Origin: an uncultured Pelagibacteraceae bacterium
Lineage (GTDB): Bacteria; Pseudomonadota; Alphaproteobacteria; Pelagibacterales; Pelagibacteraceae
Reading direction: 5' to 3'
NCBI GenBank assembly: GCA_902579985.1
Contig: CACHIV010000006.1
Location: 1-64,000 of the forward strand
Length of the DNA: 64,000 nt
The position numbers were made by a program, and so were the translations under genes. Positions 1-64,000 of the stretch are shown piece after piece (positions within the stretch are counted from its first letter, which is position 1; each line of letters opens with the position of its first letter). Under the pieces are notes generated by a model. The model searched no databases. It was not told the origin of the DNA and saw only the letters and a list, made by a program, of their open reading frames with translations.

Positions 1-957
1 TTTGGAATTTTAGCAATTGCTATTGGATCTGTATTCTGGACAATTGATGCTGCTTGGGGATGGCATTTTGATGGTTGGATGCTTAAAATTTTAGGATATC
101 ACGATGCTTATGCCTCAGGAGTAATACATGCAATAGCAGGCGGATTTGCATTAGGTGTTCTAATGGTTTTAGGACCGAGAATTGGAAAATTCTCAGCAAG
201 TGGTGAACCAAGAAATATAGGACCAAGAAACCCTTGGCTAGTAACAATTGGGTTATTTTTAATTTATACTGGATTTTGGGGATTCTATGCAGCATGTAAT
301 ATACCGATATTTGATCTTGGGCCTGAATATGGAATGGAAGGTGTAACATACTGGACAGCTACAAACATATACGTAACGCCTACTACACTAAGTGGTATTA
401 CTTTTAACTTCTTAATGTCATTATCAGGAGGATTATTGGCTGGATATGTAATAGCCAAAGGTGATCCTTTCTGGACATATTCAAGTGGATTAGCAGGAAT
501 TATCTGCGCTTCAGCTGGAAATGATTTATATCATCCAATTCAAGCAATGATTATTGCTATGATCGGTGTCGTGATTGCATACAAACTACATTACTGGGTT
601 GAACGTAAGTTCAAAATTGATGATGCAGTTGGTGCAGTAGCAGTACATGGTTATGCTGGATTTGTTGGTCTAGTAATTTGTGGTTTTGTCTTAAATGGTT
701 ATCCATCATCTGGTTATAGTGTTGGAGCTATGTGGGATGGAACTACATATGCAACAATTAATCCTTTAGGACAATTCCTTGGAGCAATAATAATGTTCGT
801 AGTTCTTGGACTAATACCAGGTTTTATAATAGCCAAAGTACTTAACGGAATGGGTAGATTAAGAATACCTCGTGACGTTGAGATAGCTGGACTAGACTAT
901 GAAATAATGGAGGACGATAGAGAAGCTGAAAAAGCAGTCGCCTCTTCAACTAGGTAA
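1..957 (+). CDS. amt: Ammonium/methylammonium transporter, 5' end cut off
   Basis: This is an inner-membrane Amt/MEP/Rh channel for ammonium or methylammonium. The frame is open from base 1, so the N-terminus lies outside the window and the first internal Met (base 79) is not the start. Hydrophobic helices span the visible part. The two pore histidines of the family are visible in NDLYHPIQA and AVAVHGYAGF, and the C-terminal tail has the usual DVEIAGLDYEIM-type cytoplasmic segment. The gene is convergent with the GlnT/glutamate-synthase-like operon. That neighbourhood suggests it supplies ammonium or methylamine to those enzymes, but the substrate cannot be decided from sequence. Confidence 0.93.
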   Translation, partial: FGILAIAIGSVFWTIDAAWGWHFDGWMLKILGYHDAYASGVIHAIAGGFALGVLMVLGPRIGKFSASGEPRNIGPRNPWLVTIGLFLIYTGFWGFYAACNIPIFDLGPEYGMEGVTYWTATNIYVTPTTLSGITFNFLMSLSGGLLAGYVIAKGDPFWTYSSGLAGIICASAGNDLYHPIQAMIIAMIGVVIAYKLHYWVERKFKIDDAVGAVAVHGYAGFVGLVICGFVLNGYPSSGYSVGAMWDGTTYATINPLGQFLGAIIMFVVLGLIPGFIIAKVLNGMGRLRIPRDVEIAGLDYEIMEDDREAEKAVASSTR

Positions 958-968
958 AGGAGAAATAT

Positions 969-1061
969 ATGGCTACAGTAACAAACTGGGTAGATCATTT
1001 AAGCGCTAAAGAGGTTGCCGGAGCAATTTATCCGGGAGCAGGATCTAGTGAAACTTTATGA
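969..1061 (+). CDS. Very short ORF (30 codons) behind amt
   Basis: I do not recognise this ORF. A strong Shine-Dalgarno (AAAGGAG) overlapping the amt stop codon sits six bases before its ATG, so translation coupled to amt is likely. The peptide begins MATVTNWVDHLSAKEV, contains AIYPGAGSSETL and stops at TGA. After that stop the frame reads only seven more codons before a second TGA. It may be a genuine small amt-coupled peptide or the start of a longer gene truncated by mutation. Real expression is inferred only from the ribosome binding site. Confidence 0.4.
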   Translation: MATVTNWVDHLSAKEVAGAIYPGAGSSETL

Positions 1062-1093
1062 AATTTTTTAGGGTGTGACAAATGAAACTGCTA

Positions 1094-1121
1094 TTAAAAA
1101 CCTAGCTCGCACAATAGGTTT
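1094..1121 (-). terminator. Possible terminator of the minus-strand glutamate-synthase-like operon
   Basis: AAACCTA and TAGGTTT form a perfect 7-bp stem around a ten-base loop. On the minus strand the stem runs into a five-T stretch, just after the last gene of that operon (which ends at 1152). On the plus strand there is no T tract, so it would serve amt poorly. The stem is short and AT-rich, so the call is tentative. Confidence 0.4.
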
Positions 1122-1151
1122 ATAAAAAATTATCAACTCTTGATTGTAATA

Positions 1152-1565
1152 TTAAAATTTTAAATATGCTTTTTTAAGATCAACAAGTGGATGTTTTGGA
1201 GACATCTGAAATTTAACTAATAGTTCTCTCGCTATCATGTCTCTGTCTTGTTGATTGTTTGGTAATTTTATACTTTTTGGAATTGTTACCCAACCATTTG
1301 CATTTCTATCAAATACAGCAGGTCTATCTTCTTCGTAACCCATGTGTACATCTTCTAGCCAGTTAAGATCATCCCAACCCATATGTTCTATATATTTTTT
1401 TAAAAATGGAGTTAGTTTTTTATAATCTGGTAATAAGTTTACGTCATATCTATATCCGATAGTCTGTCCAATCATTTTCTCTCTGGCTGATTCTTTTTTT
1501 TTACCTAATTGGCCTTTTAATTCTTTATTTTTTTTCTTTTTATTCTTTTTCTTATTCTTACTCAT
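1152..1565 (-). CDS. Lys-rich hypothetical protein of the glutamate-synthase-like operon
   Basis: This is a protein of 137 residues that I do not recognise. Residues 1-30 are almost pure Lys/Asn/Glu with no hydrophobic stretch, so a cytosolic protein with a disordered basic tail is likely. The rest is a soluble domain with Trp and acidic residues (HMGWDDLNWLEDVHMGYEED) and a helical C-terminus. It lies 12 bp after the FMN subunit gene and is the last gene of the operon, so it may be an accessory or assembly factor for that enzyme. No signal peptide or membrane helix is seen. Confidence 0.7.
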   Translation of the reverse strand: MSKNKKKNKKKKNKELKGQLGKKKESAREKMIGQTIGYRYDVNLLPDYKKLTPFLKKYIEHMGWDDLNWLEDVHMGYEEDRPAVFDRNANGWVTIPKSIKLPNNQQDRDMIARELLVKFQMSPKHPLVDLKKAYLKF

Positions 1566-1577
1566 AGTTTTACTACC

Positions 1578-2966
1578 CTAAATTTTATGGAAATCATCAA
1601 CTCCTACTGTATGGTTTGTTCCCGATAAAGGCACTTTTGCTAATGCCGAAGCTTCCATAGTTAATGCTGCCATATCTTCTGGCTCTAAAGAATGAATATT
1701 AGTTTTACCACAAGCTCTTGCTAGTAATTGTGCCTCTAAAGTCATTGTATGTAAATAATTATAAACTCTTAAAGCAGCATCATCAGGATTCAATCTTTTT
1801 CTCAATTTAGGATCCTGAGTTGCAACACCAACTGGGCAACGACCTGTATGACAGTGATAACAATGACCTGCAGGAACTCCCATTTCTTTTTCAAAATTAG
1901 ATTCAGGAATTTCTTTATTACAATTTAGAGCTATCATTGCTCCAGTTCCTATTGCAATAGCATCAGCTCCTAAAGCAAGAGCTTTAGCCATATCGGCTCC
2001 ATCTCTTACTCCACCTGCATAAATTAGTGTAACTTTTCCAGTTTTACCTACATCATCTATAGCTCGTCTTGCCTCTCTTATTGCAGCTATTCCTGGTATT
2101 CCTGTATTTGCTGCAGCTATATGTGGACCTGCTCCGGTTGATCCCTCCATACCATCCAAATAGATTGAGTCTGGATCACATTTTGCAGCCATCCGCACGT
2201 CATCATAAACTTTTGCTGCACCAAGCTTTAATTGGATTGGTACTTTATTTTTAGTTAATTCTCTAAGTTCTTGAACTTTTAATGCTAAATCATCTGGTCC
2301 TAACCAATCAGGATGTCTAGCTGGAGATCTTTGATCAATGCCAGCTGGTAATGATCTCATTTCAGCAACTTGGTCAGTAACTTTTTGACCCATTAAGTGT
2401 CCACCCATACCTACTTTTTGTCCTTGTCCAATAAAAACTTCAATTCCATCAGCTAGTTGAGCATGATGTGGATTAAATCCATATCTTGACTGAATACATT
2501 GATAATACCATTTTTCAGAATATCTTCTTTCATCAGGTATCATTCCACCCTCACCTGAACATGTTGCGCTACCGGCCATAGTTGCACCTCTAGCTAATGC
2601 AGTTTTTGCTTCATAAGAAAGAGCACCAAAACTCATACCGGTAATATAAACTGGTATATCTAATTCTATTGGATTTTCGCATCTTGGGCCAATAACAGTT
2701 TTTGTTTCACATTTTTCTCTATATCCTTCAATAACAAATCGTGTAAGAGTTCCTGGAAGAAATACTAAATCATCAAATGTAGGAATTTTTTTCATCAAAG
2801 CCATTCCTCTCATTCTATATCTTCCTAATTGTGCTTTGATATGAATGTCGTCTATTACTTCTGGAGTAAAAATAGAATTATATCCTAACAAACTTTTATT
2901 TCTCTTTGCAAATTCTGATTTAACATTTGAATGACCGTTAGCTTTACTTTTTTTCTTTTTTGCCAT
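1578..2966 (-). CDS. mgsC: Glutamate-synthase-like FMN subunit (N-methylglutamate synthase subunit C type)
   Basis: This protein corresponds to the FMN-binding TIM-barrel domain of the glutamate synthase large subunit, encoded alone at 462 residues. Visible hallmarks are the ITGMSFGALS segment, the YLDGMEGSTGAGP and YAGGVRDGADMAKALALGADA FMN-binding stretches, and a cysteine cluster near residues 370-380 ending CHTGRCPVGVATQ, the iron-sulfur site of GltB. Its ATG abuts the stop of the GXGXG subunit. Together with the two upstream subunits it should transfer amido nitrogen from glutamine. In methylotrophs the homologous MgsABC makes N-methylglutamate from methylamine and glutamate; in rhizobia the same set is called GlxBCD. 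Which reaction applies here is inference. Confidence 0.87.
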   Translation of the reverse strand: MAKKKKSKANGHSNVKSEFAKRNKSLLGYNSIFTPEVIDDIHIKAQLGRYRMRGMALMKKIPTFDDLVFLPGTLTRFVIEGYREKCETKTVIGPRCENPIELDIPVYITGMSFGALSYEAKTALARGATMAGSATCSGEGGMIPDERRYSEKWYYQCIQSRYGFNPHHAQLADGIEVFIGQGQKVGMGGHLMGQKVTDQVAEMRSLPAGIDQRSPARHPDWLGPDDLALKVQELRELTKNKVPIQLKLGAAKVYDDVRMAAKCDPDSIYLDGMEGSTGAGPHIAAANTGIPGIAAIREARRAIDDVGKTGKVTLIYAGGVRDGADMAKALALGADAIAIGTGAMIALNCNKEIPESNFEKEMGVPAGHCYHCHTGRCPVGVATQDPKLRKRLNPDDAALRVYNYLHTMTLEAQLLARACGKTNIHSLEPEDMAALTMEASALAKVPLSGTNHTVGVDDFHKI

Positions 2967-3820
2967 TATATAGCTCCTTTTTTCTCTGTAGGTTCAAGTG
3001 CGTCGTAATTCCAAAGTTTTTTACCAGCAACTACTTTTGTTATTTTATTTAAATTAAAACTTTCTCCTATTTCAGCAACTTTAAGTTTTCTTTTTAACCA
3101 TTCCATATCACTTTTTGTCATAGGGGACTCAACCGCATCACTACCAAATGAGCCTATTTTTCCTCCTACATATATTGTTCCATCATACATTGAGTCTCCT
3201 AAGTTTATTCCAACATCACCCAAAATAACGATTCTCCCTCTTTGCATCATAAAACCAGTAAAAGCACCTGCATCTCCACCAACTATAATTGTTCCACCTT
3301 TTTGGTCGATACCTGTTCTAGCTCCAACGCTTCCTTTACAAATTAAATCTCCACCTCTAATAGCTGCCCCAAAGCAAGATCCAGCATTTTTCTCTATTAC
3401 TACTTTACCGGCCATCATATTTTCTGCGCATGACCAACCTACACGCCCATTAATTCTCACTATAGGCCCATCTATTGAACCAACTCCAAAATATCCCAAA
3501 CTTCCTTCAAAAATTAAATTTAGTTTATTTAAAATTCCAACACCCAAACTGTGTTTTCCTTGCGGATTTTTAATTACTATTGTTCCATAACCTTGACCCA
3601 TTAATTCATCAATTTTTTTATTAGCTTCTTTACAGTCCATATCTTTTACATCAAGATCTGTACGTTTATTGAAGTCAACATCATGTGTTCCCCAATAAAA
3701 GAAATTTTCAGCTTCATCAGGATTAAAAAATTTTTGTTGTGTTTTTCCAGTTAATACTTCTGTGTGCATACCCATTGACTGGGCTTTTGTTTTTTTTTGT
3801 TCTGTTTTTAAGTTTGCCAT
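2966..3820 (-). CDS. mgsB: Glutamate-synthase-like GXGXG subunit (N-methylglutamate synthase subunit B type)
   Basis: This is a stand-alone version of the C-terminal GXGXG beta-helix domain of the glutamate synthase large subunit, 284 residues. The repeated glycine pattern is clear in GGDLICKGSVGARTG, GGTIIVGGDAGAFTG, GRIVILGDVGINLGD and YVGGKIGSFGSDA. It has a structural role, linking the amidotransferase and FMN domains. It overlaps the upstream amidotransferase gene by 13 bp and touches the downstream FMN gene, which fits stoichiometric expression of one complex. Confidence 0.87.
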   Translation of the reverse strand: MANLKTEQKKTKAQSMGMHTEVLTGKTQQKFFNPDEAENFFYWGTHDVDFNKRTDLDVKDMDCKEANKKIDELMGQGYGTIVIKNPQGKHSLGVGILNKLNLIFEGSLGYFGVGSIDGPIVRINGRVGWSCAENMMAGKVVIEKNAGSCFGAAIRGGDLICKGSVGARTGIDQKGGTIIVGGDAGAFTGFMMQRGRIVILGDVGINLGDSMYDGTIYVGGKIGSFGSDAVESPMTKSDMEWLKRKLKVAEIGESFNLNKITKVVAGKKLWNYDALEPTEKKGAI

Positions 3821-4749
3821 ACTTTAACTTCTCCATCGAATGGGTCATAAGTGTCTATTTCTTGAGGTAAAATAGATCTAATAGCTATTTCTTCTGACCC
3901 CATAGCTACCAAATCATCAGACTCATATAATACTAATGGTTTTGCTGCCATAGTATCTTTTGCCATGCCCAGTGAGTCTTTAGTTGCAACAAAGTAAGTA
4001 AAAACACCATCTAAACCAGTAAGTGACTCTCTCATTCCTTCCTCTAAAGTTGCTCCATTTCTCATTTTTTCAGCAAGAAAAACCGCAATTAGCTCGGAAT
4101 CACATTCTGACATAAAACGCATTCCTTTATTTTCAAGTACTCTTCTATTATTCCAATAATTGGTTAATTGTCCATTATGAACAACAGAAACATCTGCAAA
4201 TGGATATCCCCAAAACGGGTGAGCAGATTTTATATCAACCCCTGACTCAGTTGCCATTCTTGCATGACCAATACCGTGTGTTCCTTTTACTTTATTTAAA
4301 CCGTATCTTTCAGATACAGCAGTTGCATCACCTAGATCTTTTATTAACTCTAAAGATTTTCCAATAGAAAGTATTTCTACATTCTCAATACTTTCAATTG
4401 CCTTTGAAAAATCCATTAAATCTTTATCAATCTTGATTTCATATCTATAAGAGTATGGAGTTAACTTTTCTTCTTTAAGAATATTAGAGCCTAACTCTAA
4501 AAGTTTTTTATCGACAATTTTTTTTCTTTCATCGTAAACACTTTCATCTTCATTAACAGAAGTACTTCCTTCTCCAACATTTTCACCAACTTTAAATCTT
4601 AATATAAAGTTTTTACCATCATTATTTGCATAAAGAGCATATCCAGTTGAGTCGGGACCTCTATGTTTTAATGCTTGAAGCATATTTTGAAGCTCTTCTC
4701 CGACGTTTGATGATTTTCCTCTGTGTATTAATCCTGCTATTCCGCACAT
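3808..4749 (-). CDS. mgsA: Class II glutamine amidotransferase (N-methylglutamate synthase subunit A type)
   Basis: This is an Ntn-type glutamine amidotransferase that hydrolyses glutamine and delivers ammonia to the partner FMN subunit. The protein starts MCGIAGL, so Cys2 becomes the N-terminal nucleophile after Met removal, and this fixes the start codon. HRGPDSTGY, GIGHARMATES, HNGQLTNY and SECDSELIAVFL are the family's substrate-binding motifs. At 313 residues it contains only the amidotransferase domain. It is the second gene of the minus-strand operon, between the GlnT-like synthetase and the GXGXG subunit. Confidence 0.9.
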   Translation of the reverse strand: MCGIAGLIHRGKSSNVGEELQNMLQALKHRGPDSTGYALYANNDGKNFILRFKVGENVGEGSTSVNEDESVYDERKKIVDKKLLELGSNILKEEKLTPYSYRYEIKIDKDLMDFSKAIESIENVEILSIGKSLELIKDLGDATAVSERYGLNKVKGTHGIGHARMATESGVDIKSAHPFWGYPFADVSVVHNGQLTNYWNNRRVLENKGMRFMSECDSELIAVFLAEKMRNGATLEEGMRESLTGLDGVFTYFVATKDSLGMAKDTMAAKPLVLYESDDLVAMGSEEIAIRSILPQEIDTYDPFDGEVKVWQT

Positions 4750-4780
4750 AGTTTACCCTTCTTTATTTTTAATTTTAATA

Positions 4781-6250
4781 TTACGGCAAGCAATCCAAAT
4801 AAGTATCAAGATCCCATTGAGTTGTAGCACCTAAGAATTTTTCCCATTCATCATTTTTATACCAATGAAAAACTTTATACATTTCATCAGGCATTGCAGA
4901 CTGAATTACTTTATCTTCAGACAATCTATCTAAAGCCTCACCAAGACTTAAAGGTAATTTCTTGACATTTTTTCCAGCTTTTTGAGCTTCATAAATATTT
5001 CTAGATTCTGGTTTACCTGGATCAATTTTGTTTGAGATCCCATCATCCATAGCTTTTAATAAAGCTGCCCCCATTAAATAAGGATTATGCATTGAGTCTA
5101 CAGATCTATACTCAAATCTACCTGGAGCAGAAACTCTTAATCCGCAAGTTCTATTCTGATATCCCCAATCAGCATAAACTGGAGCCCAAAAACCTTGATC
5201 CCACAATCTTCTATAAGAATTTACTGTAGATGATCCTATAGCTGTTAAAGCTGGTAAGTGTTTCATGATACCTCCAATAGACATCAATCCAACTTTACCT
5301 GGTAATTGTACGTCCTTTGTATCTGGCATGAAAGTATTTGTTCCACCCTGCACATATGTAAAGACTTCTTCAACTCCGGGAAGTTTTTTATGTCCAAGTT
5401 TATTCAAAACATCTTTTCCACCTTTCCATAAAGACATGTTTGTATGACAACCGCTAGCAGAAACTCCCATAAAAGGTTTAGTCATAAAGCAAGCGATTAA
5501 TCCATTTTCTCGAGCAACTTGTGCACAGATCTGTCTATATGTAGAAAGTCTATCTGCATTTCTTAAAACATCATCAAACATCCAATTAAGTTCTAATTGT
5601 CCTGGAGCATCTTCATGGTCCCCTTGAATCATATCTAAACCCATAGCATTAGCATATTCAATTACTTTCATAAAAACTGGTCTTAAAGATTCAAATTGAT
5701 CAATGTGATAGCAAAAAGGTTTTGAAAATCCTTTTCCTGTAGGAGTTCCATCAGGGTTTTTAGTTAACCACATCATTTCAGGTTCTGTGCCAACTCTCAT
5801 TTGATAACCATGTTTTTTTTTAAATTCTTCAGCAATAATTCTTAAATTTCCTCTACAATCTGATGTTAAATGACCACCTGGATTTTCTCTCTCTTCTCTA
5901 TTTCTAAAACAAGTACAAAAAACTCTACCAACTCTTTTGTCCCAAGGTAATTGAACAAATGTTTCTGGATCAGGAATTCCTACTAATTCTTTAGCTTCTG
6001 GTCCGTACCCAATATAATTATTATGGCGATCCAAAAATAGGTTAGCTGTTGCACCATAAACCAATTGAAATCCTTTTTCTGCTGTTTTTTCCCAATGATC
6101 CGCAGGTATACCTTTTCCAACCACTCTGCCTGTCACAGATATAAATTGAAAAAATATATAAGTAATTCCTAATTCATTAATTTTTTCTCTTACTTTTTTA
6201 ATAAGTTTATCCCTACCTGGTTGATTTACATGTTTTTCTAAATCAGTCAT
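4781..6250 (-). CDS. glnT: GlnT-type glutamine synthetase family protein, possibly gamma-glutamylmethylamide synthetase
   Basis: This is an ATP-dependent glutamate-amine ligase of the glutamine synthetase superfamily, 489 residues. It has a beta-grasp N-terminal domain (about residues 30-120) and a catalytic domain with GTEPEMMW, GDHEDAPGQLELNW, SASGCHTNMSLW and APGRFEYRSVDSMHNPYL motifs that carry metal and glutamate ligands. It differs clearly from the canonical GlnA elsewhere in this window. As first gene of the operon with the amidotransferase/GXGXG/FMN trio and near amt, it could be GlnT or the methylamine-activating GmaS, which are close relatives. I favour GmaS from context but cannot separate them by eye. 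Confidence 0.88.
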   Translation of the reverse strand: MTDLEKHVNQPGRDKLIKKVREKINELGITYIFFQFISVTGRVVGKGIPADHWEKTAEKGFQLVYGATANLFLDRHNNYIGYGPEAKELVGIPDPETFVQLPWDKRVGRVFCTCFRNREERENPGGHLTSDCRGNLRIIAEEFKKKHGYQMRVGTEPEMMWLTKNPDGTPTGKGFSKPFCYHIDQFESLRPVFMKVIEYANAMGLDMIQGDHEDAPGQLELNWMFDDVLRNADRLSTYRQICAQVARENGLIACFMTKPFMGVSASGCHTNMSLWKGGKDVLNKLGHKKLPGVEEVFTYVQGGTNTFMPDTKDVQLPGKVGLMSIGGIMKHLPALTAIGSSTVNSYRRLWDQGFWAPVYADWGYQNRTCGLRVSAPGRFEYRSVDSMHNPYLMGAALLKAMDDGISNKIDPGKPESRNIYEAQKAGKNVKKLPLSLGEALDRLSEDKVIQSAMPDEMYKVFHWYKNDEWEKFLGATTQWDLDTYLDCLP

Positions 6251-6596
6251 TATATCCTTTAAATTAATTTTAATATTAAAACGTAGCTGAAAAATTTATT
6301 AGTGTCTATAGATCATAGATATTTCAGATATATATAATTACAATTATAAGTTGTGTTAATTACTGAGTTAGTTTTTTAATTTTCAAATTATTTTTCTGAA
6401 ACATTCTTTTTTTTGAAAATTTTATAAAATTATTATCTATGTCCGCTCCTATTTCAAACATCTAAATCTTCCTCTAAATTAATTTCTCTTTGAAGATTTT
6501 CTTGCTCGAAATGAATCTTATTTGCGTCCATTGTCATGTTTATTTATATATTAAATAGCTGTGAATTTTCAAAAAATATTATTTAGTATTAAGAGC
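6251..6596. other. 346-bp intergenic region with two tiny minus-strand ORFs
   Basis: This gap lies between the glnT operon promoter end and the FAD oxidoreductase stop. It is very AT-rich. On the minus strand it holds a 27-codon ORF (6454-6537, beginning MTMDANKIHFEQENLQ) whose TGA overlaps the ATG of a second 33-codon ORF (6360-6461, beginning MFEIGADIDNN). The first is acidic and the second basic. Neither is recognised. They could be a decayed small gene split by a frameshift or chance ORFs. The promoter of the glnT operon should lie at about 6255-6400. Confidence 0.35.
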
Positions 6597-7952
6597 TTAG
6601 CTCCAAGGAAATGGGCTATTTGAAGTAGGGTGAAGTTCACCTTTCTCATATCTGTTGAATCTGAAAGGTTTTAATAATTCACTTTCATTTCCTAAAAGTT
6701 CATCAGCTACAAGTTTTCCAACTCCCATCATTTTATAACCATGATTTGAATCTGCAATTACATAAACATTTTCACAGAATTTATCAAAAACTGGAAAACT
6801 ATCTGGTGTAAAACAACCCAATCCTCCTGAAGGACCTTTTTTATATTCATGTGATTTACCTTCAAATCTTTTTTGACAATGGGCTAATGCTGATGACCAC
6901 ATATGAGCAAAATCATCAGTTGTTTGATAGTTAGGAGATTCTAAACCATATGGATCTATTTTTACATCTTCCACTTTATCATCAACTTTAAATGGTGCAG
7001 CTCCTCCTTGAATACCTAAGTTTTCACAAATGTCCGGCTTATAATATATTCCCCACATTTTATCTGTGATCAAAGATTTATCTCTATCAGAATACAATGG
7101 CTCATCACTATCGACATGAATTAGTGGAGGCATTTTACCATCATTTGTTTTTAAAAAACCATCTCCAACATTCATCACTCCCTCTTGCAAGAACCAATAT
7201 TTCCACATATTTTGATTATTTTTTGTTTGACCATTATATTTTATAGAAATTTTTTGAGGCAACTCTAACATTTCCCAGATTTTGTAAATCCAAGGACCAA
7301 CAGCTACTACGACTTGTTCACATTCTATAGTTCCTTTGTTAGTTTCTACTCCAGTTACTGCTTTACTATTACTTCCTCTTTTAAATCCTGTAACTTCAAT
7401 ACCTGTAATTACATTTGCTCCTTCATTTTTAGCTTTATCACCACAAGCATTTATCGCAATTTTATTTGGAGAATATCCACCTTGTTTTTCATGAAGAATG
7501 CTAGTGATACCTTTAGCTTGCCAATCATTAAAAATATTTTTCATATAGTTAAAACATTTTTCTTCACCTTCAATAAATTCAGAGTCGTATCCTATTTTTT
7601 GTTGTTGTTCATAAACAGAAGACATATCTTTTCTCATAGCTTCAGTATTAATCTGCATAAAACCTACAGAGTGATAATTAAATTCTTTAGAGTCTTTTTC
7701 CCAAATATCTACACTGTGAGCCATAAGTTCTCTCATAGCAGGTTGAAAGTAGTTATTTCTAACTACACCACATGCAATTCCACTTGCTCCAGCTGCTATT
7801 CCTGATTTATCTAGAACAACAATATCATTTTCTTTAACAGTGTGACCTTTAGCTCTTAACTTTTCTCCAATATTCCAAGCTGTACTTAATCCGTGGATAC
7901 CAGCACCAATAATTACAAACTTTGCTTTTTTTGGCAGTGTTTTCATTATCAA
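6597..7952 (-). CDS. FAD-dependent amine oxidoreductase (DAO/sarcosine oxidase beta-like)
   Basis: This is a 451-residue flavoprotein of the D-amino-acid oxidase/sarcosine-oxidase beta superfamily. The N-terminal Rossmann motif is KFVIIGAGIHGLSTAW (residues 11-26), and the C-terminal FAD segment contains NVYVIADSNHGYKMMGVGKLVAD. Such enzymes oxidise secondary or N-methylated amino acids. It is the last gene downstream of the DUF1989-GcvT gene and the small regulator-like gene, separated by 96 bp, so a joint substrate is likely: oxidation here, one-carbon capture by the GcvT domain. The exact substrate is unknown. An in-frame Met at residue 3 is an alternative start. Confidence 0.85.
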   Translation of the reverse strand: MIMKTLPKKAKFVIIGAGIHGLSTAWNIGEKLRAKGHTVKENDIVVLDKSGIAAGASGIACGVVRNNYFQPAMRELMAHSVDIWEKDSKEFNYHSVGFMQINTEAMRKDMSSVYEQQQKIGYDSEFIEGEEKCFNYMKNIFNDWQAKGITSILHEKQGGYSPNKIAINACGDKAKNEGANVITGIEVTGFKRGSNSKAVTGVETNKGTIECEQVVVAVGPWIYKIWEMLELPQKISIKYNGQTKNNQNMWKYWFLQEGVMNVGDGFLKTNDGKMPPLIHVDSDEPLYSDRDKSLITDKMWGIYYKPDICENLGIQGGAAPFKVDDKVEDVKIDPYGLESPNYQTTDDFAHMWSSALAHCQKRFEGKSHEYKKGPSGGLGCFTPDSFPVFDKFCENVYVIADSNHGYKMMGVGKLVADELLGNESELLKPFRFNRYEKGELHPTSNSPFPWS

Positions 7953-8048
7953 ACCTTATTTTTTTGAATATAAAAGAATACAATTTTTTATAGAACTATA
8001 AATTATATATATAAAATATATATTTCAGTTTTTTTTTAAAATAATTAG

Positions 8049-8399
8049 CTAATAACTTATGTTTTTAAGAGTATTTAAATAATTATTAAACTCTTTAATA
8101 AAAGACTCGCTAGGCCTAATATTTTTTATTCGTTGGTCAGACGAGGTTTTTTCCAAACGGAAAAAACCTTTTTCACACGCTTCATTAATAATTAATGCAG
8201 ATTTAGGTCTTGAGGTTTTAAATAATTTTGTTTTTAATTCTTCTACAGATAATTTTTCATTTGATTTATAAGCTGCCATAACTAGTAACATCATATGGTA
8301 ATGAGAAGGAGATTTTCTAAAAAAATAATTACTTGAAGTGTGGGACTTTTTCATTTGATCTTCCCAAAAATTTAAAAGACTTTTTTCGTTATTTGGCAT
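8049..8399 (-). CDS. Small winged-helix-like protein, possible regulator
   Basis: This protein has 116 residues. The middle (about residues 30-90) reads like a MarR-type winged helix: a helix rich in Met (HYHMMLLVMAAYKS), a predicted helix-turn-helix (LSVEELKTKLFKTSRPKSALIINEACEKG) and a wing-like segment (FFRLEKTSSDQRIKNIRPSE). It follows the DUF1989-GcvT stop codon by two bases and so is co-transcribed with the catabolic gene. It could be an autoregulator of the amine-demethylation operon. The family assignment is from pattern only. Confidence 0.6.
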   Translation of the reverse strand: MPNNEKSLLNFWEDQMKKSHTSSNYFFRKSPSHYHMMLLVMAAYKSNEKLSVEELKTKLFKTSRPKSALIINEACEKGFFRLEKTSSDQRIKNIRPSESFIKEFNNYLNTLKNISY

Positions 8400-8401
8400 T
8401 A

Positions 8402-10741
8402 CTATCCCTTAACTCTTGATTTCGATGGATCATAAAAAGGAAATGATACAATTTTTGCACTTATTCTTTTTTGATGTCCATCAATTTTTCCAACCTCAAC
8501 TTCATTACCTATCTCTGCATGATTTGTATCTATTCGACACAAAGCAATATTTTTGCCTAATGTAGGAGATAAACAAGCACTTGTAACGATACCGACTTGA
8601 GCTCTTCCAATGTGAACACAGTCTCCATTATTAGCTTTTTCTTTACCAATTAACTCTAATCCTACTAATTTTTTTTGTGGATTTTCTTTTCTTTTAATTA
8701 AATTTTGCTTACCGATAAAATCATCATTTTTCGTTTTAAGTGGAACAGTAAATCCAATTCCAGCTTCAAAAGGATCTTGCTGTCCATCGAATTCATTTCC
8801 AAATAAAATTAGGCCTGCTTCAATTCTTAACAAATCTAATGCACCAAAACCAGCCGGTATTAAACCTTCCTCTTTACCTGCATGCATTACTTTATCCCAA
8901 ACTTTTGGAGCGTGATCTGGATGACACCATATTTCATAACCTAATTCACCAGTATAACCTGTTCTTGAAACAATTAGGGGTATTCCATTTAATTCTTCTA
9001 GTCTACAAATAGTAAATCTAAACCACTGTAATTCTGAAACAGTTGGTTGAGTTGGAGGAGTAAAAATTATTTTTTCTAAAATTTTTCTACTATTAGGTCC
9101 TTGAACTGAAATATTATTAATTTGATCAGTTGAATTTTTAATAACAACTTTTAAATTTTTCTTTTTTGCCTGTTCTTTTAACCATTCTCCAGCATATTCA
9201 TCTCCACAAACCCATCTAAAGCCAGTTTCACTTAATTTTAATAATGTTCCATCATCAAACATTGTGCCATTTTCATAACACATTGCAGAATAAACAATTT
9301 GGCCAACAGATAACTTCTTGATATTTCTTGTTAAGGTATAATTCATTAATTCTTCAGCATCGGGGCCTAGAATTTCAAATTTTCTTAAAGATGATAAATC
9401 GATTACAACAGCTTTTTCTCTACAAGCAGTATATTCATTAATAACACCATATTTGGTATAATCATTAGGTAACCAAAAACCTCTAGCATCAATAAAGTTT
9501 CTTGTTAGTTTTGAAGTTCTTCCATAGAAGCCTGTATTTCTAGTTAGTTTTTTTTCAGAGTCTGTTTTCATTCTGAAAGCAAATGATTTTGTAAATTCTT
9601 TTTTCTTGTCATAAATTCTAACAAAAATATCTGTAGGATTCCATCCATTGCAACTATCAATATCACTTGGGCATGCAGTTGTGCCACAAGTTAAATCTTT
9701 AAGAGCTCTAAATATAACATAATCACCTGGTCGTGCAAAAGATTCATCTGACAATACAGAGTTTTGACCACCTGCAGAAGTATTAAAAAACAGGTTAATA
9801 GCGTGCCAACCTTTCTTTTTTTGTACACCATATTTTTCAAGTACCTGATTCAAATTATCAGAACAATTTGCGTGACCAAAATATCCAGCGTCTTCATAAT
9901 ATTTTGAAGTACAGGCTAAATTAAAAGTGTCATGGATACCAACTGTATCTCTTACAACTTCAACAAGAGGCTCGTGGTCAATATCGTAAAATTTTGAGAA
10001 TAATCCTGGTCCTGGGAAAGTATGTCCCATAAAAGTTCTGGTAGTTTGCCAATCGAGACCATTTTCTTTTCCTTTATCTAATTTTTCTGTATCGTAAGCG
10101 ACAAAATCAGAACACTGTCTACCGGTCGGAGTAATGACTTGAATATAATCACCTTTTTTTACTTGATAAGAATTAGCGGTTGTTCTTTTAATATTTATTT
10201 CATTAGATGGATCATATACAGGGTCTGGAATTATAGAGAACTCTTTGTCTGCTTTGATAATCGATCTTTTAACTATTACTATTAGTTCTGTTGGTGGATT
10301 TTGTTCATGAATTATCATTCCATTACTAGGTGCAGCAAAAATACAATAACATTTATCTTTTGATTTTAATTTAATACTTTCTCCAGCTTTAGCCTCTTTA
10401 TCAAAAACTAAAGAAGATTTTGATTTTTCAATATTTAATTTTCTTTTTTTTAACTGTAGTAAAGCTTGAAAAGAAGTTTCATCTTTTTTTAAAAGTATCT
10501 TTTTTATTTCTGAATTGTCTTTAATTTCTTTCAAACCTAAAATGGCTGGCTCCGATTTACCATCTTTATTGAATACAGAAATTTCACATAATTGATTTCC
10601 TTCACTATTGATAATTTCTATTTCATCGTCTGGTAAAATTTGAACTCCGGTTAAACCACCGCCTTCAACAACATATCTTTCAACCCCAGGTGGCAAAACA
10701 TTAAGTCCAGGTTCTTTAATATCTAAAGTAGTTAAAGCCAT
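8402..10741 (-). CDS. DUF1989-GcvT fusion, predicted folate-dependent demethylase
   Basis: This is a 779-residue fusion. Residues 1-170 form an unassigned region. About 180-385 is a DUF1989 (urea-carboxylase-associated) domain with the conserved CTSKYYEDAGYFGHANCSDN and CGTTACPSDIDSCNGWNPTD cysteine segments. About 400-775 is a GcvT/aminomethyltransferase domain with GPDAEELMNYTLT, VQGPNSRKILE, TGYTGELGYEIW and LLRIEAGL motifs. GcvT domains transfer a methyl or methylene group to tetrahydrofolate. With the downstream amine oxidoreductase and the divergent betaine transporter, a role in demethylating an N-methylated osmolyte is the best guess. DmdA (DMSP demethylase) is a single-domain relative, so this is not DmdA. 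Confidence 0.85.
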   Translation of the reverse strand: MALTTLDIKEPGLNVLPPGVERYVVEGGGLTGVQILPDDEIEIINSEGNQLCEISVFNKDGKSEPAILGLKEIKDNSEIKKILLKKDETSFQALLQLKKRKLNIEKSKSSLVFDKEAKAGESIKLKSKDKCYCIFAAPSNGMIIHEQNPPTELIVIVKRSIIKADKEFSIIPDPVYDPSNEINIKRTTANSYQVKKGDYIQVITPTGRQCSDFVAYDTEKLDKGKENGLDWQTTRTFMGHTFPGPGLFSKFYDIDHEPLVEVVRDTVGIHDTFNLACTSKYYEDAGYFGHANCSDNLNQVLEKYGVQKKKGWHAINLFFNTSAGGQNSVLSDESFARPGDYVIFRALKDLTCGTTACPSDIDSCNGWNPTDIFVRIYDKKKEFTKSFAFRMKTDSEKKLTRNTGFYGRTSKLTRNFIDARGFWLPNDYTKYGVINEYTACREKAVVIDLSSLRKFEILGPDAEELMNYTLTRNIKKLSVGQIVYSAMCYENGTMFDDGTLLKLSETGFRWVCGDEYAGEWLKEQAKKKNLKVVIKNSTDQINNISVQGPNSRKILEKIIFTPPTQPTVSELQWFRFTICRLEELNGIPLIVSRTGYTGELGYEIWCHPDHAPKVWDKVMHAGKEEGLIPAGFGALDLLRIEAGLILFGNEFDGQQDPFEAGIGFTVPLKTKNDDFIGKQNLIKRKENPQKKLVGLELIGKEKANNGDCVHIGRAQVGIVTSACLSPTLGKNIALCRIDTNHAEIGNEVEVGKIDGHQKRISAKIVSFPFYDPSKSRVKG

Positions 10742-10784
10742 TTTAATTAATTTTATAATTTTATATTATATAAATATCTTGTTG

Positions 10785-10813
10785 TTGACTATCCTATTAG
10801 TTAAGCAGATACT
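10785..10813 (+). promoter_or_regulatory. Candidate sigma-70 promoter of proX
   Basis: TTGACT (10785-10790) is followed after 17 bases by GATACT (10808-10813), placing transcription start near 10820, about 25 bases before the proX ATG. This argues that the longer in-frame Met at 10779 is not used, because it would lie upstream of the transcript. Assigned by consensus only. Confidence 0.5.
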
Positions 10814-10844
10814 ACTAGGTTTAACTTGTTTAAGAGGAGGCAAA

Positions 10845-11810
10845 ATGAAAAACAAATCTTTACCGTTAATTATCGGTGCGATTATTGTAATTGCTGGTCT
10901 TGTTTTCTTCATGGGCGGAGGAGATAAAACTGCAAAAAAATCTGGGGACAGCAGCCAACCTATAGTAATCCCTACTCATAACTGGTCAAGCCAAGTGGTT
11001 ATGGCACATGTTATTGGAGGAATTTTTGAGTCTATGGGAAGCAATGTAAAATATGTTCCTGCAGATTCACAAGCTGTTTATGAATCAATCAGAATTGGTG
11101 ACGTAACTATTTCACATGAAGTGTGGGAATCAGCTTTTGGAAAATCTTTTGATACTGCGAGAGATAAAGGTGGAGTACTTGACTGGGGTGACCATGAAGC
11201 AAGAACAATTGAAGACATGGGTTATCCGGATTGGGCAGCAGAATATTGTCCAGGTCTACCTGATTGGAATGCTTTAAAAAGTCCAGACTGTGCTAAAGCT
11301 TTTGCAACACCAGACTCTGGTGGAAAAGGACGTATGTTAGAAGGTCCTCAAAGTTGGCATGGAGATCTAATCCCTCAAAGAATTGAAGCTTTAGGATTAG
11401 GTGATCTTTGGACTGTTAAGTTTGCTGGTGGTGCAGATGCATTATGGGCAGAACTTAAAGCAGCAGAAAAAGAAGGTAGAGGAACAATCATTTTTAACTG
11501 GACACCAAACTTTACAGATGGAAAAGGCTTTACTTTTATAGATTTTCCACCGTACTATGATGGTTGTAGACCAGTAGACGGAGGTGATGGTAAATGTGGA
11601 GCTCCTGATGGCTATTTGAAAAAAGCTGTTAATGAGAATTTCCCTAAAACTCATCCAGCTGCAGCAGCAATGTTTAAAAAATTGTCATTTAACACTAGTC
11701 AAATTGGAGCAATGGCTGCTTTAGTCGACGAAGATAAAATGTCTCATGAAGATGCAGCTAAAAAATGGTTAGCCGATAATAAAAATGTTTGGGAGAAGTG
11801 GACTAAGTAA
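10845..11810 (+). CDS. proX: Glycine betaine/TMAO-type ABC transporter substrate-binding protein
   Basis: This is the periplasmic binding protein of an OpuAC/ProX-type importer. The start at 10845 is chosen because AAGAGGAGG precedes it by six bases and a hydrophobic signal/anchor follows at once (LPLIIGAIIVIAGLVFF). The mature protein (about 300 residues) is rich in Trp and aromatic residues typical of quaternary-amine cages (PTHNWSSQ, HEVWESAF, GPQSWHGD, FNWTPNFT). It is separated from its ATPase and permease genes by a terminator and two unrelated small genes. Ligands could be glycine betaine, related betaines, DMSP or TMAO; SAR11 homologues are known to be broad-specificity. Confidence 0.9.
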   Translation: MKNKSLPLIIGAIIVIAGLVFFMGGGDKTAKKSGDSSQPIVIPTHNWSSQVVMAHVIGGIFESMGSNVKYVPADSQAVYESIRIGDVTISHEVWESAFGKSFDTARDKGGVLDWGDHEARTIEDMGYPDWAAEYCPGLPDWNALKSPDCAKAFATPDSGGKGRMLEGPQSWHGDLIPQRIEALGLGDLWTVKFAGGADALWAELKAAEKEGRGTIIFNWTPNFTDGKGFTFIDFPPYYDGCRPVDGGDGKCGAPDGYLKKAVNENFPKTHPAAAAMFKKLSFNTSQIGAMAALVDEDKMSHEDAAKKWLADNKNVWEKWTK

Positions 11811-11843
11811 TCACTTTTACTAAACTATCATTAAATTTAAATT

Positions 11844-11878
11844 CTCTCCTAGTTTTACTAGGGGAGGATTTTTTTTTT
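11844..11878 (+). terminator. Intrinsic terminator after proX
   Basis: A 9-bp stem, CTCTCCTAG pairing with CTAGGGGAG (one T-G wobble), encloses a five-base loop and is followed by ten Ts starting at 11869. It is the best-formed intrinsic terminator in the window and would let proX be expressed at higher level than proV-proW downstream. Confidence 0.85.
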
Positions 11879-11907
11879 AAATTTGATATAATTCACTAAT
11901 TAAAAAA

Positions 11908-12285
11908 ATGAAAAAATTTTTTATATACATCATTTTTAGTTTTTTAATTTCAAATATAAGTTTTGCAAAAAAATCAGGATGTACTGATGGTGATTGTAAC
12001 AATGGATTTGGTACTTGGACTTATACAGATAAAACAACTTATGTAGGTCAATGGGAAAATGGTTCTAAAAAAGGAAAAGGTATTGAAACTTGGCCTAATG
12101 GATACATTTATGAGGGAGAATTTAATGATAGTAAATGGCATGGTAAGGGAGCATTAAAATTTCCTGATGGCTCATCTTATGTAGGTGAATGGAAAAATAA
12201 TAAGATGCATGGTTCAGGTATTTTTACTTGGGCGGATGGTAAAGTGAAAAAAGGTACTTGGAATGAAGGTGATTATGTTAAATAA
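11908..12285 (+). CDS. Secreted MORN-repeat protein
   Basis: This protein of 125 residues has an N-terminal signal peptide (KKFFIYIIFSFLISNISFA), so it is probably exported to the periplasm. The rest is four MORN repeats of about 22 residues each, with the pattern YVGQWENGSKKGKG, YEGEFNDSKWHGKG, YVGEWKNNKMHGSG and a degenerate KKGTWNEGDY. CTDGDC near the mature N-terminus may form a disulfide. MORN repeats usually mediate lipid or protein contacts. It sits between proX and proV, overlapping the next ORF. A role in transport is not implied by the family. Confidence 0.8.
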   Translation: MKKFFIYIIFSFLISNISFAKKSGCTDGDCNNGFGTWTYTDKTTYVGQWENGSKKGKGIETWPNGYIYEGEFNDSKWHGKGALKFPDGSSYVGEWKNNKMHGSGIFTWADGKVKKGTWNEGDYVK

Positions 12286-12799
12286 ACTTAATCAGCTTTC
12301 AGAGAATTTCAAAACCTCAATAGGATTAGTAACTTTAACAATAATTATTTTTTTTATATTTTTTTTACTTAACATATTTTATGGACCAGACAAAAATTCT
12401 GAATTAAAAATTGCTGAACAAAAAAAAGTATTAAAAGAAGCAAATGAATTGATTTCAACTCTGCCTAGAGGAGTTTTGACATTTTATGAATCTACAAAGG
12501 GTCAGAGATTATCTTCAGAGGAATACAAAATAGTTTGCAACAATACAAAAATTATCACTCAAAGAGCTATAATGGGAGCAAATATTACTGATAGTAATGC
12601 ATTTAATTTATATACAGCAAATGGAGGTACTACAGGAAAATATTCTGTGATTTGGGACAAAAGTAAGAATAAATGTTTTGCTAAATTTACTGTTAAACCT
12701 TTAGAGGGATCTTCTAACTCAGTGACTGTTCAAGGTGAAGCCTTAGGTTTTCTAAAAACAAGTATTGATACAAGGGTTTATTTTATTAAAAATTTTTAA
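12263..12799 (+). CDS. Membrane-anchored hypothetical protein
   Basis: I do not recognise this protein of up to 178 residues. It has one N-terminal transmembrane helix (about residues 20-42, GLVTLTIIIFFIFFLLNIF), a short charged coiled region and a beta-rich extracytoplasmic domain with two Cys. It overlaps the MORN gene by 23 bp. An AAGGTG sequence sits just before an in-frame ATG at 12275, which may be the real start and would shorten the protein by four residues. Type II (C-out) topology is likely. It is co-transcribed with the MORN protein. Confidence 0.65.
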   Translation: MKVIMLNKLNQLSENFKTSIGLVTLTIIIFFIFFLLNIFYGPDKNSELKIAEQKKVLKEANELISTLPRGVLTFYESTKGQRLSSEEYKIVCNNTKIITQRAIMGANITDSNAFNLYTANGGTTGKYSVIWDKSKNKCFAKFTVKPLEGSSNSVTVQGEALGFLKTSIDTRVYFIKNF

Positions 12800-12845
12800 T
12801 GGAGTATTTATTAATAATAATAGTATAAATATATAAAATATAAAT

Positions 12846-13886
12846 ATGACTTCTGCACCAGTAATTAAATGTGAATCTGTATATAAAATATTTGGCGCTA
12901 ATGCTAAAAAAATGCTTCAAAATTCAAATGGGAATGTAGATGCAAAAACTTTTCAAGATGCTGGCTGTATTGTAGGAGTAAATAATGCATCTTTTGAGGT
13001 TTCAAAAGGTGAAATGCTTGTAGTAATGGGATTATCTGGCTCTGGCAAATCAACTCTCCTTAGATGCATCTCAAGACTAACTGACGCCACTGGGGGAAAA
13101 ATTTATATTGAAGGTCAGGACTTGTTAGCAATGAATGATAAACAGTTAATAGAATTAAGAAGAAGTAAAATGGGAATGGTTTTTCAGAGCTTCGCATTAC
13201 TTCCTCATAAAACTGTTTTAGAAAATATTGCATTTCCCTTACAAATTAAAGGAAGCGAAACTGATGATAGTATAAAAAAAGCGATGGAAATGGTTGAGTT
13301 GGTTGGTTTAAAAGGAAGAGAAAATTATTTTCCTCGAGAGTTATCTGGTGGTCAACAACAGAGAGTAGGAATAGCTCGTTCTTTAGCTGTTGAACCAGAT
13401 ATATGGTTTTTAGATGAACCTTTTTCTGCTTTAGATCCATTAATTAGAAAAGAAATGCAAGATGAGTTCTTAAGACTTCAAGGGGTATTAAATAAAACAA
13501 TTCTTTTTATTACTCATGATTTTGATGAGGCATTGAGACTCGCAGACCGAATAGCTATTATGAAAGATGGTTTGATTGAACAGTTAGATACGCCTGCAAA
13601 TATAGTTTTAAATCCAAAAACAGAATATGTGAGAAAATTTACTGAAGAAGTTCCTAGAGAAAAAGTATTAAAGATAGAGGCAATAATGGACACTTCTTTA
13701 AATGAAAAAGATAAAAGTAGTATTAGTGTGTCCAAAGATGCAATTATTGAAACAGTAGCAGAAAAAATTTTAAGTCAGGAAAAACCTGCGAATGTTTTAG
13801 ATGCAAATAATAATATTATAGGAAGTGTAAAACCTTCGAAGATAATTCAAACTGTTTTTAGAACTGGAAAAGAGAAATCACAATAA
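12846..13886 (+). CDS. proV: Glycine betaine/proline-type ABC transporter ATP-binding protein
   Basis: This is the cytoplasmic ATPase of the betaine importer, 346 residues. Walker A is GLSGSGKST (about residues 62-70), the Q-loop region is GMVFQSFALLPH, the signature is LSGGQQQR (about 166) and Walker B is IWFLDEPFSALDP (about 186). The switch histidine lies in ITHDFDEAL. The C-terminal 80 residues are short and divergent compared with the paired CBS domains of E. coli ProV (400 residues), so ionic-strength sensing may be reduced. The double permease gene begins four bases after its stop. Confidence 0.93.
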   Translation: MTSAPVIKCESVYKIFGANAKKMLQNSNGNVDAKTFQDAGCIVGVNNASFEVSKGEMLVVMGLSGSGKSTLLRCISRLTDATGGKIYIEGQDLLAMNDKQLIELRRSKMGMVFQSFALLPHKTVLENIAFPLQIKGSETDDSIKKAMEMVELVGLKGRENYFPRELSGGQQQRVGIARSLAVEPDIWFLDEPFSALDPLIRKEMQDEFLRLQGVLNKTILFITHDFDEALRLADRIAIMKDGLIEQLDTPANIVLNPKTEYVRKFTEEVPREKVLKIEAIMDTSLNEKDKSSISVSKDAIIETVAEKILSQEKPANVLDANNNIIGSVKPSKIIQTVFRTGKEKSQ

Positions 13887-13889
13887 TTT

Positions 13890-16013
13890 ATGAAAATAAT
13901 TAATAAATATCCTAAAGTTATACAATGGGCTTTCTTATTAATAGTTTTTTTTGCTTTATGTTTTGCAATTCAAATACCTGAAGGATATGAATTTGCAAAA
14001 GCGGGAACTGAATTTATAGATAAAGATAAATTAGACCAAACTAAATACAGTGTTTTTTGGAGATTGCCTGCTTTTATTGCGTGGATGCCAGGATGGATAA
14101 ATGACTCAGTATATTTTTTATTGAATGAGTGGCTCCCAATTGAATATTTTGATACAAGTATCCAAGAAACAAAATCTCGTCCATTAGTCCTTCATATTAC
14201 TAGATTGATTTCTAGTACTATGCTTTTTTTAATTCAGTTTATTCGTGAAATTTTAATTGGTGGAGTCGAGACAATAGTTGCATTTACAAGTTGGGATTTC
14301 ATTAGTACTTATCCTTGGGCTAAATTACCAGGTCTTCCATGGACAATAGTTGCAGGTGGTGCAATTTTACTAGGACATAAACTTAGTGGAAAAAATCTTG
14401 CAATATTTGCTGCTATAACAATGATTTATATTTCAGCTTTTGGTCAATGGAAACCGTCAATGCAAACTTTATCATTTGTAATGGTGGCGGCTCCAATATC
14501 TTTTATATTGGGACTTGGTTTTGGAATTTGGGCTTATAAAAGTAAAAAAGTTGAAAAAATACTTAACCCTCTTTTGAATGTAGCTCAAACAATGCCTCAT
14601 TATTCTTATTTAGTTCCCATTATGGTTTTATTTGGTATTGGAGATCATGCAGGAGCAATCGCTACTATTATTTTTGCAACGCCTCCTATGGTTAGATTAA
14701 CTTTATTAGGGTTAAGAAAAGTTTCACCAGAAGTGATTGAAGCTGGAAAAATGAGTGGTTGTACTGATTATCAGTTGTTGTCTGAAGTTTTAATTCCGAC
14801 TGCAAGAAGAGATATTCTAATTGGTGTTAATCAGGTGATTATGCAATGTCTAGCAATGGCTGTTATTGCATCATTTATAGGTGCTAAAGGCCTTGGGTGG
14901 AATTTACTTCTTGCTCTTAACCAATTAAGAATTGGTTTAGCTCTTGAGGCTGGGATATGCATCACTTTAATAGCTGTTTTATTAGATAAGTTATCATTAG
15001 CTTGGGCCAATAAACAAAAAAATTATTTTGAAAATCCTACACCGTTTCAAAAAAATAAATATTTTTATATATTTACTGGAGTAGTTGTTGTTGGATATAT
15101 ATTTTCTTATCTAGGCACTTTCTTTTTTAAAGAAGGTTTTAATTATTTTTTTATTGTACCTCATAATAAAGGTATTTCTACAGAAGCTTTCTGGAACGCA
15201 GGTGTTGATTGGATATTAGATAATTTTTTCGACACACTTAAAATTTTTAATACTTGGTTAATAGTAGAGGTATTAATACCAATGAAAAATGCATTTTTAA
15301 GAATGCCTATAATTGCTACTTTTGTTTTGTTTATGGGTGCAGGCTATATAATTGGCGGAATAAGATCTGCATTAGTGGTTGGAAGTTTTACTTTGTTTAT
15401 AGCTTTAACTGAGTGGTGGGATAGAGCTTTGATCACAATGTACATGGCTACTTTTGGTGTTTTAGTCTCTGGAATACTTGGAATTATTATAGGAACTATA
15501 AGCGCTCAAACAAAAACTAGTACAAGAATAACTTTAGGAATTTGTGATACTTTACAAACTTTCCCATCATTTATTTACTTAATTCCAGTCATAATGCTTT
15601 TTGGCGTAACAGATACATCTGTATTAATTGCTGTAGTGATTTATGCAACAATACCAGCAACAAGATACACTATAGAGGGATTAAGAAGTGTGCCATCTGC
15701 GCTACACGATGCAGGTTCTATGTCTGGAGTAAATAGATTACAAAGATGGCTAAAGATAGAATTGCCGCTTGCTTTTCCTCATATGATGTTAGGAATTAAT
15801 CAAACAGTTGTTTTTGCATTATTTATGGTAATTATTGGAGCGATGATTGGAACAACTGATTTAGGCCAGTATATTCTTAAAGCTTTATCAGATAGACAAG
15901 GAACTGGTAATGGATTAATGCTTGGATTATGTGTTGCTTTTATTGGTTTGGCAGTAGATAATTTAATAAGAACTTGGGCAGAGCAACAAAAAAAATTGCT
16001 TGGACAAGATTAA
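13890..16013 (+). CDS. proW: Betaine/TMAO ABC permease with two fused membrane domains
   Basis: This 707-residue inner-membrane protein contains two complete binding-protein-dependent permease domains in tandem. Each carries its own EAA loop: EVIEAGKMSGCTDYQLL near residue 281 and ALHDAGSMSGVNRLQRW near residue 602. A typical ProW is about 350 residues and dimerises, so here one chain probably forms the whole pore. Large tandem permeases of this kind are known in marine betaine/TMAO systems. The long hydrophilic segment between the halves (about residues 385-460) includes partial helices. It is transcribed with proV. Confidence 0.92.
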   Translation: MKIINKYPKVIQWAFLLIVFFALCFAIQIPEGYEFAKAGTEFIDKDKLDQTKYSVFWRLPAFIAWMPGWINDSVYFLLNEWLPIEYFDTSIQETKSRPLVLHITRLISSTMLFLIQFIREILIGGVETIVAFTSWDFISTYPWAKLPGLPWTIVAGGAILLGHKLSGKNLAIFAAITMIYISAFGQWKPSMQTLSFVMVAAPISFILGLGFGIWAYKSKKVEKILNPLLNVAQTMPHYSYLVPIMVLFGIGDHAGAIATIIFATPPMVRLTLLGLRKVSPEVIEAGKMSGCTDYQLLSEVLIPTARRDILIGVNQVIMQCLAMAVIASFIGAKGLGWNLLLALNQLRIGLALEAGICITLIAVLLDKLSLAWANKQKNYFENPTPFQKNKYFYIFTGVVVVGYIFSYLGTFFFKEGFNYFFIVPHNKGISTEAFWNAGVDWILDNFFDTLKIFNTWLIVEVLIPMKNAFLRMPIIATFVLFMGAGYIIGGIRSALVVGSFTLFIALTEWWDRALITMYMATFGVLVSGILGIIIGTISAQTKTSTRITLGICDTLQTFPSFIYLIPVIMLFGVTDTSVLIAVVIYATIPATRYTIEGLRSVPSALHDAGSMSGVNRLQRWLKIELPLAFPHMMLGINQTVVFALFMVIIGAMIGTTDLGQYILKALSDRQGTGNGLMLGLCVAFIGLAVDNLIRTWAEQQKKLLGQD

Positions 16014-16042
16014 AAAGTCCAATAATAAAAAAATAGAAATAA

Positions 16043-17071
16043 ATGACAAAAATTGTAATTATAGGTGCTGGAGCTATGGGGTCAGCTTTTACTGTGCCAT
16101 GTTTAGATAATAATAATGAAGTAATACTTGTAGGCACACATTTAGAAAATAATTTAATCAAAAAAATAAAATCTAATCATAATTTCCATCCAGTTCTTAA
16201 AATTAAATTACCTTCAAAATTGAGGATTGAAAGTTTCGAAAAATTAAAATCAATATTAGAAAGTAAAGTAGATTTGATTGTTTCAGGAGTAAGTTCGATA
16301 GGGATTGATTGGTTCACTGATCAAATAGCTAATGATTATAAAAAAAATTTACCAATTATTTTACTCACTAAAGGATTGGCAATAGTAGAGAATGAATTAA
16401 TGACTTTTTCGGATAAAATAAAAAAACTTCTTATAGAAAAAGGACATGAAGAAGTAAATATTTCTGCAATTAAAGGACCTTGTTTGGCCGCCGGTCTTGC
16501 AAATAAAATGAGGACAGGAACTGTTATAGCAAATCCAAATATAAAAGAGGCACAAATGTTAAAAAAAATAATTGCAACCAATTACTACTCTACAGAAATT
16601 TCTAATGATTTAATAGGTGTGGAGCTATCTAGTGCAATTAAAAATATTTATTCCATGTTAATTGGTGCATCAGAAGGACTAAGTAACTCAAGTGCTCCAA
16701 AAGAAATTCAATCTAAATATTATTTAAATACATCTGCTTCATTAATTCATAGATCTATTTCTGAAATGGTTGAATTTGTATCTCATTATGGGGGTAGAGC
16801 AGAAACTGTTTATGGATTAGCAGGACTAGGAGATTTATATGTAAGTGCAATCGGAGGGAGAAATAGTTTGATGGGTAAATATCTAGGAGAAGGTTTTTTG
16901 TATAAAGATGCAAAAGAAAAGTTTATGAAGGATATCACTGTAGAAGGAGCTCAACTCGCATTAGAAATAGGTCCAAAAATTTTACAAGATTTAAATCCTA
17001 AACATTTTCCACTAATGTTTAGTATGTTAAGTACAATACATGGAAACAAGAAATTGGTCATTAATTGGTAA
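16043..17071 (+). CDS. gpsA: NAD(P)-dependent glycerol-3-phosphate dehydrogenase family protein
   Basis: This is a 342-residue cytosolic dehydrogenase. The N-terminal nucleotide-binding motif is IVIIGAGAMGSAF. LLTKGLAI, SAIKGPCLAAGLA and the C-terminal VELSSAIKNIYSMLIG and GLAGLGDLYVSAIGGRNSLMGKYLG segments match GpsA, including the substrate lysine. It would reduce dihydroxyacetone phosphate for phospholipid synthesis or oxidise a related polyol phosphate. The chain is divergent, and it lies in front of an iron alcohol dehydrogenase, so a catabolic paralogue is possible. Confidence 0.8.
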   Translation: MTKIVIIGAGAMGSAFTVPCLDNNNEVILVGTHLENNLIKKIKSNHNFHPVLKIKLPSKLRIESFEKLKSILESKVDLIVSGVSSIGIDWFTDQIANDYKKNLPIILLTKGLAIVENELMTFSDKIKKLLIEKGHEEVNISAIKGPCLAAGLANKMRTGTVIANPNIKEAQMLKKIIATNYYSTEISNDLIGVELSSAIKNIYSMLIGASEGLSNSSAPKEIQSKYYLNTSASLIHRSISEMVEFVSHYGGRAETVYGLAGLGDLYVSAIGGRNSLMGKYLGEGFLYKDAKEKFMKDITVEGAQLALEIGPKILQDLNPKHFPLMFSMLSTIHGNKKLVINW

Positions 17072-17090
17072 ATATAATGTGGATTAATAA

Positions 17091-17285
17091 ATGATAAAAA
17101 ATATTTTAATTTTTATTTTTATCATTTTTGGAATGATTGTTGTTTTAAATTTAAGTGAACATAATTTTAAAAGAGCTGTAGATGCATGTTTAGCTGGAAG
17201 TCAAAAGCTAGCAAAATCTAAAATAGTTGATTTGGAAGAAGCTAAAAAATTTTGCGAAGACGAAATAAAAAAAAAAAAAGACTAG
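17091..17285 (+). CDS. Small single-helix membrane protein
   Basis: This protein has 64 residues. A hydrophobic N-terminal helix (ILIFIFIIFGMIVVLNL) is followed by a charged tail with two cysteines (DACLAGS, KKFCEDE) and a Lys-rich end. It is probably periplasmic-facing with an uncleaved anchor. It lies between the gpsA-like and iron-ADH genes on the same strand with gaps of 19 and 14 bp. Not recognised. Confidence 0.6.
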   Translation: MIKNILIFIFIIFGMIVVLNLSEHNFKRAVDACLAGSQKLAKSKIVDLEEAKKFCEDEIKKKKD

Positions 17286-17299
17286 AGAGCTATTGAAAA

Positions 17300-18460
17300 A
17301 TGAATTCAAATTGGAATTATCCAACTTCAGTTTGGGTAGGCGAAAATAGAATTTTGGATTTATTTCTTGCTTGTAAGAATTTAAAGATCAAAAAACCATT
17401 ATTTGTAACTGACCGAGATCTTATAAATTTGCCCTTGGCAAAAAAAATTATTTTAGATTTACAAAAAAACTTTAATGAAATGAGTATTTTTTCAAACTTT
17501 TCAGGTAATCCAATAGGAGAAAATGTTGAAGAAGGTGTTAAGAAATTTAAAGATTTAAATTGTGATGGTGTAATTGCTTTTGGTGGTGGCAGTGGACTTG
17601 ATGTTGGTAAAGCTATTGCTTTTATGTCTGGTCAATCTAGACCTATATGGGATTTTGAAGATGTAGATGATAATTGGAAAAGAGCGGATGAGAAAAAAAT
17701 TGCTCCAATAATAGCTGTTCCCACTACTGCCGGAACTGGCTCTGAAACGGGAAGAGCCTCGGCAATAATTAATAAATCAACAGGTATAAAAAAAATAATA
17801 TTTCATCCAAAGTTTTTACCTTCAATTGTTATTCTGGATCCTGTTTTAACTATAGATCTTCCTCCTAGACTAACAGCAGCAACAGGAATGGATGCTTTAG
17901 CTCATAATTTAGAGGCTTTTTGTGCTTCCGGATTTCATCCAATGGCGGATGGAATAGCGATTGAAGGAATAAGATTGACAAAAAAATCTTTAATGACCGC
18001 TGTTAAAGACGGAAAAAATTTAGAAGCTAGGTCAGATATGTTGGTAGCAGCGAGTATGGGGTCTACTGCATTTCAAAAGGGTCTTGGTGCTATTCATTCA
18101 TTAAGCCACCCGGTAAACGCACAGTTTAATTTACATCATGGATTATCTAATGCAATTTTTATGCCTTATGTACTTACTTATAATAAAAAATTTATAGAAA
18201 AAAGAATTATATCTATTTGCGATTATCTTGGTTTAAAAAAGGATTTTAAAAGCTTTTTGAATTGGATTTTGGAACTAAGAAAAGAATTAAATATTCCACA
18301 TGCTTTATCAGAGGTGATCAGTGAGGATAAATTTGATTTAGACATGTTATCAAAAATGGCCCTTGAAGATCCTTCGACTGCGACAAATCCTAGATTGTTA
18401 AATCTAGAGGATATGAAAAAACTATATTATCAAAGTATGAAGGGTAATTTGTTTTCATGA
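17300..18460 (+). CDS. Iron-containing alcohol dehydrogenase
   Basis: This is a group III metal-dependent alcohol dehydrogenase of 386 residues. FGGGSGLDVGKAIAF is the NAD-binding loop, and VPTTAGTGSETGRASAI is diagnostic of the family. Metal ligands fall in GMDALAHNLEAF (Asp and His) and HSLSHPVNAQFNLHHGLSNA (two His). The product is cytosolic. Substrate is not predictable; it overlaps the next gene by four bases and follows the gpsA-like gene, so reduction or oxidation of a short-chain aldehyde or alcohol is all that can be said. Confidence 0.9.
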   Translation: MNSNWNYPTSVWVGENRILDLFLACKNLKIKKPLFVTDRDLINLPLAKKIILDLQKNFNEMSIFSNFSGNPIGENVEEGVKKFKDLNCDGVIAFGGGSGLDVGKAIAFMSGQSRPIWDFEDVDDNWKRADEKKIAPIIAVPTTAGTGSETGRASAIINKSTGIKKIIFHPKFLPSIVILDPVLTIDLPPRLTAATGMDALAHNLEAFCASGFHPMADGIAIEGIRLTKKSLMTAVKDGKNLEARSDMLVAASMGSTAFQKGLGAIHSLSHPVNAQFNLHHGLSNAIFMPYVLTYNKKFIEKRIISICDYLGLKKDFKSFLNWILELRKELNIPHALSEVISEDKFDLDMLSKMALEDPSTATNPRLLNLEDMKKLYYQSMKGNLFS

Positions 18461-19245
18461 AAAAAATATTAATAGTCGAAGGAAATATCAAAGAAGAAAA
18501 TCAGCAATTTACTAATGCTGGAATTCAAACACATACAGAAAGTTTAAAAGATAGTATTGCATATTTTACAAAAAATTTAGAAATTGATGTTGCAAATCCG
18601 TCATCAGATCCTAAAGTTTTTGAAAACATTAAAAACCTTGAGGAATATGATGGACTCATTTGGGGTGGTAGTAGTTTAAATATTTATAATGATACAATTG
18701 AAATTCGTAGACAAATTGAATTTATGAAAGAATCTCAAAAAAAAATAAAAAAAATTCTTGCAATATGTTGGGGTTTGCAAGTTGCCGTCACTGCCGCAGG
18801 AGGACAGGTAAAAAAATGTCAAAAAGGAACACATAGAGGAATCGCGCATCAAATACAAATAAATGAAAATGGTTTAAAACATCACCTTTATAAAGATAAA
18901 AAAAATAATTTTAATACCCCTGCATTTAATTTTGATGAAGTTTCTAAAGTTCCAGATAACGCTATAATTTTATCATCCAACAAAATTAATGATGTACAAG
19001 GACTAAATTTTAAAATTAATGCGTGTGATATTTGGGGTATACAATATCATCCAGAGATATCATATGATAAAATGATAAGATTGATCCATTTTAGAACTGA
19101 GAGATTAATTGAAAAGAAGGCTTTTGAAGACCAAAAAGAAATTGATAATCATGTTCAAATGATAGAGCAAGAAAATCAAATATCAAAAAAAGATTTAAGA
19201 ATGATTGAATTAAGAAATTGGATAAATTATTTAAATGAAAATTAA
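18457..19245 (+). CDS. Class I glutamine amidotransferase / gamma-glutamyl hydrolase-like protein
   Basis: This is a stand-alone class I amidotransferase domain of 262 residues with the triad visible: Cys104 in LAICWGLQ, and His198 and Glu200 in IQYHPE. There is no synthetase partner next to it. A 50-residue helical charged tail follows the domain. The gene overlaps the iron-ADH gene by four bases and gshA by eleven. Class I amidotransferases without partners can act as gamma-glutamyl peptidases, so an activity on glutathione or gamma-glutamyl compounds is possible from context. It is annotated in relatives only as GMP-synthase-like. Confidence 0.82.
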   Translation: MKKILIVEGNIKEENQQFTNAGIQTHTESLKDSIAYFTKNLEIDVANPSSDPKVFENIKNLEEYDGLIWGGSSLNIYNDTIEIRRQIEFMKESQKKIKKILAICWGLQVAVTAAGGQVKKCQKGTHRGIAHQIQINENGLKHHLYKDKKNNFNTPAFNFDEVSKVPDNAIILSSNKINDVQGLNFKINACDIWGIQYHPEISYDKMIRLIHFRTERLIEKKAFEDQKEIDNHVQMIEQENQISKKDLRMIELRNWINYLNEN

Positions 19246-20478
19246 ATCTAAAGAGCAAATAATAGAACATTTTATTTCAGGCAATAAACCAAACCAATTT
19301 ATTGGTGTAGAGAATGAAAAATTTCTATTAAAAAAAAAAAATAATGAAAGAGCTGAGTACTCAGACTTATTGAAAATTTTTAATTTTTTTACCTCAAAAT
19401 TTAATTGGCAACCAATTAAAGAAGATGAAAATATTATTGGCTTAAGAAAAAATGGGAAAATTATTACTCTAGAGCCAGGAAATCAAATAGAATTATCGGG
19501 TAGTCAATTATCTAATATTCATGAAGTGTGCTCTGAATCATATGAATTTCAAAAAAAATTAAATATAGCATGTGAAAACTTTGATTTAAAAACTTTATCT
19601 GTAGGTTTTGATCCATTTTCGAATATTGATAAAATTCCAAATAATCCAAAAAAAAGATACAAAATAATGACAAAAGAGATGCCTAAAAATGGTTCTTTAA
19701 GCTTAGAAATGATGTATCAAACAGCCGGTACGCAGATAAATATTGATTACAAAATGAGGAAGATTTTAAAAAAAAATTTAAACTTGCATCTTATCTGACT
19801 CCAATAAGCATCGCATTATTTTCAAATTCCGCAATTAAACAAAATAAATTTAGTGGTTATTTGTCTTATCGATCGAAAGTTTGGCAAAACACGTCTAGGG
19901 GAGGATTACCAGAAATTTTTTTAGAAGAAATGTCTTTTGAAAAATATGCAGATTTTGTTTTAAATTATCCATTATTATTTTATCAAAAAAATAATGATTA
20001 TTTATTTCCAGATGGCAAAACATATTACGATTTAATAAAACAGGGTGAAGCTGATAAAAATAATCTTAAATTACATCTATCTACAATTTTTACGGAAGTA
20101 AGATTAAAAAGCTACATTGAAATAAGATCTCTTGATGCATGCGAATGGGACTGTCATTGCGCTGGCCCAGCGTTTTTAATTGGACTCCTTTATGGTAATT
20201 TAAATGAATCATATGAGATTATAAATAAATGGAAAAAAAAAGATATTTTAAAAGCATATTTTGATAGTCCATCAAAAGGTTTTAGTACAGAAATAGATGG
20301 GAAAAGTATTTTGTATTGGTCAGATGTTTTTTCAAAATTATCAAAAGAAGGATTAAAATTTAGAAATCAATTAAACTCAAAAAAAAATAATGAAGCAGTA
20401 TATCTTAAAAATATTGATAACATGATCACTAAGAAAAGCACAAAAGCTGAAGACTCAATTAAAAATCTAAATAAATGA
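19235..20478 (+). pseudogene. gshA: Glutamate-cysteine ligase, reading frame broken by one base
   Basis: This is a plant/alphaproteobacterial-type GshA, the first enzyme of glutathione synthesis. The frame starting at 19235 stops at 19798. The homologous continuation runs in another frame from about 19777 to 20478 without its own start. The switch lies at a run of nine A (19768-19776). Adding one A restores KKKFKLASYLTPISIALFSNS leading into GYLSYRSKVWQNTSRGGLP, the family core, giving a 414-residue protein with normal spacing. Conserved segments on both sides (ENEKFLL, LEPGNQIELSG, EMMYQTAGTQINIDY) look intact, so a recent mutation, assembly error, or slippage-dependent expression are all possible. 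It overlaps the amidotransferase gene and is followed by gshB. Confidence 0.88.
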
Positions 20479-21401
20479 GAAAAATTATAGCAATACAATC
20501 TAATAACTTGAAAACAATTAATCCTTTTACCGATACATCTTTACAATTAGCTATTGAGGCTCAAAAAAGAGGTTTTAAAGTATTTTGGTATGAAGCCAAT
20601 AATTTAAGTATAATAAACTCAAAACTCCAAGCCCAAGGTTCACTAGTATATTTTTACGAAGGTAAAAAAAATTTTTATAAAATAAATAAAAAAATCAAAT
20701 TTGATATTTCAAAAGCTGCTTTTACTTTAATAAGACAAAATCCTCCATTTAATATGAATTATATTAATTCCACATATTTTTTGGATAATATTGATCAAAA
20801 AAAAGTTATTAATAATCCCTCTGCGATAAGGAATGTATCTGAAAAATTTTACTCCTCACGATTTTTAAGATTTATGCCTCCTACTATTTTTACAAATAGT
20901 ATTAACGAGATACATAAACATTATAAAAAACATAAGAAAATTGTCATAAAACCACTAGATGGTTATGCTGGTAAAAATATTATTTTTTTAACAAAAAATT
21001 TTTCAAAATCAAAAGTATCTTTATTTCTTAAAAAATATAATTATTTGATGGTCCAAAAATTTTTAAATAAAGTAAAATTCGGAGATAAGAGAGTATTTAT
21101 TATTAATGGTAAAGTAAAAGGTGCAATTAAAAGAGTTCCTAAGACAGGATCTAATTTGTCAAATATTTCTCAAGGCGGAACAGCGTTTAAAACTGATTTA
21201 AATAAAAAGGAGTTAAAAATTTCTTCATTAATCGGTAAAAGTTTATTAAACGATAAAATTTATTTTGCAGGAATAGATTTAATAGATGGTTATCTCATAG
21301 GAGATATTAATGTTACGTCGCCTACAGGGTTACCTCAGTTTGAATTTCTTACAGGAAAAAATTTAGCAAAAGATTTTTGGAATGGCTTAGGTTTAAAATA
21401 A
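20475..21401 (+). CDS. gshB: Glutathione synthetase
   Basis: This ATP-grasp ligase of 308 residues joins gamma-glutamylcysteine and glycine. The N-terminal [11 protein letters not shown], central [16 protein letters not shown] (ATP loop) and C-terminal [21 protein letters not shown] motifs are those of prokaryotic GshB. The start overlaps the gshA stop by four bases, confirming an operon. Its 3' end overlaps the convergent fhs gene by nine bases. Confidence 0.92.
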
Positions 21402-23081
21402 TCCCTCGATATCACCTTTTTTATTTAATTTTATTTTGTCAGCAGCAGGTACTCTTGGCAAACCGGGCATTGTCATAATTGATCCGCAAATTACAACAAT
21501 AAATTCAGCACCAGATGATAATCTTACCTCTCTAATAGAAATTTCATGGTCTGAAGGGGCACCTTTTAATTTAGGATTTACTGAAAAACTATATTGAGTT
21601 TTGGCTATACATACTGGTAATTTACCATATCCATTGTCTTCAAATATTTTCAACTGTTTTTTTATATTTTCATCTGCAGTTATTGAACTTGCATTATATA
21701 TTTCTTTAGAAATAGTTTCTACTTTGCTCCACAATGATTGATTATCCTCATATAAAAATTTAAAGTCTTTCTTTTTTGAAGCATTACATATCTTAACAAC
21801 TTTTTTAGCTAAATCTTTTGCACCTTTTCCACCATCAGACCAGTGTGTAGACTCACTTACTTCAACTTTTTTATTTTTACAAAAATCTTTTACGGAAGCT
21901 ATTTCTTTTTTTGTATCTAAAATGAAACTATTAATAGCTACAATTGGTATTAATCCAAATTTTTTTATATTACTTATGTGTCTTTCCAAATTTACCAATC
22001 CTTTTTTAAGTGCATCAACGTTTTCGTTTTTTAGATTTTCTTTTTCTACACCTCCATGCATTTTCAATGCTCTTATTGTTGCAACAATAACAACACAACT
22101 TGGTTTTATGTTTGATTTTCTACATTTAATATCTAAAAATTTTTCAGCACCCAAATCTGCACCAAATCCCGCTTCAGTAACAACATAGTCAGCAAGTTTT
22201 AAAGCAGACTTTGTTGCAATTACTGAATTACATCCATGCGCAATATTTGCAAAAGGACCTCCATGGATCAATGCAGGATTATTTTCTAAAGTTTGAGTTA
22301 CATTCGGTCTTATTGCATCTTTTAAAAGAACTGTCATTGGTCCTTGGGCTTTTAGATCTTTTGCATAAACAGGTTTGCCATCGGTATTGTATGCAATTGT
22401 TATGTTTCCAATTCTTTTTTCCAAATCTTTTAAATCATTTGATAAACAAAAAATTGCCATAACCTCTGATGCAACTGTAATATCAAAACCATCTTCTCTA
22501 GGAAATTCCTTTGTAACACCTTTCGTATTTATATTTATGAACCTTAGAGCTCTGTCATTCATATCCATTACTCTTTTCCAAACAATTCTCTTGTCATCTA
22601 TTTTAAGTTTGTTACCCCAATATATGTGATTATCAATTAATGCAGATAGTAAATTATGAGCTGATGTAATTGCATGGAAGTCTCCAGTAAAATGTAAATT
22701 AATTTGTTCCATAGGTACTACTTGAGCATAACCTCCACCAGCAGCTCCTCCTTTCATCCCAAACGACGGCCCTAGACTTGGTTCTCTTAAACATACTATT
22801 GATTTTTTACCAATTTTGTTGAGACCATCGTGCAGCCCAACAGAGGTAGTTGTTTTCCCCTCTCCCGCAGGGGTAGGAGTAATTGCGGTTACTAAAATTA
22901 GATGTCCATCTTTTTTCTTTTTTAATTTATTTAAGTATTCGAGGTTTATTTTGGCAATATGCCTACCCATTGGACTGAAACTGCTATTATTATCTGGAAC
23001 TTTGATTTTGCCTAAAATATCCTTAATAGGCTTCATTTTTGCGGCTCTTGCGATTTCGATGTCTGATTTGACTGCGCCCAT
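21393..23081 (-). CDS. fhs: Formate-tetrahydrofolate ligase
   Basis: This is a 562-residue cytosolic enzyme that interconverts formate plus THF plus ATP and 10-formyl-THF. [19 protein letters not shown] holds the P-loop, [23 protein letters not shown] is the family signature, and [19 protein letters not shown] and [15 protein letters not shown] are also typical. It is divergent from soxBDAG with a 93-bp shared promoter region. This fits disposal of methyl-derived one-carbon units as formate with ATP gain, or their capture for purine synthesis. Confidence 0.95.
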
Positions 23082-23108
23082 ATATGCTTTCTTTAAGCTT
23101 TATATTAT

Positions 23109-23138
23109 GGGACAGATTTCTATACTTTATTATATAAT
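23109..23138 (+). promoter_or_regulatory. Weak candidate promoter for soxBDAG
   Basis: A perfect TATAAT (23133-23138) lies 37 bases before the soxB ATG, with GGGACA 18 bases upstream as a poor -35 match. The same 93-bp interval must also hold the divergent fhs promoter. Consensus match only. Confidence 0.35.
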
Positions 23139-23174
23139 TTTAAAAGAAATAAATTAGAATTAGATATAAAATTA

Positions 23175-24431
23175 ATGCAAAAATATTCTTTATTTAATCT
23201 TATTAAAAATGCTCTCTCTAATCATCAGAATTGGGATTTAGCCTGGAAAGATCCAACTCCAAAGAAAGAATATGATGTTATTATTATTGGAGGAGGAGGA
23301 CATGGTTTGGCTACGGCTTACTATTTAGCGAAAGAGCATAATATAACAAATGTAGCAATTATTGAAAAAGGCTGGATCGGAGGAGGAAACGTTGGGAGGA
23401 ATACTACCATTATAAGGTCAAATTACATGCATGATGATAATGCACTTTTTAGCGAATTTGGGATGAATTTATGGAGAAAAATGAGTCAGGATTTAAATTA
23501 TAACGTGATGTTCTCTCCTAGAGGAATTATTAATCTTGCTCATTCTGATGCTCAAATGAATGTTTATGCGAGAAGAGGAAACTCGATGAGATTGAATGGA
23601 ATTGATGCAGTCCTCTTAAACAGAGAAGAGGTAAAAAAAATTATTCCTATGGCAGATTTTTCAGAAAATGTAAGATTTCCTATTTTTGGTGGATTAATGC
23701 AACCAAGTGCTGGAACAGCTAGACATGACGCAGTAGCTTGGGGTTATGCTCGCCAAGCAGACTCTATGGGAGTAGATATTATTCAAAATTGTGAGGTGAT
23801 TGGTTTCGACGTAACAGGTGGAAAAATAAATGGAATAAGAACATCTCGTGGAAATATAAAATCAAAAAAGATTGGATTATGTGTTGCTGGTAGTACAAAT
23901 ATTTTAGCTGAGAAATTAAATATGACATTACCAATTGAAACACATCTTTTGCAAGCGTGTGTTTCAGAACCAGTGAAGCCAGTTTTAGATAAAGTAGTGA
24001 CCTTTGGCGCAGGTCATTTTTATGTAAGTCAATCAGATAAAGGTGAAATGGTTATGGGTGGTGACTTAGATGGATACAATAGTTATGCTCAAAGAGGAAA
24101 CCTGCCTACTTTACAACATGTATTAACAGAAGGAATTGCAATGATGCCTTTCTTAAGCAAACTAAAGATGCTAAGAACCTGGGGCGGGATAATGGATATG
24201 TCAATGGATGGTTCACCTATAATTGACAAAACTCATATTGAAGGTTTGTACTTAAATTGCGGTTGGTGTTATGGAGGATTTAAAGCAACCCCTGCATCAG
24301 GTTGGACTTTTGCCCATACTATTGCTCAAGATAAGGTTCATGAACTAAATGCTGGTTATAGTTTGAATAGATTTAGTAACGGTTACTTGCTTGATGAAAA
24401 AGGACTTGGCACAAAAACTTGGATTTCATAA
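23175..24431 (+). CDS. soxB: Sarcosine oxidase beta subunit-like (or N-methylglutamate dehydrogenase subunit A)
   Basis: This is the FAD/FMN-binding catalytic subunit of a heterotetrameric sarcosine oxidase-type enzyme, 418 residues. The Rossmann motif is DVIIIGGGGHGLATAYYLA (about residues 35-53). WIGGGNVGRNTTIIRSNY contains the segment around the flavin-linking site of SoxB, and NCGWCYGGFKATPASGW is near the C-terminal FAD contact. It oxidises an N-methyl group to a methylene unit passed to THF. First gene of a four-gene operon; the small subunit starts directly after its stop. Confidence 0.92.
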   Translation: MQKYSLFNLIKNALSNHQNWDLAWKDPTPKKEYDVIIIGGGGHGLATAYYLAKEHNITNVAIIEKGWIGGGNVGRNTTIIRSNYMHDDNALFSEFGMNLWRKMSQDLNYNVMFSPRGIINLAHSDAQMNVYARRGNSMRLNGIDAVLLNREEVKKIIPMADFSENVRFPIFGGLMQPSAGTARHDAVAWGYARQADSMGVDIIQNCEVIGFDVTGGKINGIRTSRGNIKSKKIGLCVAGSTNILAEKLNMTLPIETHLLQACVSEPVKPVLDKVVTFGAGHFYVSQSDKGEMVMGGDLDGYNSYAQRGNLPTLQHVLTEGIAMMPFLSKLKMLRTWGGIMDMSMDGSPIIDKTHIEGLYLNCGWCYGGFKATPASGWTFAHTIAQDKVHELNAGYSLNRFSNGYLLDEKGLGTKTWIS

Positions 24432-24704
24432 ATGCTTCATATTAAATGTCCACATTGTGGAATGAGATCACAAAACGAGTTTTCTTATGGAGGAGATGCA
24501 AGCATTAAAAGACCTGAGCTTAATAAAGAAATATCAGATCAAGATTGGGATAATTTTGTTTATAATAGAAAAAGTTTAAGAGGTAAGCATTGGGAGTTAT
24601 GGCAACATTTATCAGGATGTCGTCAATGGATAAAAGTTGAAAGAGATACTTCAACCCATGAAATTTTTAACACACTAAAGGCTAATGAGGATATTTCATC
24701 ATGA
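24432..24704 (+). CDS. soxD: Sarcosine oxidase delta subunit-like, zinc-binding
   Basis: This small structural subunit of 90 residues carries the zinc-site pattern CPHCGMRSQNEFSYGGDA at the N-terminus and GCRQWIKVERDTSTHEI in the second half. It begins on the base after the soxB stop and overlaps soxA by four bases. It stabilises the complex and has no catalytic role of its own. Confidence 0.92.
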   Translation: MLHIKCPHCGMRSQNEFSYGGDASIKRPELNKEISDQDWDNFVYNRKSLRGKHWELWQHLSGCRQWIKVERDTSTHEIFNTLKANEDISS

Positions 24705-27697
24705 GTCAGGGCTTTAGACTGAAAGATGTTGGTTTAATTAATAGAGATAAAAAAATTTCATTTAAGTTTAATGAAAGAATTTACTATGGTTATGAAGGGG
24801 ACACTTTAGCATCTGCCTTAATAGCTAACGGAGTTCATTTAGTTGGTAGAAGCTTTAAATATCACAGACCTAGAGGTTTTTTTGGAGTAGGGGTTGATGA
24901 GCCTTATGCAGTGGTTCAACTGTATAGAAATGGTGAAACAGAGCCAAATATAAAAGCAACAGAACAGGAACTGTTTGAAGGATTAGAGGCAAAAAGTGTT
25001 AATTGTTGGCCAAGTGTGAATTTTGATATTGGTGCAATCAATAATTTTTTAAAAATTTTCTTACCAGCTGGATTTTATTACAAGACATTTATGTGGCCAA
25101 AAAGTTTTTGGTATAGAGTTTATGAACCATTTATAAGAAAAGCTGCCGGACTAGGGGTAGCTTCAATAAAACATGATAAAGAAAGGTACGAGCATAAATA
25201 TGAGTATTGTGATTTACTAATTGCTGGATCTGGACCATCAGGATTAGCCGCTGCTTATACTGCAGCTAAAAATGGAGCTAAAGTTATTTTAGCTGAAGAC
25301 AAACCAAGGTTTGGTGGATCTTTATTAACAAGTGAGGTCAATATCGGAAATCAATCTGGAAAAGATTGGGCCGAAGGGATTATTACTGAACTTAAAGAGA
25401 TGCCAAATGTTATTGTAAAAAATAGGTCTCAAATTTTTGGGTACTATGATCACAATATGCTTGTGATGTCTGAGAAGATAAGTGACCATTTACCAAAAAC
25501 TAAAAAATATCATCCTAATAAAAAACTTTGGTATATCAGAGCAAAAGAAGTTTTAATTTCATCAGGATCAATTGAGAGACCAATAGTTTTTGGAAATAAT
25601 GATACACCAGGTGTGATGCTTTCATCTGCTGCTAAAGAATATTTAAAAGTTTATGGGGTATTAGTTGGAAAAAATCCTTTAGTATTTACAAATAATGATA
25701 GTGGATATGAAACAGCAATTGAATTTAAAAAAAACGGAGTAGATCCAGTAGTTTTAGACTCAAGAAAAAATCCAGAATCGGAAATAATTGATGAGGCAAA
25801 AAATCTAGGAATTAAAATTAGATTTTCACATGTAGTTGTGGCTGCTCAAGGTTATAAAAAAGTAAAATCTGCTGATATTTCAAGTATTTCAGAAGATAAA
25901 AAAAGATTAGGAAAAATAGAAAACATAAAATGTGATTGTATTTGTGTTTCAGGTTTTTGGACTCCGACGATTCATTTGGCTTCTCAATCAGGAAATAAAA
26001 CAAAGTTTAATGAAGATATAGATGCATTTGTGCCTGGAATATCAAAACAAAATGAAACTACTTTGGGTGCTGCTAATGGAGTATTTTCACTTGAAGAAAC
26101 ATTAAAAACTTCTTTTGAAGCTGGTAATGACTTATCTAAAAAAATTACTGAAAAAGAATATAAAGTTTCTGTTCCTAAAGTAGTTGAAAAAAAATCTTCT
26201 CAGCATGATAAGTTTTGGTGTGTACCACTACCTAAAGGAAAAAATTATAAACGATTTTTAGATTTTCAAAACGATGTTGCCGTTTCAGACATAGAGATAG
26301 CTCTAAGAGAAGGTTATCGATCAATTGAACATGTCAAAAGATATACAACACTTGGTATGGCAACAGATCAAGGAAAGACCAGTAATCTTAATGGTTTACA
26401 ATTAGTATCAAATATCGAGAACAAAGTTGTACCAGCTGTAGGCCATACAACTTTTAGACCACCATATACGCCAGTTTCTATTGGAGCAATAGTTGGAAGA
26501 GAAGTTGGTAAACATTCAAAACCAACTAGAAAGTCACCGATGCATTTTTGGCATGAAAAAAATAATGCTGTCTTCGTTGACGCAGGAGTTTGGTTGAGAC
26601 CTAGATATTATAAAAAAGGAAATGAAACTTTGTTTGAGGCTTCTAAGAGAGAGGCTAAAAATGTTAGGACAAATGTTGGAGTTTGTGACGTAACTACATT
26701 AGGAAAAATAGATATTAAAGGTAGGGATGCAGCAGAATTTTTAAACAGAGTATACACGAATGCTTGGCTAAAGTTGCCAATTGGTAAAGCAAGGTATGGT
26801 GTGATGCTTCGAGAGGATGGTATCGTAATGGACGATGGAACTACTACAAGAATTTCTAAAAATCATTATCATATGACCACTACTACTGCTCAAGCAGCGA
26901 ATGTACTTTCTCATTTAGAATATTATTTACAAGTAGTCTGGCCAGAATTGAATGTGAATGTCATTTCGACGACCGAGCAATGGGCTGGTGCGGCAATAGC
27001 TGGACCAAAATCTCGAGATTTATTACAAAAATTATTTCCAAAAAATGATGTATCTAATAAAGGTTTACCTTTTATGGGCTATTTAGATGGAGATTTATTT
27101 GGCATAAAAGCAAGGATTTTTAGAATATCTTTTTCAGGTGAACTTGCTTACGAAGTGAATGTTGAGTCAGATAATGGAATTTTCATGTGGCAAAAAATAA
27201 TGGAAATAGGTAAAGAATTTGAAATTCAACCTTATGGAACTGAGGCTTTATCAACTTTAAGAATTGAAATGGGGCATGTTGCTGGCTCTGAACTAGATGG
27301 CAGAACTATTCCATATGATAATTCTTTAGAAGGATTATTAAGTAAAAAGAAAGATTTCATTGGCAAAAGATCTTTAAGTAAAAATGCATTTGTAGCTGAA
27401 GATAGACAAAAAATTGTAGGAGTAGTGCCAATAGATAAAAAAACGAATATTCCTGAAGGCTCACATTTAGTTAAAGATCCAAATGCTCAATTACCTAATA
27501 TTAAATTAGGCTATATTTCAGCATCTTGTTGGAGTGTAGAGTTTGATAATCCATTTTCATTAGCGATTATAAAAAATGGAAAAAATATGATAGGTCAAAA
27601 ACTATTTGCCATGTCTCCTTTAAAAAATAAAATTATACCAGTCGAAATCGTTTCTTCACATTATGTTGATCCTAATGGTGAAAGAGTAAGATCATGA
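24701..27697 (+). CDS. soxA: Sarcosine oxidase alpha subunit-like (or N-methylglutamate dehydrogenase subunit C)
   Basis: This is a 998-residue multidomain subunit. Residues about 20-110 are a ferredoxin-like domain with YEGDTLASALIANGV and RSFKYHRPRGFFG. A pyridine-nucleotide binding domain begins at LLIAGSGPSGLAAAY (about residue 171). The last about 390 residues are a GcvT-type folate domain (GKARYGVMLREDGIVMDDGT, FSGELAYEVNV, ALSTLRIEMGH) that transfers the methylene group to THF. Full length compared with known SoxA. Sarcosine and N-methylglutamate are both possible substrates. Confidence 0.94.
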   Translation: MSQGFRLKDVGLINRDKKISFKFNERIYYGYEGDTLASALIANGVHLVGRSFKYHRPRGFFGVGVDEPYAVVQLYRNGETEPNIKATEQELFEGLEAKSVNCWPSVNFDIGAINNFLKIFLPAGFYYKTFMWPKSFWYRVYEPFIRKAAGLGVASIKHDKERYEHKYEYCDLLIAGSGPSGLAAAYTAAKNGAKVILAEDKPRFGGSLLTSEVNIGNQSGKDWAEGIITELKEMPNVIVKNRSQIFGYYDHNMLVMSEKISDHLPKTKKYHPNKKLWYIRAKEVLISSGSIERPIVFGNNDTPGVMLSSAAKEYLKVYGVLVGKNPLVFTNNDSGYETAIEFKKNGVDPVVLDSRKNPESEIIDEAKNLGIKIRFSHVVVAAQGYKKVKSADISSISEDKKRLGKIENIKCDCICVSGFWTPTIHLASQSGNKTKFNEDIDAFVPGISKQNETTLGAANGVFSLEETLKTSFEAGNDLSKKITEKEYKVSVPKVVEKKSSQHDKFWCVPLPKGKNYKRFLDFQNDVAVSDIEIALREGYRSIEHVKRYTTLGMATDQGKTSNLNGLQLVSNIENKVVPAVGHTTFRPPYTPVSIGAIVGREVGKHSKPTRKSPMHFWHEKNNAVFVDAGVWLRPRYYKKGNETLFEASKREAKNVRTNVGVCDVTTLGKIDIKGRDAAEFLNRVYTNAWLKLPIGKARYGVMLREDGIVMDDGTTTRISKNHYHMTTTTAQAANVLSHLEYYLQVVWPELNVNVISTTEQWAGAAIAGPKSRDLLQKLFPKNDVSNKGLPFMGYLDGDLFGIKARIFRISFSGELAYEVNVESDNGIFMWQKIMEIGKEFEIQPYGTEALSTLRIEMGHVAGSELDGRTIPYDNSLEGLLSKKKDFIGKRSLSKNAFVAEDRQKIVGVVPIDKKTNIPEGSHLVKDPNAQLPNIKLGYISASCWSVEFDNPFSLAIIKNGKNMIGQKLFAMSPLKNKIIPVEIVSSHYVDPNGERVRS

Positions 27698-28281
27698 CAT
27701 TAATTTCTGCATTAGCTAATATTCATGAAAAGGGTCTTTATGGCGATTATGAGAATAAAAATGAAAAAGATTTATTAAAATTATCTGAAAAGAAAAATTT
27801 ATTAATTGTTCAAATAGTTCAATACAAAAATTCTTCTATACCGATACATAGTTTGAAAATTGATAATTTAAATTTTAAAAATGAAGTTTTAGATGTAAGT
27901 GCTAATCAAGATACACGAATTATTTGGAATTCACCAAAAAATTGGTTTTTAGTTTCTTCGAAAAAAGAACTTTTAAAAAAAGTTTTAAGAAATTTTGATG
28001 AAACAAATTTTGCGATTACAGATATATCACATTCAAGGGCTATTATTGAATTGGAAGGAAAAAATGTTATAGAAGTATTAAAAAAAGGATGTCCATTTAA
28101 CTTTAATGAATTAAAAAAAAATAATTGTTTAAATTCTACTTTTAACGGAATTACTTTAACTGTAGATATGTTAAATGATGATCCTTATAAAGTAAGAGTA
28201 TATACTTTAAGAAGTTTTGGTGAGTCATTATACCATTCAATTTCAGATGCTTGTTTAGAATTTGGTTATAAAAATATTTAA
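27694..28281 (+). CDS. soxG: Sarcosine oxidase gamma subunit-like
   Basis: This 195-residue subunit overlaps soxA by four bases. The segment NSPKNWFLVSSKKELL and the ITDISHSRAIIELEGKNVIEVLKKGCPFN stretch match SoxG, a GcvT-fold fragment that contacts the alpha subunit. It is more divergent than the other three subunits, as is usual. Its stop is three bases from the convergent DMT exporter stop, and there is no room for a dedicated terminator. Confidence 0.87.
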   Translation: MTLISALANIHEKGLYGDYENKNEKDLLKLSEKKNLLIVQIVQYKNSSIPIHSLKIDNLNFKNEVLDVSANQDTRIIWNSPKNWFLVSSKKELLKKVLRNFDETNFAITDISHSRAIIELEGKNVIEVLKKGCPFNFNELKKNNCLNSTFNGITLTVDMLNDDPYKVRVYTLRSFGESLYHSISDACLEFGYKNI

Positions 28282-28284
28282 AAA

Positions 28285-29136
28285 TTAATTTTTTCTAGTA
28301 GCAATATAAACACCCAATGATGCTATTATAAAACCGATTATATCTAAATTATTTAAAGTTTCATTTAAAAATATCCAAGCAATTATAGCTGTAGTAGCAG
28401 GTATCAAAAAGAAAACTGATACAGTTTTACTTGCTGAATTTTTTTTTATTAAAAACATTAAAATTGTAAATGCGCCAAAAGAGACTAAAAATATTTGGTG
28501 GCTCATTGCTATTATAAAGGTTTTATTAAAATTGATATAAGGATCTATGAAAAAAAGTAGAATTAATGCATGAAATAAACAACCACCAATTGCTTGATAT
28601 AAATTACTTACTGATAAAGGTAAGTTATCTGTTATTTTTTTTTGTAATATAGTAGAACTTGTAATTGCTATTAAAGCTATGAAAGATGATACTACTCCTA
28701 TTAGAGGTAAATTGTTGCCAATATCTAATCCTAATACTAGTAAAGCACCAACGAATCCTAAAAAAATTCCAATCCACTGTTTAAAAGAAACTTTTTCATT
28801 TAAAATTTTACCTGCTAAAATATTTGTTAATATTGGTTGCAAAGTTACTATCAAAGCTGTGACACCTGTAGGCATTCCAATTGAAACAGAATAAAAAACA
28901 CCACCCAAGTAAATTCCATGAAACAATACGCCACTAAAAAAATGTGGAAAAAAAAATTTATAATTAATAAAAATTTTTTTTTTTGAATAAATGGCGAAAA
29001 ATAAAAAACCAATAGCTACAAAAAAAAATCTAAATGTTAAGGCTGAAAAGGGATCACTATTATCTATTATAGGTTTTGTTGTAACAAATGCAGAGGACCA
29101 CAAAATAATGAAAATAAGTGGAAAAATTTTAATCAT
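28285..29136 (-). CDS. EamA/DMT-family transporter
   Basis: This is an inner-membrane protein of 283 residues with about ten hydrophobic helices arranged as two EamA repeats. ILWSSAFVTTKPIID and FRFFFVAIGF mark the first repeat and LNETLNNLDIIGFIIASLGVYIA the end of the second. Members export metabolites such as amino acids or act as uptake carriers; no substrate can be assigned. It is one of three DMT carriers in the window. Confidence 0.87.
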   Translation of the reverse strand: MIKIFPLIFIILWSSAFVTTKPIIDNSDPFSALTFRFFFVAIGFLFFAIYSKKKIFINYKFFFPHFFSGVLFHGIYLGGVFYSVSIGMPTGVTALIVTLQPILTNILAGKILNEKVSFKQWIGIFLGFVGALLVLGLDIGNNLPLIGVVSSFIALIAITSSTILQKKITDNLPLSVSNLYQAIGGCLFHALILLFFIDPYINFNKTFIIAMSHQIFLVSFGAFTILMFLIKKNSASKTVSVFFLIPATTAIIAWIFLNETLNNLDIIGFIIASLGVYIATRKN

Positions 29137-29248
29137 TTTTTCTTATAAATTAAATTACAAGGTAAATAGAGCTATTTTACAGTCATAATGAACACATTCC
29201 AGCTTGAGTTGTATTTTTTTATAATATTTAATATGATTAGGATTAGGT

Positions 29249-29560
29249 ATGTTTTTAAGAAAAGTAGCCAGTGTTGGGATATTATTAGTTCTTTTAAGTG
29301 GCTGTGCACACAATACAGCTTCATTATTAGGGCCAGCGTATACACTTGGATCTACTGGAAATATTTACCAAGCTGGAATGAGTTATGGTTCAAATACTGC
29401 AGTTACTAAAATAACTGGAAAAAGTATAGGAGATAATCTTACAGAGATATTAAAAGAAAATAATCTAAATGAAAAATCTTTGGAAAAAGATGATGAACTA
29501 CGTCAACTAATTAAGATTCGAATCAGTGAAGTTAGAAAAAAATTAAATCTAATAAATTAA
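29249..29560 (+). CDS. Small lipoprotein, paralogue 1
   Basis: This 103-residue protein has a lipobox (LVLLSGCAHN, Cys near residue 20) and is therefore likely a lipid-anchored envelope protein. The conserved core is ASLLGPAYTLGSTGNIYQAGMSYGSNTAVTKITGKS. A charged helical C-terminus follows. The core is nearly repeated in the next gene, so the two arose by tandem duplication. Function unknown. Confidence 0.75.
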   Translation: MFLRKVASVGILLVLLSGCAHNTASLLGPAYTLGSTGNIYQAGMSYGSNTAVTKITGKSIGDNLTEILKENNLNEKSLEKDDELRQLIKIRISEVRKKLNLIN

Positions 29561-29670
29561 ATACAACTTATAAGTTTATAGATTAAAATAAGTTAAACTT
29601 ATTTTTGTCAATATTAGTCATTGTTTAAAAAATCAAAATACATACAAGAGTAATAAAGCGAATCTGTAAA

Positions 29671-29985
29671 ATGAAAAATATTTTTATTATATTACTTTTG
29701 TTATTATTGAATAATTGTGCTCAAAGTACAGCATTACTTGGACCAGTATATACACTTGGGACTACAGGCAATGCTTTACAAGCTAGTGTATCATATGGAA
29801 CTAGTTATGTAGTAAAAAAAGCGACAGGTAAAACACCGTCCGAAAATGTAGATATAGTATTAAAAAAAATTGAAGAAAACACTAATATAAAAGAAAGTTT
29901 AGAGGAAAACCCAGAAGTTTTTTTTAAAATTGTAAAAAGTTATATAAAAAAATCAGATCCAATTGATCCTTTTATTATTCAATAA
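29671..29985 (+). CDS. Small lipoprotein, paralogue 2
   Basis: This 104-residue protein has the lipobox LLLLNNCAQS and the core ALLGPVYTLGTTGNALQASVSYGTSYVVKKATGKT, closely matching the upstream gene. The charged C-terminal halves of the two diverge. It overlaps the convergent 146-residue protein by eleven bases. No function is known to me. The repeated Gly-rich core could be membrane-interacting. Confidence 0.75.
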   Translation: MKNIFIILLLLLLNNCAQSTALLGPVYTLGTTGNALQASVSYGTSYVVKKATGKTPSENVDIVLKKIEENTNIKESLEENPEVFFKIVKSYIKKSDPIDPFIIQ

Positions 29986-30415
29986 TATTTAAAGGCAACA
30001 ATTCTTTATTACCAGATTCTTTAGACCACAATTCATAACTTTCACACATTCGCCATAAGTAATTAATAGCGCGTTGTGATATTTCTAGAGGAAAAGAACT
30101 TTTTGCATAATATAATTTAGGATATTTAATCAATTGTTTAATAGTTACATCTTTTTGTATTTTTAATAGTCTAATAGTCTCTTCGGGAATTTTTTCGCCT
30201 GATTCCTTATCAACAAATTTTTTGTTTTCTAAGTCTCTAAACCAATCATCATGGAATTTACCACTACTTATATCATCATATAATTTTGTTCCAATGAATC
30301 CCTCAATAGCATCTATATTCGAGATACCAGGATTTTTTTTTTTTATATTAGAAATATTCTTATAAATAATTTGAGCTAAATATATTACGTATGGCTTTTT
30401 TATAGTTTTATTCAC
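29975..30415 (-). CDS. Hypothetical protein of 146 residues
   Basis: I do not recognise this gene. The product is predicted soluble, with charged helices and conserved-looking aromatic segments (KFHDDWFRDLENKKFV, LPLEISQRAINYLWRMCESYELW-like end). No signal or membrane helix. It overlaps the racemase stop region by eight bases and is transcribed with it. Confidence 0.65.
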   Translation of the reverse strand: MNKTIKKPYVIYLAQIIYKNISNIKKKNPGISNIDAIEGFIGTKLYDDISSGKFHDDWFRDLENKKFVDKESGEKIPEETIRLLKIQKDVTIKQLIKYPKLYYAKSSFPLEISQRAINYLWRMCESYELWSKESGNKELLPLNIIE

Positions 30416-31163
30416 AATCTTTTTTATACTTTACCATAGATGATGTTGCTAATATCAAATTGGGATCTAGGAAGATTTTAGATAATTTGACTTTTTTTAA
30501 AGATTTAAATGCAAAAATAGCTATTGGTAATTCAGTACAACCAAGTATTATTTTTTTACACTTCATTTTTAATAAATATTTTATCGCTGGTTTTATAGAT
30601 TTTTCTGCTAATTTTATATTTCCCATTTTTACATATTTAATAGTTTGATTTACAGAATTTATTTGCAGTTCATCTAATGGTTTGACTAATTTAAAATGTC
30701 TTGTAAACAACTTATCATAGATTTTAGTCTTTAAAGTCCCCTCAGTTGCCAGAAGTCCAATTTTTGAATTTTTTTTACTAGTTTTTTTTGTGTGTAAAAA
30801 AACTTCCTTAGGCATATTAATTATTGGAGTTTTGATTTTTTTTTGAAGATCTTTAAACCAAAAATGAGCAGTATTGCAGGGTATAACTATAAATTTACAC
30901 CCACTTTTTTCAAGAGATTTACAACCTTTAAGCAAACTTTTTAAAACTCTATTATATTTTGTAAGATTTAACTTGTTCTTTTGATGATTTGAAAAAATTT
31001 TTGTGTGTACTCCAATCGACTCAGGTCTTCCAGGTATATTAGATTTATTGTAAAGCATGAAAAGTGGATATTCTTGATCAATTTTTCCCCTGTTAAGCAT
31101 TGCGAGTTTATTGCAAAAATCCAAACCTGCTTGTGTGCCCATTCCACCTAAAATTCCAATCAT
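30408..31163 (-). CDS. Aspartate/glutamate racemase family protein
   Basis: This is a cofactor-independent amino-acid racemase. The start at 31163 is preferred because the protein then begins MIGILGGMGTQAGLDF, the normal N-terminus of the family; the frame stays open to an ATG at 31226. Both catalytic cysteines are present: Cys96 in IPCNTAHFW and Cys209 in LGCTELP. It would make D-aspartate or D-glutamate from the L form. Length 251 residues is normal. Confidence 0.88.
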   Translation of the reverse strand: MIGILGGMGTQAGLDFCNKLAMLNRGKIDQEYPLFMLYNKSNIPGRPESIGVHTKIFSNHQKNKLNLTKYNRVLKSLLKGCKSLEKSGCKFIVIPCNTAHFWFKDLQKKIKTPIINMPKEVFLHTKKTSKKNSKIGLLATEGTLKTKIYDKLFTRHFKLVKPLDELQINSVNQTIKYVKMGNIKLAEKSIKPAIKYLLKMKCKKIILGCTELPIAIFAFKSLKKVKLSKIFLDPNLILATSSMVKYKKDCE

Positions 31164-31255
31164 AAATACAACTATTTTTCTTTGATTTGATTGTTGTGTA
31201 CTCTCATAAAAATGAGACTTAAACAACCTTTTTTTATATAAAAGGAATAATTCTT

Positions 31256-31325
31256 AAAAACTATTGGCTGAAACTATAACTAAATTATTAAAAAATTAAT
31301 TTAGTTAAAAAATTACAGCCAATAG
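31256..31325 (-). terminator. Long hairpin and T tract behind the cold-shock gene
   Basis: A perfect 10-bp outer stem (CTATTGGCTG, 31261-31270, with CAGCCAATAG, 31316-31325) encloses a perfect 11-bp AT-rich inner stem (31277-31287 with 31297-31307) and a nine-base loop. On the minus strand it follows the cold-shock stop by 12 bases and ends in five Ts. It fits a terminator, or a 3' stabiliser of the cold-shock mRNA, since it is much longer than a terminator needs to be. Confidence 0.75.
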
Positions 31326-31337
31326 AAAGTGTGAAAA

Positions 31338-31544
31338 TTATGCAGTTTTTAAATTTACTGCAGAAGGACCCTTAGGACCATCCTCAACATCAAAAGTCAA
31401 TGCTTGACCTTCGTCTAAACCATTCATGCCAGCATCTCTTACAGCTGAAACGTGAACAAATACATCTTTTTCTTTATCTTCTCTTTCAATAAAACCAAAA
31501 CCTTTGGTTGGATTGAACCATTTTACTTTTCCTTGTAGACTCAT
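31338..31544 (-). CDS. cspA: Cold-shock domain protein
   Basis: This 68-residue single cold-shock domain binds single-stranded RNA and acts as an RNA chaperone. RNP1 (KGFGFIE) and RNP2 (VFVHVS) are both intact and the length is typical. A TTGACA sequence on the minus strand (31627-31632) may be its -35 box, implying a 5' leader of about 50 bases or more. Monocistronic, with a long 3' hairpin. Confidence 0.95.
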
Positions 31545-31662
31545 ATTTATTATCTTACTTATTGTTAAGTTACTTTTATTACTTATAATTAAGTAATCTC
31601 GCCTTTGTTTAGATTTATTAAGGTTTTGTCAACTAAATTTAGTAAATTAAATAATTAAAGAT

Positions 31663-32130
31663 CTAATTGTTGTTAATTAGCAATGTCATATAAACTGAAT
31701 TAACATCATTTTTATAATGAGAAAAGGGATCACATGTCTTAAAACCACACTTATTAAATAACTTTCTGGCAGCTAAAAAAAAATCACCTGCACCAGTTTC
31801 TAAACTTAATCTTTTAATACCTAGATTTTTAGCCTCATTAATTAGATAATTTATAACTTTTAACCCATTACCTTTGTTTCTAAATTTATCATTAACTCTA
31901 ATTGATTTAAATTCACCGTGATCTTTATCCAAAAATTTTAAAGCTCCACATCCAATTAAATTATCTTCCTCCCAGAGACTCCAGAATTTTATAGAGGGAT
32001 CCTTTAAACCAGATATATCAAGTACATGAGCACTTCCTTCTGGAGATACTGATCTAAGTTCAATAAAATGTTTAATTAAAAGCTCATGAACCTCAAGATT
32101 ATCAAAATTTCCTTCTATTGATTTTAACAT
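31663..32130 (-). CDS. GNAT-family N-acetyltransferase
   Basis: This 155-residue acetyltransferase has the acetyl-CoA loop region IRVNDKFRNKGNGLKVINYL (R-x-x-G-x-G type) and the downstream LSLETGAGDFFLAARKLFNKCGF segment. The fold and spacing fit PanZ/ElaA-like small-molecule acetyltransferases. It is nine bases from purK and may be co-transcribed. Substrate unknown. Confidence 0.86.
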   Translation of the reverse strand: MLKSIEGNFDNLEVHELLIKHFIELRSVSPEGSAHVLDISGLKDPSIKFWSLWEEDNLIGCGALKFLDKDHGEFKSIRVNDKFRNKGNGLKVINYLINEAKNLGIKRLSLETGAGDFFLAARKLFNKCGFKTCDPFSHYKNDVNSVYMTLLINNN

Positions 32131-32139
32131 TTATTTTTT

Positions 32140-33186
32140 TTAATTGTACAATGTAGTCAAATGTCCCATTTTTCTCTTATCTTTAATTTCTTTTTTTAAA
32201 TAATCAAAAAAAAATTGATTTTCAGCAAATTTTTTATTTCGATAATTAATAATTTGATTTCCAATTATGTTGGTCATTTTAGCATTAGATATTTTCTTTA
32301 ATGGAATTTGTTTTAATTTACAGACAGCTCTTATATGATTTTCAAATTGACTAATATTGTATGCATTAATTGTTAAATGTCCTGAATTATGGACTCTTGG
32401 AGCAATTTCATTTACATAAAGATTATCATTTCTATCAATAAAAAATTCAACGCATAAAGTTCCAATATATTTTAATTCCTCAGAAATTTGCATTGCCCAT
32501 AATTTTGATTTTTGTAAAATTTTATCATTTATATCTGCAGGTATTTTAGAATTTATTAATATTTGTTCTTTGTGAATATTTTCAATAGGTTCATAAATCT
32601 CATATTTCTGATTACCAAACCTCGTAATAATTATTGAAATTTCTTTTTTTAATTTAACTAATTTTTCTAAAATATAACTTTTTGAAAAATCAATTTTAAT
32701 AGTCTCTAAATCCTTTAGATTTTTTATAAGATATTGTCCTTTTCCATCATATCCCAAAGTTACAGTTTTAAGCAAACCTGGAAGCAGATCTTCTACAGAA
32801 TTTATTTCAGAACTTTTTTCAATTGAAACATATCTAGTTGTTTTTATATTTAATTTATTAATAAAATCTTTTTCAGCTAGTCTGTGTTGGATTATTCTAT
32901 TTATAGAAGGTTTTGGTAAAACAGGTTTAATTTTATTAATATTATTTAAAGTTTCGTATGGAATATTTTCAAATTCATATGTAACAATATCTACTTTATC
33001 TATGAATTCATTAATCTTATTTTGATTGTCGTATTGGCTACAAATAAATTCATTAGAAAATTTTTGAGCAGGTGCATCTATATCATTACAAAAAATTATA
33101 GTTTTAATTTTAAGTTTATTTGCCGCAATAGCAAGCATACTACCTAATTGACCTCCACCAATGATTCCTAGAGTTGGTATAGACAT
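32140..33186 (-). CDS. purK: N5-carboxyaminoimidazole ribonucleotide synthase
   Basis: This 348-residue ATP-grasp enzyme converts AIR, bicarbonate and ATP to N5-CAIR in purine synthesis. The N-terminus LGIIGGGQLGSMLAIAA and the ATP-grasp segments TVTLGYDGKGQYLI, NEIAPRVHNSGHLTINA and HIRAVCKLKQIPL are diagnostic. It lies nine bases after purE on the same strand. Confidence 0.95.
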   Translation of the reverse strand: MSIPTLGIIGGGQLGSMLAIAANKLKIKTIIFCNDIDAPAQKFSNEFICSQYDNQNKINEFIDKVDIVTYEFENIPYETLNNINKIKPVLPKPSINRIIQHRLAEKDFINKLNIKTTRYVSIEKSSEINSVEDLLPGLLKTVTLGYDGKGQYLIKNLKDLETIKIDFSKSYILEKLVKLKKEISIIITRFGNQKYEIYEPIENIHKEQILINSKIPADINDKILQKSKLWAMQISEELKYIGTLCVEFFIDRNDNLYVNEIAPRVHNSGHLTINAYNISQFENHIRAVCKLKQIPLKKISNAKMTNIIGNQIINYRNKKFAENQFFFDYLKKEIKDKRKMGHLTTLYN

Positions 33187-33195
33187 AATTAAAAA

Positions 33196-33696
33196 TTATT
33201 TTGGTTTTTTTTTAACAGATTTAGTTTGTTTTAAACGAAATTGATTTAATTTTTTTTTTATCAATCTGTCTTTAATACTAATTATAGATGCTGCTAATAA
33301 AGCTGCATTAATCGCGCCGTCCTCTCCAATAGCCAAAGTTCCAACTGGAATACCTTTTGGCATTTGAGCTATAGATAAAAGACTATCCAGACCTTTCAAT
33401 TTTTTACTTTCTATGGGTACGCCTAGTACTGGCAAATAAGTAAGAGCTGATATCATACCTGGTAAATGGGCAGAGCCACCTGCTCCAGCTATAATAACTT
33501 CAATACCATTTTTTTCAGCATTTTTGGCATATTTGTACATTCGATCTGGGGTTCTATGAGCAGATATAATTTTTATTTCAAATTTAATTTTCAATTTTTT
33601 AAGTATTTTTTGACAAAATATCATAGTCTTAAAATCAGATTGGCTACCCATTACAATTGATATTTTTTTAGATTTATTTTTGATCATTTCAGACAA
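33196..33696 (-). CDS. purE: N5-carboxyaminoimidazole ribonucleotide mutase
   Basis: This is the small class I PurE, 166 residues, rearranging N5-CAIR to [29 protein letters not shown] (catalytic His) and [26 protein letters not shown] are all present. The C-terminal 30 residues are Lys-rich. The first gene of purEK, divergent from the M19-like cluster. Met4 is a second possible start. Confidence 0.95.
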
Positions 33697-33802
33697 TTTT
33701 ATTTTAACGAAAATGTTATTTCAAATTAAACTAAAAATTTCAATAAAATTAATAGAATTTATTCAACTTATTGATATTCTTTTCATAATATAAGAGTTCA
33801 TA

Positions 33803-34771
33803 ATGAATTTTAAAATTGATAATTTACAATATTGTAATTGGTCTAGAGAGATTTTTGAGATAAATCAGGAAGCTGGTCTTGATGCCATACATGTTACTAT
33901 TGTTTATCATGAAGATTTTAATGAATTAAAAACTGTATTAGAAAGTTGGGAAAAACATTTTTCAAATAATTCAGACTTAATTTTTCACGGAAAAAGTTTT
34001 AAAGATATTGAAAAAGCAAAATCTGAAAATAAAACAGCAGTTTTTTTTGGTTTTCAAAATTGCTCACCTATAGAAGATAATATAGATCTAGTAGAAAAAG
34101 TTTATAATTTAGGATGTAGATTTATGCAACTGACTTATAATAATCAATCTTTACTAGCAACAGGATGTTATGAAAAAGTAGATAGTGGAGTTACTAATTT
34201 TGGAAAAGAAGTGATTAAAGAAATGAATAGATTAGGCCTTGTAATTGATATGTCACATTCAGCTGAAAAAAGTACAATTGAAGCAATTGAAATAAGTGAA
34301 AAACCCATAGCTATAACACATGCAAATCCGTCTTTTTGGCATCCGGTAAAAAGAAATAAATCTAATAAATTATTAAAAATTTTATCTGATAGTAATGGTA
34401 TGTTGGGACTTTCACTTTACCCACATCACTTAAAAAATGGTACAGATTGTACTTTAGAAAATTTTTGTGAAATGGTAGCAAAGACAGCAGATATTATGGG
34501 AGTTGAAAAAATTGGTATAGGATCTGACCTTTGTTTACTACAACCAGACTCAGTTGTTGAATGGATGCGAAATGGAACTTGGAGTAAAAGTAAAAATTTT
34601 GGAGAAGGATCAAAAAAAAAAGCTGGGTTCCCAAAACAACCTGATTGGTTTTTAGATGCAAGAGGGTTTTCAAATTTAAAAGTAGGATTAAAAAAAGTTG
34701 GCTTCTCTGAAAATGATATAAATGGAATTCTTGGAAATAATTGGTATTATTTTTATAAAAATATAAATTAA
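33803..34771 (+). CDS. Peptidase M19 (membrane dipeptidase)-like protein with altered metal site
   Basis: This is a 322-residue member of the renal dipeptidase fold. The later histidines are present in VIDMSHSAEKS and IAITHANPSF, with GIGSDLCLLQPD near the end. The usual N-terminal HxD zinc motif is missing: the protein starts MNFKIDNLQYCNWSREIFE. The bridging Glu position reads FGFQNCSPIED, apparently Gln. It may therefore bind one metal or act on another substrate, and dipeptidase activity should not be assumed. No signal peptide. Its stop overlaps the start of the next gene (TAATG), so the two are translationally coupled. Confidence 0.82.
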   Translation: MNFKIDNLQYCNWSREIFEINQEAGLDAIHVTIVYHEDFNELKTVLESWEKHFSNNSDLIFHGKSFKDIEKAKSENKTAVFFGFQNCSPIEDNIDLVEKVYNLGCRFMQLTYNNQSLLATGCYEKVDSGVTNFGKEVIKEMNRLGLVIDMSHSAEKSTIEAIEISEKPIAITHANPSFWHPVKRNKSNKLLKILSDSNGMLGLSLYPHHLKNGTDCTLENFCEMVAKTADIMGVEKIGIGSDLCLLQPDSVVEWMRNGTWSKSKNFGEGSKKKAGFPKQPDWFLDARGFSNLKVGLKKVGFSENDINGILGNNWYYFYKNIN

Positions 34772-36423
34772 TGGAAATTCCTTTAAGAAATCCTAATACA
34801 ATAATGAAACTTTCAAGACTGGGATCTTTTCATCAGTCAAAACTTTCATTTTTGAGAAGTTTTTTAAAAGAATTTAAAGATTGGGATTATAAAAGAGATT
34901 TATTTAAATTAAATAAGTATGGATATGGTGTGGCTATTTATTCCTTTACTAAAAAAAAAAGAACTTATTCTTTAATATGTTTTGCGAATGAATTAAATGA
35001 AGATGAAAGATCAGATAGAGTTATCGCAACAAAATGGGATGCAGCCTTTACTCTTTTTGATGGCGTTCCAACAAATCAAGATATTGAAAGATTAAAAAAT
35101 GAAGTTCCTAAACAAGAAGTCGGAAGACTTTCTTATAAAGAATTGACTCTTTCTAGAGCAAATAAGTCTGTGAGAATATTTAATTACGTAGTAGAAAATT
35201 TAAGTAATGGTGTCCAGCCTGATAAAAAATTACTAGAAAGTGTTGGATATTTATATAGAACGACAGCAGTTTATGGATCTGGTAAATTTGGTTTAGCTGA
35301 TAGGTTTAGAATTAAAAATAGAGAGGAAATATATGGACCTTTTAGACTAGAAATGATGTTAGTATATTTAGTTAGACAATTTACTTTTGATCAAGTTAAT
35401 CACGTTGCAAAAAATAAAAACCCAAAAAAAGCCATTAATTTAGATCAAGAAATATGTAGAAGTTTAGGGATTGGAAACTCAACAGGACTTGGAATGGCAC
35501 CATTTATTGTTAACCATCCAACTCTCTTAAATAATTGGATTTATGCAAGAGAAATTTCATTAAAAAAGATAAGAGAAATTAAAAAAGTTTCAATCAAAGA
35601 TAAAAATTTATTTATAAATTGTCTAAAAAAATCAATCAAAAATGTTATATCTTGGAATACAGAAAGTGAATACCAACAAAAAAAAATTAAAAACTTATTA
35701 AGTGATTTAAATAAATTTATTCAGTATCTTGATAATGAATTTGATTTTAATCAAAATTTTGTATTTAATAAAATGTACTTACATTTGGAAAGAAATTTTG
35801 GTGAAGAATGTAATGAATATGTAGTTTCAATGATGATGGAACCATACGACAACATTGTTTCACCTCTAATCAAACAAATGAGTTCGGAAGAAGAAAGATA
35901 TTTTAATATTCCTACTGAAAGAAAAGTTATAGAATTAAGAGAAATTCTTGAGACAAAATATTCAAAAATATTAAGCATTGATTTCACAAAAAATGAAAAT
36001 AATTTTAAATTTTGGTTTATTTCAAAAAATAAAGAAGAACCAAGGTTAGCTAATAGATTTGATGAGACAGGATCTGATTTAGAACAACCTCTAGCAATTG
36101 CTAGAGATATCAAAAAACTTTATGAGTTACTTTGCGTAACTGAAAATGATTTATCTATTGCAAAATTTTTATCACAAAATAATGAATTAAGACATGTAGT
36201 GAGAAGAGCATTTATTGTTGAAAAGTTTCCATATGCTGAGATACAAGACAACACTATAAGTAAGGAAATAATGCCAATTGATATGTTAAGATTAAAGTTA
36301 TCATTTTTTGGAGCTTTAAAATTTGATCCTAGATCAGATAAATGGCTAAGAATATGTATGTTCCAAGGAGCACCGTTGCCAGCAGAGTTAAAAAATTTTG
36401 ATGATTATTGGGTTTATAATTAA
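34771..36423 (+). CDS. Hypothetical 550-residue protein, partner of M19-like and DUF3726 genes
   Basis: I do not recognise a domain. It is predicted soluble, with mixed alpha/beta N-terminal 130 residues (MEIPLRNPNTIMKLSRLGSF, ATKWDAAFTLFDG), a central helical part with conserved-looking motifs RTTAVYGSGKFGLADRF and SLGIGNSTGLGMAPFIVNHP, and a C-terminal domain containing ANRFDETGSDLEQPLAIARD. The Gly-rich and charged motifs suggest a catalytic or nucleotide/substrate-binding site. Its ATG overlaps the M19-like stop codon and DUF3726 follows after five bases, so the three act together. Confidence 0.8.
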   Translation: MEIPLRNPNTIMKLSRLGSFHQSKLSFLRSFLKEFKDWDYKRDLFKLNKYGYGVAIYSFTKKKRTYSLICFANELNEDERSDRVIATKWDAAFTLFDGVPTNQDIERLKNEVPKQEVGRLSYKELTLSRANKSVRIFNYVVENLSNGVQPDKKLLESVGYLYRTTAVYGSGKFGLADRFRIKNREEIYGPFRLEMMLVYLVRQFTFDQVNHVAKNKNPKKAINLDQEICRSLGIGNSTGLGMAPFIVNHPTLLNNWIYAREISLKKIREIKKVSIKDKNLFINCLKKSIKNVISWNTESEYQQKKIKNLLSDLNKFIQYLDNEFDFNQNFVFNKMYLHLERNFGEECNEYVVSMMMEPYDNIVSPLIKQMSSEEERYFNIPTERKVIELREILETKYSKILSIDFTKNENNFKFWFISKNKEEPRLANRFDETGSDLEQPLAIARDIKKLYELLCVTENDLSIAKFLSQNNELRHVVRRAFIVEKFPYAEIQDNTISKEIMPIDMLRLKLSFFGALKFDPRSDKWLRICMFQGAPLPAELKNFDDYWVYN

Positions 36424-36428
36424 ATAAT

Positions 36429-37040
36429 ATGAAATCATTAAGTGAAATAGAAACTGTTTCAAAAAGATCATGCAGAGCCTCTGGTTATTCATGGGGAGTT
36501 GCAGAAGAAGTTGGAAAAAATATAAGATTACTTGAAATTTTTTATTTACCTGGGATTAAAAATTTAAATAGTTTTTTAAAAAAAAGACATGAATTAAAGC
36601 TTAAGGAGATAAGTATGATAAATCGATTTAACGAAGCTAATAATTCTGTATATTGCCCAATTATGTCCGGTGTAAGTTTTATTGATCAAATTAAAACTTT
36701 GGAGAACTTAGTTGAAGTAAATTTTCAAAATATGTCTTTTCCATTACTTTTTTTACCTTTTGTTAGTAGAGCTTCAGAGGTAATTGGAAAAAGGATTTTT
36801 TTAAAGATAGACGAGATTGAATTTTTAATGAATTTTAATAACAATATATATTCTAATTATGATAAAAAAAAAGTTATTGAGCTATCAAAAAATATTTATC
36901 TAAAAATTTTGGATAATAGAGACTCTTTTAGCGAAATTGAATGGAAAGAACTCTATAAACTTTCGGAAAAAACTTTTGTTGAGGAAAATGAAGATTTAAA
37001 ATTAAGCAGCGCTGGTGCTGGCTTAACAGATAATGATTAA
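36429..37040 (+). CDS. DUF3726 family protein
   Basis: This 203-residue protein starts SLSEIETVSKRSCRASGYSWGVAEEVGKN, the family's signature, in which a helix-rich region is followed by a Trp-Gly-x-Ala-Glu-Glu motif. The function of DUF3726 is not established. It lies five bases after the 550-residue protein and overlaps the AsmA-like gene by eight bases. Cys residues at CRAS and YCPIMSGVSF might matter. Cytosolic from the lack of signal or helix. Confidence 0.75.
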   Translation: MKSLSEIETVSKRSCRASGYSWGVAEEVGKNIRLLEIFYLPGIKNLNSFLKKRHELKLKEISMINRFNEANNSVYCPIMSGVSFIDQIKTLENLVEVNFQNMSFPLLFLPFVSRASEVIGKRIFLKIDEIEFLMNFNNNIYSNYDKKKVIELSKNIYLKILDNRDSFSEIEWKELYKLSEKTFVEENEDLKLSSAGAGLTDND

Positions 37041-39234
37041 ATTATTAAATAAAATTTTTTTTACACTTTTTTTAATTATAGTTTTTGCAATTATCTATTT
37101 AAGTGTTTTTGGTATAAAAACTAAAAAATTTAATAATGAAATTACTAGCAATATTCAAAAAATTAATAACAAAATTGAACTATCTTTAAATGATGTAAAT
37201 TATCAATTAAATCCTTTTAAATTTAAAATAAATATAATAACTAAAAATCCAAAAATATTATTAGCTGAAAGTAGGTTAGAAATTAGAAGAGTTGAAACAA
37301 CTATACCCTTAAAATCATTAATTAGAAGAAAATTTTCAATTGATAATTTAAAAATTTTAACTAAAGAAATTAAAATAAAGGATGCAATTTCATTAGCAAG
37401 AACATTTCAAAATTCTCCTGAACTTTTTGTGCTAGATAAGGTTATAAAAAAGGGAATTTTATCAGCTGATATTAATGTAAATTTTGACTCAGAAAATAAA
37501 ATTAAGAACAATTATATTATTAAAGGCTTTGTTAAAAAAGGAAATCTTGGATTTGTTAAAAAATATGAATTTAAAGATTTAGATTTTGAATTTAATATAA
37601 CTAATAATCAATATTTATTTAGTGAGATAGAAAGTGATTTGAATAGTATAAAATTAATTTCACCATCAATTAAGATTAATAAAAAGAATGATTTATTTTA
37701 TATTAATGGAAGTATATTAAACGATAACAGAAACTTTGATGTTCAAAATTTTAAAAAATTAGGTGGAATTTTTTTATCAAATGTTGATTTAAAAAAAATT
37801 ATATTTAGTTCCAAAAATGATTTTTCTTTTAATATTAGTAAAAAATTTAAAATTAAAGATCTCAAAATAAATTCAATTATTGATTTAAATGAGCTAGATA
37901 TTAATGAAAACTCTTTTAATTTAAAATCTTATTTGCCAAATTCTAGTGAAATAATAAAATTAGAAAATCATAAAATTAAGATTAGTTTTACTAAGAATAT
38001 ATTAGATATTACGGGTGATGGAAATTTTCTTCTTAAAGATAAGACAGATTTTTTAACTTACAAAATTATTAAAAAAGACAATCAGATTTTATTTGATACA
38101 AAAATAGATATTAAAAATAATAAATTAAATATTAATTTTTTAGATTATGAAATAAAAGAAGGGACAGAGTCAAATATTTCAATAAAGGGAATTAGAAAAA
38201 AAAATAAAGATATATTATTTAAATCAATTTCTTTAAATGAGAATAAAAACAAGATTTTGATAAAAAATTTATTTTTTAATAAAGATTTTAAAATTATTAA
38301 TTTAGCTTCTTTTGAAGCTAATTATACGAATGATAAGAATATTTTTAATCAATTTAAATTAAAAAGAAATAATTCTAAATATACTCTTCGAGGAAATACT
38401 TTTGATGCTACAGAATTAATAAATATCATTATGGATTCAAAAGAATCAAATATGTCAATTTTTAAAGATTTTAATCCTACCATAGATATTAATTTTAAAA
38501 AAACTTATATAGATAATGTGAACTATATTAATAATCTTTCAGGTTATTTAACTTTTAAAAACGATAAAATTAATAAATTAAATTTGATATCGACTTTTCC
38601 TAATAATAAAAAAATTAATTTATCTATTGTGACTAATAGCAAAAATGAAACAACAACCAAATTATTTGCTGATTATCCAAAACCTTTAGTTGAACGATAT
38701 GATTTTATTAAAGGGTTTGACGAGGGTAGTTTGGATTTTTACTCTTATAAAAAGAAAGATAAGTCAAATTCTGTATTAATAATCAATAATTTTAAAGTTA
38801 AGGAAGTTCCAGTTTTAGCAAAACTTCTAAGTTTAGCTTCCCTTCAAGGAATAGCAGATCTTTTAACTGGAGAAGGTATCAGATTTACAGATTTTGAGAT
38901 GAATTTTTCAAATGAAAAAAATCTTATTACAATTGAAGAAATTTATGCGATTGGACCTGCTGTTTCAATATTAATGAGTGGATATATTGAAAAAGAAAAA
39001 ATTATTAGCTTGAGAGGAACATTAGTACCTGCGACAACTATAAATAAAACTATTGCATCAATACCTTTATTAGGAAAAATTTTAGTTGGAGAAAAAGCTG
39101 GTGAAGGTGTTTTTGGTGTTAGTTTTAAAATAAAAGGACCACCAAAAAATTTAAAGACAACAGTAAATCCTATCAAAACATTAGCACCAAGATTTATTAC
39201 TAGAACTTTAGAAAAAATAAAAAAAACTAATTAA
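37033..39234 (+). CDS. AsmA/YhdP-like envelope protein
   Basis: This 733-residue protein has one N-terminal membrane helix (residues 7-27, FFTLFLIIVFAIIYLSVF) and a long, Lys/Asn-rich, beta-strand-dominated periplasmic region, as in AsmA-like lipid-transport bridges. The C-terminal 130 residues are conserved (LLTGEGIRFTDFEMNFS, IGPAVSILMSGYIE, TINKTIASIPLLGKILVGE, GVFGVSFKIKGPP), typical of YhdP/DUF3971 proteins. The usual role is phospholipid movement to the outer membrane. It overlaps DUF3726 by eight bases; this may be coincidence of operon packing. Confidence 0.8.
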   Translation: MIKLLNKIFFTLFLIIVFAIIYLSVFGIKTKKFNNEITSNIQKINNKIELSLNDVNYQLNPFKFKINIITKNPKILLAESRLEIRRVETTIPLKSLIRRKFSIDNLKILTKEIKIKDAISLARTFQNSPELFVLDKVIKKGILSADINVNFDSENKIKNNYIIKGFVKKGNLGFVKKYEFKDLDFEFNITNNQYLFSEIESDLNSIKLISPSIKINKKNDLFYINGSILNDNRNFDVQNFKKLGGIFLSNVDLKKIIFSSKNDFSFNISKKFKIKDLKINSIIDLNELDINENSFNLKSYLPNSSEIIKLENHKIKISFTKNILDITGDGNFLLKDKTDFLTYKIIKKDNQILFDTKIDIKNNKLNINFLDYEIKEGTESNISIKGIRKKNKDILFKSISLNENKNKILIKNLFFNKDFKIINLASFEANYTNDKNIFNQFKLKRNNSKYTLRGNTFDATELINIIMDSKESNMSIFKDFNPTIDINFKKTYIDNVNYINNLSGYLTFKNDKINKLNLISTFPNNKKINLSIVTNSKNETTTKLFADYPKPLVERYDFIKGFDEGSLDFYSYKKKDKSNSVLIINNFKVKEVPVLAKLLSLASLQGIADLLTGEGIRFTDFEMNFSNEKNLITIEEIYAIGPAVSILMSGYIEKEKIISLRGTLVPATTINKTIASIPLLGKILVGEKAGEGVFGVSFKIKGPPKNLKTTVNPIKTLAPRFITRTLEKIKKTN

Positions 39235-40466
39235 ATTAATTTCAATATTACATGCTTTTTCTTACCATGTGAAAGTTTAAGTGATTTGTTATTACCAAAA
39301 CTACCCATAGATATTTTAAGCTTGTCGTCTTCAATAGTAATATTATTTAATTTAATACCTTTATTTTTAATTGCTCTTCTTACCTCATTTTTAGAGCTTA
39401 ATAATTTCGTTGTAACGACTAAATCAACAATGTTTAAACCATTTGACACGTCATTTCTATTTAAATTGATAACAGGAAGGTCATCCCCTATAGATCCTTT
39501 TTCAAATATATTTTTTGCAGTTTTTTCTGCTTTTGCTGCAGCAGTTTTACCATGTAGTAATGAAGTTGCTTCATTAGCTAAAATAATTTTTATTTTATTA
39601 ATATTTTCATTTTTTAGTTTATTAATTTTATTTAGATCTAAATCTGTAAACATTTTTAAAAATTTTATTACATCTCTGTCATCAGTATTTCTCCAAAATT
39701 GCCAATAATCATAAGAAGATAAAAGTTTATTATCAAGCCAAATTGCTCCTTTTTCAGTTTTACCCATTTTAGCTCCTGAAGCTAAAGTAATTAATGGAGT
39801 TGTTAATCCAAAAACTTGTTTGCTTAAGTGTCTTTTTATAAGCTCAACACCGTTAACAATATTTCCCCATTGATCTGATCCTCCTATTTGCATTATACAA
39901 TCTTTTGTTTTATTAAGTTCAAGAAAGTCATAAGCTTGTAAAATCATGTAGTTAAATTCCATGTAGCTTAGAGATTGTTCTCTTTCCAATCTTAATTTCA
40001 CACTATCAAAACTTAACATTTTGTTAATTGTAAAATGTTTACCTATTTCACGTAAAAATTTTATATAATTTAATTTTTTAAGCCATTTATAATTATTTAC
40101 AAAAATTGGTTTCAATTTAGAGTTATTTGTTTTTAAATAAATTTTAAAAACTTTTTCAATATTTTTTATATTTTTTTCAATTTGTTTTTCAGAAAGTATT
40201 TTTCTTGTTTCTTCTTTTCCAGAAGGATCCCCAATTCTTGTAGTTCCACCTCCAAGTAATACTATTGGTTGATGGCCATGTTTTTGCAACAATCTCAAAC
40301 ACATAATCTGCAAAAGACTTCCAACGTGTAAACTAGCTGCAGTGCAATCAAATCCAATATATGCTTTGATTTTTTTTTTATTCATCAATTGTTCTAATTC
40401 TTGAGAATTAGTGCATTGATTGAAATACTCTCTTTCTTTAAACTCAGATAAGAATGACTTTTCCAT
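39231..40466 (-). CDS. tyrS: Tyrosyl-tRNA synthetase
   Basis: This is a class I aminoacyl-tRNA synthetase of 411 residues. The HIGH motif appears as LHVGS (residues 46-50), after AYIGFDCTAASL, and KMSKS appears as AKMGKT near residue 234. GGSDQWGNIVNGVELIKR is the tyrosine/ATP site. The C-terminal S4-like RNA-binding domain starts near residue 345 (LLSSKNEVRRAIKNKGIKLN). Its 3' end overlaps the AsmA-like stop by four bases. Confidence 0.95.
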   Translation of the reverse strand: MEKSFLSEFKEREYFNQCTNSQELEQLMNKKKIKAYIGFDCTAASLHVGSLLQIMCLRLLQKHGHQPIVLLGGGTTRIGDPSGKEETRKILSEKQIEKNIKNIEKVFKIYLKTNNSKLKPIFVNNYKWLKKLNYIKFLREIGKHFTINKMLSFDSVKLRLEREQSLSYMEFNYMILQAYDFLELNKTKDCIMQIGGSDQWGNIVNGVELIKRHLSKQVFGLTTPLITLASGAKMGKTEKGAIWLDNKLLSSYDYWQFWRNTDDRDVIKFLKMFTDLDLNKINKLKNENINKIKIILANEATSLLHGKTAAAKAEKTAKNIFEKGSIGDDLPVINLNRNDVSNGLNIVDLVVTTKLLSSKNEVRRAIKNKGIKLNNITIEDDKLKISMGSFGNNKSLKLSHGKKKHVILKLI

Positions 40467-40522
40467 ATTTTTAAAAAACAGTGTAGAATCAATATACTTT
40501 ATTTGAATTAATTAAAAAATAT

Positions 40523-41626
40523 ATGAATAAAAGCTATTATAGTCTTGGTTTAATGAGCGGAACTTCAGGGGATGGGGTTGATGCTTCATTAATTATTTCA
40601 GATGGGAATGAAAAATTAGAGTTAATTCTTAACGAATATGATGAGTATTCAAAGGATGTATTTGAAGAATTTCATGAATTGAAGCAAAAAATTTTTAACT
40701 ATGAAGATTTCATAAAATACTCAAAAAAAATTAATGAATTAGAAAGAAAAATCACATTACGTAACTCATCAGCTGTAAAAAAAATAAAGGATAAATTATT
40801 ACAACAAAAAAAAAATATTAAAATTGATTTTATTGGATTTCATGGACAAACTATTTTACACATTCCTGAAAAAAAAATTTCAATACAATTAGGTGATGCA
40901 AAATTATTATCTCAATTAACTAATACAAAAGTTATATATAACTTTAGAGAAAATGATCTAAAAAATGGAGGTCAAGGAGCACCACTCGTTCCAATTTTTC
41001 ATAAATTATTGATAAATAAAAATAAAATAGAACTACCTTCATCCATATTAAATTTAGGTGGGATAGCAAATATTACTACAATTGATAAGAAAAATAATAT
41101 TTCAAGTAGTGATATTGGCCCCGGAAACTGTCTTATAGATAATTGGATGAGATTAAATTCAAAAATGCTTATTGATGAAGGAGGTCAAATAGCTAAATCA
41201 GGAAAAATAAATAAGATTATATTAAATCAATCACTAGAAAATTTTTATGAAAATTCAATCAGTAACAAAATATCATTTGACACAAATGATTTTCAAATTT
41301 CTTTTGTGAGAGGATTGTCTCTAGAAGATGGGGCAGCAACATTAACTGAGTTTACCGCAGAAGTTTGTTCTAAAAAAATTATTACTGAAAAAGTTTATGT
41401 TTGTGGAGGAGGAAGAAAAAATTCTTTTTTATTAGAAAGAATAAAAGAAAAATCGAAATGCAAAATTGAGTCAATAGATAATCTTGATATAGATGGAGAT
41501 TTTATAGAATCTCAAGCTTTTGCTTATCTTGCAATAAGATCTTTTCTTAAGTTGCCAATCTCATTTCCTAAAACAACAGGATGTAAAAAATCATGTACCG
41601 GAGGAGAAATTATCAAAAATTATTAG
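40523..41626 (+). CDS. anmK: Anhydro-N-acetylmuramic acid kinase
   Basis: This 367-residue kinase recycles cell-wall anhydroMurNAc. LMSGTSGDGVDASLI is the ATP-binding start, FHGQTILHIPEKK and NLGGIANIT are the substrate and phosphate segments, and CGGGRKNSFLLERI is near the C-terminus. It is divergent from tyrS with a 56-bp gap and convergent with the alpha/beta hydrolase (four-base overlap). Confidence 0.94.
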   Translation: MNKSYYSLGLMSGTSGDGVDASLIISDGNEKLELILNEYDEYSKDVFEEFHELKQKIFNYEDFIKYSKKINELERKITLRNSSAVKKIKDKLLQQKKNIKIDFIGFHGQTILHIPEKKISIQLGDAKLLSQLTNTKVIYNFRENDLKNGGQGAPLVPIFHKLLINKNKIELPSSILNLGGIANITTIDKKNNISSSDIGPGNCLIDNWMRLNSKMLIDEGGQIAKSGKINKIILNQSLENFYENSISNKISFDTNDFQISFVRGLSLEDGAATLTEFTAEVCSKKIITEKVYVCGGGRKNSFLLERIKEKSKCKIESIDNLDIDGDFIESQAFAYLAIRSFLKLPISFPKTTGCKKSCTGGEIIKNY

Positions 41627-42279
41627 AATAAAGCAGACTCTTTTTTAATATATTTATCTAATGTTTTTATTAAACTATTTTCAGATTTTGAAAAAAAGTG
41701 ATTTGCATCACTTATAGCTTGAAAATCAACTTCTATTCCTTTTTGAGCTTTTAGTCTTTTATCCAGATCATTAATATGATCTAAAGGAACCAGCTCATCT
41801 TTTTTTCCATAAACTACTAAACCTGAAGTTGGACAGGGAGATAAAAAAGAAAAATCATAAACATTTGGCTGTGGTGATATTGCAATAAATCTATTAATTT
41901 CAGGTCTTCTCATAAGTAACTGCATAGCTATTAGAGATCCAAAAGAGAATCCAGAAACCCAACACTGTGAATTATCGAAATTTTCTCTTTCTAACCAATC
42001 TAATGCAGCAGCTGCATCAGCTAACTCACCTTGGCCATTATCAAATTCACCATCACTTTTACCAACTCCTCTAAAATTAACTCTACAAACTGAAAATTCA
42101 TTTTCCATAAATGCATGAAATGTATCAACAACAACTTTATTATTCATTGTACCTCCATATTGAGGATGTGGCTGTAAGACTAAAGCAATTGGAGATGTAA
42201 TCTTATTACTTTTGTAATATTTAGCTTCCATTCTTCCTGCAGGACCAGGTATAAAAACTTCTTTAATTTTATTATCCAT
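41623..42279 (-). CDS. Alpha/beta hydrolase
   Basis: This 218-residue hydrolase has the nucleophile elbow GFSFGS (serine between), catalytic Asp in YGKKDELVPLDH and His in SDANHFFS. The N-terminal region VLQPHPQYGGTMNNKVV and CRVNFRGVGKSDGEFDNG is typical of the dienelactone-hydrolase/COG2945 group. Cytosolic, substrate unknown. Confidence 0.88.
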   Translation of the reverse strand: MDNKIKEVFIPGPAGRMEAKYYKSNKITSPIALVLQPHPQYGGTMNNKVVVDTFHAFMENEFSVCRVNFRGVGKSDGEFDNGQGELADAAAALDWLERENFDNSQCWVSGFSFGSLIAMQLLMRRPEINRFIAISPQPNVYDFSFLSPCPTSGLVVYGKKDELVPLDHINDLDKRLKAQKGIEVDFQAISDANHFFSKSENSLIKTLDKYIKKESALF

Positions 42280-42361
42280 AATCGTTAATGATTATTATTC
42301 TCAAAAAAAAATACGTTTATCACAACTCAGTGACAATATGTTAATTTTTTTTATAAATTGA

Positions 42362-42386
42362 ATACTTGACTAATTTAGTCAAGTTT
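42362..42386 (+). promoter_or_regulatory. IscR type 1 operator over the suf promoter
   Basis: ATACTTGACTAATTTAGTCA and its continuation match the E. coli IscR type 1 consensus at all but one position. The core 42364-42384 is a perfect palindrome with ten-base arms. It covers the -35 hexamer TTGACT (42366-42371) and the spacer before TATAAA (42388-42393, 16-base spacing). Holo-IscR should repress its own operon here when cluster supply is adequate. Cross-phylum conservation of the motif is inferred from the match. Confidence 0.85.
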
Positions 42387-42417
42387 GTATAAAAATCCTC
42401 AAAAATAAAGGGTAAAT

Positions 42418-42843
42418 ATGAAATTAACATCAAAAGGAAGATACGCTGTTATGGCTTTAGCTGATTTGGCGAAGTTTAATAGTACTAAACCAGTATCGTT
42501 AAGAGATATTTCATTAAGGCAGGGAATATCCTTACTATTCTTAGAACAAATATTTTCAAAATTAAAAAAAAACAACATAGTAAAAAGTATTAGAGGATCT
42601 AATGGTGGATATATTCTTAATAAACTACCCGAAGAAATTAAGTTAACTAGTATACTGAATGCAGTAGATGAAGAAGTTAAAACTGTACAATGTAAAAAAG
42701 AATCTAAAAAAGGATGTAATGGTAAAACTTCAAAATGTATAACGCATAATTTATGGGATGAATTAGAAATTCATATAAATAAATTTTTTGAACAGAAAAG
42801 CTTAAAAGATCTCAGTAATAACTCTAAAGAAAATAGAACTTAA
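42418..42843 (+). CDS. iscR: Rrf2-family iron-sulfur regulator IscR
   Basis: This 141-residue winged-helix regulator senses Fe-S status. [18 protein letters not shown] and the recognition region [20 protein letters not shown] match Rrf2 proteins. The cluster ligands are Cys92, Cys100 and Cys107 with His110 ([21 protein letters not shown] region). It is the first gene of the suf operon, sufB starts two bases after its stop, and its own operator lies upstream. Confidence 0.93.
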
Positions 42844-42844
42844 A

Positions 42845-44287
42845 ATGGATAGAAGAGAAAAAGATATAGAAAATTTAAAAGATTATAAATACGGTTTTTC
42901 AACTGATATTGAAAATATTAAATCTCCTAAAGGTTTAAATGAAGGTATAATTAAATTTATTTCTGAAATTAAAAAAGAACCTAATTGGATGTTAGATTTT
43001 AGATTGAAAGCATTTGAAAGATTTAAACAATTAAAAGAACCAAACTGGCAAAAACCAAAATATCCAAAAATTGATTATCAAGACTTATATTATTATTCAG
43101 CCCCAAAAAGTATGAAAAATAAACCAAAAAGTCTTGATGAGTTAGACCCTAAACTACTAGAAACTTATAAAAAACTTGGTATTCCTTTGCAAGAGCAAGC
43201 ACGATTAAATGGTATTGCTGTTGATGCTGTTTTTGACTCAGTTTCTGTTGCAACAACTTTTAAAGAAGAATTGACTAAACAAGGGATTATTTTTTGTTCA
43301 ATATCTGAAGCTATACAAAAACATCCAGAATTAGTTAGAAAATATCTTGGAACAGTTATTCCTACTACTGATCATTTCTTTGCTACTCTTAATTCTGCTG
43401 TATTTACTGATGGATCATTTGTTTATATTCCCCAAGGAGTTAGATGTCCTATGGAACTATCAACTTATTTTAGAATTAACGCATCAGACACAGGACAATT
43501 TGAAAGAACTTTAATTATAGCTGATAAAGGAAGTTATGTAAGCTACTTAGAAGGTTGTACTGCACCTATGAGAGATGAGAATCAATTACATGCAGCTAAT
43601 GTAGAATTAATAGCTCTAGATGACGCAGAAATTAAATATTCAACAGTTCAAAATTGGTATCCTGGAGATGAGAACGGTAAAGGTGGTATATATAATTTTG
43701 TAACTAAAAGAGGATTATGCAAAGGTAAAAATTCTAAAATTTCATGGACACAAGTAGAAACCGGCTCTGCTATAACTTGGAAATATCCTAGTTGTATTTT
43801 AAAAGGAGATAACTCAATAGGAGAATTTTACTCAATTGCAATAACAAACAATTATCAAAAGGCAGATACTGGAACAAAAATGATTCATTTGGGTAAAAAT
43901 ACAAAAAGTAAGATCATATCCAAAGGTATTAGCGCTGGGTTTTCTGACATGACTTATAGAGGACTGGTTGATATTAATTCAAAAGCAAAAAATTCAAGTA
44001 ACTATACTCAATGTGATTCTTTATTAATGGGAAATAAATGTGGGGCTCATACTGTACCATATATAAAAAATAAAAATTTTGAATCAAATATAGCTCATGA
44101 AGCAACAACCTCTAAAATTAGTGAAGAACAATTGCACTATTGTCAACAAAGAGGATTAAATTCCGAGGAAGCTATTGGATTAATTGTAAATGGATTTTGT
44201 AAAGAGGTTTTACAGCAATTACCAATGGAATTTGCAGTAGAAGCCCAAAAGCTAGTAGGTATCAGTTTAGAGGGGAGCGTAGGTTAA
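42845..44287 (+). CDS. sufB: Fe-S scaffold protein SufB
   Basis: This 480-residue SufB forms the SufBCD scaffold that assembles Fe-S clusters. The conserved beta-helix core includes [61 protein letters not shown] and [23 protein letters not shown]. Its stop overlaps the sufC start by one base. Normal length. Confidence 0.96.
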
Positions 44288-45021
44288 TGCTTAAAATAAA
44301 TAATTTAAATGCAAATATTGAAAACAAGTCAATTTTAAAAGGTTTTTCATTAAATATTAATCCTGGGGAAGTCCACGCTATTATGGGTCCAAATGGATCA
44401 GGTAAAAGTACATTATCTAATATTTTATCTGGTAAAAAAGGTTATGAGATTTCAGGAGAAATCTTATTCGAAAATAAAAATTTATTTGAATTTGAAACAG
44501 AAGAAAGAGCTCACAAAGGAATTTTTTTAGCTTTTCAATATCCATTAGAAATACCAGGCGTAAATACAAATATTTTTTTAAAAACTTCATTAAATGCTAT
44601 TAGAAAAGCACGTGGTGAAAAAGAACTTGATGCTATTGAATTTTTAAAACTTGTAAAAAAAAAAGCAAAAGACTTAAAATTTGATGAGGAAAAACTAAAT
44701 AGACAGTTGAATGTAGGTTTTTCAGGTGGAGAAAAAAAGAAAAATGAAATTCTTCAAATGTCAATGTTAGCACCTAAATTATCAATTTTAGATGAAACAG
44801 ATTCTGGGTTAGACATAGATGCATTAAAAATTGTTGCAAATGGAGTAAATACTTTGAGAAATAAAGATAACTCCTTTTTAATTATTACACATTATCAAAG
44901 ATTGTTGGATTATATTAAACCAGATTTTGTTCATGTTTTAATGAATGGAAAAATTATTAAATCTGGTGGGCCAGAACTAGCATTAGAGTTAGAAAAAAAA
45001 GGATATGAAAGTTTTAATTAA
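44287..45021 (+). CDS. sufC: SUF system ATPase SufC
   Basis: This is a 244-residue ABC-type ATPase of the SufBCD complex. Walker A is GPNGSGKST, the signature is FSGGEKKKNEI and the Walker B/D-loop is LSILDETDSGLDIDA. It is soluble, with no membrane domain partner. It couples ATP hydrolysis to cluster assembly. SufD starts immediately after the stop. Confidence 0.96.
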   Translation: MLKINNLNANIENKSILKGFSLNINPGEVHAIMGPNGSGKSTLSNILSGKKGYEISGEILFENKNLFEFETEERAHKGIFLAFQYPLEIPGVNTNIFLKTSLNAIRKARGEKELDAIEFLKLVKKKAKDLKFDEEKLNRQLNVGFSGGEKKKNEILQMSMLAPKLSILDETDSGLDIDALKIVANGVNTLRNKDNSFLIITHYQRLLDYIKPDFVHVLMNGKIIKSGGPELALELEKKGYESFN

Positions 45022-46269
45022 ATGAGAGAAAAAATTAAAATAGATTTTAATAAAATAATTGAAACTTCAAACTTTACTGAAAGTGATATAGAGTTGAAAC
45101 AAAAAAATCTTAATAAGTTCATAGAAAATGGTTTCCCAAATAGAAAATTAGAAAATTGGAAATTTTCTGATCTAAGTCAAATTATAAAGAAAAATATTGG
45201 TGAATTAAATTTTTATAATGATTATTCTTTACCTAATAAAGTTGATACCTCAATTTTTGTAGATGGCCTGGAACATAATAAAATTATTTTTATAAATGGT
45301 AGGATAGAAAAAGTTGATTTTAATCATGAAGATAATGACAAAATTGAAATAAATGATGATTTTAAATATGAGAATAAATTAGATAATAATGACTCTTTGT
45401 TGGCTTTAAACAATGCATTTACAAACAAATGCTATAAAATTTCTATAAAGGAAAATTATTCTTTAAATAAGCCACTTGTTGTTTATCATACGACTAATAA
45501 ACAAATAAATTCTAAAAATATCAATTTAAAATTAGAATTTCAATTAAAGAACAATAGCTCTTTAAAATTAATTGATCTATTTAATGATAATTCAGAAAAG
45601 AATTTTATTAATATCTTTTATAATTTTAATTTAGAACGAAATGCTATTTTAAAAAACTATAAGATTGATAAGATACAAAATAAAAATATTAAATATACTT
45701 TTAATAATATTGAGCAAGCTACAAATAGTATTTCAGAAACTTTTATTTTATCTTCTGGATCAAATTTTTCTAAAAATGAAATTAATTGTAATTTAAATGG
45801 AAAATATTCTTCAGCGTTTGTTAATGGTATTTTTTCACTTAATAATGATAAACATCATGAGATAAGAACTATAATTAATCATTTAGTTGAAAATACAAAA
45901 AGTTATCAATTAATAAAAAGTGTTCTTGGAAAAAATACAAAAGCTGTTTATCAAGGTAAGATTTTTGTTAATTCAAAGGCGCAAAAAACAGATGGATATC
46001 AGCTAAGTAAAGCAATTTTATTAGACGAAACTTCTGAATTTAATGCTAAACCAGAATTAGAGATTTATGCAGATGATGTAAAGTGTTCGCATGGATCATC
46101 TTCTGGCAGTCTTAATGAAAATTCTATATTTTATCTAATGTCTAGAGGATTGGATTATAATCAGTCAAAAGAGCTTTTGATTAATGGTTTTTTACTTGAT
46201 GTGATTGAGAAAATTACGGACTCTGAAATTAAAAATTTAGTTAAAAATATTATTGGATTAAAAGAATGA
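45022..46269 (+). CDS. sufD: Fe-S assembly protein SufD
   Basis: This 415-residue SufB paralogue is divergent, as is usual. The conserved C-terminal segment contains YQGKIFVNSKAQKTDGYQLS, AKPELEIYADDVKCSHGSSSGSLNE and FYLMSRGLDYNQSKELLINGF. The Cys and His of DVKCSHG are the functionally important pair in SufD. The N-terminal half is AT/Lys/Asn-rich. It overlaps sufS by four bases. Confidence 0.93.
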   Translation: MREKIKIDFNKIIETSNFTESDIELKQKNLNKFIENGFPNRKLENWKFSDLSQIIKKNIGELNFYNDYSLPNKVDTSIFVDGLEHNKIIFINGRIEKVDFNHEDNDKIEINDDFKYENKLDNNDSLLALNNAFTNKCYKISIKENYSLNKPLVVYHTTNKQINSKNINLKLEFQLKNNSSLKLIDLFNDNSEKNFINIFYNFNLERNAILKNYKIDKIQNKNIKYTFNNIEQATNSISETFILSSGSNFSKNEINCNLNGKYSSAFVNGIFSLNNDKHHEIRTIINHLVENTKSYQLIKSVLGKNTKAVYQGKIFVNSKAQKTDGYQLSKAILLDETSEFNAKPELEIYADDVKCSHGSSSGSLNENSIFYLMSRGLDYNQSKELLINGFLLDVIEKITDSEIKNLVKNIIGLKE

Positions 46270-47486
46270 ATATAGACAATATTAAAAAAGAGTTTCCTAT
46301 TTTTGATGAAAAAATTCAAAATAATGATCTAGTTTATTTAGATAGTGCTAATTCTTCCCAAAAACCAAAAGTAGTTATTGATAGAATTAATGAGTTTTAT
46401 ACAAAACAATTTTCAAATGTTGGTAGAAGTGTTCATTATTTAGCAGTTGCTGCGACTAATTTATATGAGAATACCAGGTCATCAGTTCAAAAATATATTA
46501 ATGCAAAGGATAAAAATGAGATTGTATTTACAAAAGGAGCAACAGAAGCCTTAAATTTAGTTGCAAATACACTTGGCCAAAAATATTTAGAGGAAGGTGA
46601 TGATATAATGTTAACTGAGCTAGAACACCATTCTAACTATGTGCCCTGGCATTATTTAAGAAAATCAAAAAATATAAAGATTAATTTTGCTGAAATTAAT
46701 GAACTAGGAGAAGTACCGATTGAGAATATAGAAAAAAAAATAACTCCAAAAACAAAGGTTATAGCTATCAATCATTTGTCAAATGTTACTGGAGCAATAC
46801 TACCAATCAAAGAAATTACCGAACTTGCTCACTCTAAAGGAATTATTGTAGTAGTTGATGGTTGCCAAGGAGCTCCTCATTTAAATATAGATGTACAAGA
46901 TCTTGATTGTGATTTTTATGCAATCTCGTGTCATAAAATGTATGGACCTACTGGATTAGGAATTTTATATGGTAAAAAAAAATGGCTAGAGGAATTACCT
47001 CCATATCAAGGTGGAGGAGGAATGATCAAAGAGGTAAAAAAAGATAGAATTACTTATGGAGATTTACCAAATAAATTTGAAGCCGGAACAATGGCTACCG
47101 CACAAGTAATCGCATTTGATCAATCTATTAAGTTTTTAGAAAATATTGGAATACAAAATATAATAAAACATGAGAAAGAATTAATAGAATATGGTCAAGA
47201 AGTTCTAAGAAAAAATAATTCAGTAAAATTAATTGGTAATCCGAAAAATAAGGGTGGAGTTTTATCTTTTACGATAGATGGGGTACACCCACATGATATT
47301 GCAACAATTTTAGATGAAGATGGAGTAGCAATAAGGGCAGGTCATCATTGCTGTCAAATATTACATGATAAACTGGAAATACCTGCAAGTGCTAGAGCTT
47401 CTGTAGGTGTATATAACACCAAACAGGATTTTGACCAACTTAATGAGTCAATTAATAAATGTAAAAAGATTTTTGATTTAAAATGA
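46266..47486 (+). CDS. sufS: Cysteine desulfurase SufS
   Basis: This 406-residue PLP enzyme releases sulfur from cysteine. VYLDSANSSQKP, TELEHHSNYVPWHYL, VDGCQGAPHL, the PLP lysine in CHKMYGPTGLGI (near residue 224) and the persulfide cysteine in IRAGHHCCQ (near residue 362) are all present. It overlaps sufU by four bases, suggesting a direct SufS-SufU pair. Confidence 0.96.
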   Translation: MNIDNIKKEFPIFDEKIQNNDLVYLDSANSSQKPKVVIDRINEFYTKQFSNVGRSVHYLAVAATNLYENTRSSVQKYINAKDKNEIVFTKGATEALNLVANTLGQKYLEEGDDIMLTELEHHSNYVPWHYLRKSKNIKINFAEINELGEVPIENIEKKITPKTKVIAINHLSNVTGAILPIKEITELAHSKGIIVVVDGCQGAPHLNIDVQDLDCDFYAISCHKMYGPTGLGILYGKKKWLEELPPYQGGGGMIKEVKKDRITYGDLPNKFEAGTMATAQVIAFDQSIKFLENIGIQNIIKHEKELIEYGQEVLRKNNSVKLIGNPKNKGGVLSFTIDGVHPHDIATILDEDGVAIRAGHHCCQILHDKLEIPASARASVGVYNTKQDFDQLNESINKCKKIFDLK

Positions 47487-47947
47487 ACTTAAAAGAATTA
47501 TATCAAGAAATAATCCTAGAACACGGTAAGAATCCAAGAAATTTAAGAAAGACTAATAATTTTAATAAGGATGCTAAAGGTAATAATCCTCTGTGTGGAG
47601 ACAATGTACATGTTTATTTAAAATTAAATGATCAAAGAAAGGTTGAGGATATATCTTTTGAGGGTAGTGGTTGTGCAATTTCGATGGCATCAGCTTCAAT
47701 TATGACAGACTTAATAAAAGGCAAAAGTGACAATGAAGCTAAAGAAATTATTGAAGATTTTTTGGGGATGATAAAAGAGAACCCTGAATTAAAATCTAAT
47801 ATTTTAAAAGAAGACGACAAAACTAAATTAATGTGTTTATCTGGAGTAAAGCAATATCCAATGAGAGTAAAATGTGCTACACTATCATGGCACACATTGA
47901 TCTCAGCAATGGAGAATGATGGAAAAGAAATTAGTACAGAAGAATAG
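47483..47947 (+). CDS. sufU: SufU-type sulfur transfer protein
   Basis: This 154-residue IscU/SufU-fold protein accepts sulfur from SufS. The three zinc/Fe-S ligands are Cys38 (NPLCGDN), Cys64 (GSGCAISMAS) and Cys131 (VKCATLSW), plus Asp40. The insertion between the second and third Cys marks it as SufU rather than IscU. No SufE is seen, so SufU probably replaces it. Confidence 0.93.
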   Translation: MNLKELYQEIILEHGKNPRNLRKTNNFNKDAKGNNPLCGDNVHVYLKLNDQRKVEDISFEGSGCAISMASASIMTDLIKGKSDNEAKEIIEDFLGMIKENPELKSNILKEDDKTKLMCLSGVKQYPMRVKCATLSWHTLISAMENDGKEISTEE

Positions 47948-47951
47948 CAAT

Positions 47952-48248
47952 ATGGATTTAAAAGAAAAAATAATAAATGAAATTAGAAAAATTTATGATC
48001 CAGAAATACCCGTTAATATTTATGAATTAGGACTAATTTATGATATTAAAGTAAAAAATAATACTGTTAAAATTATAATGACATTGACATCGCCAAATTG
48101 TCCTGTTGCAGAAAGCTTACCCAAAGAAGTTAAAGATATTGCTATGCAGGTAGAAGGTATAGAGAAAGTTGATCTTGATTTAGTTTTTGAACCGCCTTGG
48201 AATAAATCAATGATGTCAGAAGCTGCTAAATTGGAGTTAAATTTATAA
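47952..48248 (+). CDS. sufT: SufT/DUF59 Fe-S assembly factor
   Basis: This 98-residue MIP18/DUF59 protein has IYDPEIPVNIYELGLIYDI and TSPNCPVAESLP, the conserved Asp-Pro-Glu and Cys motifs. The frame is open back into sufU, but the ATG at 47952, four bases after the sufU stop, gives the usual family N-terminus and is chosen. It acts in cluster maturation or carriage. Confidence 0.92.
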   Translation: MDLKEKIINEIRKIYDPEIPVNIYELGLIYDIKVKNNTVKIIMTLTSPNCPVAESLPKEVKDIAMQVEGIEKVDLDLVFEPPWNKSMMSEAAKLELNL

Positions 48249-48580
48249 TGGAACCAATAATAAAATTAAGTCAAAACGCTGCAAACCGTATTAAAGAAAT
48301 TATGTCTAATGTCGAGTCAGATGCAGTTGGTGTTAGAGTGGCAGTTAAGTCAGGAGGATGTGCAGGAATGTCTTATGTAATGGAGTATGCTAAAGAGATA
48401 AATCCAAATGATGAACTGATAGAGGATAAAGGTGTTAAAGTTTTTGTTGATTCAGCTGCGGTTATGTATTTACTTGGAACAGAGATGGACTATAAAAAGG
48501 AGGAACTTTCTTCATCTTTTGTATTCAATAACCCCAATGAATCTGAGCGTTGTGGGTGTGGCGAATCTTTTAAAGTATAG
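48248..48580 (+). CDS. sufA: A-type Fe-S carrier SufA/IscA
   Basis: This is a 110-residue A-type carrier. The three cysteines are Cys38 (GGCAGMSY) and Cys102/Cys104 (ERCGCGESF). YVMEYAKEINPNDEL and VFVDSAAVMYLLGTEMDY are family typical. It overlaps sufT by one base and ends the operon iscR-sufBCDSUTA. Confidence 0.95.
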   Translation: MEPIIKLSQNAANRIKEIMSNVESDAVGVRVAVKSGGCAGMSYVMEYAKEINPNDELIEDKGVKVFVDSAAVMYLLGTEMDYKKEELSSSFVFNNPNESERCGCGESFKV

Positions 48581-48638
48581 TATTACTAATACACATATCA
48601 GCATTGCAAATAATGCATATCTAGTATATTTATTAAGT

Positions 48639-48809
48639 ATGAATAAATTTGAATTTAAAAATCTTGTCAATTCTTTAGAAAAGTCTTTAAAAGAAAAAGC
48701 ATTTTTTAAAACTCTTCGTAAAGAAGTAAACACGGGTGCTAACGGAACCCAAAATTACGTAGTTAAAAAAGGTATTAATAAAAATACTGTTGCAAAAACA
48801 AGACAGTAA
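48639..48809 (+). CDS. Small basic protein of 56 residues downstream of sufA
   Basis: This is an ORF with a Lys-rich product (KFEFKNLVNSLEKSLKEK and ANGTQNYVVKKGINKNTV). It begins 59 bases after the sufA stop and ends eight bases before the convergent glnA stop. A longer frame through sufA exists but is clearly a shadow. No family recognised and no good ribosome binding site seen. It may be a small conserved protein of this lineage. Confidence 0.45.
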   Translation: MNKFEFKNLVNSLEKSLKEKAFFKTLRKEVNTGANGTQNYVVKKGINKNTVAKTRQ

Positions 48810-48816
48810 ATAATCT

Positions 48817-50223
48817 TTAACTACTATAATACATCTCAAACTCTACTGGATGAGGTGAATGTTCAAATTTATGAATTTCTTCAAATTTTAAGGCAATGTA
48901 AGCATCTATTTGATCATCAGTAAAAACTCCACCTTTAGTTAAAAAATCTCTGTCTTTATCTAAATTTTCCATTGCTTCTCTTAATGAGCCACATACAGTT
49001 GGTATAGATTTTACTTCTTCTGGTGGTAGTTCATATAAATCTTTATCAAAAGATTTTCCTGGATTAATTTTATTTTTAATACCGTCAATTCCTGCCATTA
49101 ACATTGCTGCAAAAGTTAAATAAGGATTACCAGCTGCATCAGGAAATCTTATTTCACATCTTGCACCTTTCTTACTTAAAGTAATTGGTATACGACAGGA
49201 AGCAGATCTGTTTCTTGCAGAGTAAGCTAATAAGACTGGAGCTTCAAACCCTGGAATTAATCTTTTATAACTATTTGTTGTAGAATTAGCAAAAGCATTT
49301 ATAGCTTTAGCATGTTTTAATATTCCACCAATGTAATGAAGAGCTGTTTCTGATAGACCAGCGTAGGCCTTGCCAGAAAAGACAGGAGTGTTTCCTTTCC
49401 AAATTGACTGGTGTATATGCATACCAGAACCATTGTCCCCCGCTACAGGCTTTGGCATAAAAGTTGCTGTTTTTCCAAAAGAATGCGTTACCATTTGAAC
49501 AATATATTTGTATAGTTGCACGTTATCGGCCTGATTAACCAATGTCCCAAAGTACATTCCTAACTCATGTTGACTTGGTGCTACCTCATGATGGTGTTTT
49601 TCTACTTTTATTCCTACTTCTTTTAAGTTCTTTAGATATTCACTTCGCATATCTTGTTCACTATCAACTGGAGGCACTGGAAAATAACCTCCTTTAATTG
49701 GCGGTCTATGACCCATATTTCCATTTTCGTATTCTTTGCCTGAATTATATGGACCTTCTTTGCTGTCGATTTTAAATCCACATTCGTTCATATCGTTATT
49801 AATTCTTACATCATCAAATACAAAAAATTCAGGTTCAGGACCAAAAAATGCTTTATCACCAATACCTGATTTTTTTAAATAATTTTCAGCTTTTTTTGCA
49901 ACACCTCTTGGATCTCTTTCATAGGGAGTTTTTTTTACTGCATCTAAAATATCGCAAAATATTACTGCAGTGTTATGAGATGTAAATGGATCTAAAAAAA
50001 TTCTTGATGTATCCGGTTTTAAAATCATGTCAGACTCATTTATAGCTTTCCAACCCGCTATTGAAGAACCATCAAAAAACACACCATCATTTAACATATC
50101 GTTATCAACTACTTTTCCATCCATAGTAAGGTGTTGAAGTTTTCCTCTTGGATCAGTAAATCTTAAATCTACAAATTCAGCATTTTTATCTTTTATAAAT
50201 TTTAAACAGTTGCTAGCACTCAT
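48817..50223 (-). CDS. glnA: Glutamine synthetase type I
   Basis: This 468-residue GSI makes glutamine from glutamate, ammonium and ATP. FFDGSSIAGWKAINESDM, GPEPEFFVFDD, HHHEVAPSQHELG, GSGMHIHQSIW, STTNSYKRLIPGFEAP and RNRSASCRIP are all present, so it is full length and canonical. No glnB is adjacent, unlike many alphaproteobacteria. The leader (50224-50365) is shared with divergent ybaK. This is the second synthetase of the window besides the GlnT-like one. Confidence 0.96.
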   Translation of the reverse strand: MSASNCLKFIKDKNAEFVDLRFTDPRGKLQHLTMDGKVVDNDMLNDGVFFDGSSIAGWKAINESDMILKPDTSRIFLDPFTSHNTAVIFCDILDAVKKTPYERDPRGVAKKAENYLKKSGIGDKAFFGPEPEFFVFDDVRINNDMNECGFKIDSKEGPYNSGKEYENGNMGHRPPIKGGYFPVPPVDSEQDMRSEYLKNLKEVGIKVEKHHHEVAPSQHELGMYFGTLVNQADNVQLYKYIVQMVTHSFGKTATFMPKPVAGDNGSGMHIHQSIWKGNTPVFSGKAYAGLSETALHYIGGILKHAKAINAFANSTTNSYKRLIPGFEAPVLLAYSARNRSASCRIPITLSKKGARCEIRFPDAAGNPYLTFAAMLMAGIDGIKNKINPGKSFDKDLYELPPEEVKSIPTVCGSLREAMENLDKDRDFLTKGGVFTDDQIDAYIALKFEEIHKFEHSPHPVEFEMYYSS

Positions 50224-50365
50224 TTTTTCTCCTTATTAACTTTGACCAGGTGTTTTAGCAAAAATAGACTTGTAATTAATGCACTTAAAGTAAATAACAC
50301 CTATGCAATTTTAACATAAGTGTATAATTATTATTATAAAATAACTAACAATTAAAAGTTGAAAA

Positions 50366-50845
50366 ATGACTTTATTAGATAAAGAGACTGTCAAAAGAGT
50401 TGAAATGGCTCTTAAAGCATTTGATGCAAAATTAAGGGTTATTTCTTTAACTAATTCTGCAAGAACCGCAACAGAAGCAGCTTCATCTTTAGGTTGTGAA
50501 GTAGGAGCTATAATAAAAAGTCTATTATTTAAAACGGAAGAAGGTTTTGTGCTTTGTTTGGTATCTGGTGATAAAAGAGCTTCACTCAATAAATTAAAAA
50601 AAATATTAAATTTAAAAGATGTTTCAATGGCATCAGCTGAGGAAGTTAAAAAAGTAACAGGTTATACTATTGGTGGTGTTTCTCCTATAGGTCATTTGAA
50701 TCAAGTTGAAATTTTAATAGATGAATCTTTAGAAAGATTTGATTCATTATATGCTGCCGCAGGTCATCCAAACTGTGTATTCAAAATTAATTTCATGTAT
50801 CTTCAAAAAATAACAAAAGGTTTGGTAAAAAAAATTGTAGAATGA
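50366..50845 (+). CDS. ybaK: YbaK/EbsC aminoacyl-tRNA deacylase
   Basis: This 159-residue editing protein hydrolyses mischarged Cys- or Pro-tRNA. AASSLGCEVGAIIKSLLFKT, LVSGDKRASLNKLKK and TGYTIGGVSPIGHL are signature segments. The last, with its GxxPxGH motif, lines the active site. It overlaps the DMT exporter by four bases and is divergent from glnA. Confidence 0.88.
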   Translation: MTLLDKETVKRVEMALKAFDAKLRVISLTNSARTATEAASSLGCEVGAIIKSLLFKTEEGFVLCLVSGDKRASLNKLKKILNLKDVSMASAEEVKKVTGYTIGGVSPIGHLNQVEILIDESLERFDSLYAAAGHPNCVFKINFMYLQKITKGLVKKIVE

Positions 50846-51714
50846 AACAACCAACACTTATAGACTATACACTACTTACTATTTTGGCTTTAATTTGGGC
50901 CTCTGCTTTTTTTAATATTAAAATAGCCACTTATTCTTTTGGTCCTGTAACAATTGCTTTTTTAAGAGTACTTTTAGGATCAGTACCAGTTTTACTTTTG
51001 TGTTATTTAAAAAAAATAAAAATTGAAGCATTTTCGAAAGATTGGTATTGGTTTGCTTTAATTGGTTTTATAAATTTAGTTGCTCCATTTTTTTTGATTG
51101 CTTATGGAATTAAATCTGTCCAAAGTAATTTAGCAGCAATTTTGATGTCAACAACGCCTTTAAGCTCAACTGTGTTAGGTCATTTCTATACAAAAAATGA
51201 AAAATTTAATTTTATTAAGACAATTGGAATTTTAATTGGATTTTCAGGTATAGTTTACCTATTTTCTGACAATTTATTGATAGACAATAGTAATATTTTT
51301 TCAGCTTTATTAATTTTATTAGGTGCAACTTGTTATGTAATCGGAGGAGTATTAACTCTAAAAATAAGTAGAAAAAAAAATGAAAATGTTACTGGATCTA
51401 TCCTAATTTGGGCTACAATCATTTTAATTCCACTTGTATGTTTTATTGAACAACCTTGGAATACAGTCCCAAGATTGGATTCCACTATTTCTGTAATTTA
51501 TTTAGGTTTAGTTTCTACTGGAATAGCTTGGCTACTTAGATTTAAAATTTTAAAAAAGAACGGTTTAATATTTCAATCCCAGGTTTCTTACTTGATCCCT
51601 ATTTTTGGAATAATTTTAAGTTATATTTTTTTAAAAGAGATAATAACATCTAAAATTTTAGTTTCATTATCAGCAGTTTTAATTGGACTTTATTTTGTTA
51701 AAAAAGCTAAATAA
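50842..51714 (+). CDS. EamA/DMT-family transporter
   Basis: This inner-membrane protein of 290 residues has ten predicted helices in two EamA repeats; IWASAFFNIKIATYSFGPVT and LRVLLGSVPV open the first, and GLVSTGIAWLLRFKILKKNG is in the second. It is of the RhaT/YdcZ-like exporter type, substrate unknown. It is translationally coupled to ybaK. Confidence 0.9.
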   Translation: MKQPTLIDYTLLTILALIWASAFFNIKIATYSFGPVTIAFLRVLLGSVPVLLLCYLKKIKIEAFSKDWYWFALIGFINLVAPFFLIAYGIKSVQSNLAAILMSTTPLSSTVLGHFYTKNEKFNFIKTIGILIGFSGIVYLFSDNLLIDNSNIFSALLILLGATCYVIGGVLTLKISRKKNENVTGSILIWATIILIPLVCFIEQPWNTVPRLDSTISVIYLGLVSTGIAWLLRFKILKKNGLIFQSQVSYLIPIFGIILSYIFLKEIITSKILVSLSAVLIGLYFVKKAK

Positions 51715-51727
51715 TAATAGATTTCTA

Positions 51728-53149
51728 TTAATTCTTTTTTATTTTTTGAAAAGCATTTAAAGCATCATTTCTTGCTTTTTCATGATTAACTATAGGCTCA
51801 GGATAATCTTTACCAATGATAATTTTTATTTGTTCTTGGTATTTTTTTTCTAACTCCCAAGGTTTATGTAAAAAATCACTTGGCATATTTTGCAGTTCTG
51901 GAACCCATTTTTTTGTATAAATTCCATCTTTATCAAACTTTATACCTTGTAGAATAGGATTAAAAATTCTGAAATAAGGAGCTGCATCTGCACCGCAGCC
52001 AGCTACCCACTGCCACTGAGCAACATTATTTGCTTCATTAAAGTCCATTAAGCAATTTCTAAAATGTTTTTCTCCCTCTGACCAATGAATTCTTAAATGT
52101 TTAACTAAAAATGAACCCACAACCATTCTTACACGATTATGCATCCAGCCAGTTTCATAAAGTTCTCTCATACCTGCATCAACAATTGGATATCCGGTCA
52201 TTCCATTTTTCCAAAGTTTAAGATGTTTCTCATTTTTAACCCACGGAAAATTATCAAAATCTTTTCTTAAATTACCTTTAAGCATTTCAGGGAAGAAATT
52301 AATCAAACTATGAGAAAATTCTCTCCAACCCAACTCATTAATATATTTTCTATAACCCTTACCTTTATTCTTAATATTTTGACATTTATTCCAAATTGTT
52401 TCGACATTTATCTGCCCGTGTTTTAAAAAAGGAGATAATTTTGAAGTACCATCTATAGATGGATAGTCTCTCGTTTCACCATAATTTATTATTTTATCAT
52501 TAATTAATCTTTGTAAAAATTTTTTTGCCTCATCTTCAGAAGGACTCCAATACTTTTCAAATTTTTTATACCAATCTTTTTTAGGTAAAATTTCTTTTGG
52601 ATCAATTAAATTCTTCATCAAAATAATTTTTTTATTTAATTTTTTAATTTTTAAATTTTTAGATGGGATTTGTTCTAAATATCTTTTTTCAGCATTTTTC
52701 CAGAAAGGTGTGAATACTTTAAAAGGTGTACCATCGTCTTTAAGAATATTTTGAAATTCTATTAAAATATTTCCTTTAAAATATTTATAATTGACTTCAT
52801 TTTTAACAAATATATCTCTAATTTTTTTACCTTTCTCTATTACACTTGGTTCATAAACTTTGCTCCAATAGACAGTTATTTCATCTGTGTTTTTAATCTT
52901 AGAAAATATTTCAATTTCGTCACCAGTCATAATTTCTAAAGAAATATTAAATTTGTCTAAATCTTTTTTAAAAGCTTCAAGAGATTTTGATAACCACCAT
53001 TTTTGAGCTTCTCTTTTTTTGTCAAAATATTTATTATTATAAATATAAATAGCACTTACAAAATCGTGATTTTGAGAAGCATACGATAAAGCAGGATTAT
53101 TATCTATTCGTAAATCTTCTCTAATCCAAACAATTGCTTTTTTTGTCAT
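51728..53149 (-). CDS. phr: Deoxyribodipyrimidine photolyase
   Basis: This 473-residue cryptochrome/photolyase repairs UV dimers using light. The N-terminal antenna domain starts KKAIVWIREDLRIDNNPALS. The FAD domain has TGYPIVDAGMRELYETGWMHNRVRM, DFNEANNVAQWQWVAGCGADAAPYFRIFNP and the Trp chain. Membership in the CPD class I group is likely. It is the last gene of the minus-strand group pxpA-dpaL-phr, with five bases between it and dpaL. Confidence 0.94.
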   Translation of the reverse strand: MTKKAIVWIREDLRIDNNPALSYASQNHDFVSAIYIYNNKYFDKKREAQKWWLSKSLEAFKKDLDKFNISLEIMTGDEIEIFSKIKNTDEITVYWSKVYEPSVIEKGKKIRDIFVKNEVNYKYFKGNILIEFQNILKDDGTPFKVFTPFWKNAEKRYLEQIPSKNLKIKKLNKKIILMKNLIDPKEILPKKDWYKKFEKYWSPSEDEAKKFLQRLINDKIINYGETRDYPSIDGTSKLSPFLKHGQINVETIWNKCQNIKNKGKGYRKYINELGWREFSHSLINFFPEMLKGNLRKDFDNFPWVKNEKHLKLWKNGMTGYPIVDAGMRELYETGWMHNRVRMVVGSFLVKHLRIHWSEGEKHFRNCLMDFNEANNVAQWQWVAGCGADAAPYFRIFNPILQGIKFDKDGIYTKKWVPELQNMPSDFLHKPWELEKKYQEQIKIIIGKDYPEPIVNHEKARNDALNAFQKIKKN

Positions 53150-53154
53150 ATAAG

Positions 53155-54297
53155 TTAGATCTTTTTTAAACCGTCATCTAATAATTTTTTATACATTTTC
53201 TTATCTGTTAATCCTTCACATCCAAATAATAAAATTTTAGAATCTGAGTTAAGGTCTAATTTATTAATATAATCTTTATTTTTAAATAGGCTAATTAACG
53301 CTATGATGCCAGGAACAGCACATTCTCCACCAATTATTTTTTTATTTGATAGCTTAGCTTTTGCTAACATTGCTACAACAGTAGATATTGCATCGTCAGT
53401 AATTGTTAGACAATTATTTGTCGAAGTTTTTAATATTTTCCAAGCTACTGTTGATACATCTCCACAGGACATTCCTCCCATAATTGTTTCTTCAGAAATT
53501 TTAACACTTGTTGGTTTTTCATTTTTTATACTTTTAAGAACACAATCTGCTTTTTCAGGTTCTACAATAATAAATTTTGGAATATTTTTTGAAAATTTTG
53601 CAAAACCTGCAATAATAGAAGCTGCCATTCCTCCCACACCTGCCTGTAAAAAGACATGAGTTATTTTATCATCTTTGATCTGATCTATGATTTCTTTGAT
53701 CATAACAGTATATCCGGCCATGATAAATTTTGGAGTTTCCTCATAACCCTCCCAGGAGACATCTTGAACAATTTCCCAATTATTTTTAGTAGATTGTTTT
53801 ATACATTCTTTTAAAGAATCTTCGTAGTTTCCTTTGACTCTGATTACTTCAGACTCTAAATTTCTCATTGCCACAGCCCTTGCTTCACTAACAAATTCAC
53901 TAATGAAAATTTTACATTTTAAACCAAGTCTTTTAGCTCCCCATGCAACTGATCTACCGTGATTTCCAGCTGTTGCAGTTGCAATTATAACATTACCTTT
54001 TTTATTTTTTATTTTGTTTACTGCAAAGGCACCACCTAGTGCTTTAAAAGATTTTAGATTGAATCTTTTATCTTCATCCTTATAAAATATCTCTTTTATA
54101 TTGAGTTCTCTACTCAATTTATTTAATTTAATTAGTGGTGTAGGTAAATAATTATTCCAGTTAGTTATTGAATAAATAGCTTCATCAATAAATTTCTCTG
54201 GAAGATCGATTAATATTTTTTTTTTATCGAAATTATAATTTTTATTTTCTATAAAAGATGAAATAGACCAAACATGATTTTGAATTATTTTTTTCAT
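53155..54297 (-). CDS. dpaL: Diaminopropionate ammonia-lyase
   Basis: This 380-residue PLP fold-type II enzyme cleaves 2,3-diaminopropionate to pyruvate and ammonia. YKDEDKRFNLKSFKALGGAFAV contains the Schiff-base lysine, TATAGNHGRSVAWGAKRLG binds PLP phosphate, and AGVGGMAASI and GGECAVPGIIAL match DpaL. Threonine/serine dehydratase-like activity is a possible alternative. It lies 14 bases from pxpA. Confidence 0.88.
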   Translation of the reverse strand: MKKIIQNHVWSISSFIENKNYNFDKKKILIDLPEKFIDEAIYSITNWNNYLPTPLIKLNKLSRELNIKEIFYKDEDKRFNLKSFKALGGAFAVNKIKNKKGNVIIATATAGNHGRSVAWGAKRLGLKCKIFISEFVSEARAVAMRNLESEVIRVKGNYEDSLKECIKQSTKNNWEIVQDVSWEGYEETPKFIMAGYTVMIKEIIDQIKDDKITHVFLQAGVGGMAASIIAGFAKFSKNIPKFIIVEPEKADCVLKSIKNEKPTSVKISEETIMGGMSCGDVSTVAWKILKTSTNNCLTITDDAISTVVAMLAKAKLSNKKIIGGECAVPGIIALISLFKNKDYINKLDLNSDSKILLFGCEGLTDKKMYKKLLDDGLKKI

Positions 54298-54311
54298 TAT
54301 GAATATAATTT

Positions 54312-55085
54312 TTAGATAAATTTTGTCATTTTATCTAATGGCTTTAAAATTAGTCCATTTTCAACAAGATTATCTTTTATAGATTTTGCAGTTGCTAAAG
54401 AACTTTCATTATCGCCATGAATACAAACTGAGTCAATTTCACAAGGTATCTGTTTTCCACTATGACAATTAAGAGCCTGATTTTGTACCATTTTTAAAAC
54501 ATGTTTTTTTGCTTCCTGAGGATCAGTTATAAGTGCATGAGGTTTTTTGCGAGAAACTAAATTACCATCATCTTCATAATTTCTATCTGCAAAGATTTCA
54601 CAGGCAATTCTCATATTTAGTTTTTTTGCTGCTTCCTCCATTTTTGAACCAGTTGGAACAAGATAAATTAAATTTTTATCAATATCATTTATTGCTTTTG
54701 CTAAAGTAGTTGAAAGTTCAATATCTTCGCAAGCCATATTATTTAAAGCACCGTGGGGCTTAATATGGGTAACTTTATCTTTATGATTTGAAGCTATTCT
54801 TTGAAGTATTTCATATTGGTCAATGATAAGTTTTTTTATTTCAGTAGAAGACAAGTTCATTCTTTCTCTTCCAAAATTTTCTAGATCTTTAAAAGATGGG
54901 TGTGCCCCAATGCTAACCCCATTCTTTTTTGAAATTTCTACAATCTTATTCATTGTTTCTTCATCACCAGCATGGTATCCACATGCAATATTTGCTGAAT
55001 TTACTATTTCTAATAAATCTGGATCATACTTGTTAGAGTGATGTTTTGATTTTTCGCCTAAATCACAATTGATATTAATTTCCAT
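54312..55085 (-). CDS. pxpA: 5-oxoprolinase subunit A
   Basis: This LamB/YcsF protein is 257 residues when started at 55085, where it begins MEININCDLGEKSKHH, the family's Asp-containing N-terminus. A longer frame to 55304 would overlap the divergent pxpB and is rejected. NIACGYHAGDEETM, GAHPSFKDLENFGRERM and KPHGALNNMACED are conserved. It hydrolyses the ATP-activated 5-oxoproline ring together with PxpBC, giving glutamate. Confidence 0.93.
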   Translation of the reverse strand: MEININCDLGEKSKHHSNKYDPDLLEIVNSANIACGYHAGDEETMNKIVEISKKNGVSIGAHPSFKDLENFGRERMNLSSTEIKKLIIDQYEILQRIASNHKDKVTHIKPHGALNNMACEDIELSTTLAKAINDIDKNLIYLVPTGSKMEEAAKKLNMRIACEIFADRNYEDDGNLVSRKKPHALITDPQEAKKHVLKMVQNQALNCHSGKQIPCEIDSVCIHGDNESSLATAKSIKDNLVENGLILKPLDKMTKFI

Positions 55086-55113
55086 AGTATTAATAGTTGA
55101 AGTATAACATGGC

Positions 55114-55788
55114 ATGATAAAAAATATATCAAATCTTGGTGACGCAGCTTTATATTGTGACTTTGGAAAAGAAGTAAATAAAGAAACAAATTCAAAGGTG
55201 ATTAAATATTTTAAAACCCTTAAAGAAAAAAAAGTTAAAGGAATTATAAATTTGACCCCCTCATATAATAAGCTGATTATTTCTTTTGATTTAAAAAAAG
55301 TCAATTATAGAGAGGTAAAAAAAATAGTTGAAAATTTAGACGTTAAGGAGATTCAATCAGAATTTTCAAAAAAAATTGAAATACCAGTTTGTTGTATAGA
55401 ATCTTTTTCATTGGATATTGAAAGATTAGAGAAAAAACTCTCTTTAAGTAGAGACAACATTTATGAAAATTTTTTTAATAAAGAATATTTTTGTTATATG
55501 ACAGGATTTATCGCTGGCATGCCATTTCTTGGTGATCTTGATAAAAATATGAGAACGAATAGATTAGAGACTCCTAGAGTTAAAGTTCCAAAAGGATCTG
55601 TAGGTTTAACTGAACAATTTACCAACATATATACTTTCGAAAGCCCCGGAGGATGGAATATAATTGGAAATACGCCACTAGAAATTTTTGATAGTTTAAA
55701 AATAGATAGCCCAAATTTAATTTCTCCTGGCGACACAGTAATTTTTAAACAAATATCTTTGAAAGATTATAAAAATTATAATGAGTAG
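55114..55788 (+). CDS. pxpB: 5-oxoprolinase subunit B
   Basis: This 224-residue KipI-like subunit has the C-terminal cyclophilin-like domain with GFIAGMPFLGDL, RLETPRVKVPKGSVGLTEQF and FESPGGWNIIGNTPL. The 28-bp divergent gap from pxpA implies back-to-back promoters or coregulation. It overlaps pxpC by eight bases. Confidence 0.92.
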   Translation: MIKNISNLGDAALYCDFGKEVNKETNSKVIKYFKTLKEKKVKGIINLTPSYNKLIISFDLKKVNYREVKKIVENLDVKEIQSEFSKKIEIPVCCIESFSLDIERLEKKLSLSRDNIYENFFNKEYFCYMTGFIAGMPFLGDLDKNMRTNRLETPRVKVPKGSVGLTEQFTNIYTFESPGGWNIIGNTPLEIFDSLKIDSPNLISPGDTVIFKQISLKDYKNYNE

Positions 55789-56725
55789 TTATTTTGAAAT
55801 AATAAGAGCAGGGATTAATACTACATTTCAAGATGATGGTAGAAAAAACCTTTATCATATTGGTATCCCTTTTAGCGGTGCAATGGATAAAAGAAATTAC
55901 ATATTGGCGAACAGTCTAGTAGGTAATAGAATTGATAAGCCTGTTATTGAATTTGCTTACCAAGGTCCTTTAATTAAATATAGAGGTGACAAAATTAATT
56001 TTGTTATTACTGGAGATGTAAAATTTAAATTAATTAAAAATAAAAATGAAATTGATGGTAATTGTTACGAAAGTTATACCATTGAAGATGGAGATCAAAT
56101 AGACATTATATCAACTAACAAGTCTGTTTATGGATATTTAGCAATTAGTGGAGAGTTTGATTTGAAATTTCAATGGGGAAGTTGTTCAATTAACACTAAG
56201 GCTAATATTGGTTCAAATAAAGGACAGAAGTTACAAAGCTCACAAAAAATTGAAATTCAAAACATTAATCAAAATCAGATTAAAAAAAAATTAAATTATA
56301 TTAATACAAGAATAGAAAAAATTAGAGTAATTAAGGGAACAAATTTTGATTATTTTTCTAATGAAGGAAAAAAGATTTTTTTTGAAAAAGAATTTATTGT
56401 TTCGAAATTATCTGACCGTATGGGGATGCGATTGGAGGGACCGTATATTGAAAACATTGCAGAAACGAATATAAGATCAGAAGGATTGATAAAAGGAGTA
56501 ATTCAAGTACCAGCAGATGGCAACCCAATAATAATGTTATCAGATCATGGGACGATAGGAGGTTATCCTAAAATTGGTGTTATAATAAGTGCCGATTACG
56601 ACAAATTGGTTCAATTATCATCAGGTTCAAAATTAAAATTTCAAGAAGTTGAATTAACTGATGCAGAAACTTTGTTTAAGTTGTATGAAATGGAAACACA
56701 AAATTTAATTTCACAAATAATATGA
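55781..56725 (+). CDS. pxpC: 5-oxoprolinase subunit C
   Basis: This 314-residue KipA/biotin-carboxylase-like subunit begins FEIIRAGINTTFQDDGRKNL and has HIGIPFSGAMDKRNYILAN, SDRMGMRLEGP, GLIKGVIQVPADGNPIIML and GGYPKIGVIISADYDKL. It forms the ATP-dependent 5-oxoprolinase with PxpA and PxpB. It overlaps the following DMT exporter by four bases. Confidence 0.93.
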   Translation: MSSYFEIIRAGINTTFQDDGRKNLYHIGIPFSGAMDKRNYILANSLVGNRIDKPVIEFAYQGPLIKYRGDKINFVITGDVKFKLIKNKNEIDGNCYESYTIEDGDQIDIISTNKSVYGYLAISGEFDLKFQWGSCSINTKANIGSNKGQKLQSSQKIEIQNINQNQIKKKLNYINTRIEKIRVIKGTNFDYFSNEGKKIFFEKEFIVSKLSDRMGMRLEGPYIENIAETNIRSEGLIKGVIQVPADGNPIIMLSDHGTIGGYPKIGVIISADYDKLVQLSSGSKLKFQEVELTDAETLFKLYEMETQNLISQII

Positions 56726-57600
56726 ATTTAATACGAAATTTGCCTGGACCTTTATTAATTTTTTTGGGAGCTTTGAGTTTAAGTTTTGGTGGGTTGATCG
56801 TAAAATCATTTGAAGGAGCATCACTATGGCAAATTTTATTTTGGAGGTCTTTATTTTTTTCTCTGACTGTCCTACTTTTTCTAATAGTTAGCTATAAAAA
56901 AGAAACTTTTAAAGCCTTTTATAAATCTGGTGTACCAGGTTTTTTTGGCGGAGTTATTTTATCATTTGGTTTTTGTGGTTATGTTTTTGCCATGTATAAT
57001 ACTACAGTAGCAAATACTAATTTTATAATTTCACTTCAAATACTATTTCTTGCAATTTTTGGATATTTTTTTTTAAAAGAAAAAATTTCAGCAATTACTT
57101 TGATCTCTATAATTTTAGCTATTACAGGTGTTTTACTAATGATTGGAAATTCTTTAACTCCTGGAGAATTATCTGGAAATTTGGCTGCTTTTACGATGCC
57201 AATTTCTTTTGCAGTTTTAATCATGATAGTTAGAAAATATCCAACAGTAGATATGATTCCAGCTCAGTTTGTAGCAGGAATATGTTCTTGTTTAGTAGGA
57301 TTTATTTTATCTACTAAAATAATGATTTCACCTCATGATATTTTTTTGGGATTTTTAGCTGGTTTTTTTCAAATTGGTTTTGGATTTATTTTTATTACAA
57401 TCGGTGCAAGGACAACACCTTCAGCGATGGTAGGAATAATTATGCTTTCCGAATCTGTTCTTGGTCCAGTCTGGGCTTTTCTGTTTGTTAGTGAAAGACC
57501 CTCAATTTTTGGATTAATTGGAGGTGTAATAATTCTTTCGGCTGTATTATTACAGTTTTACACACTTTTAAATAATAGTAAAAAAAGTGTTTCTCATTGA
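56722..57600 (+). CDS. EamA/DMT-family transporter
   Basis: This protein has 292 residues and ten helices in two EamA domains (GALSLSFGGLIVKSFEGASLWQ at the start, GIIMLSESVLGPVWAFLFVSERPS near the end). It follows pxpC with a four-base overlap and may export or import an amino acid or pyroglutamate-related compound. A candidate -35 for gcvT overlaps its stop. Confidence 0.88.
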   Translation: MNLIRNLPGPLLIFLGALSLSFGGLIVKSFEGASLWQILFWRSLFFSLTVLLFLIVSYKKETFKAFYKSGVPGFFGGVILSFGFCGYVFAMYNTTVANTNFIISLQILFLAIFGYFFLKEKISAITLISIILAITGVLLMIGNSLTPGELSGNLAAFTMPISFAVLIMIVRKYPTVDMIPAQFVAGICSCLVGFILSTKIMISPHDIFLGFLAGFFQIGFGFIFITIGARTTPSAMVGIIMLSESVLGPVWAFLFVSERPSIFGLIGGVIILSAVLLQFYTLLNNSKKSVSH

Positions 57601-57625
57601 CTTTTATAGATAGGTATAAGAATAT
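57597..57625 (+). promoter_or_regulatory. Candidate gcvT promoter
   Basis: TTGACT (57597-57602) overlaps the transporter stop codon. GAATAT (57620-57625) at 17-base spacing is a weak -10, while TATAAG at 57615 is better but spaced only 12. Position just upstream of the riboswitch makes a promoter here likely. Assigned by consensus only. Confidence 0.4.
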
Positions 57626-57630
57626 CTATT

Positions 57631-57785
57631 CACGGGAGAGACTACAAATTATTGTAGCGCCGAAGGAGCAACCACCCAGGAATCTCTCAGGCAAAAAGGA
57701 CCGTACGTATTAACTCTGGAAAGAGATTAAATTCTCGCCGAAGGAGCAAAACTCTCAGGCAAATATACAGATGGGTATAAAGAGT
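57631..57785 (+). ncRNA. Tandem glycine riboswitch
   Basis: Two glycine-sensing aptamers lie side by side in the gcvT leader. Each has the core GCCGAAGGAGCAA (57659-57671 and 57737-57749) followed by CTCTCAGGCAAA. Aptamer 1 spans about 57631-57705 and aptamer 2 about 57714-57785, with a short linker. No terminator hairpin is evident between aptamer 2 and the gcvT ATG (57790), so control is likely through the ribosome binding site, turning on glycine cleavage when glycine is high. Confidence 0.95.
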
Positions 57786-57789
57786 TAAT

Positions 57790-58896
57790 ATGGAAACAAA
57801 AAAAACATCGCTATATAAATTACATCAAGATTGCAACGCAAAGTTTGTTGAATTTGCCGGTTATCAAATGCCAATTCAATATTCAGATGGAATAGTTGAA
57901 GAACATAAATTTACAAGAAATCATTCAGGTATCTTTGATGTTTCTCACATGGGTCAATTATTTATTTATGGGAGTGAAAATTTAATTGAGGATTTAGAAA
58001 AAATTTTTCCATTAAACTTAAAAGATTTAAAATTGAATCATTCTAAATATAGTTTTCTGATGAATGATGAAGCAGGGATATATGATGATTTAATTATAAC
58101 CAAAATTGAGCAAGGTTTTTTAATAATTCTTAACGCAGCTTGTAAAAAAAATGATTTTAAAATTTTAAGTAAATTATTAGACAATAAATATAAAATGGTC
58201 TTAGACGAAAAAAGATCTTTAATCGCAATTCAAGGACCAAAATCAGTAGAAATATTAAATAATATTATTAGTGGTGTAGAAAATTTATCTTTTATGTCTG
58301 GGAATTGGTTTTTGTTCTATGAGCAAAAAATTTATATTACAAGATCTGGTTATACGGGAGAGGATGGATTTGAAATTTCTATATTTAATGATCAAGTAGA
58401 AAAGTTTACAAAAAAATTGATCGAAAAGGGAGCAAAATTAATTGGTCTTGGTGCAAGAGATACTCTTAGATTGGAAGCAGGATTATGTTTATATGGACAT
58501 GAGCTAGATAAAGATAAAACACCTGTAGAGGCAAATTTAAAATGGGCAATTTCAAAAGAAAGAGTTATAAAAGGAAATTTTATTGGCTCAGATACAATTA
58601 ACAAACAACTTAATGATGGTGTAAATAAAATTAGAGTTGGAATAAAACCTGAGGGAAGAGTAATTGCTAGAGAAAAAACTAAGATATTTAATCAATCAGA
58701 CTTACACATTGGAGAGGTTACAAGCGGAACATTTGGTCCAAGTGTAAACGGACCAGTTGCAATGGGATATGTTGAAAATAAATTTTCACAAAATAATACA
58801 AAAGTTTTTTTAGAGGTTAGAGGAAAAAAATATCCAGCAAATATTTGTGGATTACCATTTTATAAAAAAAATTATGTGAAAGGAGTAAATAAATGA
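57790..58896 (+). CDS. gcvT: Glycine cleavage system T protein
   Basis: This 368-residue aminomethyltransferase releases ammonia and passes methylene to THF. The N-terminus contains [17 protein letters not shown] and [12 protein letters not shown], followed by [24 protein letters not shown] and [21 protein letters not shown], all conserved. It is preceded by the glycine riboswitch and overlaps gcvH by four bases. Confidence 0.97.
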
Positions 58897-59273
58897 GTGA
58901 AGTTAAATATTCAAAGGAACATGAGTGGATTAAATTAGAGGGGGATGTAGCCACTATTGGAATTACAAAACACGCGACAGAAATGCTAGGAGACATAGTA
59001 TTTACTGAACTTCCTGAAAAAGGCTCTAATGTAGAAAAAAATGGGACAGCAGGAGTAGTAGAGTCAACAAAAGCTGCTAGCGATGTTTACACTCCAGTAA
59101 GTGGTGAGGTGATAGACACTAATCAAGTGATAGTTGATGATCCTTCTAAGATTAATGAAGATCCAGAGGGTTCTGCATGGTTTTTTAAACTTAAAATGAA
59201 AGATCCATCAGAAATGGATACTCTAATGAATAAAGATGATTATGATAAGTTTGCTAAGGAGACATCAGCATAA
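58893..59273 (+). CDS. gcvH: Glycine cleavage system H protein
   Basis: This 126-residue lipoyl carrier shuttles the aminomethyl group between P and T proteins. The lipoylated lysine is Lys60 in [38 protein letters not shown] is the conserved start. It overlaps gcvP by one base. Confidence 0.97.
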
Positions 59274-62143
59274 TGTTGCCAAATTCAGAAAGAGATTTTA
59301 TAAAAAGACACATTGGACCTTCAAAAGAAGACCAATTAAAAATGTTAAAAGAATTAAATTATCAATCATTAGATGATTTAATTGATAACACTGTTCCAGA
59401 AAAAATAAAGTTTAAGGGTGAACTAAATATAGGAGAATCAAATTCAGAATATGAAGCGTTAAGAAAATTAAGAGCAATTTCAAAAAAAAATCAAGTTTAC
59501 TCAAATTTTATTGGCATGGGTTATTATGGAACATATACACCGTATGTAATTTTAAGAAATATATTAGAAAATCCAGGTTGGTATACTTCATATACACCTT
59601 ATCAGCCAGAGGTAGCTCAAGGAAGACTTGAGATGTTATTGAACTTTCAACAAATGATAGTTGATTTTACAGGAATGGATATTGCTAATGCTTCTTTATT
59701 AGATGAGGGAACAGCAGCAGCAGAAGCTATGGGTTTAAGTCATAGACTGAATAAAAGTGATAGTAATTTAGTTTTTGTATCTGAGGATTGTCATCCTCAA
59801 ACAATAGATGTAATTCAGACAAGAGCTGAACCAATGGGTTTAAAAGTTCTTGTTGGAAATGAGGATGAAGTTTTAGTACAGTTAAAAGAAGATTTAGTTT
59901 GTGGAATTTTACAATATCCTGGAACTTTGGGAGATATTAAAAATCCAAGTGAAGCAATTAGCAAAATTCATAAAAAGAATGGAAAGGCCGTATTAGCTTG
60001 TGATCTATTAGCTTTAGCAAAATTAAAAACACCAAGAGAACTTGGTGCCGATATAGCAGTGGGAAGCTCCCAAAGATTCGGAATTCCAATGGGTTACGGA
60101 GGTCCCCACGCAGCCTTTTTTGCAACAAAAAACGAATACAAAAGATCAATGCCAGGAAGAATTGTTGGTGTATCAGTTGATAGACATGGTAATAAGGCAT
60201 ACAGATTATCCTTACAAACTAGAGAGCAACATATCAGAAGAGACAAAGCTACAAGTAATATTTGTACTGCCCAAGCTTTATTAGCAATTGTGTCAGCAGC
60301 ATATGCTATTTATCATGGCCCAGATGGAATTAAAAATATTTCTGAAAGAGTATCTCAATTAGCAAAAAGTTTTGCTGATAAAATAAAACAGTCTGGATAT
60401 GAACTTTACTCTAATTATTTTTTTGATACTGTCACAATTATCACTAAAGAAAAGACTGATCAAATTTATAAAAATGCTTTGGATCAAAAGGTGAATATCA
60501 GAAAAGTAAATTCAAATATGCTTGCAGTTTCTTTTGATGAGAGAAAAAATGTTTACAGAGTAAATCAACTATTAAAAATTTTTAATGCAGCAGAATCAAT
60601 CAAAAAAGAAGATCCTTCAGTAAGATTACCCAATCTACCAAAAAATTTATTAAGAACTTCAAAATATTTAGAACATCCAGTTTTCAACTTATATCACTCA
60701 GAAACTGAAATGCTTAGATATTTAAAAAGGTTAGAGGATAAAGATATAGCATTGAATAGGACGATGATAGCACTTGGCTCATGTACAATGAAGTTAAATG
60801 CTGCTGCTGAAATGATTCCGATTTCTTGGAAAGAATTTGCGGAGCCTCATCCGTTTGTTCCAATTGAACAAATGGAAGGATTTAGAGATTTATTTACTGA
60901 TCTAAAAAATTGGTTGCGATCTATAACTGGTTTTTCAGGTGTTTCTCTACAACCTAACGCAGGTGCTCAGGGTGAATATGCAGGATTAATGGTTATTCGA
61001 AAGTATCATTTAGATAGAGGTGAGGCTAATCGTAATATTTGTTTAATTCCAAGTTCAGCACATGGCACTAATCCAGCTAGTGCACAAATGGTTGGAATGA
61101 AAGTGGTTGTTGTTAATTGTGATAAAGAGGGAAATGTTGATTTTGATGATTTAAAGAAAAAAGCAGAGCAACACTCTGAAAACCTTGGGGCATTAATGGT
61201 AACTTATCCATCTACCCATGGAGTATTTGAGGAAAAAATAACTGATATATGTGAGTTAGTTCATAAACATGGTGGCCAGGTCTATATGGATGGGGCAAAT
61301 TTAAACGCCTTGGTAGGAGTTGCAAAGCCAGGAAATTTTGGCCCGGATGTTTGTCATATTAATTTGCATAAAACATTTTGTATTCCTCATGGTGGCGGCG
61401 GACCTGGAATGGGACCCATTGCCTGTAAGAGACATTTACAAGTTTATCTACCTAATCATCCAGTGATAAAAGATTGTGGCCCAACAACTGGAATTGGAGC
61501 AGTATCGGCAGCTCCTTGGGGCAGTTCAAGTATTCTATCAATCTCTTGGATGTACATTAAAATGATGGGATCCGCAGGATTAAAACTTGCTTCTCAAGTT
61601 GCAATATTAAACGCCAATTATATTGCTCATAGACTAAAAGATCACTTTCCTATTTTGTATAAAGGGTCAAACGGTAATGTTGCACACGAATGTATAATTG
61701 ATATTAGAAATATTAAATCAGAAACAGGAGTAACGGAGGAAGATATTGCAAAAAGATTAATTGATTTTGGATTTCATGCACCAACAATGTCATGGCCTGT
61801 GGCTGGAACTATGATGATAGAGCCAACTGAAAGTGAAGGCTTGTCAGAACTTGATAGATTTTGTGACACATTAATTAAGATTAAACAAGAAATTGAAAAA
61901 ATTAAATCAGGTGAATTTGATAAAATAGATAATCCAATAAAAAATGCACCACATACTGATAGTGAACTTGCCTCCGATAACTGGACACATAATTATTCAA
62001 GAGAGGAAGCCGCTTATCCAGCAAAATTCCTACGAGCTAATAAATTTTGGCCTCCAGTTGCGAGAGTTGATAATGTATATGGAGATAAAAATATTTTTTG
62101 TACTTGTCCTAGTATGGATGAATTTAAAGAAGATGCAGCATAA
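59273..62143 (+). CDS. gcvP: Glycine dehydrogenase (P protein), single chain
   Basis: This 956-residue PLP decarboxylase is the fused form, not split gcvPA/gcvPB. The N-terminal half has FIGMGYYGTYTPYVILRN and LLDEGTAAAEAM. The PLP lysine is Lys700 in NLHKTFCIPHGGGGPGMGP, and APWGSSSILSISWMYIKMMG is typical. It decarboxylates glycine and loads the H protein. Confidence 0.97.
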   Translation: MLPNSERDFIKRHIGPSKEDQLKMLKELNYQSLDDLIDNTVPEKIKFKGELNIGESNSEYEALRKLRAISKKNQVYSNFIGMGYYGTYTPYVILRNILENPGWYTSYTPYQPEVAQGRLEMLLNFQQMIVDFTGMDIANASLLDEGTAAAEAMGLSHRLNKSDSNLVFVSEDCHPQTIDVIQTRAEPMGLKVLVGNEDEVLVQLKEDLVCGILQYPGTLGDIKNPSEAISKIHKKNGKAVLACDLLALAKLKTPRELGADIAVGSSQRFGIPMGYGGPHAAFFATKNEYKRSMPGRIVGVSVDRHGNKAYRLSLQTREQHIRRDKATSNICTAQALLAIVSAAYAIYHGPDGIKNISERVSQLAKSFADKIKQSGYELYSNYFFDTVTIITKEKTDQIYKNALDQKVNIRKVNSNMLAVSFDERKNVYRVNQLLKIFNAAESIKKEDPSVRLPNLPKNLLRTSKYLEHPVFNLYHSETEMLRYLKRLEDKDIALNRTMIALGSCTMKLNAAAEMIPISWKEFAEPHPFVPIEQMEGFRDLFTDLKNWLRSITGFSGVSLQPNAGAQGEYAGLMVIRKYHLDRGEANRNICLIPSSAHGTNPASAQMVGMKVVVVNCDKEGNVDFDDLKKKAEQHSENLGALMVTYPSTHGVFEEKITDICELVHKHGGQVYMDGANLNALVGVAKPGNFGPDVCHINLHKTFCIPHGGGGPGMGPIACKRHLQVYLPNHPVIKDCGPTTGIGAVSAAPWGSSSILSISWMYIKMMGSAGLKLASQVAILNANYIAHRLKDHFPILYKGSNGNVAHECIIDIRNIKSETGVTEEDIAKRLIDFGFHAPTMSWPVAGTMMIEPTESEGLSELDRFCDTLIKIKQEIEKIKSGEFDKIDNPIKNAPHTDSELASDNWTHNYSREEAAYPAKFLRANKFWPPVARVDNVYGDKNIFCTCPSMDEFKEDAA

Positions 62144-62149
62144 CCATAA

Positions 62150-63388
62150 ATGAAAATTGCAGTCGTTGGGTCAGGTATTTCTGGATTAAGTGCAGCTTAT
62201 TATTTATCTAAAAAACATCGTGTGGATCTTTTCGAGAAAGAAAATCATTTTGGTGGACACTCATATACAATTGATCTCACTTTTGGATCAAAAAAAATAC
62301 CAGTTGATATAGGTTTTATCGTTTTTAATTTTAAAACATATCCAAACTTAATTAATTTTTTTAAAGAAAATGGTGTTCAAATTGAAAAAAGCAATATGTC
62401 TTTTTCAGTTTCAGTAGATAATACAAATTTTGAGTATTGTGGCAAAGGATTGAGTGGTATTTTTTCAAATAAGTTAAATCTATTTAATATTGAATTCTTA
62501 AAGATGTTTTTTGATATAATTAGATTTTACAAAAAAAGTGATCAAATGTCTATTTTATATGAAAAAAAAACTTTAGGTGAATATTTAAAAATTAATAAAT
62601 TATCTCAAACATTTATTAATTATCATGTCATACCAATGGTGTCTGCAATTTGGTCGATGCCTCCTTATGAAGCAAGCAAAATGCCAATTGATTTTTTTTT
62701 GAAATTTTTTCAAAATCATGGACTATTTAAGTTAAACAATAGACCTCAATGGTATACAGTTACAAATAGAAGTAGATCTTATGTTAATAAGATTATTTCC
62801 AAAATGAGCGGAGAACATTTTAAAAATTATAATATTAGAAAAATTAAAAGAAAATCTAATGGTTTAAATTTATATTATGGTGGAGAAAATGAATTTTTTG
62901 ATTATGATAAAGTAATATTAGCAACCCATGCTGATGAAGCTTTAAAATTGATTGAAAACCCTACTGAAAATGAGAAAAAAATTCTATCAAATTTTAGTTA
63001 TAAAAAAAATGTAGCTTACATTCACACAGATGATCGAGCTATGCCAAAAAATAAAAAGGCTTGGTGTTCATGGAACTCTTCAATTGATAATAAAGATTTT
63101 AAAAAAAATTCAATTACTTACTGGCTTAATTTACTTCAGAACTTAAAGTGTGATGAAAATATTTTTTTAACTTTAAATCCTTATTTTGAGATTGATAAAA
63201 CAAAAGTTTTAAAAAAAGTCATATTTACACATCCTTATTATGATCAAAAAGCGTTAGATGCTCAATCAGAGCTTGTTAAATTACAAAATCAAAAAGATTT
63301 GCTTTTTTGTGGAAGTTATTTTGGTTACGGATTTCATGAAGATGGAATAAAATCATCTATTGAAATGCTAAAAAACCTTAATGATTAA
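62150..63388 (+). CDS. FAD-dependent amine-oxidase-like protein (COG2907 type)
   Basis: This 412-residue flavoprotein has the Rossmann motif KIAVVGSGISGLSAAYYLS and FEKENHFGGHSYTI, an NAD-like GFIVFNFKTYPNL segment and the C-terminal FCGSYFGYGFHEDGIKSSIEML FAD loop. Relatives are encoded with DUF1365 and a cyclopropane-fatty-acid-synthase-like methyltransferase and are thought to act on membrane lipids. It overlaps DUF1365 by eight bases; the third gene would lie outside the window. Confidence 0.85.
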   Translation: MKIAVVGSGISGLSAAYYLSKKHRVDLFEKENHFGGHSYTIDLTFGSKKIPVDIGFIVFNFKTYPNLINFFKENGVQIEKSNMSFSVSVDNTNFEYCGKGLSGIFSNKLNLFNIEFLKMFFDIIRFYKKSDQMSILYEKKTLGEYLKINKLSQTFINYHVIPMVSAIWSMPPYEASKMPIDFFLKFFQNHGLFKLNNRPQWYTVTNRSRSYVNKIISKMSGEHFKNYNIRKIKRKSNGLNLYYGGENEFFDYDKVILATHADEALKLIENPTENEKKILSNFSYKKNVAYIHTDDRAMPKNKKAWCSWNSSIDNKDFKKNSITYWLNLLQNLKCDENIFLTLNPYFEIDKTKVLKKVIFTHPYYDQKALDAQSELVKLQNQKDLLFCGSYFGYGFHEDGIKSSIEMLKNLND

Positions 63389-64000
63389 TTCTTATATATA
63401 TAACGGAACTGTAATCCATAAACGATTCAAACCTAAAGAGCATTATTTTAAATACAAAGTATTTTCTTTATTAATAAATTTATCAGAACTCGAAGAACTC
63501 GATAAAAAGATAAGTTTTTTTTCTTTAAATAGGTTTAATATAATTAGTTTTTATGAAATAGATCATGGAGCACGTGATGGATCATCTCTAGCTGATTGGG
63601 TAAAGCAAAATTTAAAAGCTAACAATATTATTACAGAAAATATAAAGATTAAACTTTTGTGCTATCCAAGAATACTTGGTTATGTTTTTAATCCTTTAAG
63701 TATTTTTTTTGTTTACGATAAAGATGAAAGGCTTATTTCTATTTTATATGAGGTTAAAAATACATTTGGAGAGCAGCATACATATGTATTTAGGGTAGGA
63801 AATGAAAAAAAATTAATTCAAAATAACTGCTCAAAAAAATTTCATGTATCGCCATTCATCGAGATGGATTGTAATTATTTTTTTAGAGTATTAAATCCAG
63901 CAGAAAAATTGTCAGTTATAATTGATCAATATGATAAAGAAGGTAAAATTCTTTTTGCATCTCAGGATGGTATTAGATCTGATTTGACAAGTAAGAATTT
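63381..64000 (+). CDS. DUF1365 family protein, 3' end cut off
   Basis: The N-terminal 206 residues are visible and the frame runs off the window end. The start at 63381 overlaps the preceding stop. LSIFFVYDKDERLISILYEVKNTFGEQH and HVSPFIEMDCNYFFRV are family hallmarks, as is RFNIISFYEIDHGARDGSSL. DUF1365 proteins occur with the COG2907 oxidoreductase and Cfa-like methyltransferase in lipid-modification operons. Function is not established. Confidence 0.88.
   Translation, partial: MINSYIYNGTVIHKRFKPKEHYFKYKVFSLLINLSELEELDKKISFFSLNRFNIISFYEIDHGARDGSSLADWVKQNLKANNIITENIKIKLLCYPRILGYVFNPLSIFFVYDKDERLISILYEVKNTFGEQHTYVFRVGNEKKLIQNNCSKKFHVSPFIEMDCNYFFRVLNPAEKLSVIIDQYDKEGKILFASQDGIRSDLTSKN

Follow-up and report, generated by a model that had tools for sequence, protein, structure and literature searches.

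Cells of SAR11 bacteria rank among the most numerous on Earth, and a homarine operon reportedly described in 2026, homABCDER, which is said to encode five enzymes and a LysR regulator, reportedly extends to them. The homarine pathway paper (Ferrer-Gonzalez et al. 2026, Nat Microbiol 11:1531) is cited in PMC13390433, passages of which state that Mgd takes part in homarine catabolism and that tmaR adjoins mgdABCD in R. pomeroyi. The homarine passages of PMC13390433, PMC9723723, PMC9038784 and PMC12817926 give no degradation genes. Here, we analysed a stretch of 64,000 nucleotides (the window) from a Pelagibacter (SAR11) genome, in which a three-gene unit spans positions 33803-37040. The features considered are:

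10779..16013, + strand, OpuAC/ProV/ProW-type quaternary-amine ABC transporter genes
21393..23081, - strand, formate-tetrahydrofolate ligase, divergent from the tetramer genes
23175..28281, + strand, four-subunit sarcosine-oxidase-type enzyme (tetramer; B 23175-24431, D 24432-24704, A 24701-27697, G 27694-28281)
33803..34771, + strand, M19-like amidohydrolase, 322 aa (ORF and Pfam M19)
34771..36423, + strand, P550, a 550-aa protein outside any known family (ORF)
36429..37040, + strand, DUF3726 protein, 203 aa (ORF and Pfam DUF3726)
37033..39234, + strand, AsmA-like gene overlapping the DUF3726 gene, not part of the unit

A conserved three-gene unit

The open reading frames bear out the translational coupling noted in a preliminary description of this DNA: the M19-like and P550 genes overlap by TAATG and five bases separate P550 from DUF3726. 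That description had also listed the AsmA-like gene as an overlapping follower; the overlap is real, but we rejected this gene as a fourth member, since it lies directly downstream of DUF3726 in only 1 of the 77 Pelagibacter loci whose sequence reaches far enough. It is a chance neighbour. A search for relatives of this DNA gave 573, of which the best 80 were kept; their titles all name Pelagibacter, Pelagibacteraceae or Pelagibacterales.

Among 288 alphaproteobacterial genomes, P550 was found in 42 (including one marginal match in G211, E 8.8e-4 over 101 residues) and DUF3726 in 34, every one of which also carries P550, with the two genes adjacent (one of these 34 matches falls under the curated cut-off). 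The other eight P550 genomes had no DUF3726 match, and in one of them (G270) the gene next to P550 matches under the cut-off. The M19 search matched 53 of the 288 genomes at E 1e-60, and only matches of at least 400 bits were counted (41 places in 40 genomes; the next match scored 357 bits): 35 of these places lie on the same strand as P550 and less than 2 kb from it, one lies 87 bases away on the opposite strand and five are on contigs without P550, while three of the 42 P550 genomes lack such a place. In a set of 41 relatives, P550 and M19 were found in exactly the same 26 genomes. Fisher tests rejected chance clustering of P550 with DUF3726 (p 6e-37), with M19 (p 2e-43) and with SoxD, a tetramer subunit (p 1e-17), these being tests on related genomes whose draws are not independent. 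The M19, P550 and DUF3726 genes are thus a conserved unit. Its named carriers are Roseobacteraceae, rhizobia and a Pseudomonas, so that co-occurrence, which the preliminary description had left to be sought outside close relatives, clearly extends across alphaproteobacteria and to that Pseudomonas; a haloarchaeon carries a pair of P550 and an Ldh_2-like gene.

Neighbouring genes and a putative route for N-methylated rings

Of 36 stretches, 13 share one aldehyde dehydrogenase (ALDH) family, 12 share one Ldh_2 family and 5 share one LysR family. The ALDH that stands beside the unit in many relatives, along with an intact Ldh_2, LysR and betaine/amine transporters, has its best matches among 2,5-dioxovalerate and alpha-ketoglutarate-semialdehyde dehydrogenases. 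Five of seven plasmid regions (Phaeobacter, Ruegeria TM1040, Mesorhizobium, Pseudomonas and Aminobacter) hold LysR, ALDH, M19, P550 and DUF3726 together, three of these five with Ldh as well, and another locus (L165) reads OpuAC-permease-ATPase-ALDH-M19-P550-DUF3726. In the window genome, which is 95.3% complete, the operon ALDH (best match 32-34% identity), Ldh_2 (28%) and OpuAC protein (23-31%) all lack a clear ortholog.

A sarcosine-oxidase-type tetramer is also linked to the unit in TM1040, SAR11 and others; in TM1040, a B-D-A-G tetramer and an AraC-type regulator stand beside LysR and the operon. SoxD was found in 41 of the 42 genomes with P550 and in 75 of the 246 without it, bearing in mind that SoxD does not separate Mgd from sarcosine oxidase. 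In midpoint-rooted SoxB and SoxA trees of tetramers hand-chosen from the SoxD search, the window tetramer groups with unit-linked ones and the second SAR11 copy falls in the other clade. The clade of the window tetramer has members close to the unit in several further lineages, but of its 13 distinct tetramers, 5 are not close to the unit. We infer that the window tetramer (23175-28281) is a candidate N-methylglutamate dehydrogenase. The formate-tetrahydrofolate ligase may be a formate sink, such a ligase also standing beside a tetramer copy of the other clade in G184, and the OpuAC/ProV/ProW-type transporter is a possible uptake system that may equally serve TMAO.

With moderate confidence, we propose that the three genes are central to an operon that breaks down an N-methylated nitrogen heterocycle, probably a ring osmolyte of algal origin, with homarine (N-methylpicolinate) as the most likely compound. 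P550 and DUF3726 would form one enzyme acting on the ring, because they are naturally fused into a protein of 814 aa in a Mesorhizobium. In a hypothetical order of steps and substrates, the intact Ldh_2 would first partly reduce the pyridinium ring, which P550-DUF3726 would then open to give an N-formyl-N-methyl C5 semialdehyde. The ALDH would oxidise this aldehyde, and the M19 protein, acting as a C-N hydrolase whose metal site has changed, would remove the N-formyl group to yield N-methylglutamate and formate. The tetramer would finally demethylate N-methylglutamate to glutamate, the formate being taken up by the formate-tetrahydrofolate ligase. Against this proposal stand the missing orthologs in the window genome, the tetramers of the window tetramer's clade that are not close to the unit, the ligase beside the other clade in G184, the low SoxD copy number of the sister family (below) and the variation of transporter type between lineages.

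It seems rather unlikely, yet deserves weighing, that the unit instead degrades another N-methylated or quaternary compound (such as proline betaine, hydroxyproline betaine or trigonelline) and that paralogous versions handle further substrates. The transporter type beside the unit does differ by lineage, from ProXWV to BCCT, polyamine and branched-chain types, and a paralog on S. meliloti pSymB (P550 25% and M19 39% identical) sits with polyamine-type ABC transporter, aminotransferase-like and ALDH-like genes, three kinds that were judged from their ORFs by eye; a literature search on a trigonelline link of this paralog found nothing. Another point in its favour comes from the sister family, where 10 of 11 P550-carrying genomes (the exception being G038; G025 is listed as 100% complete) have at most one SoxD copy, so that a second tetramer is not obligatory. 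However, the recurring partners of the close group, which are a C5-semialdehyde-type ALDH, an Ldh_2 from a family that includes imine reductases and an Mgd-like tetramer, agree with a route that leads to N-methylglutamate.

Three proteins with altered or unfamiliar motifs

The preliminary description had recognised no domain in P550, and this still holds: a Pfam search with the window protein gave nothing above chance, a Pfam search with 23 members gave no family over the cut-off (best E 0.046, for one member) and a PDB profile search gave no match (best E 0.099). An AlphaFold model made from an alignment of Pelagibacter sequences only was poor (pLDDT 59.4), and Foldseek found nothing usable with it, so that these searches linked P550 to no cofactor, fold or activity; one pattern scan of viral contigs turned up no confirmed relative. 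An alignment of 28 P550 sequences contains one invariant His, no invariant Cys and 12 invariant Arg.

For DUF3726 (Pfam match of the window protein, E 6.3e-24), said earlier to have no established function, a family can now be given: it has a shortened form of the Ldh_2 (malate/lactate dehydrogenase) fold and lacks the SHG motif of these dehydrogenases, an assignment that is new here. A literature search on DUF3726 found nothing. This case rests mainly on two results. First, the 15 best VIA entries for its AF2 model (pLDDT 86.3) reached Z 8.7-10.4 (rmsd 3.4-8.4) and all belong to the Ldh_2 family, if we count 3uoe, whose title says only dehydrogenase and which we take to be a member; the next row has Z 4.3. 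Second, the Natrinema counterpart of DUF3726 matches PF02615 with E 4.8e-9 and 36.2 bits, narrowly missing the 38.8-bit cut-off. Foldseek alone also placed Ldh_2 family members in its 19 best rows (best E 3.4e-3), and sequence comparisons with Ldh_2 gave a probability of 52.6% over 59 N-terminal columns (A4-A5) and of 16% over 131 columns (A6-A5). The SHG motif holds the catalytic His of Ldh_2 enzymes: S45-H46-G47 is invariant in 13 operon Ldh_2 proteins, and no His is invariant in 24 DUF3726 proteins. These share a conserved C-terminal tail, GAGLTDND, which is modelled with low confidence.

The M19-like protein clearly matches Pfam M19 (PF01244; E 4.6e-67, 226.9 bits, cut-off 26), and since this alignment starts at profile position 39, the N-terminal motif stretch is left unmatched. 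We aligned 23 unit members with three canonical alphaproteobacterial M19s, two from unit-carrying genomes (L213, L230) and one from a genome without the unit (L214); of nine further M19 loci, six yielded no usable ORF. As had been read by eye in the window protein, all 23 unit members lack the N-terminal HxD, have Gln at the bridging Glu position and keep later histidines, namely the second-site pair H152 and H173, alongside D242; the canonical proteins read H-N-D, H-A-D and H-I-D and all have the bridging Glu. The metal site of the unit's M19 proteins is thus degenerate, judging from this alignment. Their invariant polar residues include H30, E37, Q85, N86, H152, H173, N175, H209 and D242, and H30 and H36 are fixed in the group. 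Among solved structures the closest is 2i5g (193 bits), which likewise lacks HxD and has FQN at the bridging-Glu place; it is presumably PA5396, beside the Pseudomonas dimethylglycine genes, and a literature search on PA5396 found nothing.

Considering that canonical catalytic motifs are lost in both M19 and DUF3726 members, one could imagine an enzyme-maturation or cofactor system in which these proteins are scaffolds for P550. This is improbable, since many polar residues are invariant across all 23 M19 proteins, which does not resemble the decay of a scaffold, and since the unit travels with catabolic genes. Finally, despite the M19 homology, the retained second-site histidines and an ABC set with two ATPases a few genes upstream of the Phaeobacter unit that could be a peptide importer, we set aside a diverged dipeptidase operon whose M19 protein still cleaves dipeptides via an alternative metal site as scarcely credible, as the preliminary description had anticipated, because the metal ligands HxD and bridging Glu are lost throughout, the constant partners are not peptidases and the identified transporters are mostly of betaine or amine types.

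Within the preferred catabolic reading, we tentatively suggest that P550-DUF3726 might be a two-part enzyme of a new class that opens the ring of N-methylpyridinium compounds, with a catalytic subunit of undescribed fold and a catalytically dead, truncated Ldh_2 partner. Its co-worker would be a deformylase derived from M19, whose site holds one metal or none. Having one invariant His and no invariant Cys, P550 would then fall outside the classical non-haem iron and Fe-S enzymes.

Altogether, this analysis gives a testable role to a set that annotated plasmid records label 'membrane dipeptidase / hypothetical protein / DUF3726', gives DUF3726 a family (degenerate Ldh_2) and predicts that the dipeptidase label is wrong. 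If the route is that of homarine, the ring-opening chemistry is narrowed to P550-DUF3726 and the altered M19 protein.

Comparison with described systems

The unit's M19 proteins are homologous over the barrel to the M19 renal dipeptidases (1itq, 3id7) and to 2i5g, with the second-site His pair and Asp kept, but they have lost the HxD of the renal enzymes. They have in common with 2i5g the Gln at the bridging position and E37, whereas 2i5g has N and W in place of H30 and H36. DUF3726 shares its fold with the Ldh_2 family (malate, lactate and ureidoglycolate dehydrogenases and delta1-piperideine-2-carboxylate reductase), whose members have about 330 residues and the SHG motif, against about 200 residues without SHG in DUF3726. 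As for homABCDER, its reported five enzymes and LysR would match the operon of the unit, a likeness drawn from context. The earlier notion of an undescribed enzyme system stands as regards a conserved system, but 'undescribed' probably goes too far, the homarine pathway of the 2026 paper being the one to which the context points. The mgdABCD/tmaR genes of Ruegeria pomeroyi, in the passages of PMC13390433 that deal with them, resemble TM1040 in having a tetramer beside an AraC-type regulator, by gene arrangement and not by sequence. The homarine pathway (Ferrer-Gonzalez et al. 2026), as far as those passages present it, includes a role for N-methylglutamate dehydrogenase, the candidate for which adjoins the unit in several lineages.

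Composition and conservation of the gene triple

The window belongs to a SAR11 genome of 1.16 Mb that is 95.3% complete, and it holds three genes in a head-to-tail arrangement (33803-37040):

33803-34771, forward strand, M19-family protein, 322 aa
34771-36423, forward strand, P550, a protein of 550 aa
36429-37040, forward strand, DUF3726 protein, 203 aa

The M19 and P550 genes overlap (TAATG), while five bases separate P550 from DUF3726. The preliminary description had proposed an enzyme system, which is indeed real and conserved, and had noted the AsmA-like gene at 37033-39234 after it; this gene was found with the trio at 1 of 77 loci and is ruled out as a member.

Among 288 alphaproteobacterial genomes, P550 was detected in 42 (G211 being a marginal match) and DUF3726 in 34, every one of them among these 42, with DUF3726 adjoining P550 on the same strand in all 34 cases (14-494 bases between the matched stretches). 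Counting matches of 400 bits or more, M19 was found at 41 places in 40 of the 288 genomes, and in 35 of these places P550 lay <2 kb away in the same orientation. An M19 of this score occurred in a single genome (G273) that has no P550, and was missing from three of the 42 P550 genomes. P550 and M19 were also present in the identical 26 of 41 close relatives. The best 80 of 573 named relatives of the window P550, which were retained, were Pelagibacter or Pelagibacterales, and tblastn analyses of these loci detected DUF3726 in 80/80 and M19 in 79/80. In Mesorhizobium sp. 131-2-1, P550 and DUF3726 are fused into a single 814-aa frame (L186:8956-11400). Beyond this, a search of 72,556 plasmid records found P550 in 168, some of them from Pseudomonas and one haloarchaeal genus, Natrinema, being represented too, and a paralogous trio is carried by S. 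meliloti pSymB (25% identity for P550, 39% for M19). G128, a one-contig genome from the window genome's family that is listed as 100% complete, gave no match to P550, DUF3726, the M19 subfamily or SoxD; the entire set is naturally missing there.

Features of the three proteins

The M19 proteins of the unit are a strongly constrained subfamily rather than the product of a decayed gene. An alignment of 23 of them against three canonical alphaproteobacterial M19s showed an HxD motif in 0/23 and Gln in place of the canonical Glu in 23/23, as had been correctly read by eye, with H152, H173 and D242 (window numbering) retained in 23/23. H30 (23/23) and H36 (22/23) occupy positions that are N and W in 2i5g, the nearest solved structure, and E37 (23/23) is common to 2i5g too.

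DUF3726 is a relative of Ldh_2. The Natrinema protein at the DUF3726 position matched Ldh_2 in a collinear register with an E-value of 4.8e-9 (36.2 bits, slightly below the curated cut-off of 38.8), and two further proteins gave weak matches (0.093 and 0.046). When profiles of 24 DUF3726 and 13 Ldh_2 proteins were compared, the N-terminal region matched with an E-value of 1.4e-4 and a probability of 52.6%, against E-values of 0.7 and 0.45 for unrelated controls. Using an AlphaFold model of DUF3726 (pLDDT 86.3, pTM 0.78), the 15 top VIA entries were from the Ldh_2 family (Z 8.7-10.4, rmsd 3.4-8.4; next Z 4.3), as were all 19 top Foldseek rows, but none of these with E <0.001. Since DUF3726 lacks the SHG motif that is invariant across 13 operon Ldh_2 proteins and is ~130 residues shorter than Ldh_2, it probably has no dehydrogenase activity. 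Its final ten residues are conserved despite low model confidence, which suggests that this tail contacts a partner.

For P550, no relative was found in Pfam or PDB. In a set of 28 sequences, the invariant residues include 12 Arg, 12 Gly and a single His (H249) but no Cys; 39 positions stay invariant once archaeal and S. meliloti members are added. Its AlphaFold model, made from shallow input data, was poor (pLDDT 59.4), and a structure search with it was uninformative.

Neighbouring genes and the sarcosine-oxidase-type tetramer

Using representatives to identify neighbour families, we found that one ALDH family (13/36), one Ldh_2 family (12/36) and one LysR family (5/36) recur among 36 stretches. 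One stretch (L165) has a full run of OpuAC, permease, ATPase, ALDH, M19, P550 and DUF3726; the top matches of its ALDH, under their cut-offs, are 2,5-dioxovalerate and alpha-ketoglutaric-semialdehyde dehydrogenases, enzymes that act on C5 semialdehydes. Seven plasmid regions were also inspected, that of S. meliloti being without annotation, and five of them (Phaeobacter, Ruegeria TM1040, Mesorhizobium, Pseudomonas and Aminobacter) contain LysR, ALDH, M19, P550 and DUF3726. On the Natrinema versiforme plasmid (L187:8091-10621), P550 is followed by an Ldh_2-like protein, with an ALDH and a BCCT transporter in the stretch and neither M19 nor LysR annotated. On S. meliloti pSymB (L188:7716-17659), the P550-like, DUF3726-like and M19-like genes have three kinds of neighbour that were read by eye, namely an ABC transporter of the polyamine type, an aminotransferase-like gene and an ALDH-like gene; this trio probably serves another substrate.

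In TM1040, LysR and the operon are immediately preceded by an AraC-type regulator and a four-subunit tetramer of the sarcosine oxidase type (genes B-D-A-G), a candidate N-methylglutamate dehydrogenase (Mgd). PMC13390433 places the AraC-type tmaR next to mgdABCD in R. pomeroyi and gives Mgd a part in homarine catabolism, and PMC12817926 reports that R. pomeroyi quickly takes homarine out of diatom medium. The window contains a tetramer of this type, listed here with two further genes:

4781-6250, glutamine-synthetase-like gene
8402-10741, TMAO demethylase (NF053776, 1116.5 bits, exceeding the cut-off of 1100)
23175-28281, sarcosine-oxidase-type tetramer, 5.5 kb from the M19 gene

The first two, together with OpuAC/ProV/ProW-type transporter genes, lie in a methylated-amine region (4781-16013). 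Separately, a 205-aa protein (19861-20478) adjoining glutathione synthetase matches glutamate-cysteine ligase GCS2 over no more than the latter's C-terminal portion (172-277 of 291) and is possibly encoded by a short or split gene.

B-subunit and A-subunit trees each resolved two clades. Of the 13 distinct rows in the window clade, eight are the window copy, three more from SAR11, the TM1040 tetramer and those of G099, G091 and G184, the last three sharing a contig with the unit or its M19; the remaining five are far from P550 or on other contigs (~26 kb away in G060). In the other clade, which includes the second SAR11 copy, 0/10 rows are within 30 kb of the unit. SoxD was found in 41/42 P550 genomes versus 75/246 others. 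Other findings run counter to this: 10 of 11 P550 genomes in the sister family have <=1 SoxD copy, and close orthologs of the operon's ALDH, Ldh_2 and OpuAC protein are all missing from the window genome. In all four SAR11 copies that were inspected (window, L194, L196 and L212), the tetramer has a divergently oriented formate-THF ligase gene next to it, but such a gene also lies beside an other-clade tetramer (L199).

A candidate role in homarine catabolism

We favour, with some reserve, homarine catabolism as the role of the unit; the exact assignment of steps to enzymes is a far more doubtful matter. Betaine-type transporters would import a zwitterionic N-methyl ring compound, and Ldh_2, a C5-semialdehyde-type dehydrogenase, a C-N hydrolase and N-methylglutamate dehydrogenase would be a set fitting the conversion of homarine to glutamate. 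Imine reductases belong to the Ldh_2 family. P550-DUF3726 would then open the ring with loss of one carbon, the chemistry otherwise missing, and the M19 protein would act in N-deformylation.

No description of the chemistry of these enzyme parts was found in the accessible literature, a search outside which the homarine-pathway paper itself lies. That paper reportedly names its operon homABCDER, and is said to give N-methylglutamate as the product and to extend the spread of that operon to SAR11; the unit is probably the genetic basis of this already reported pathway.
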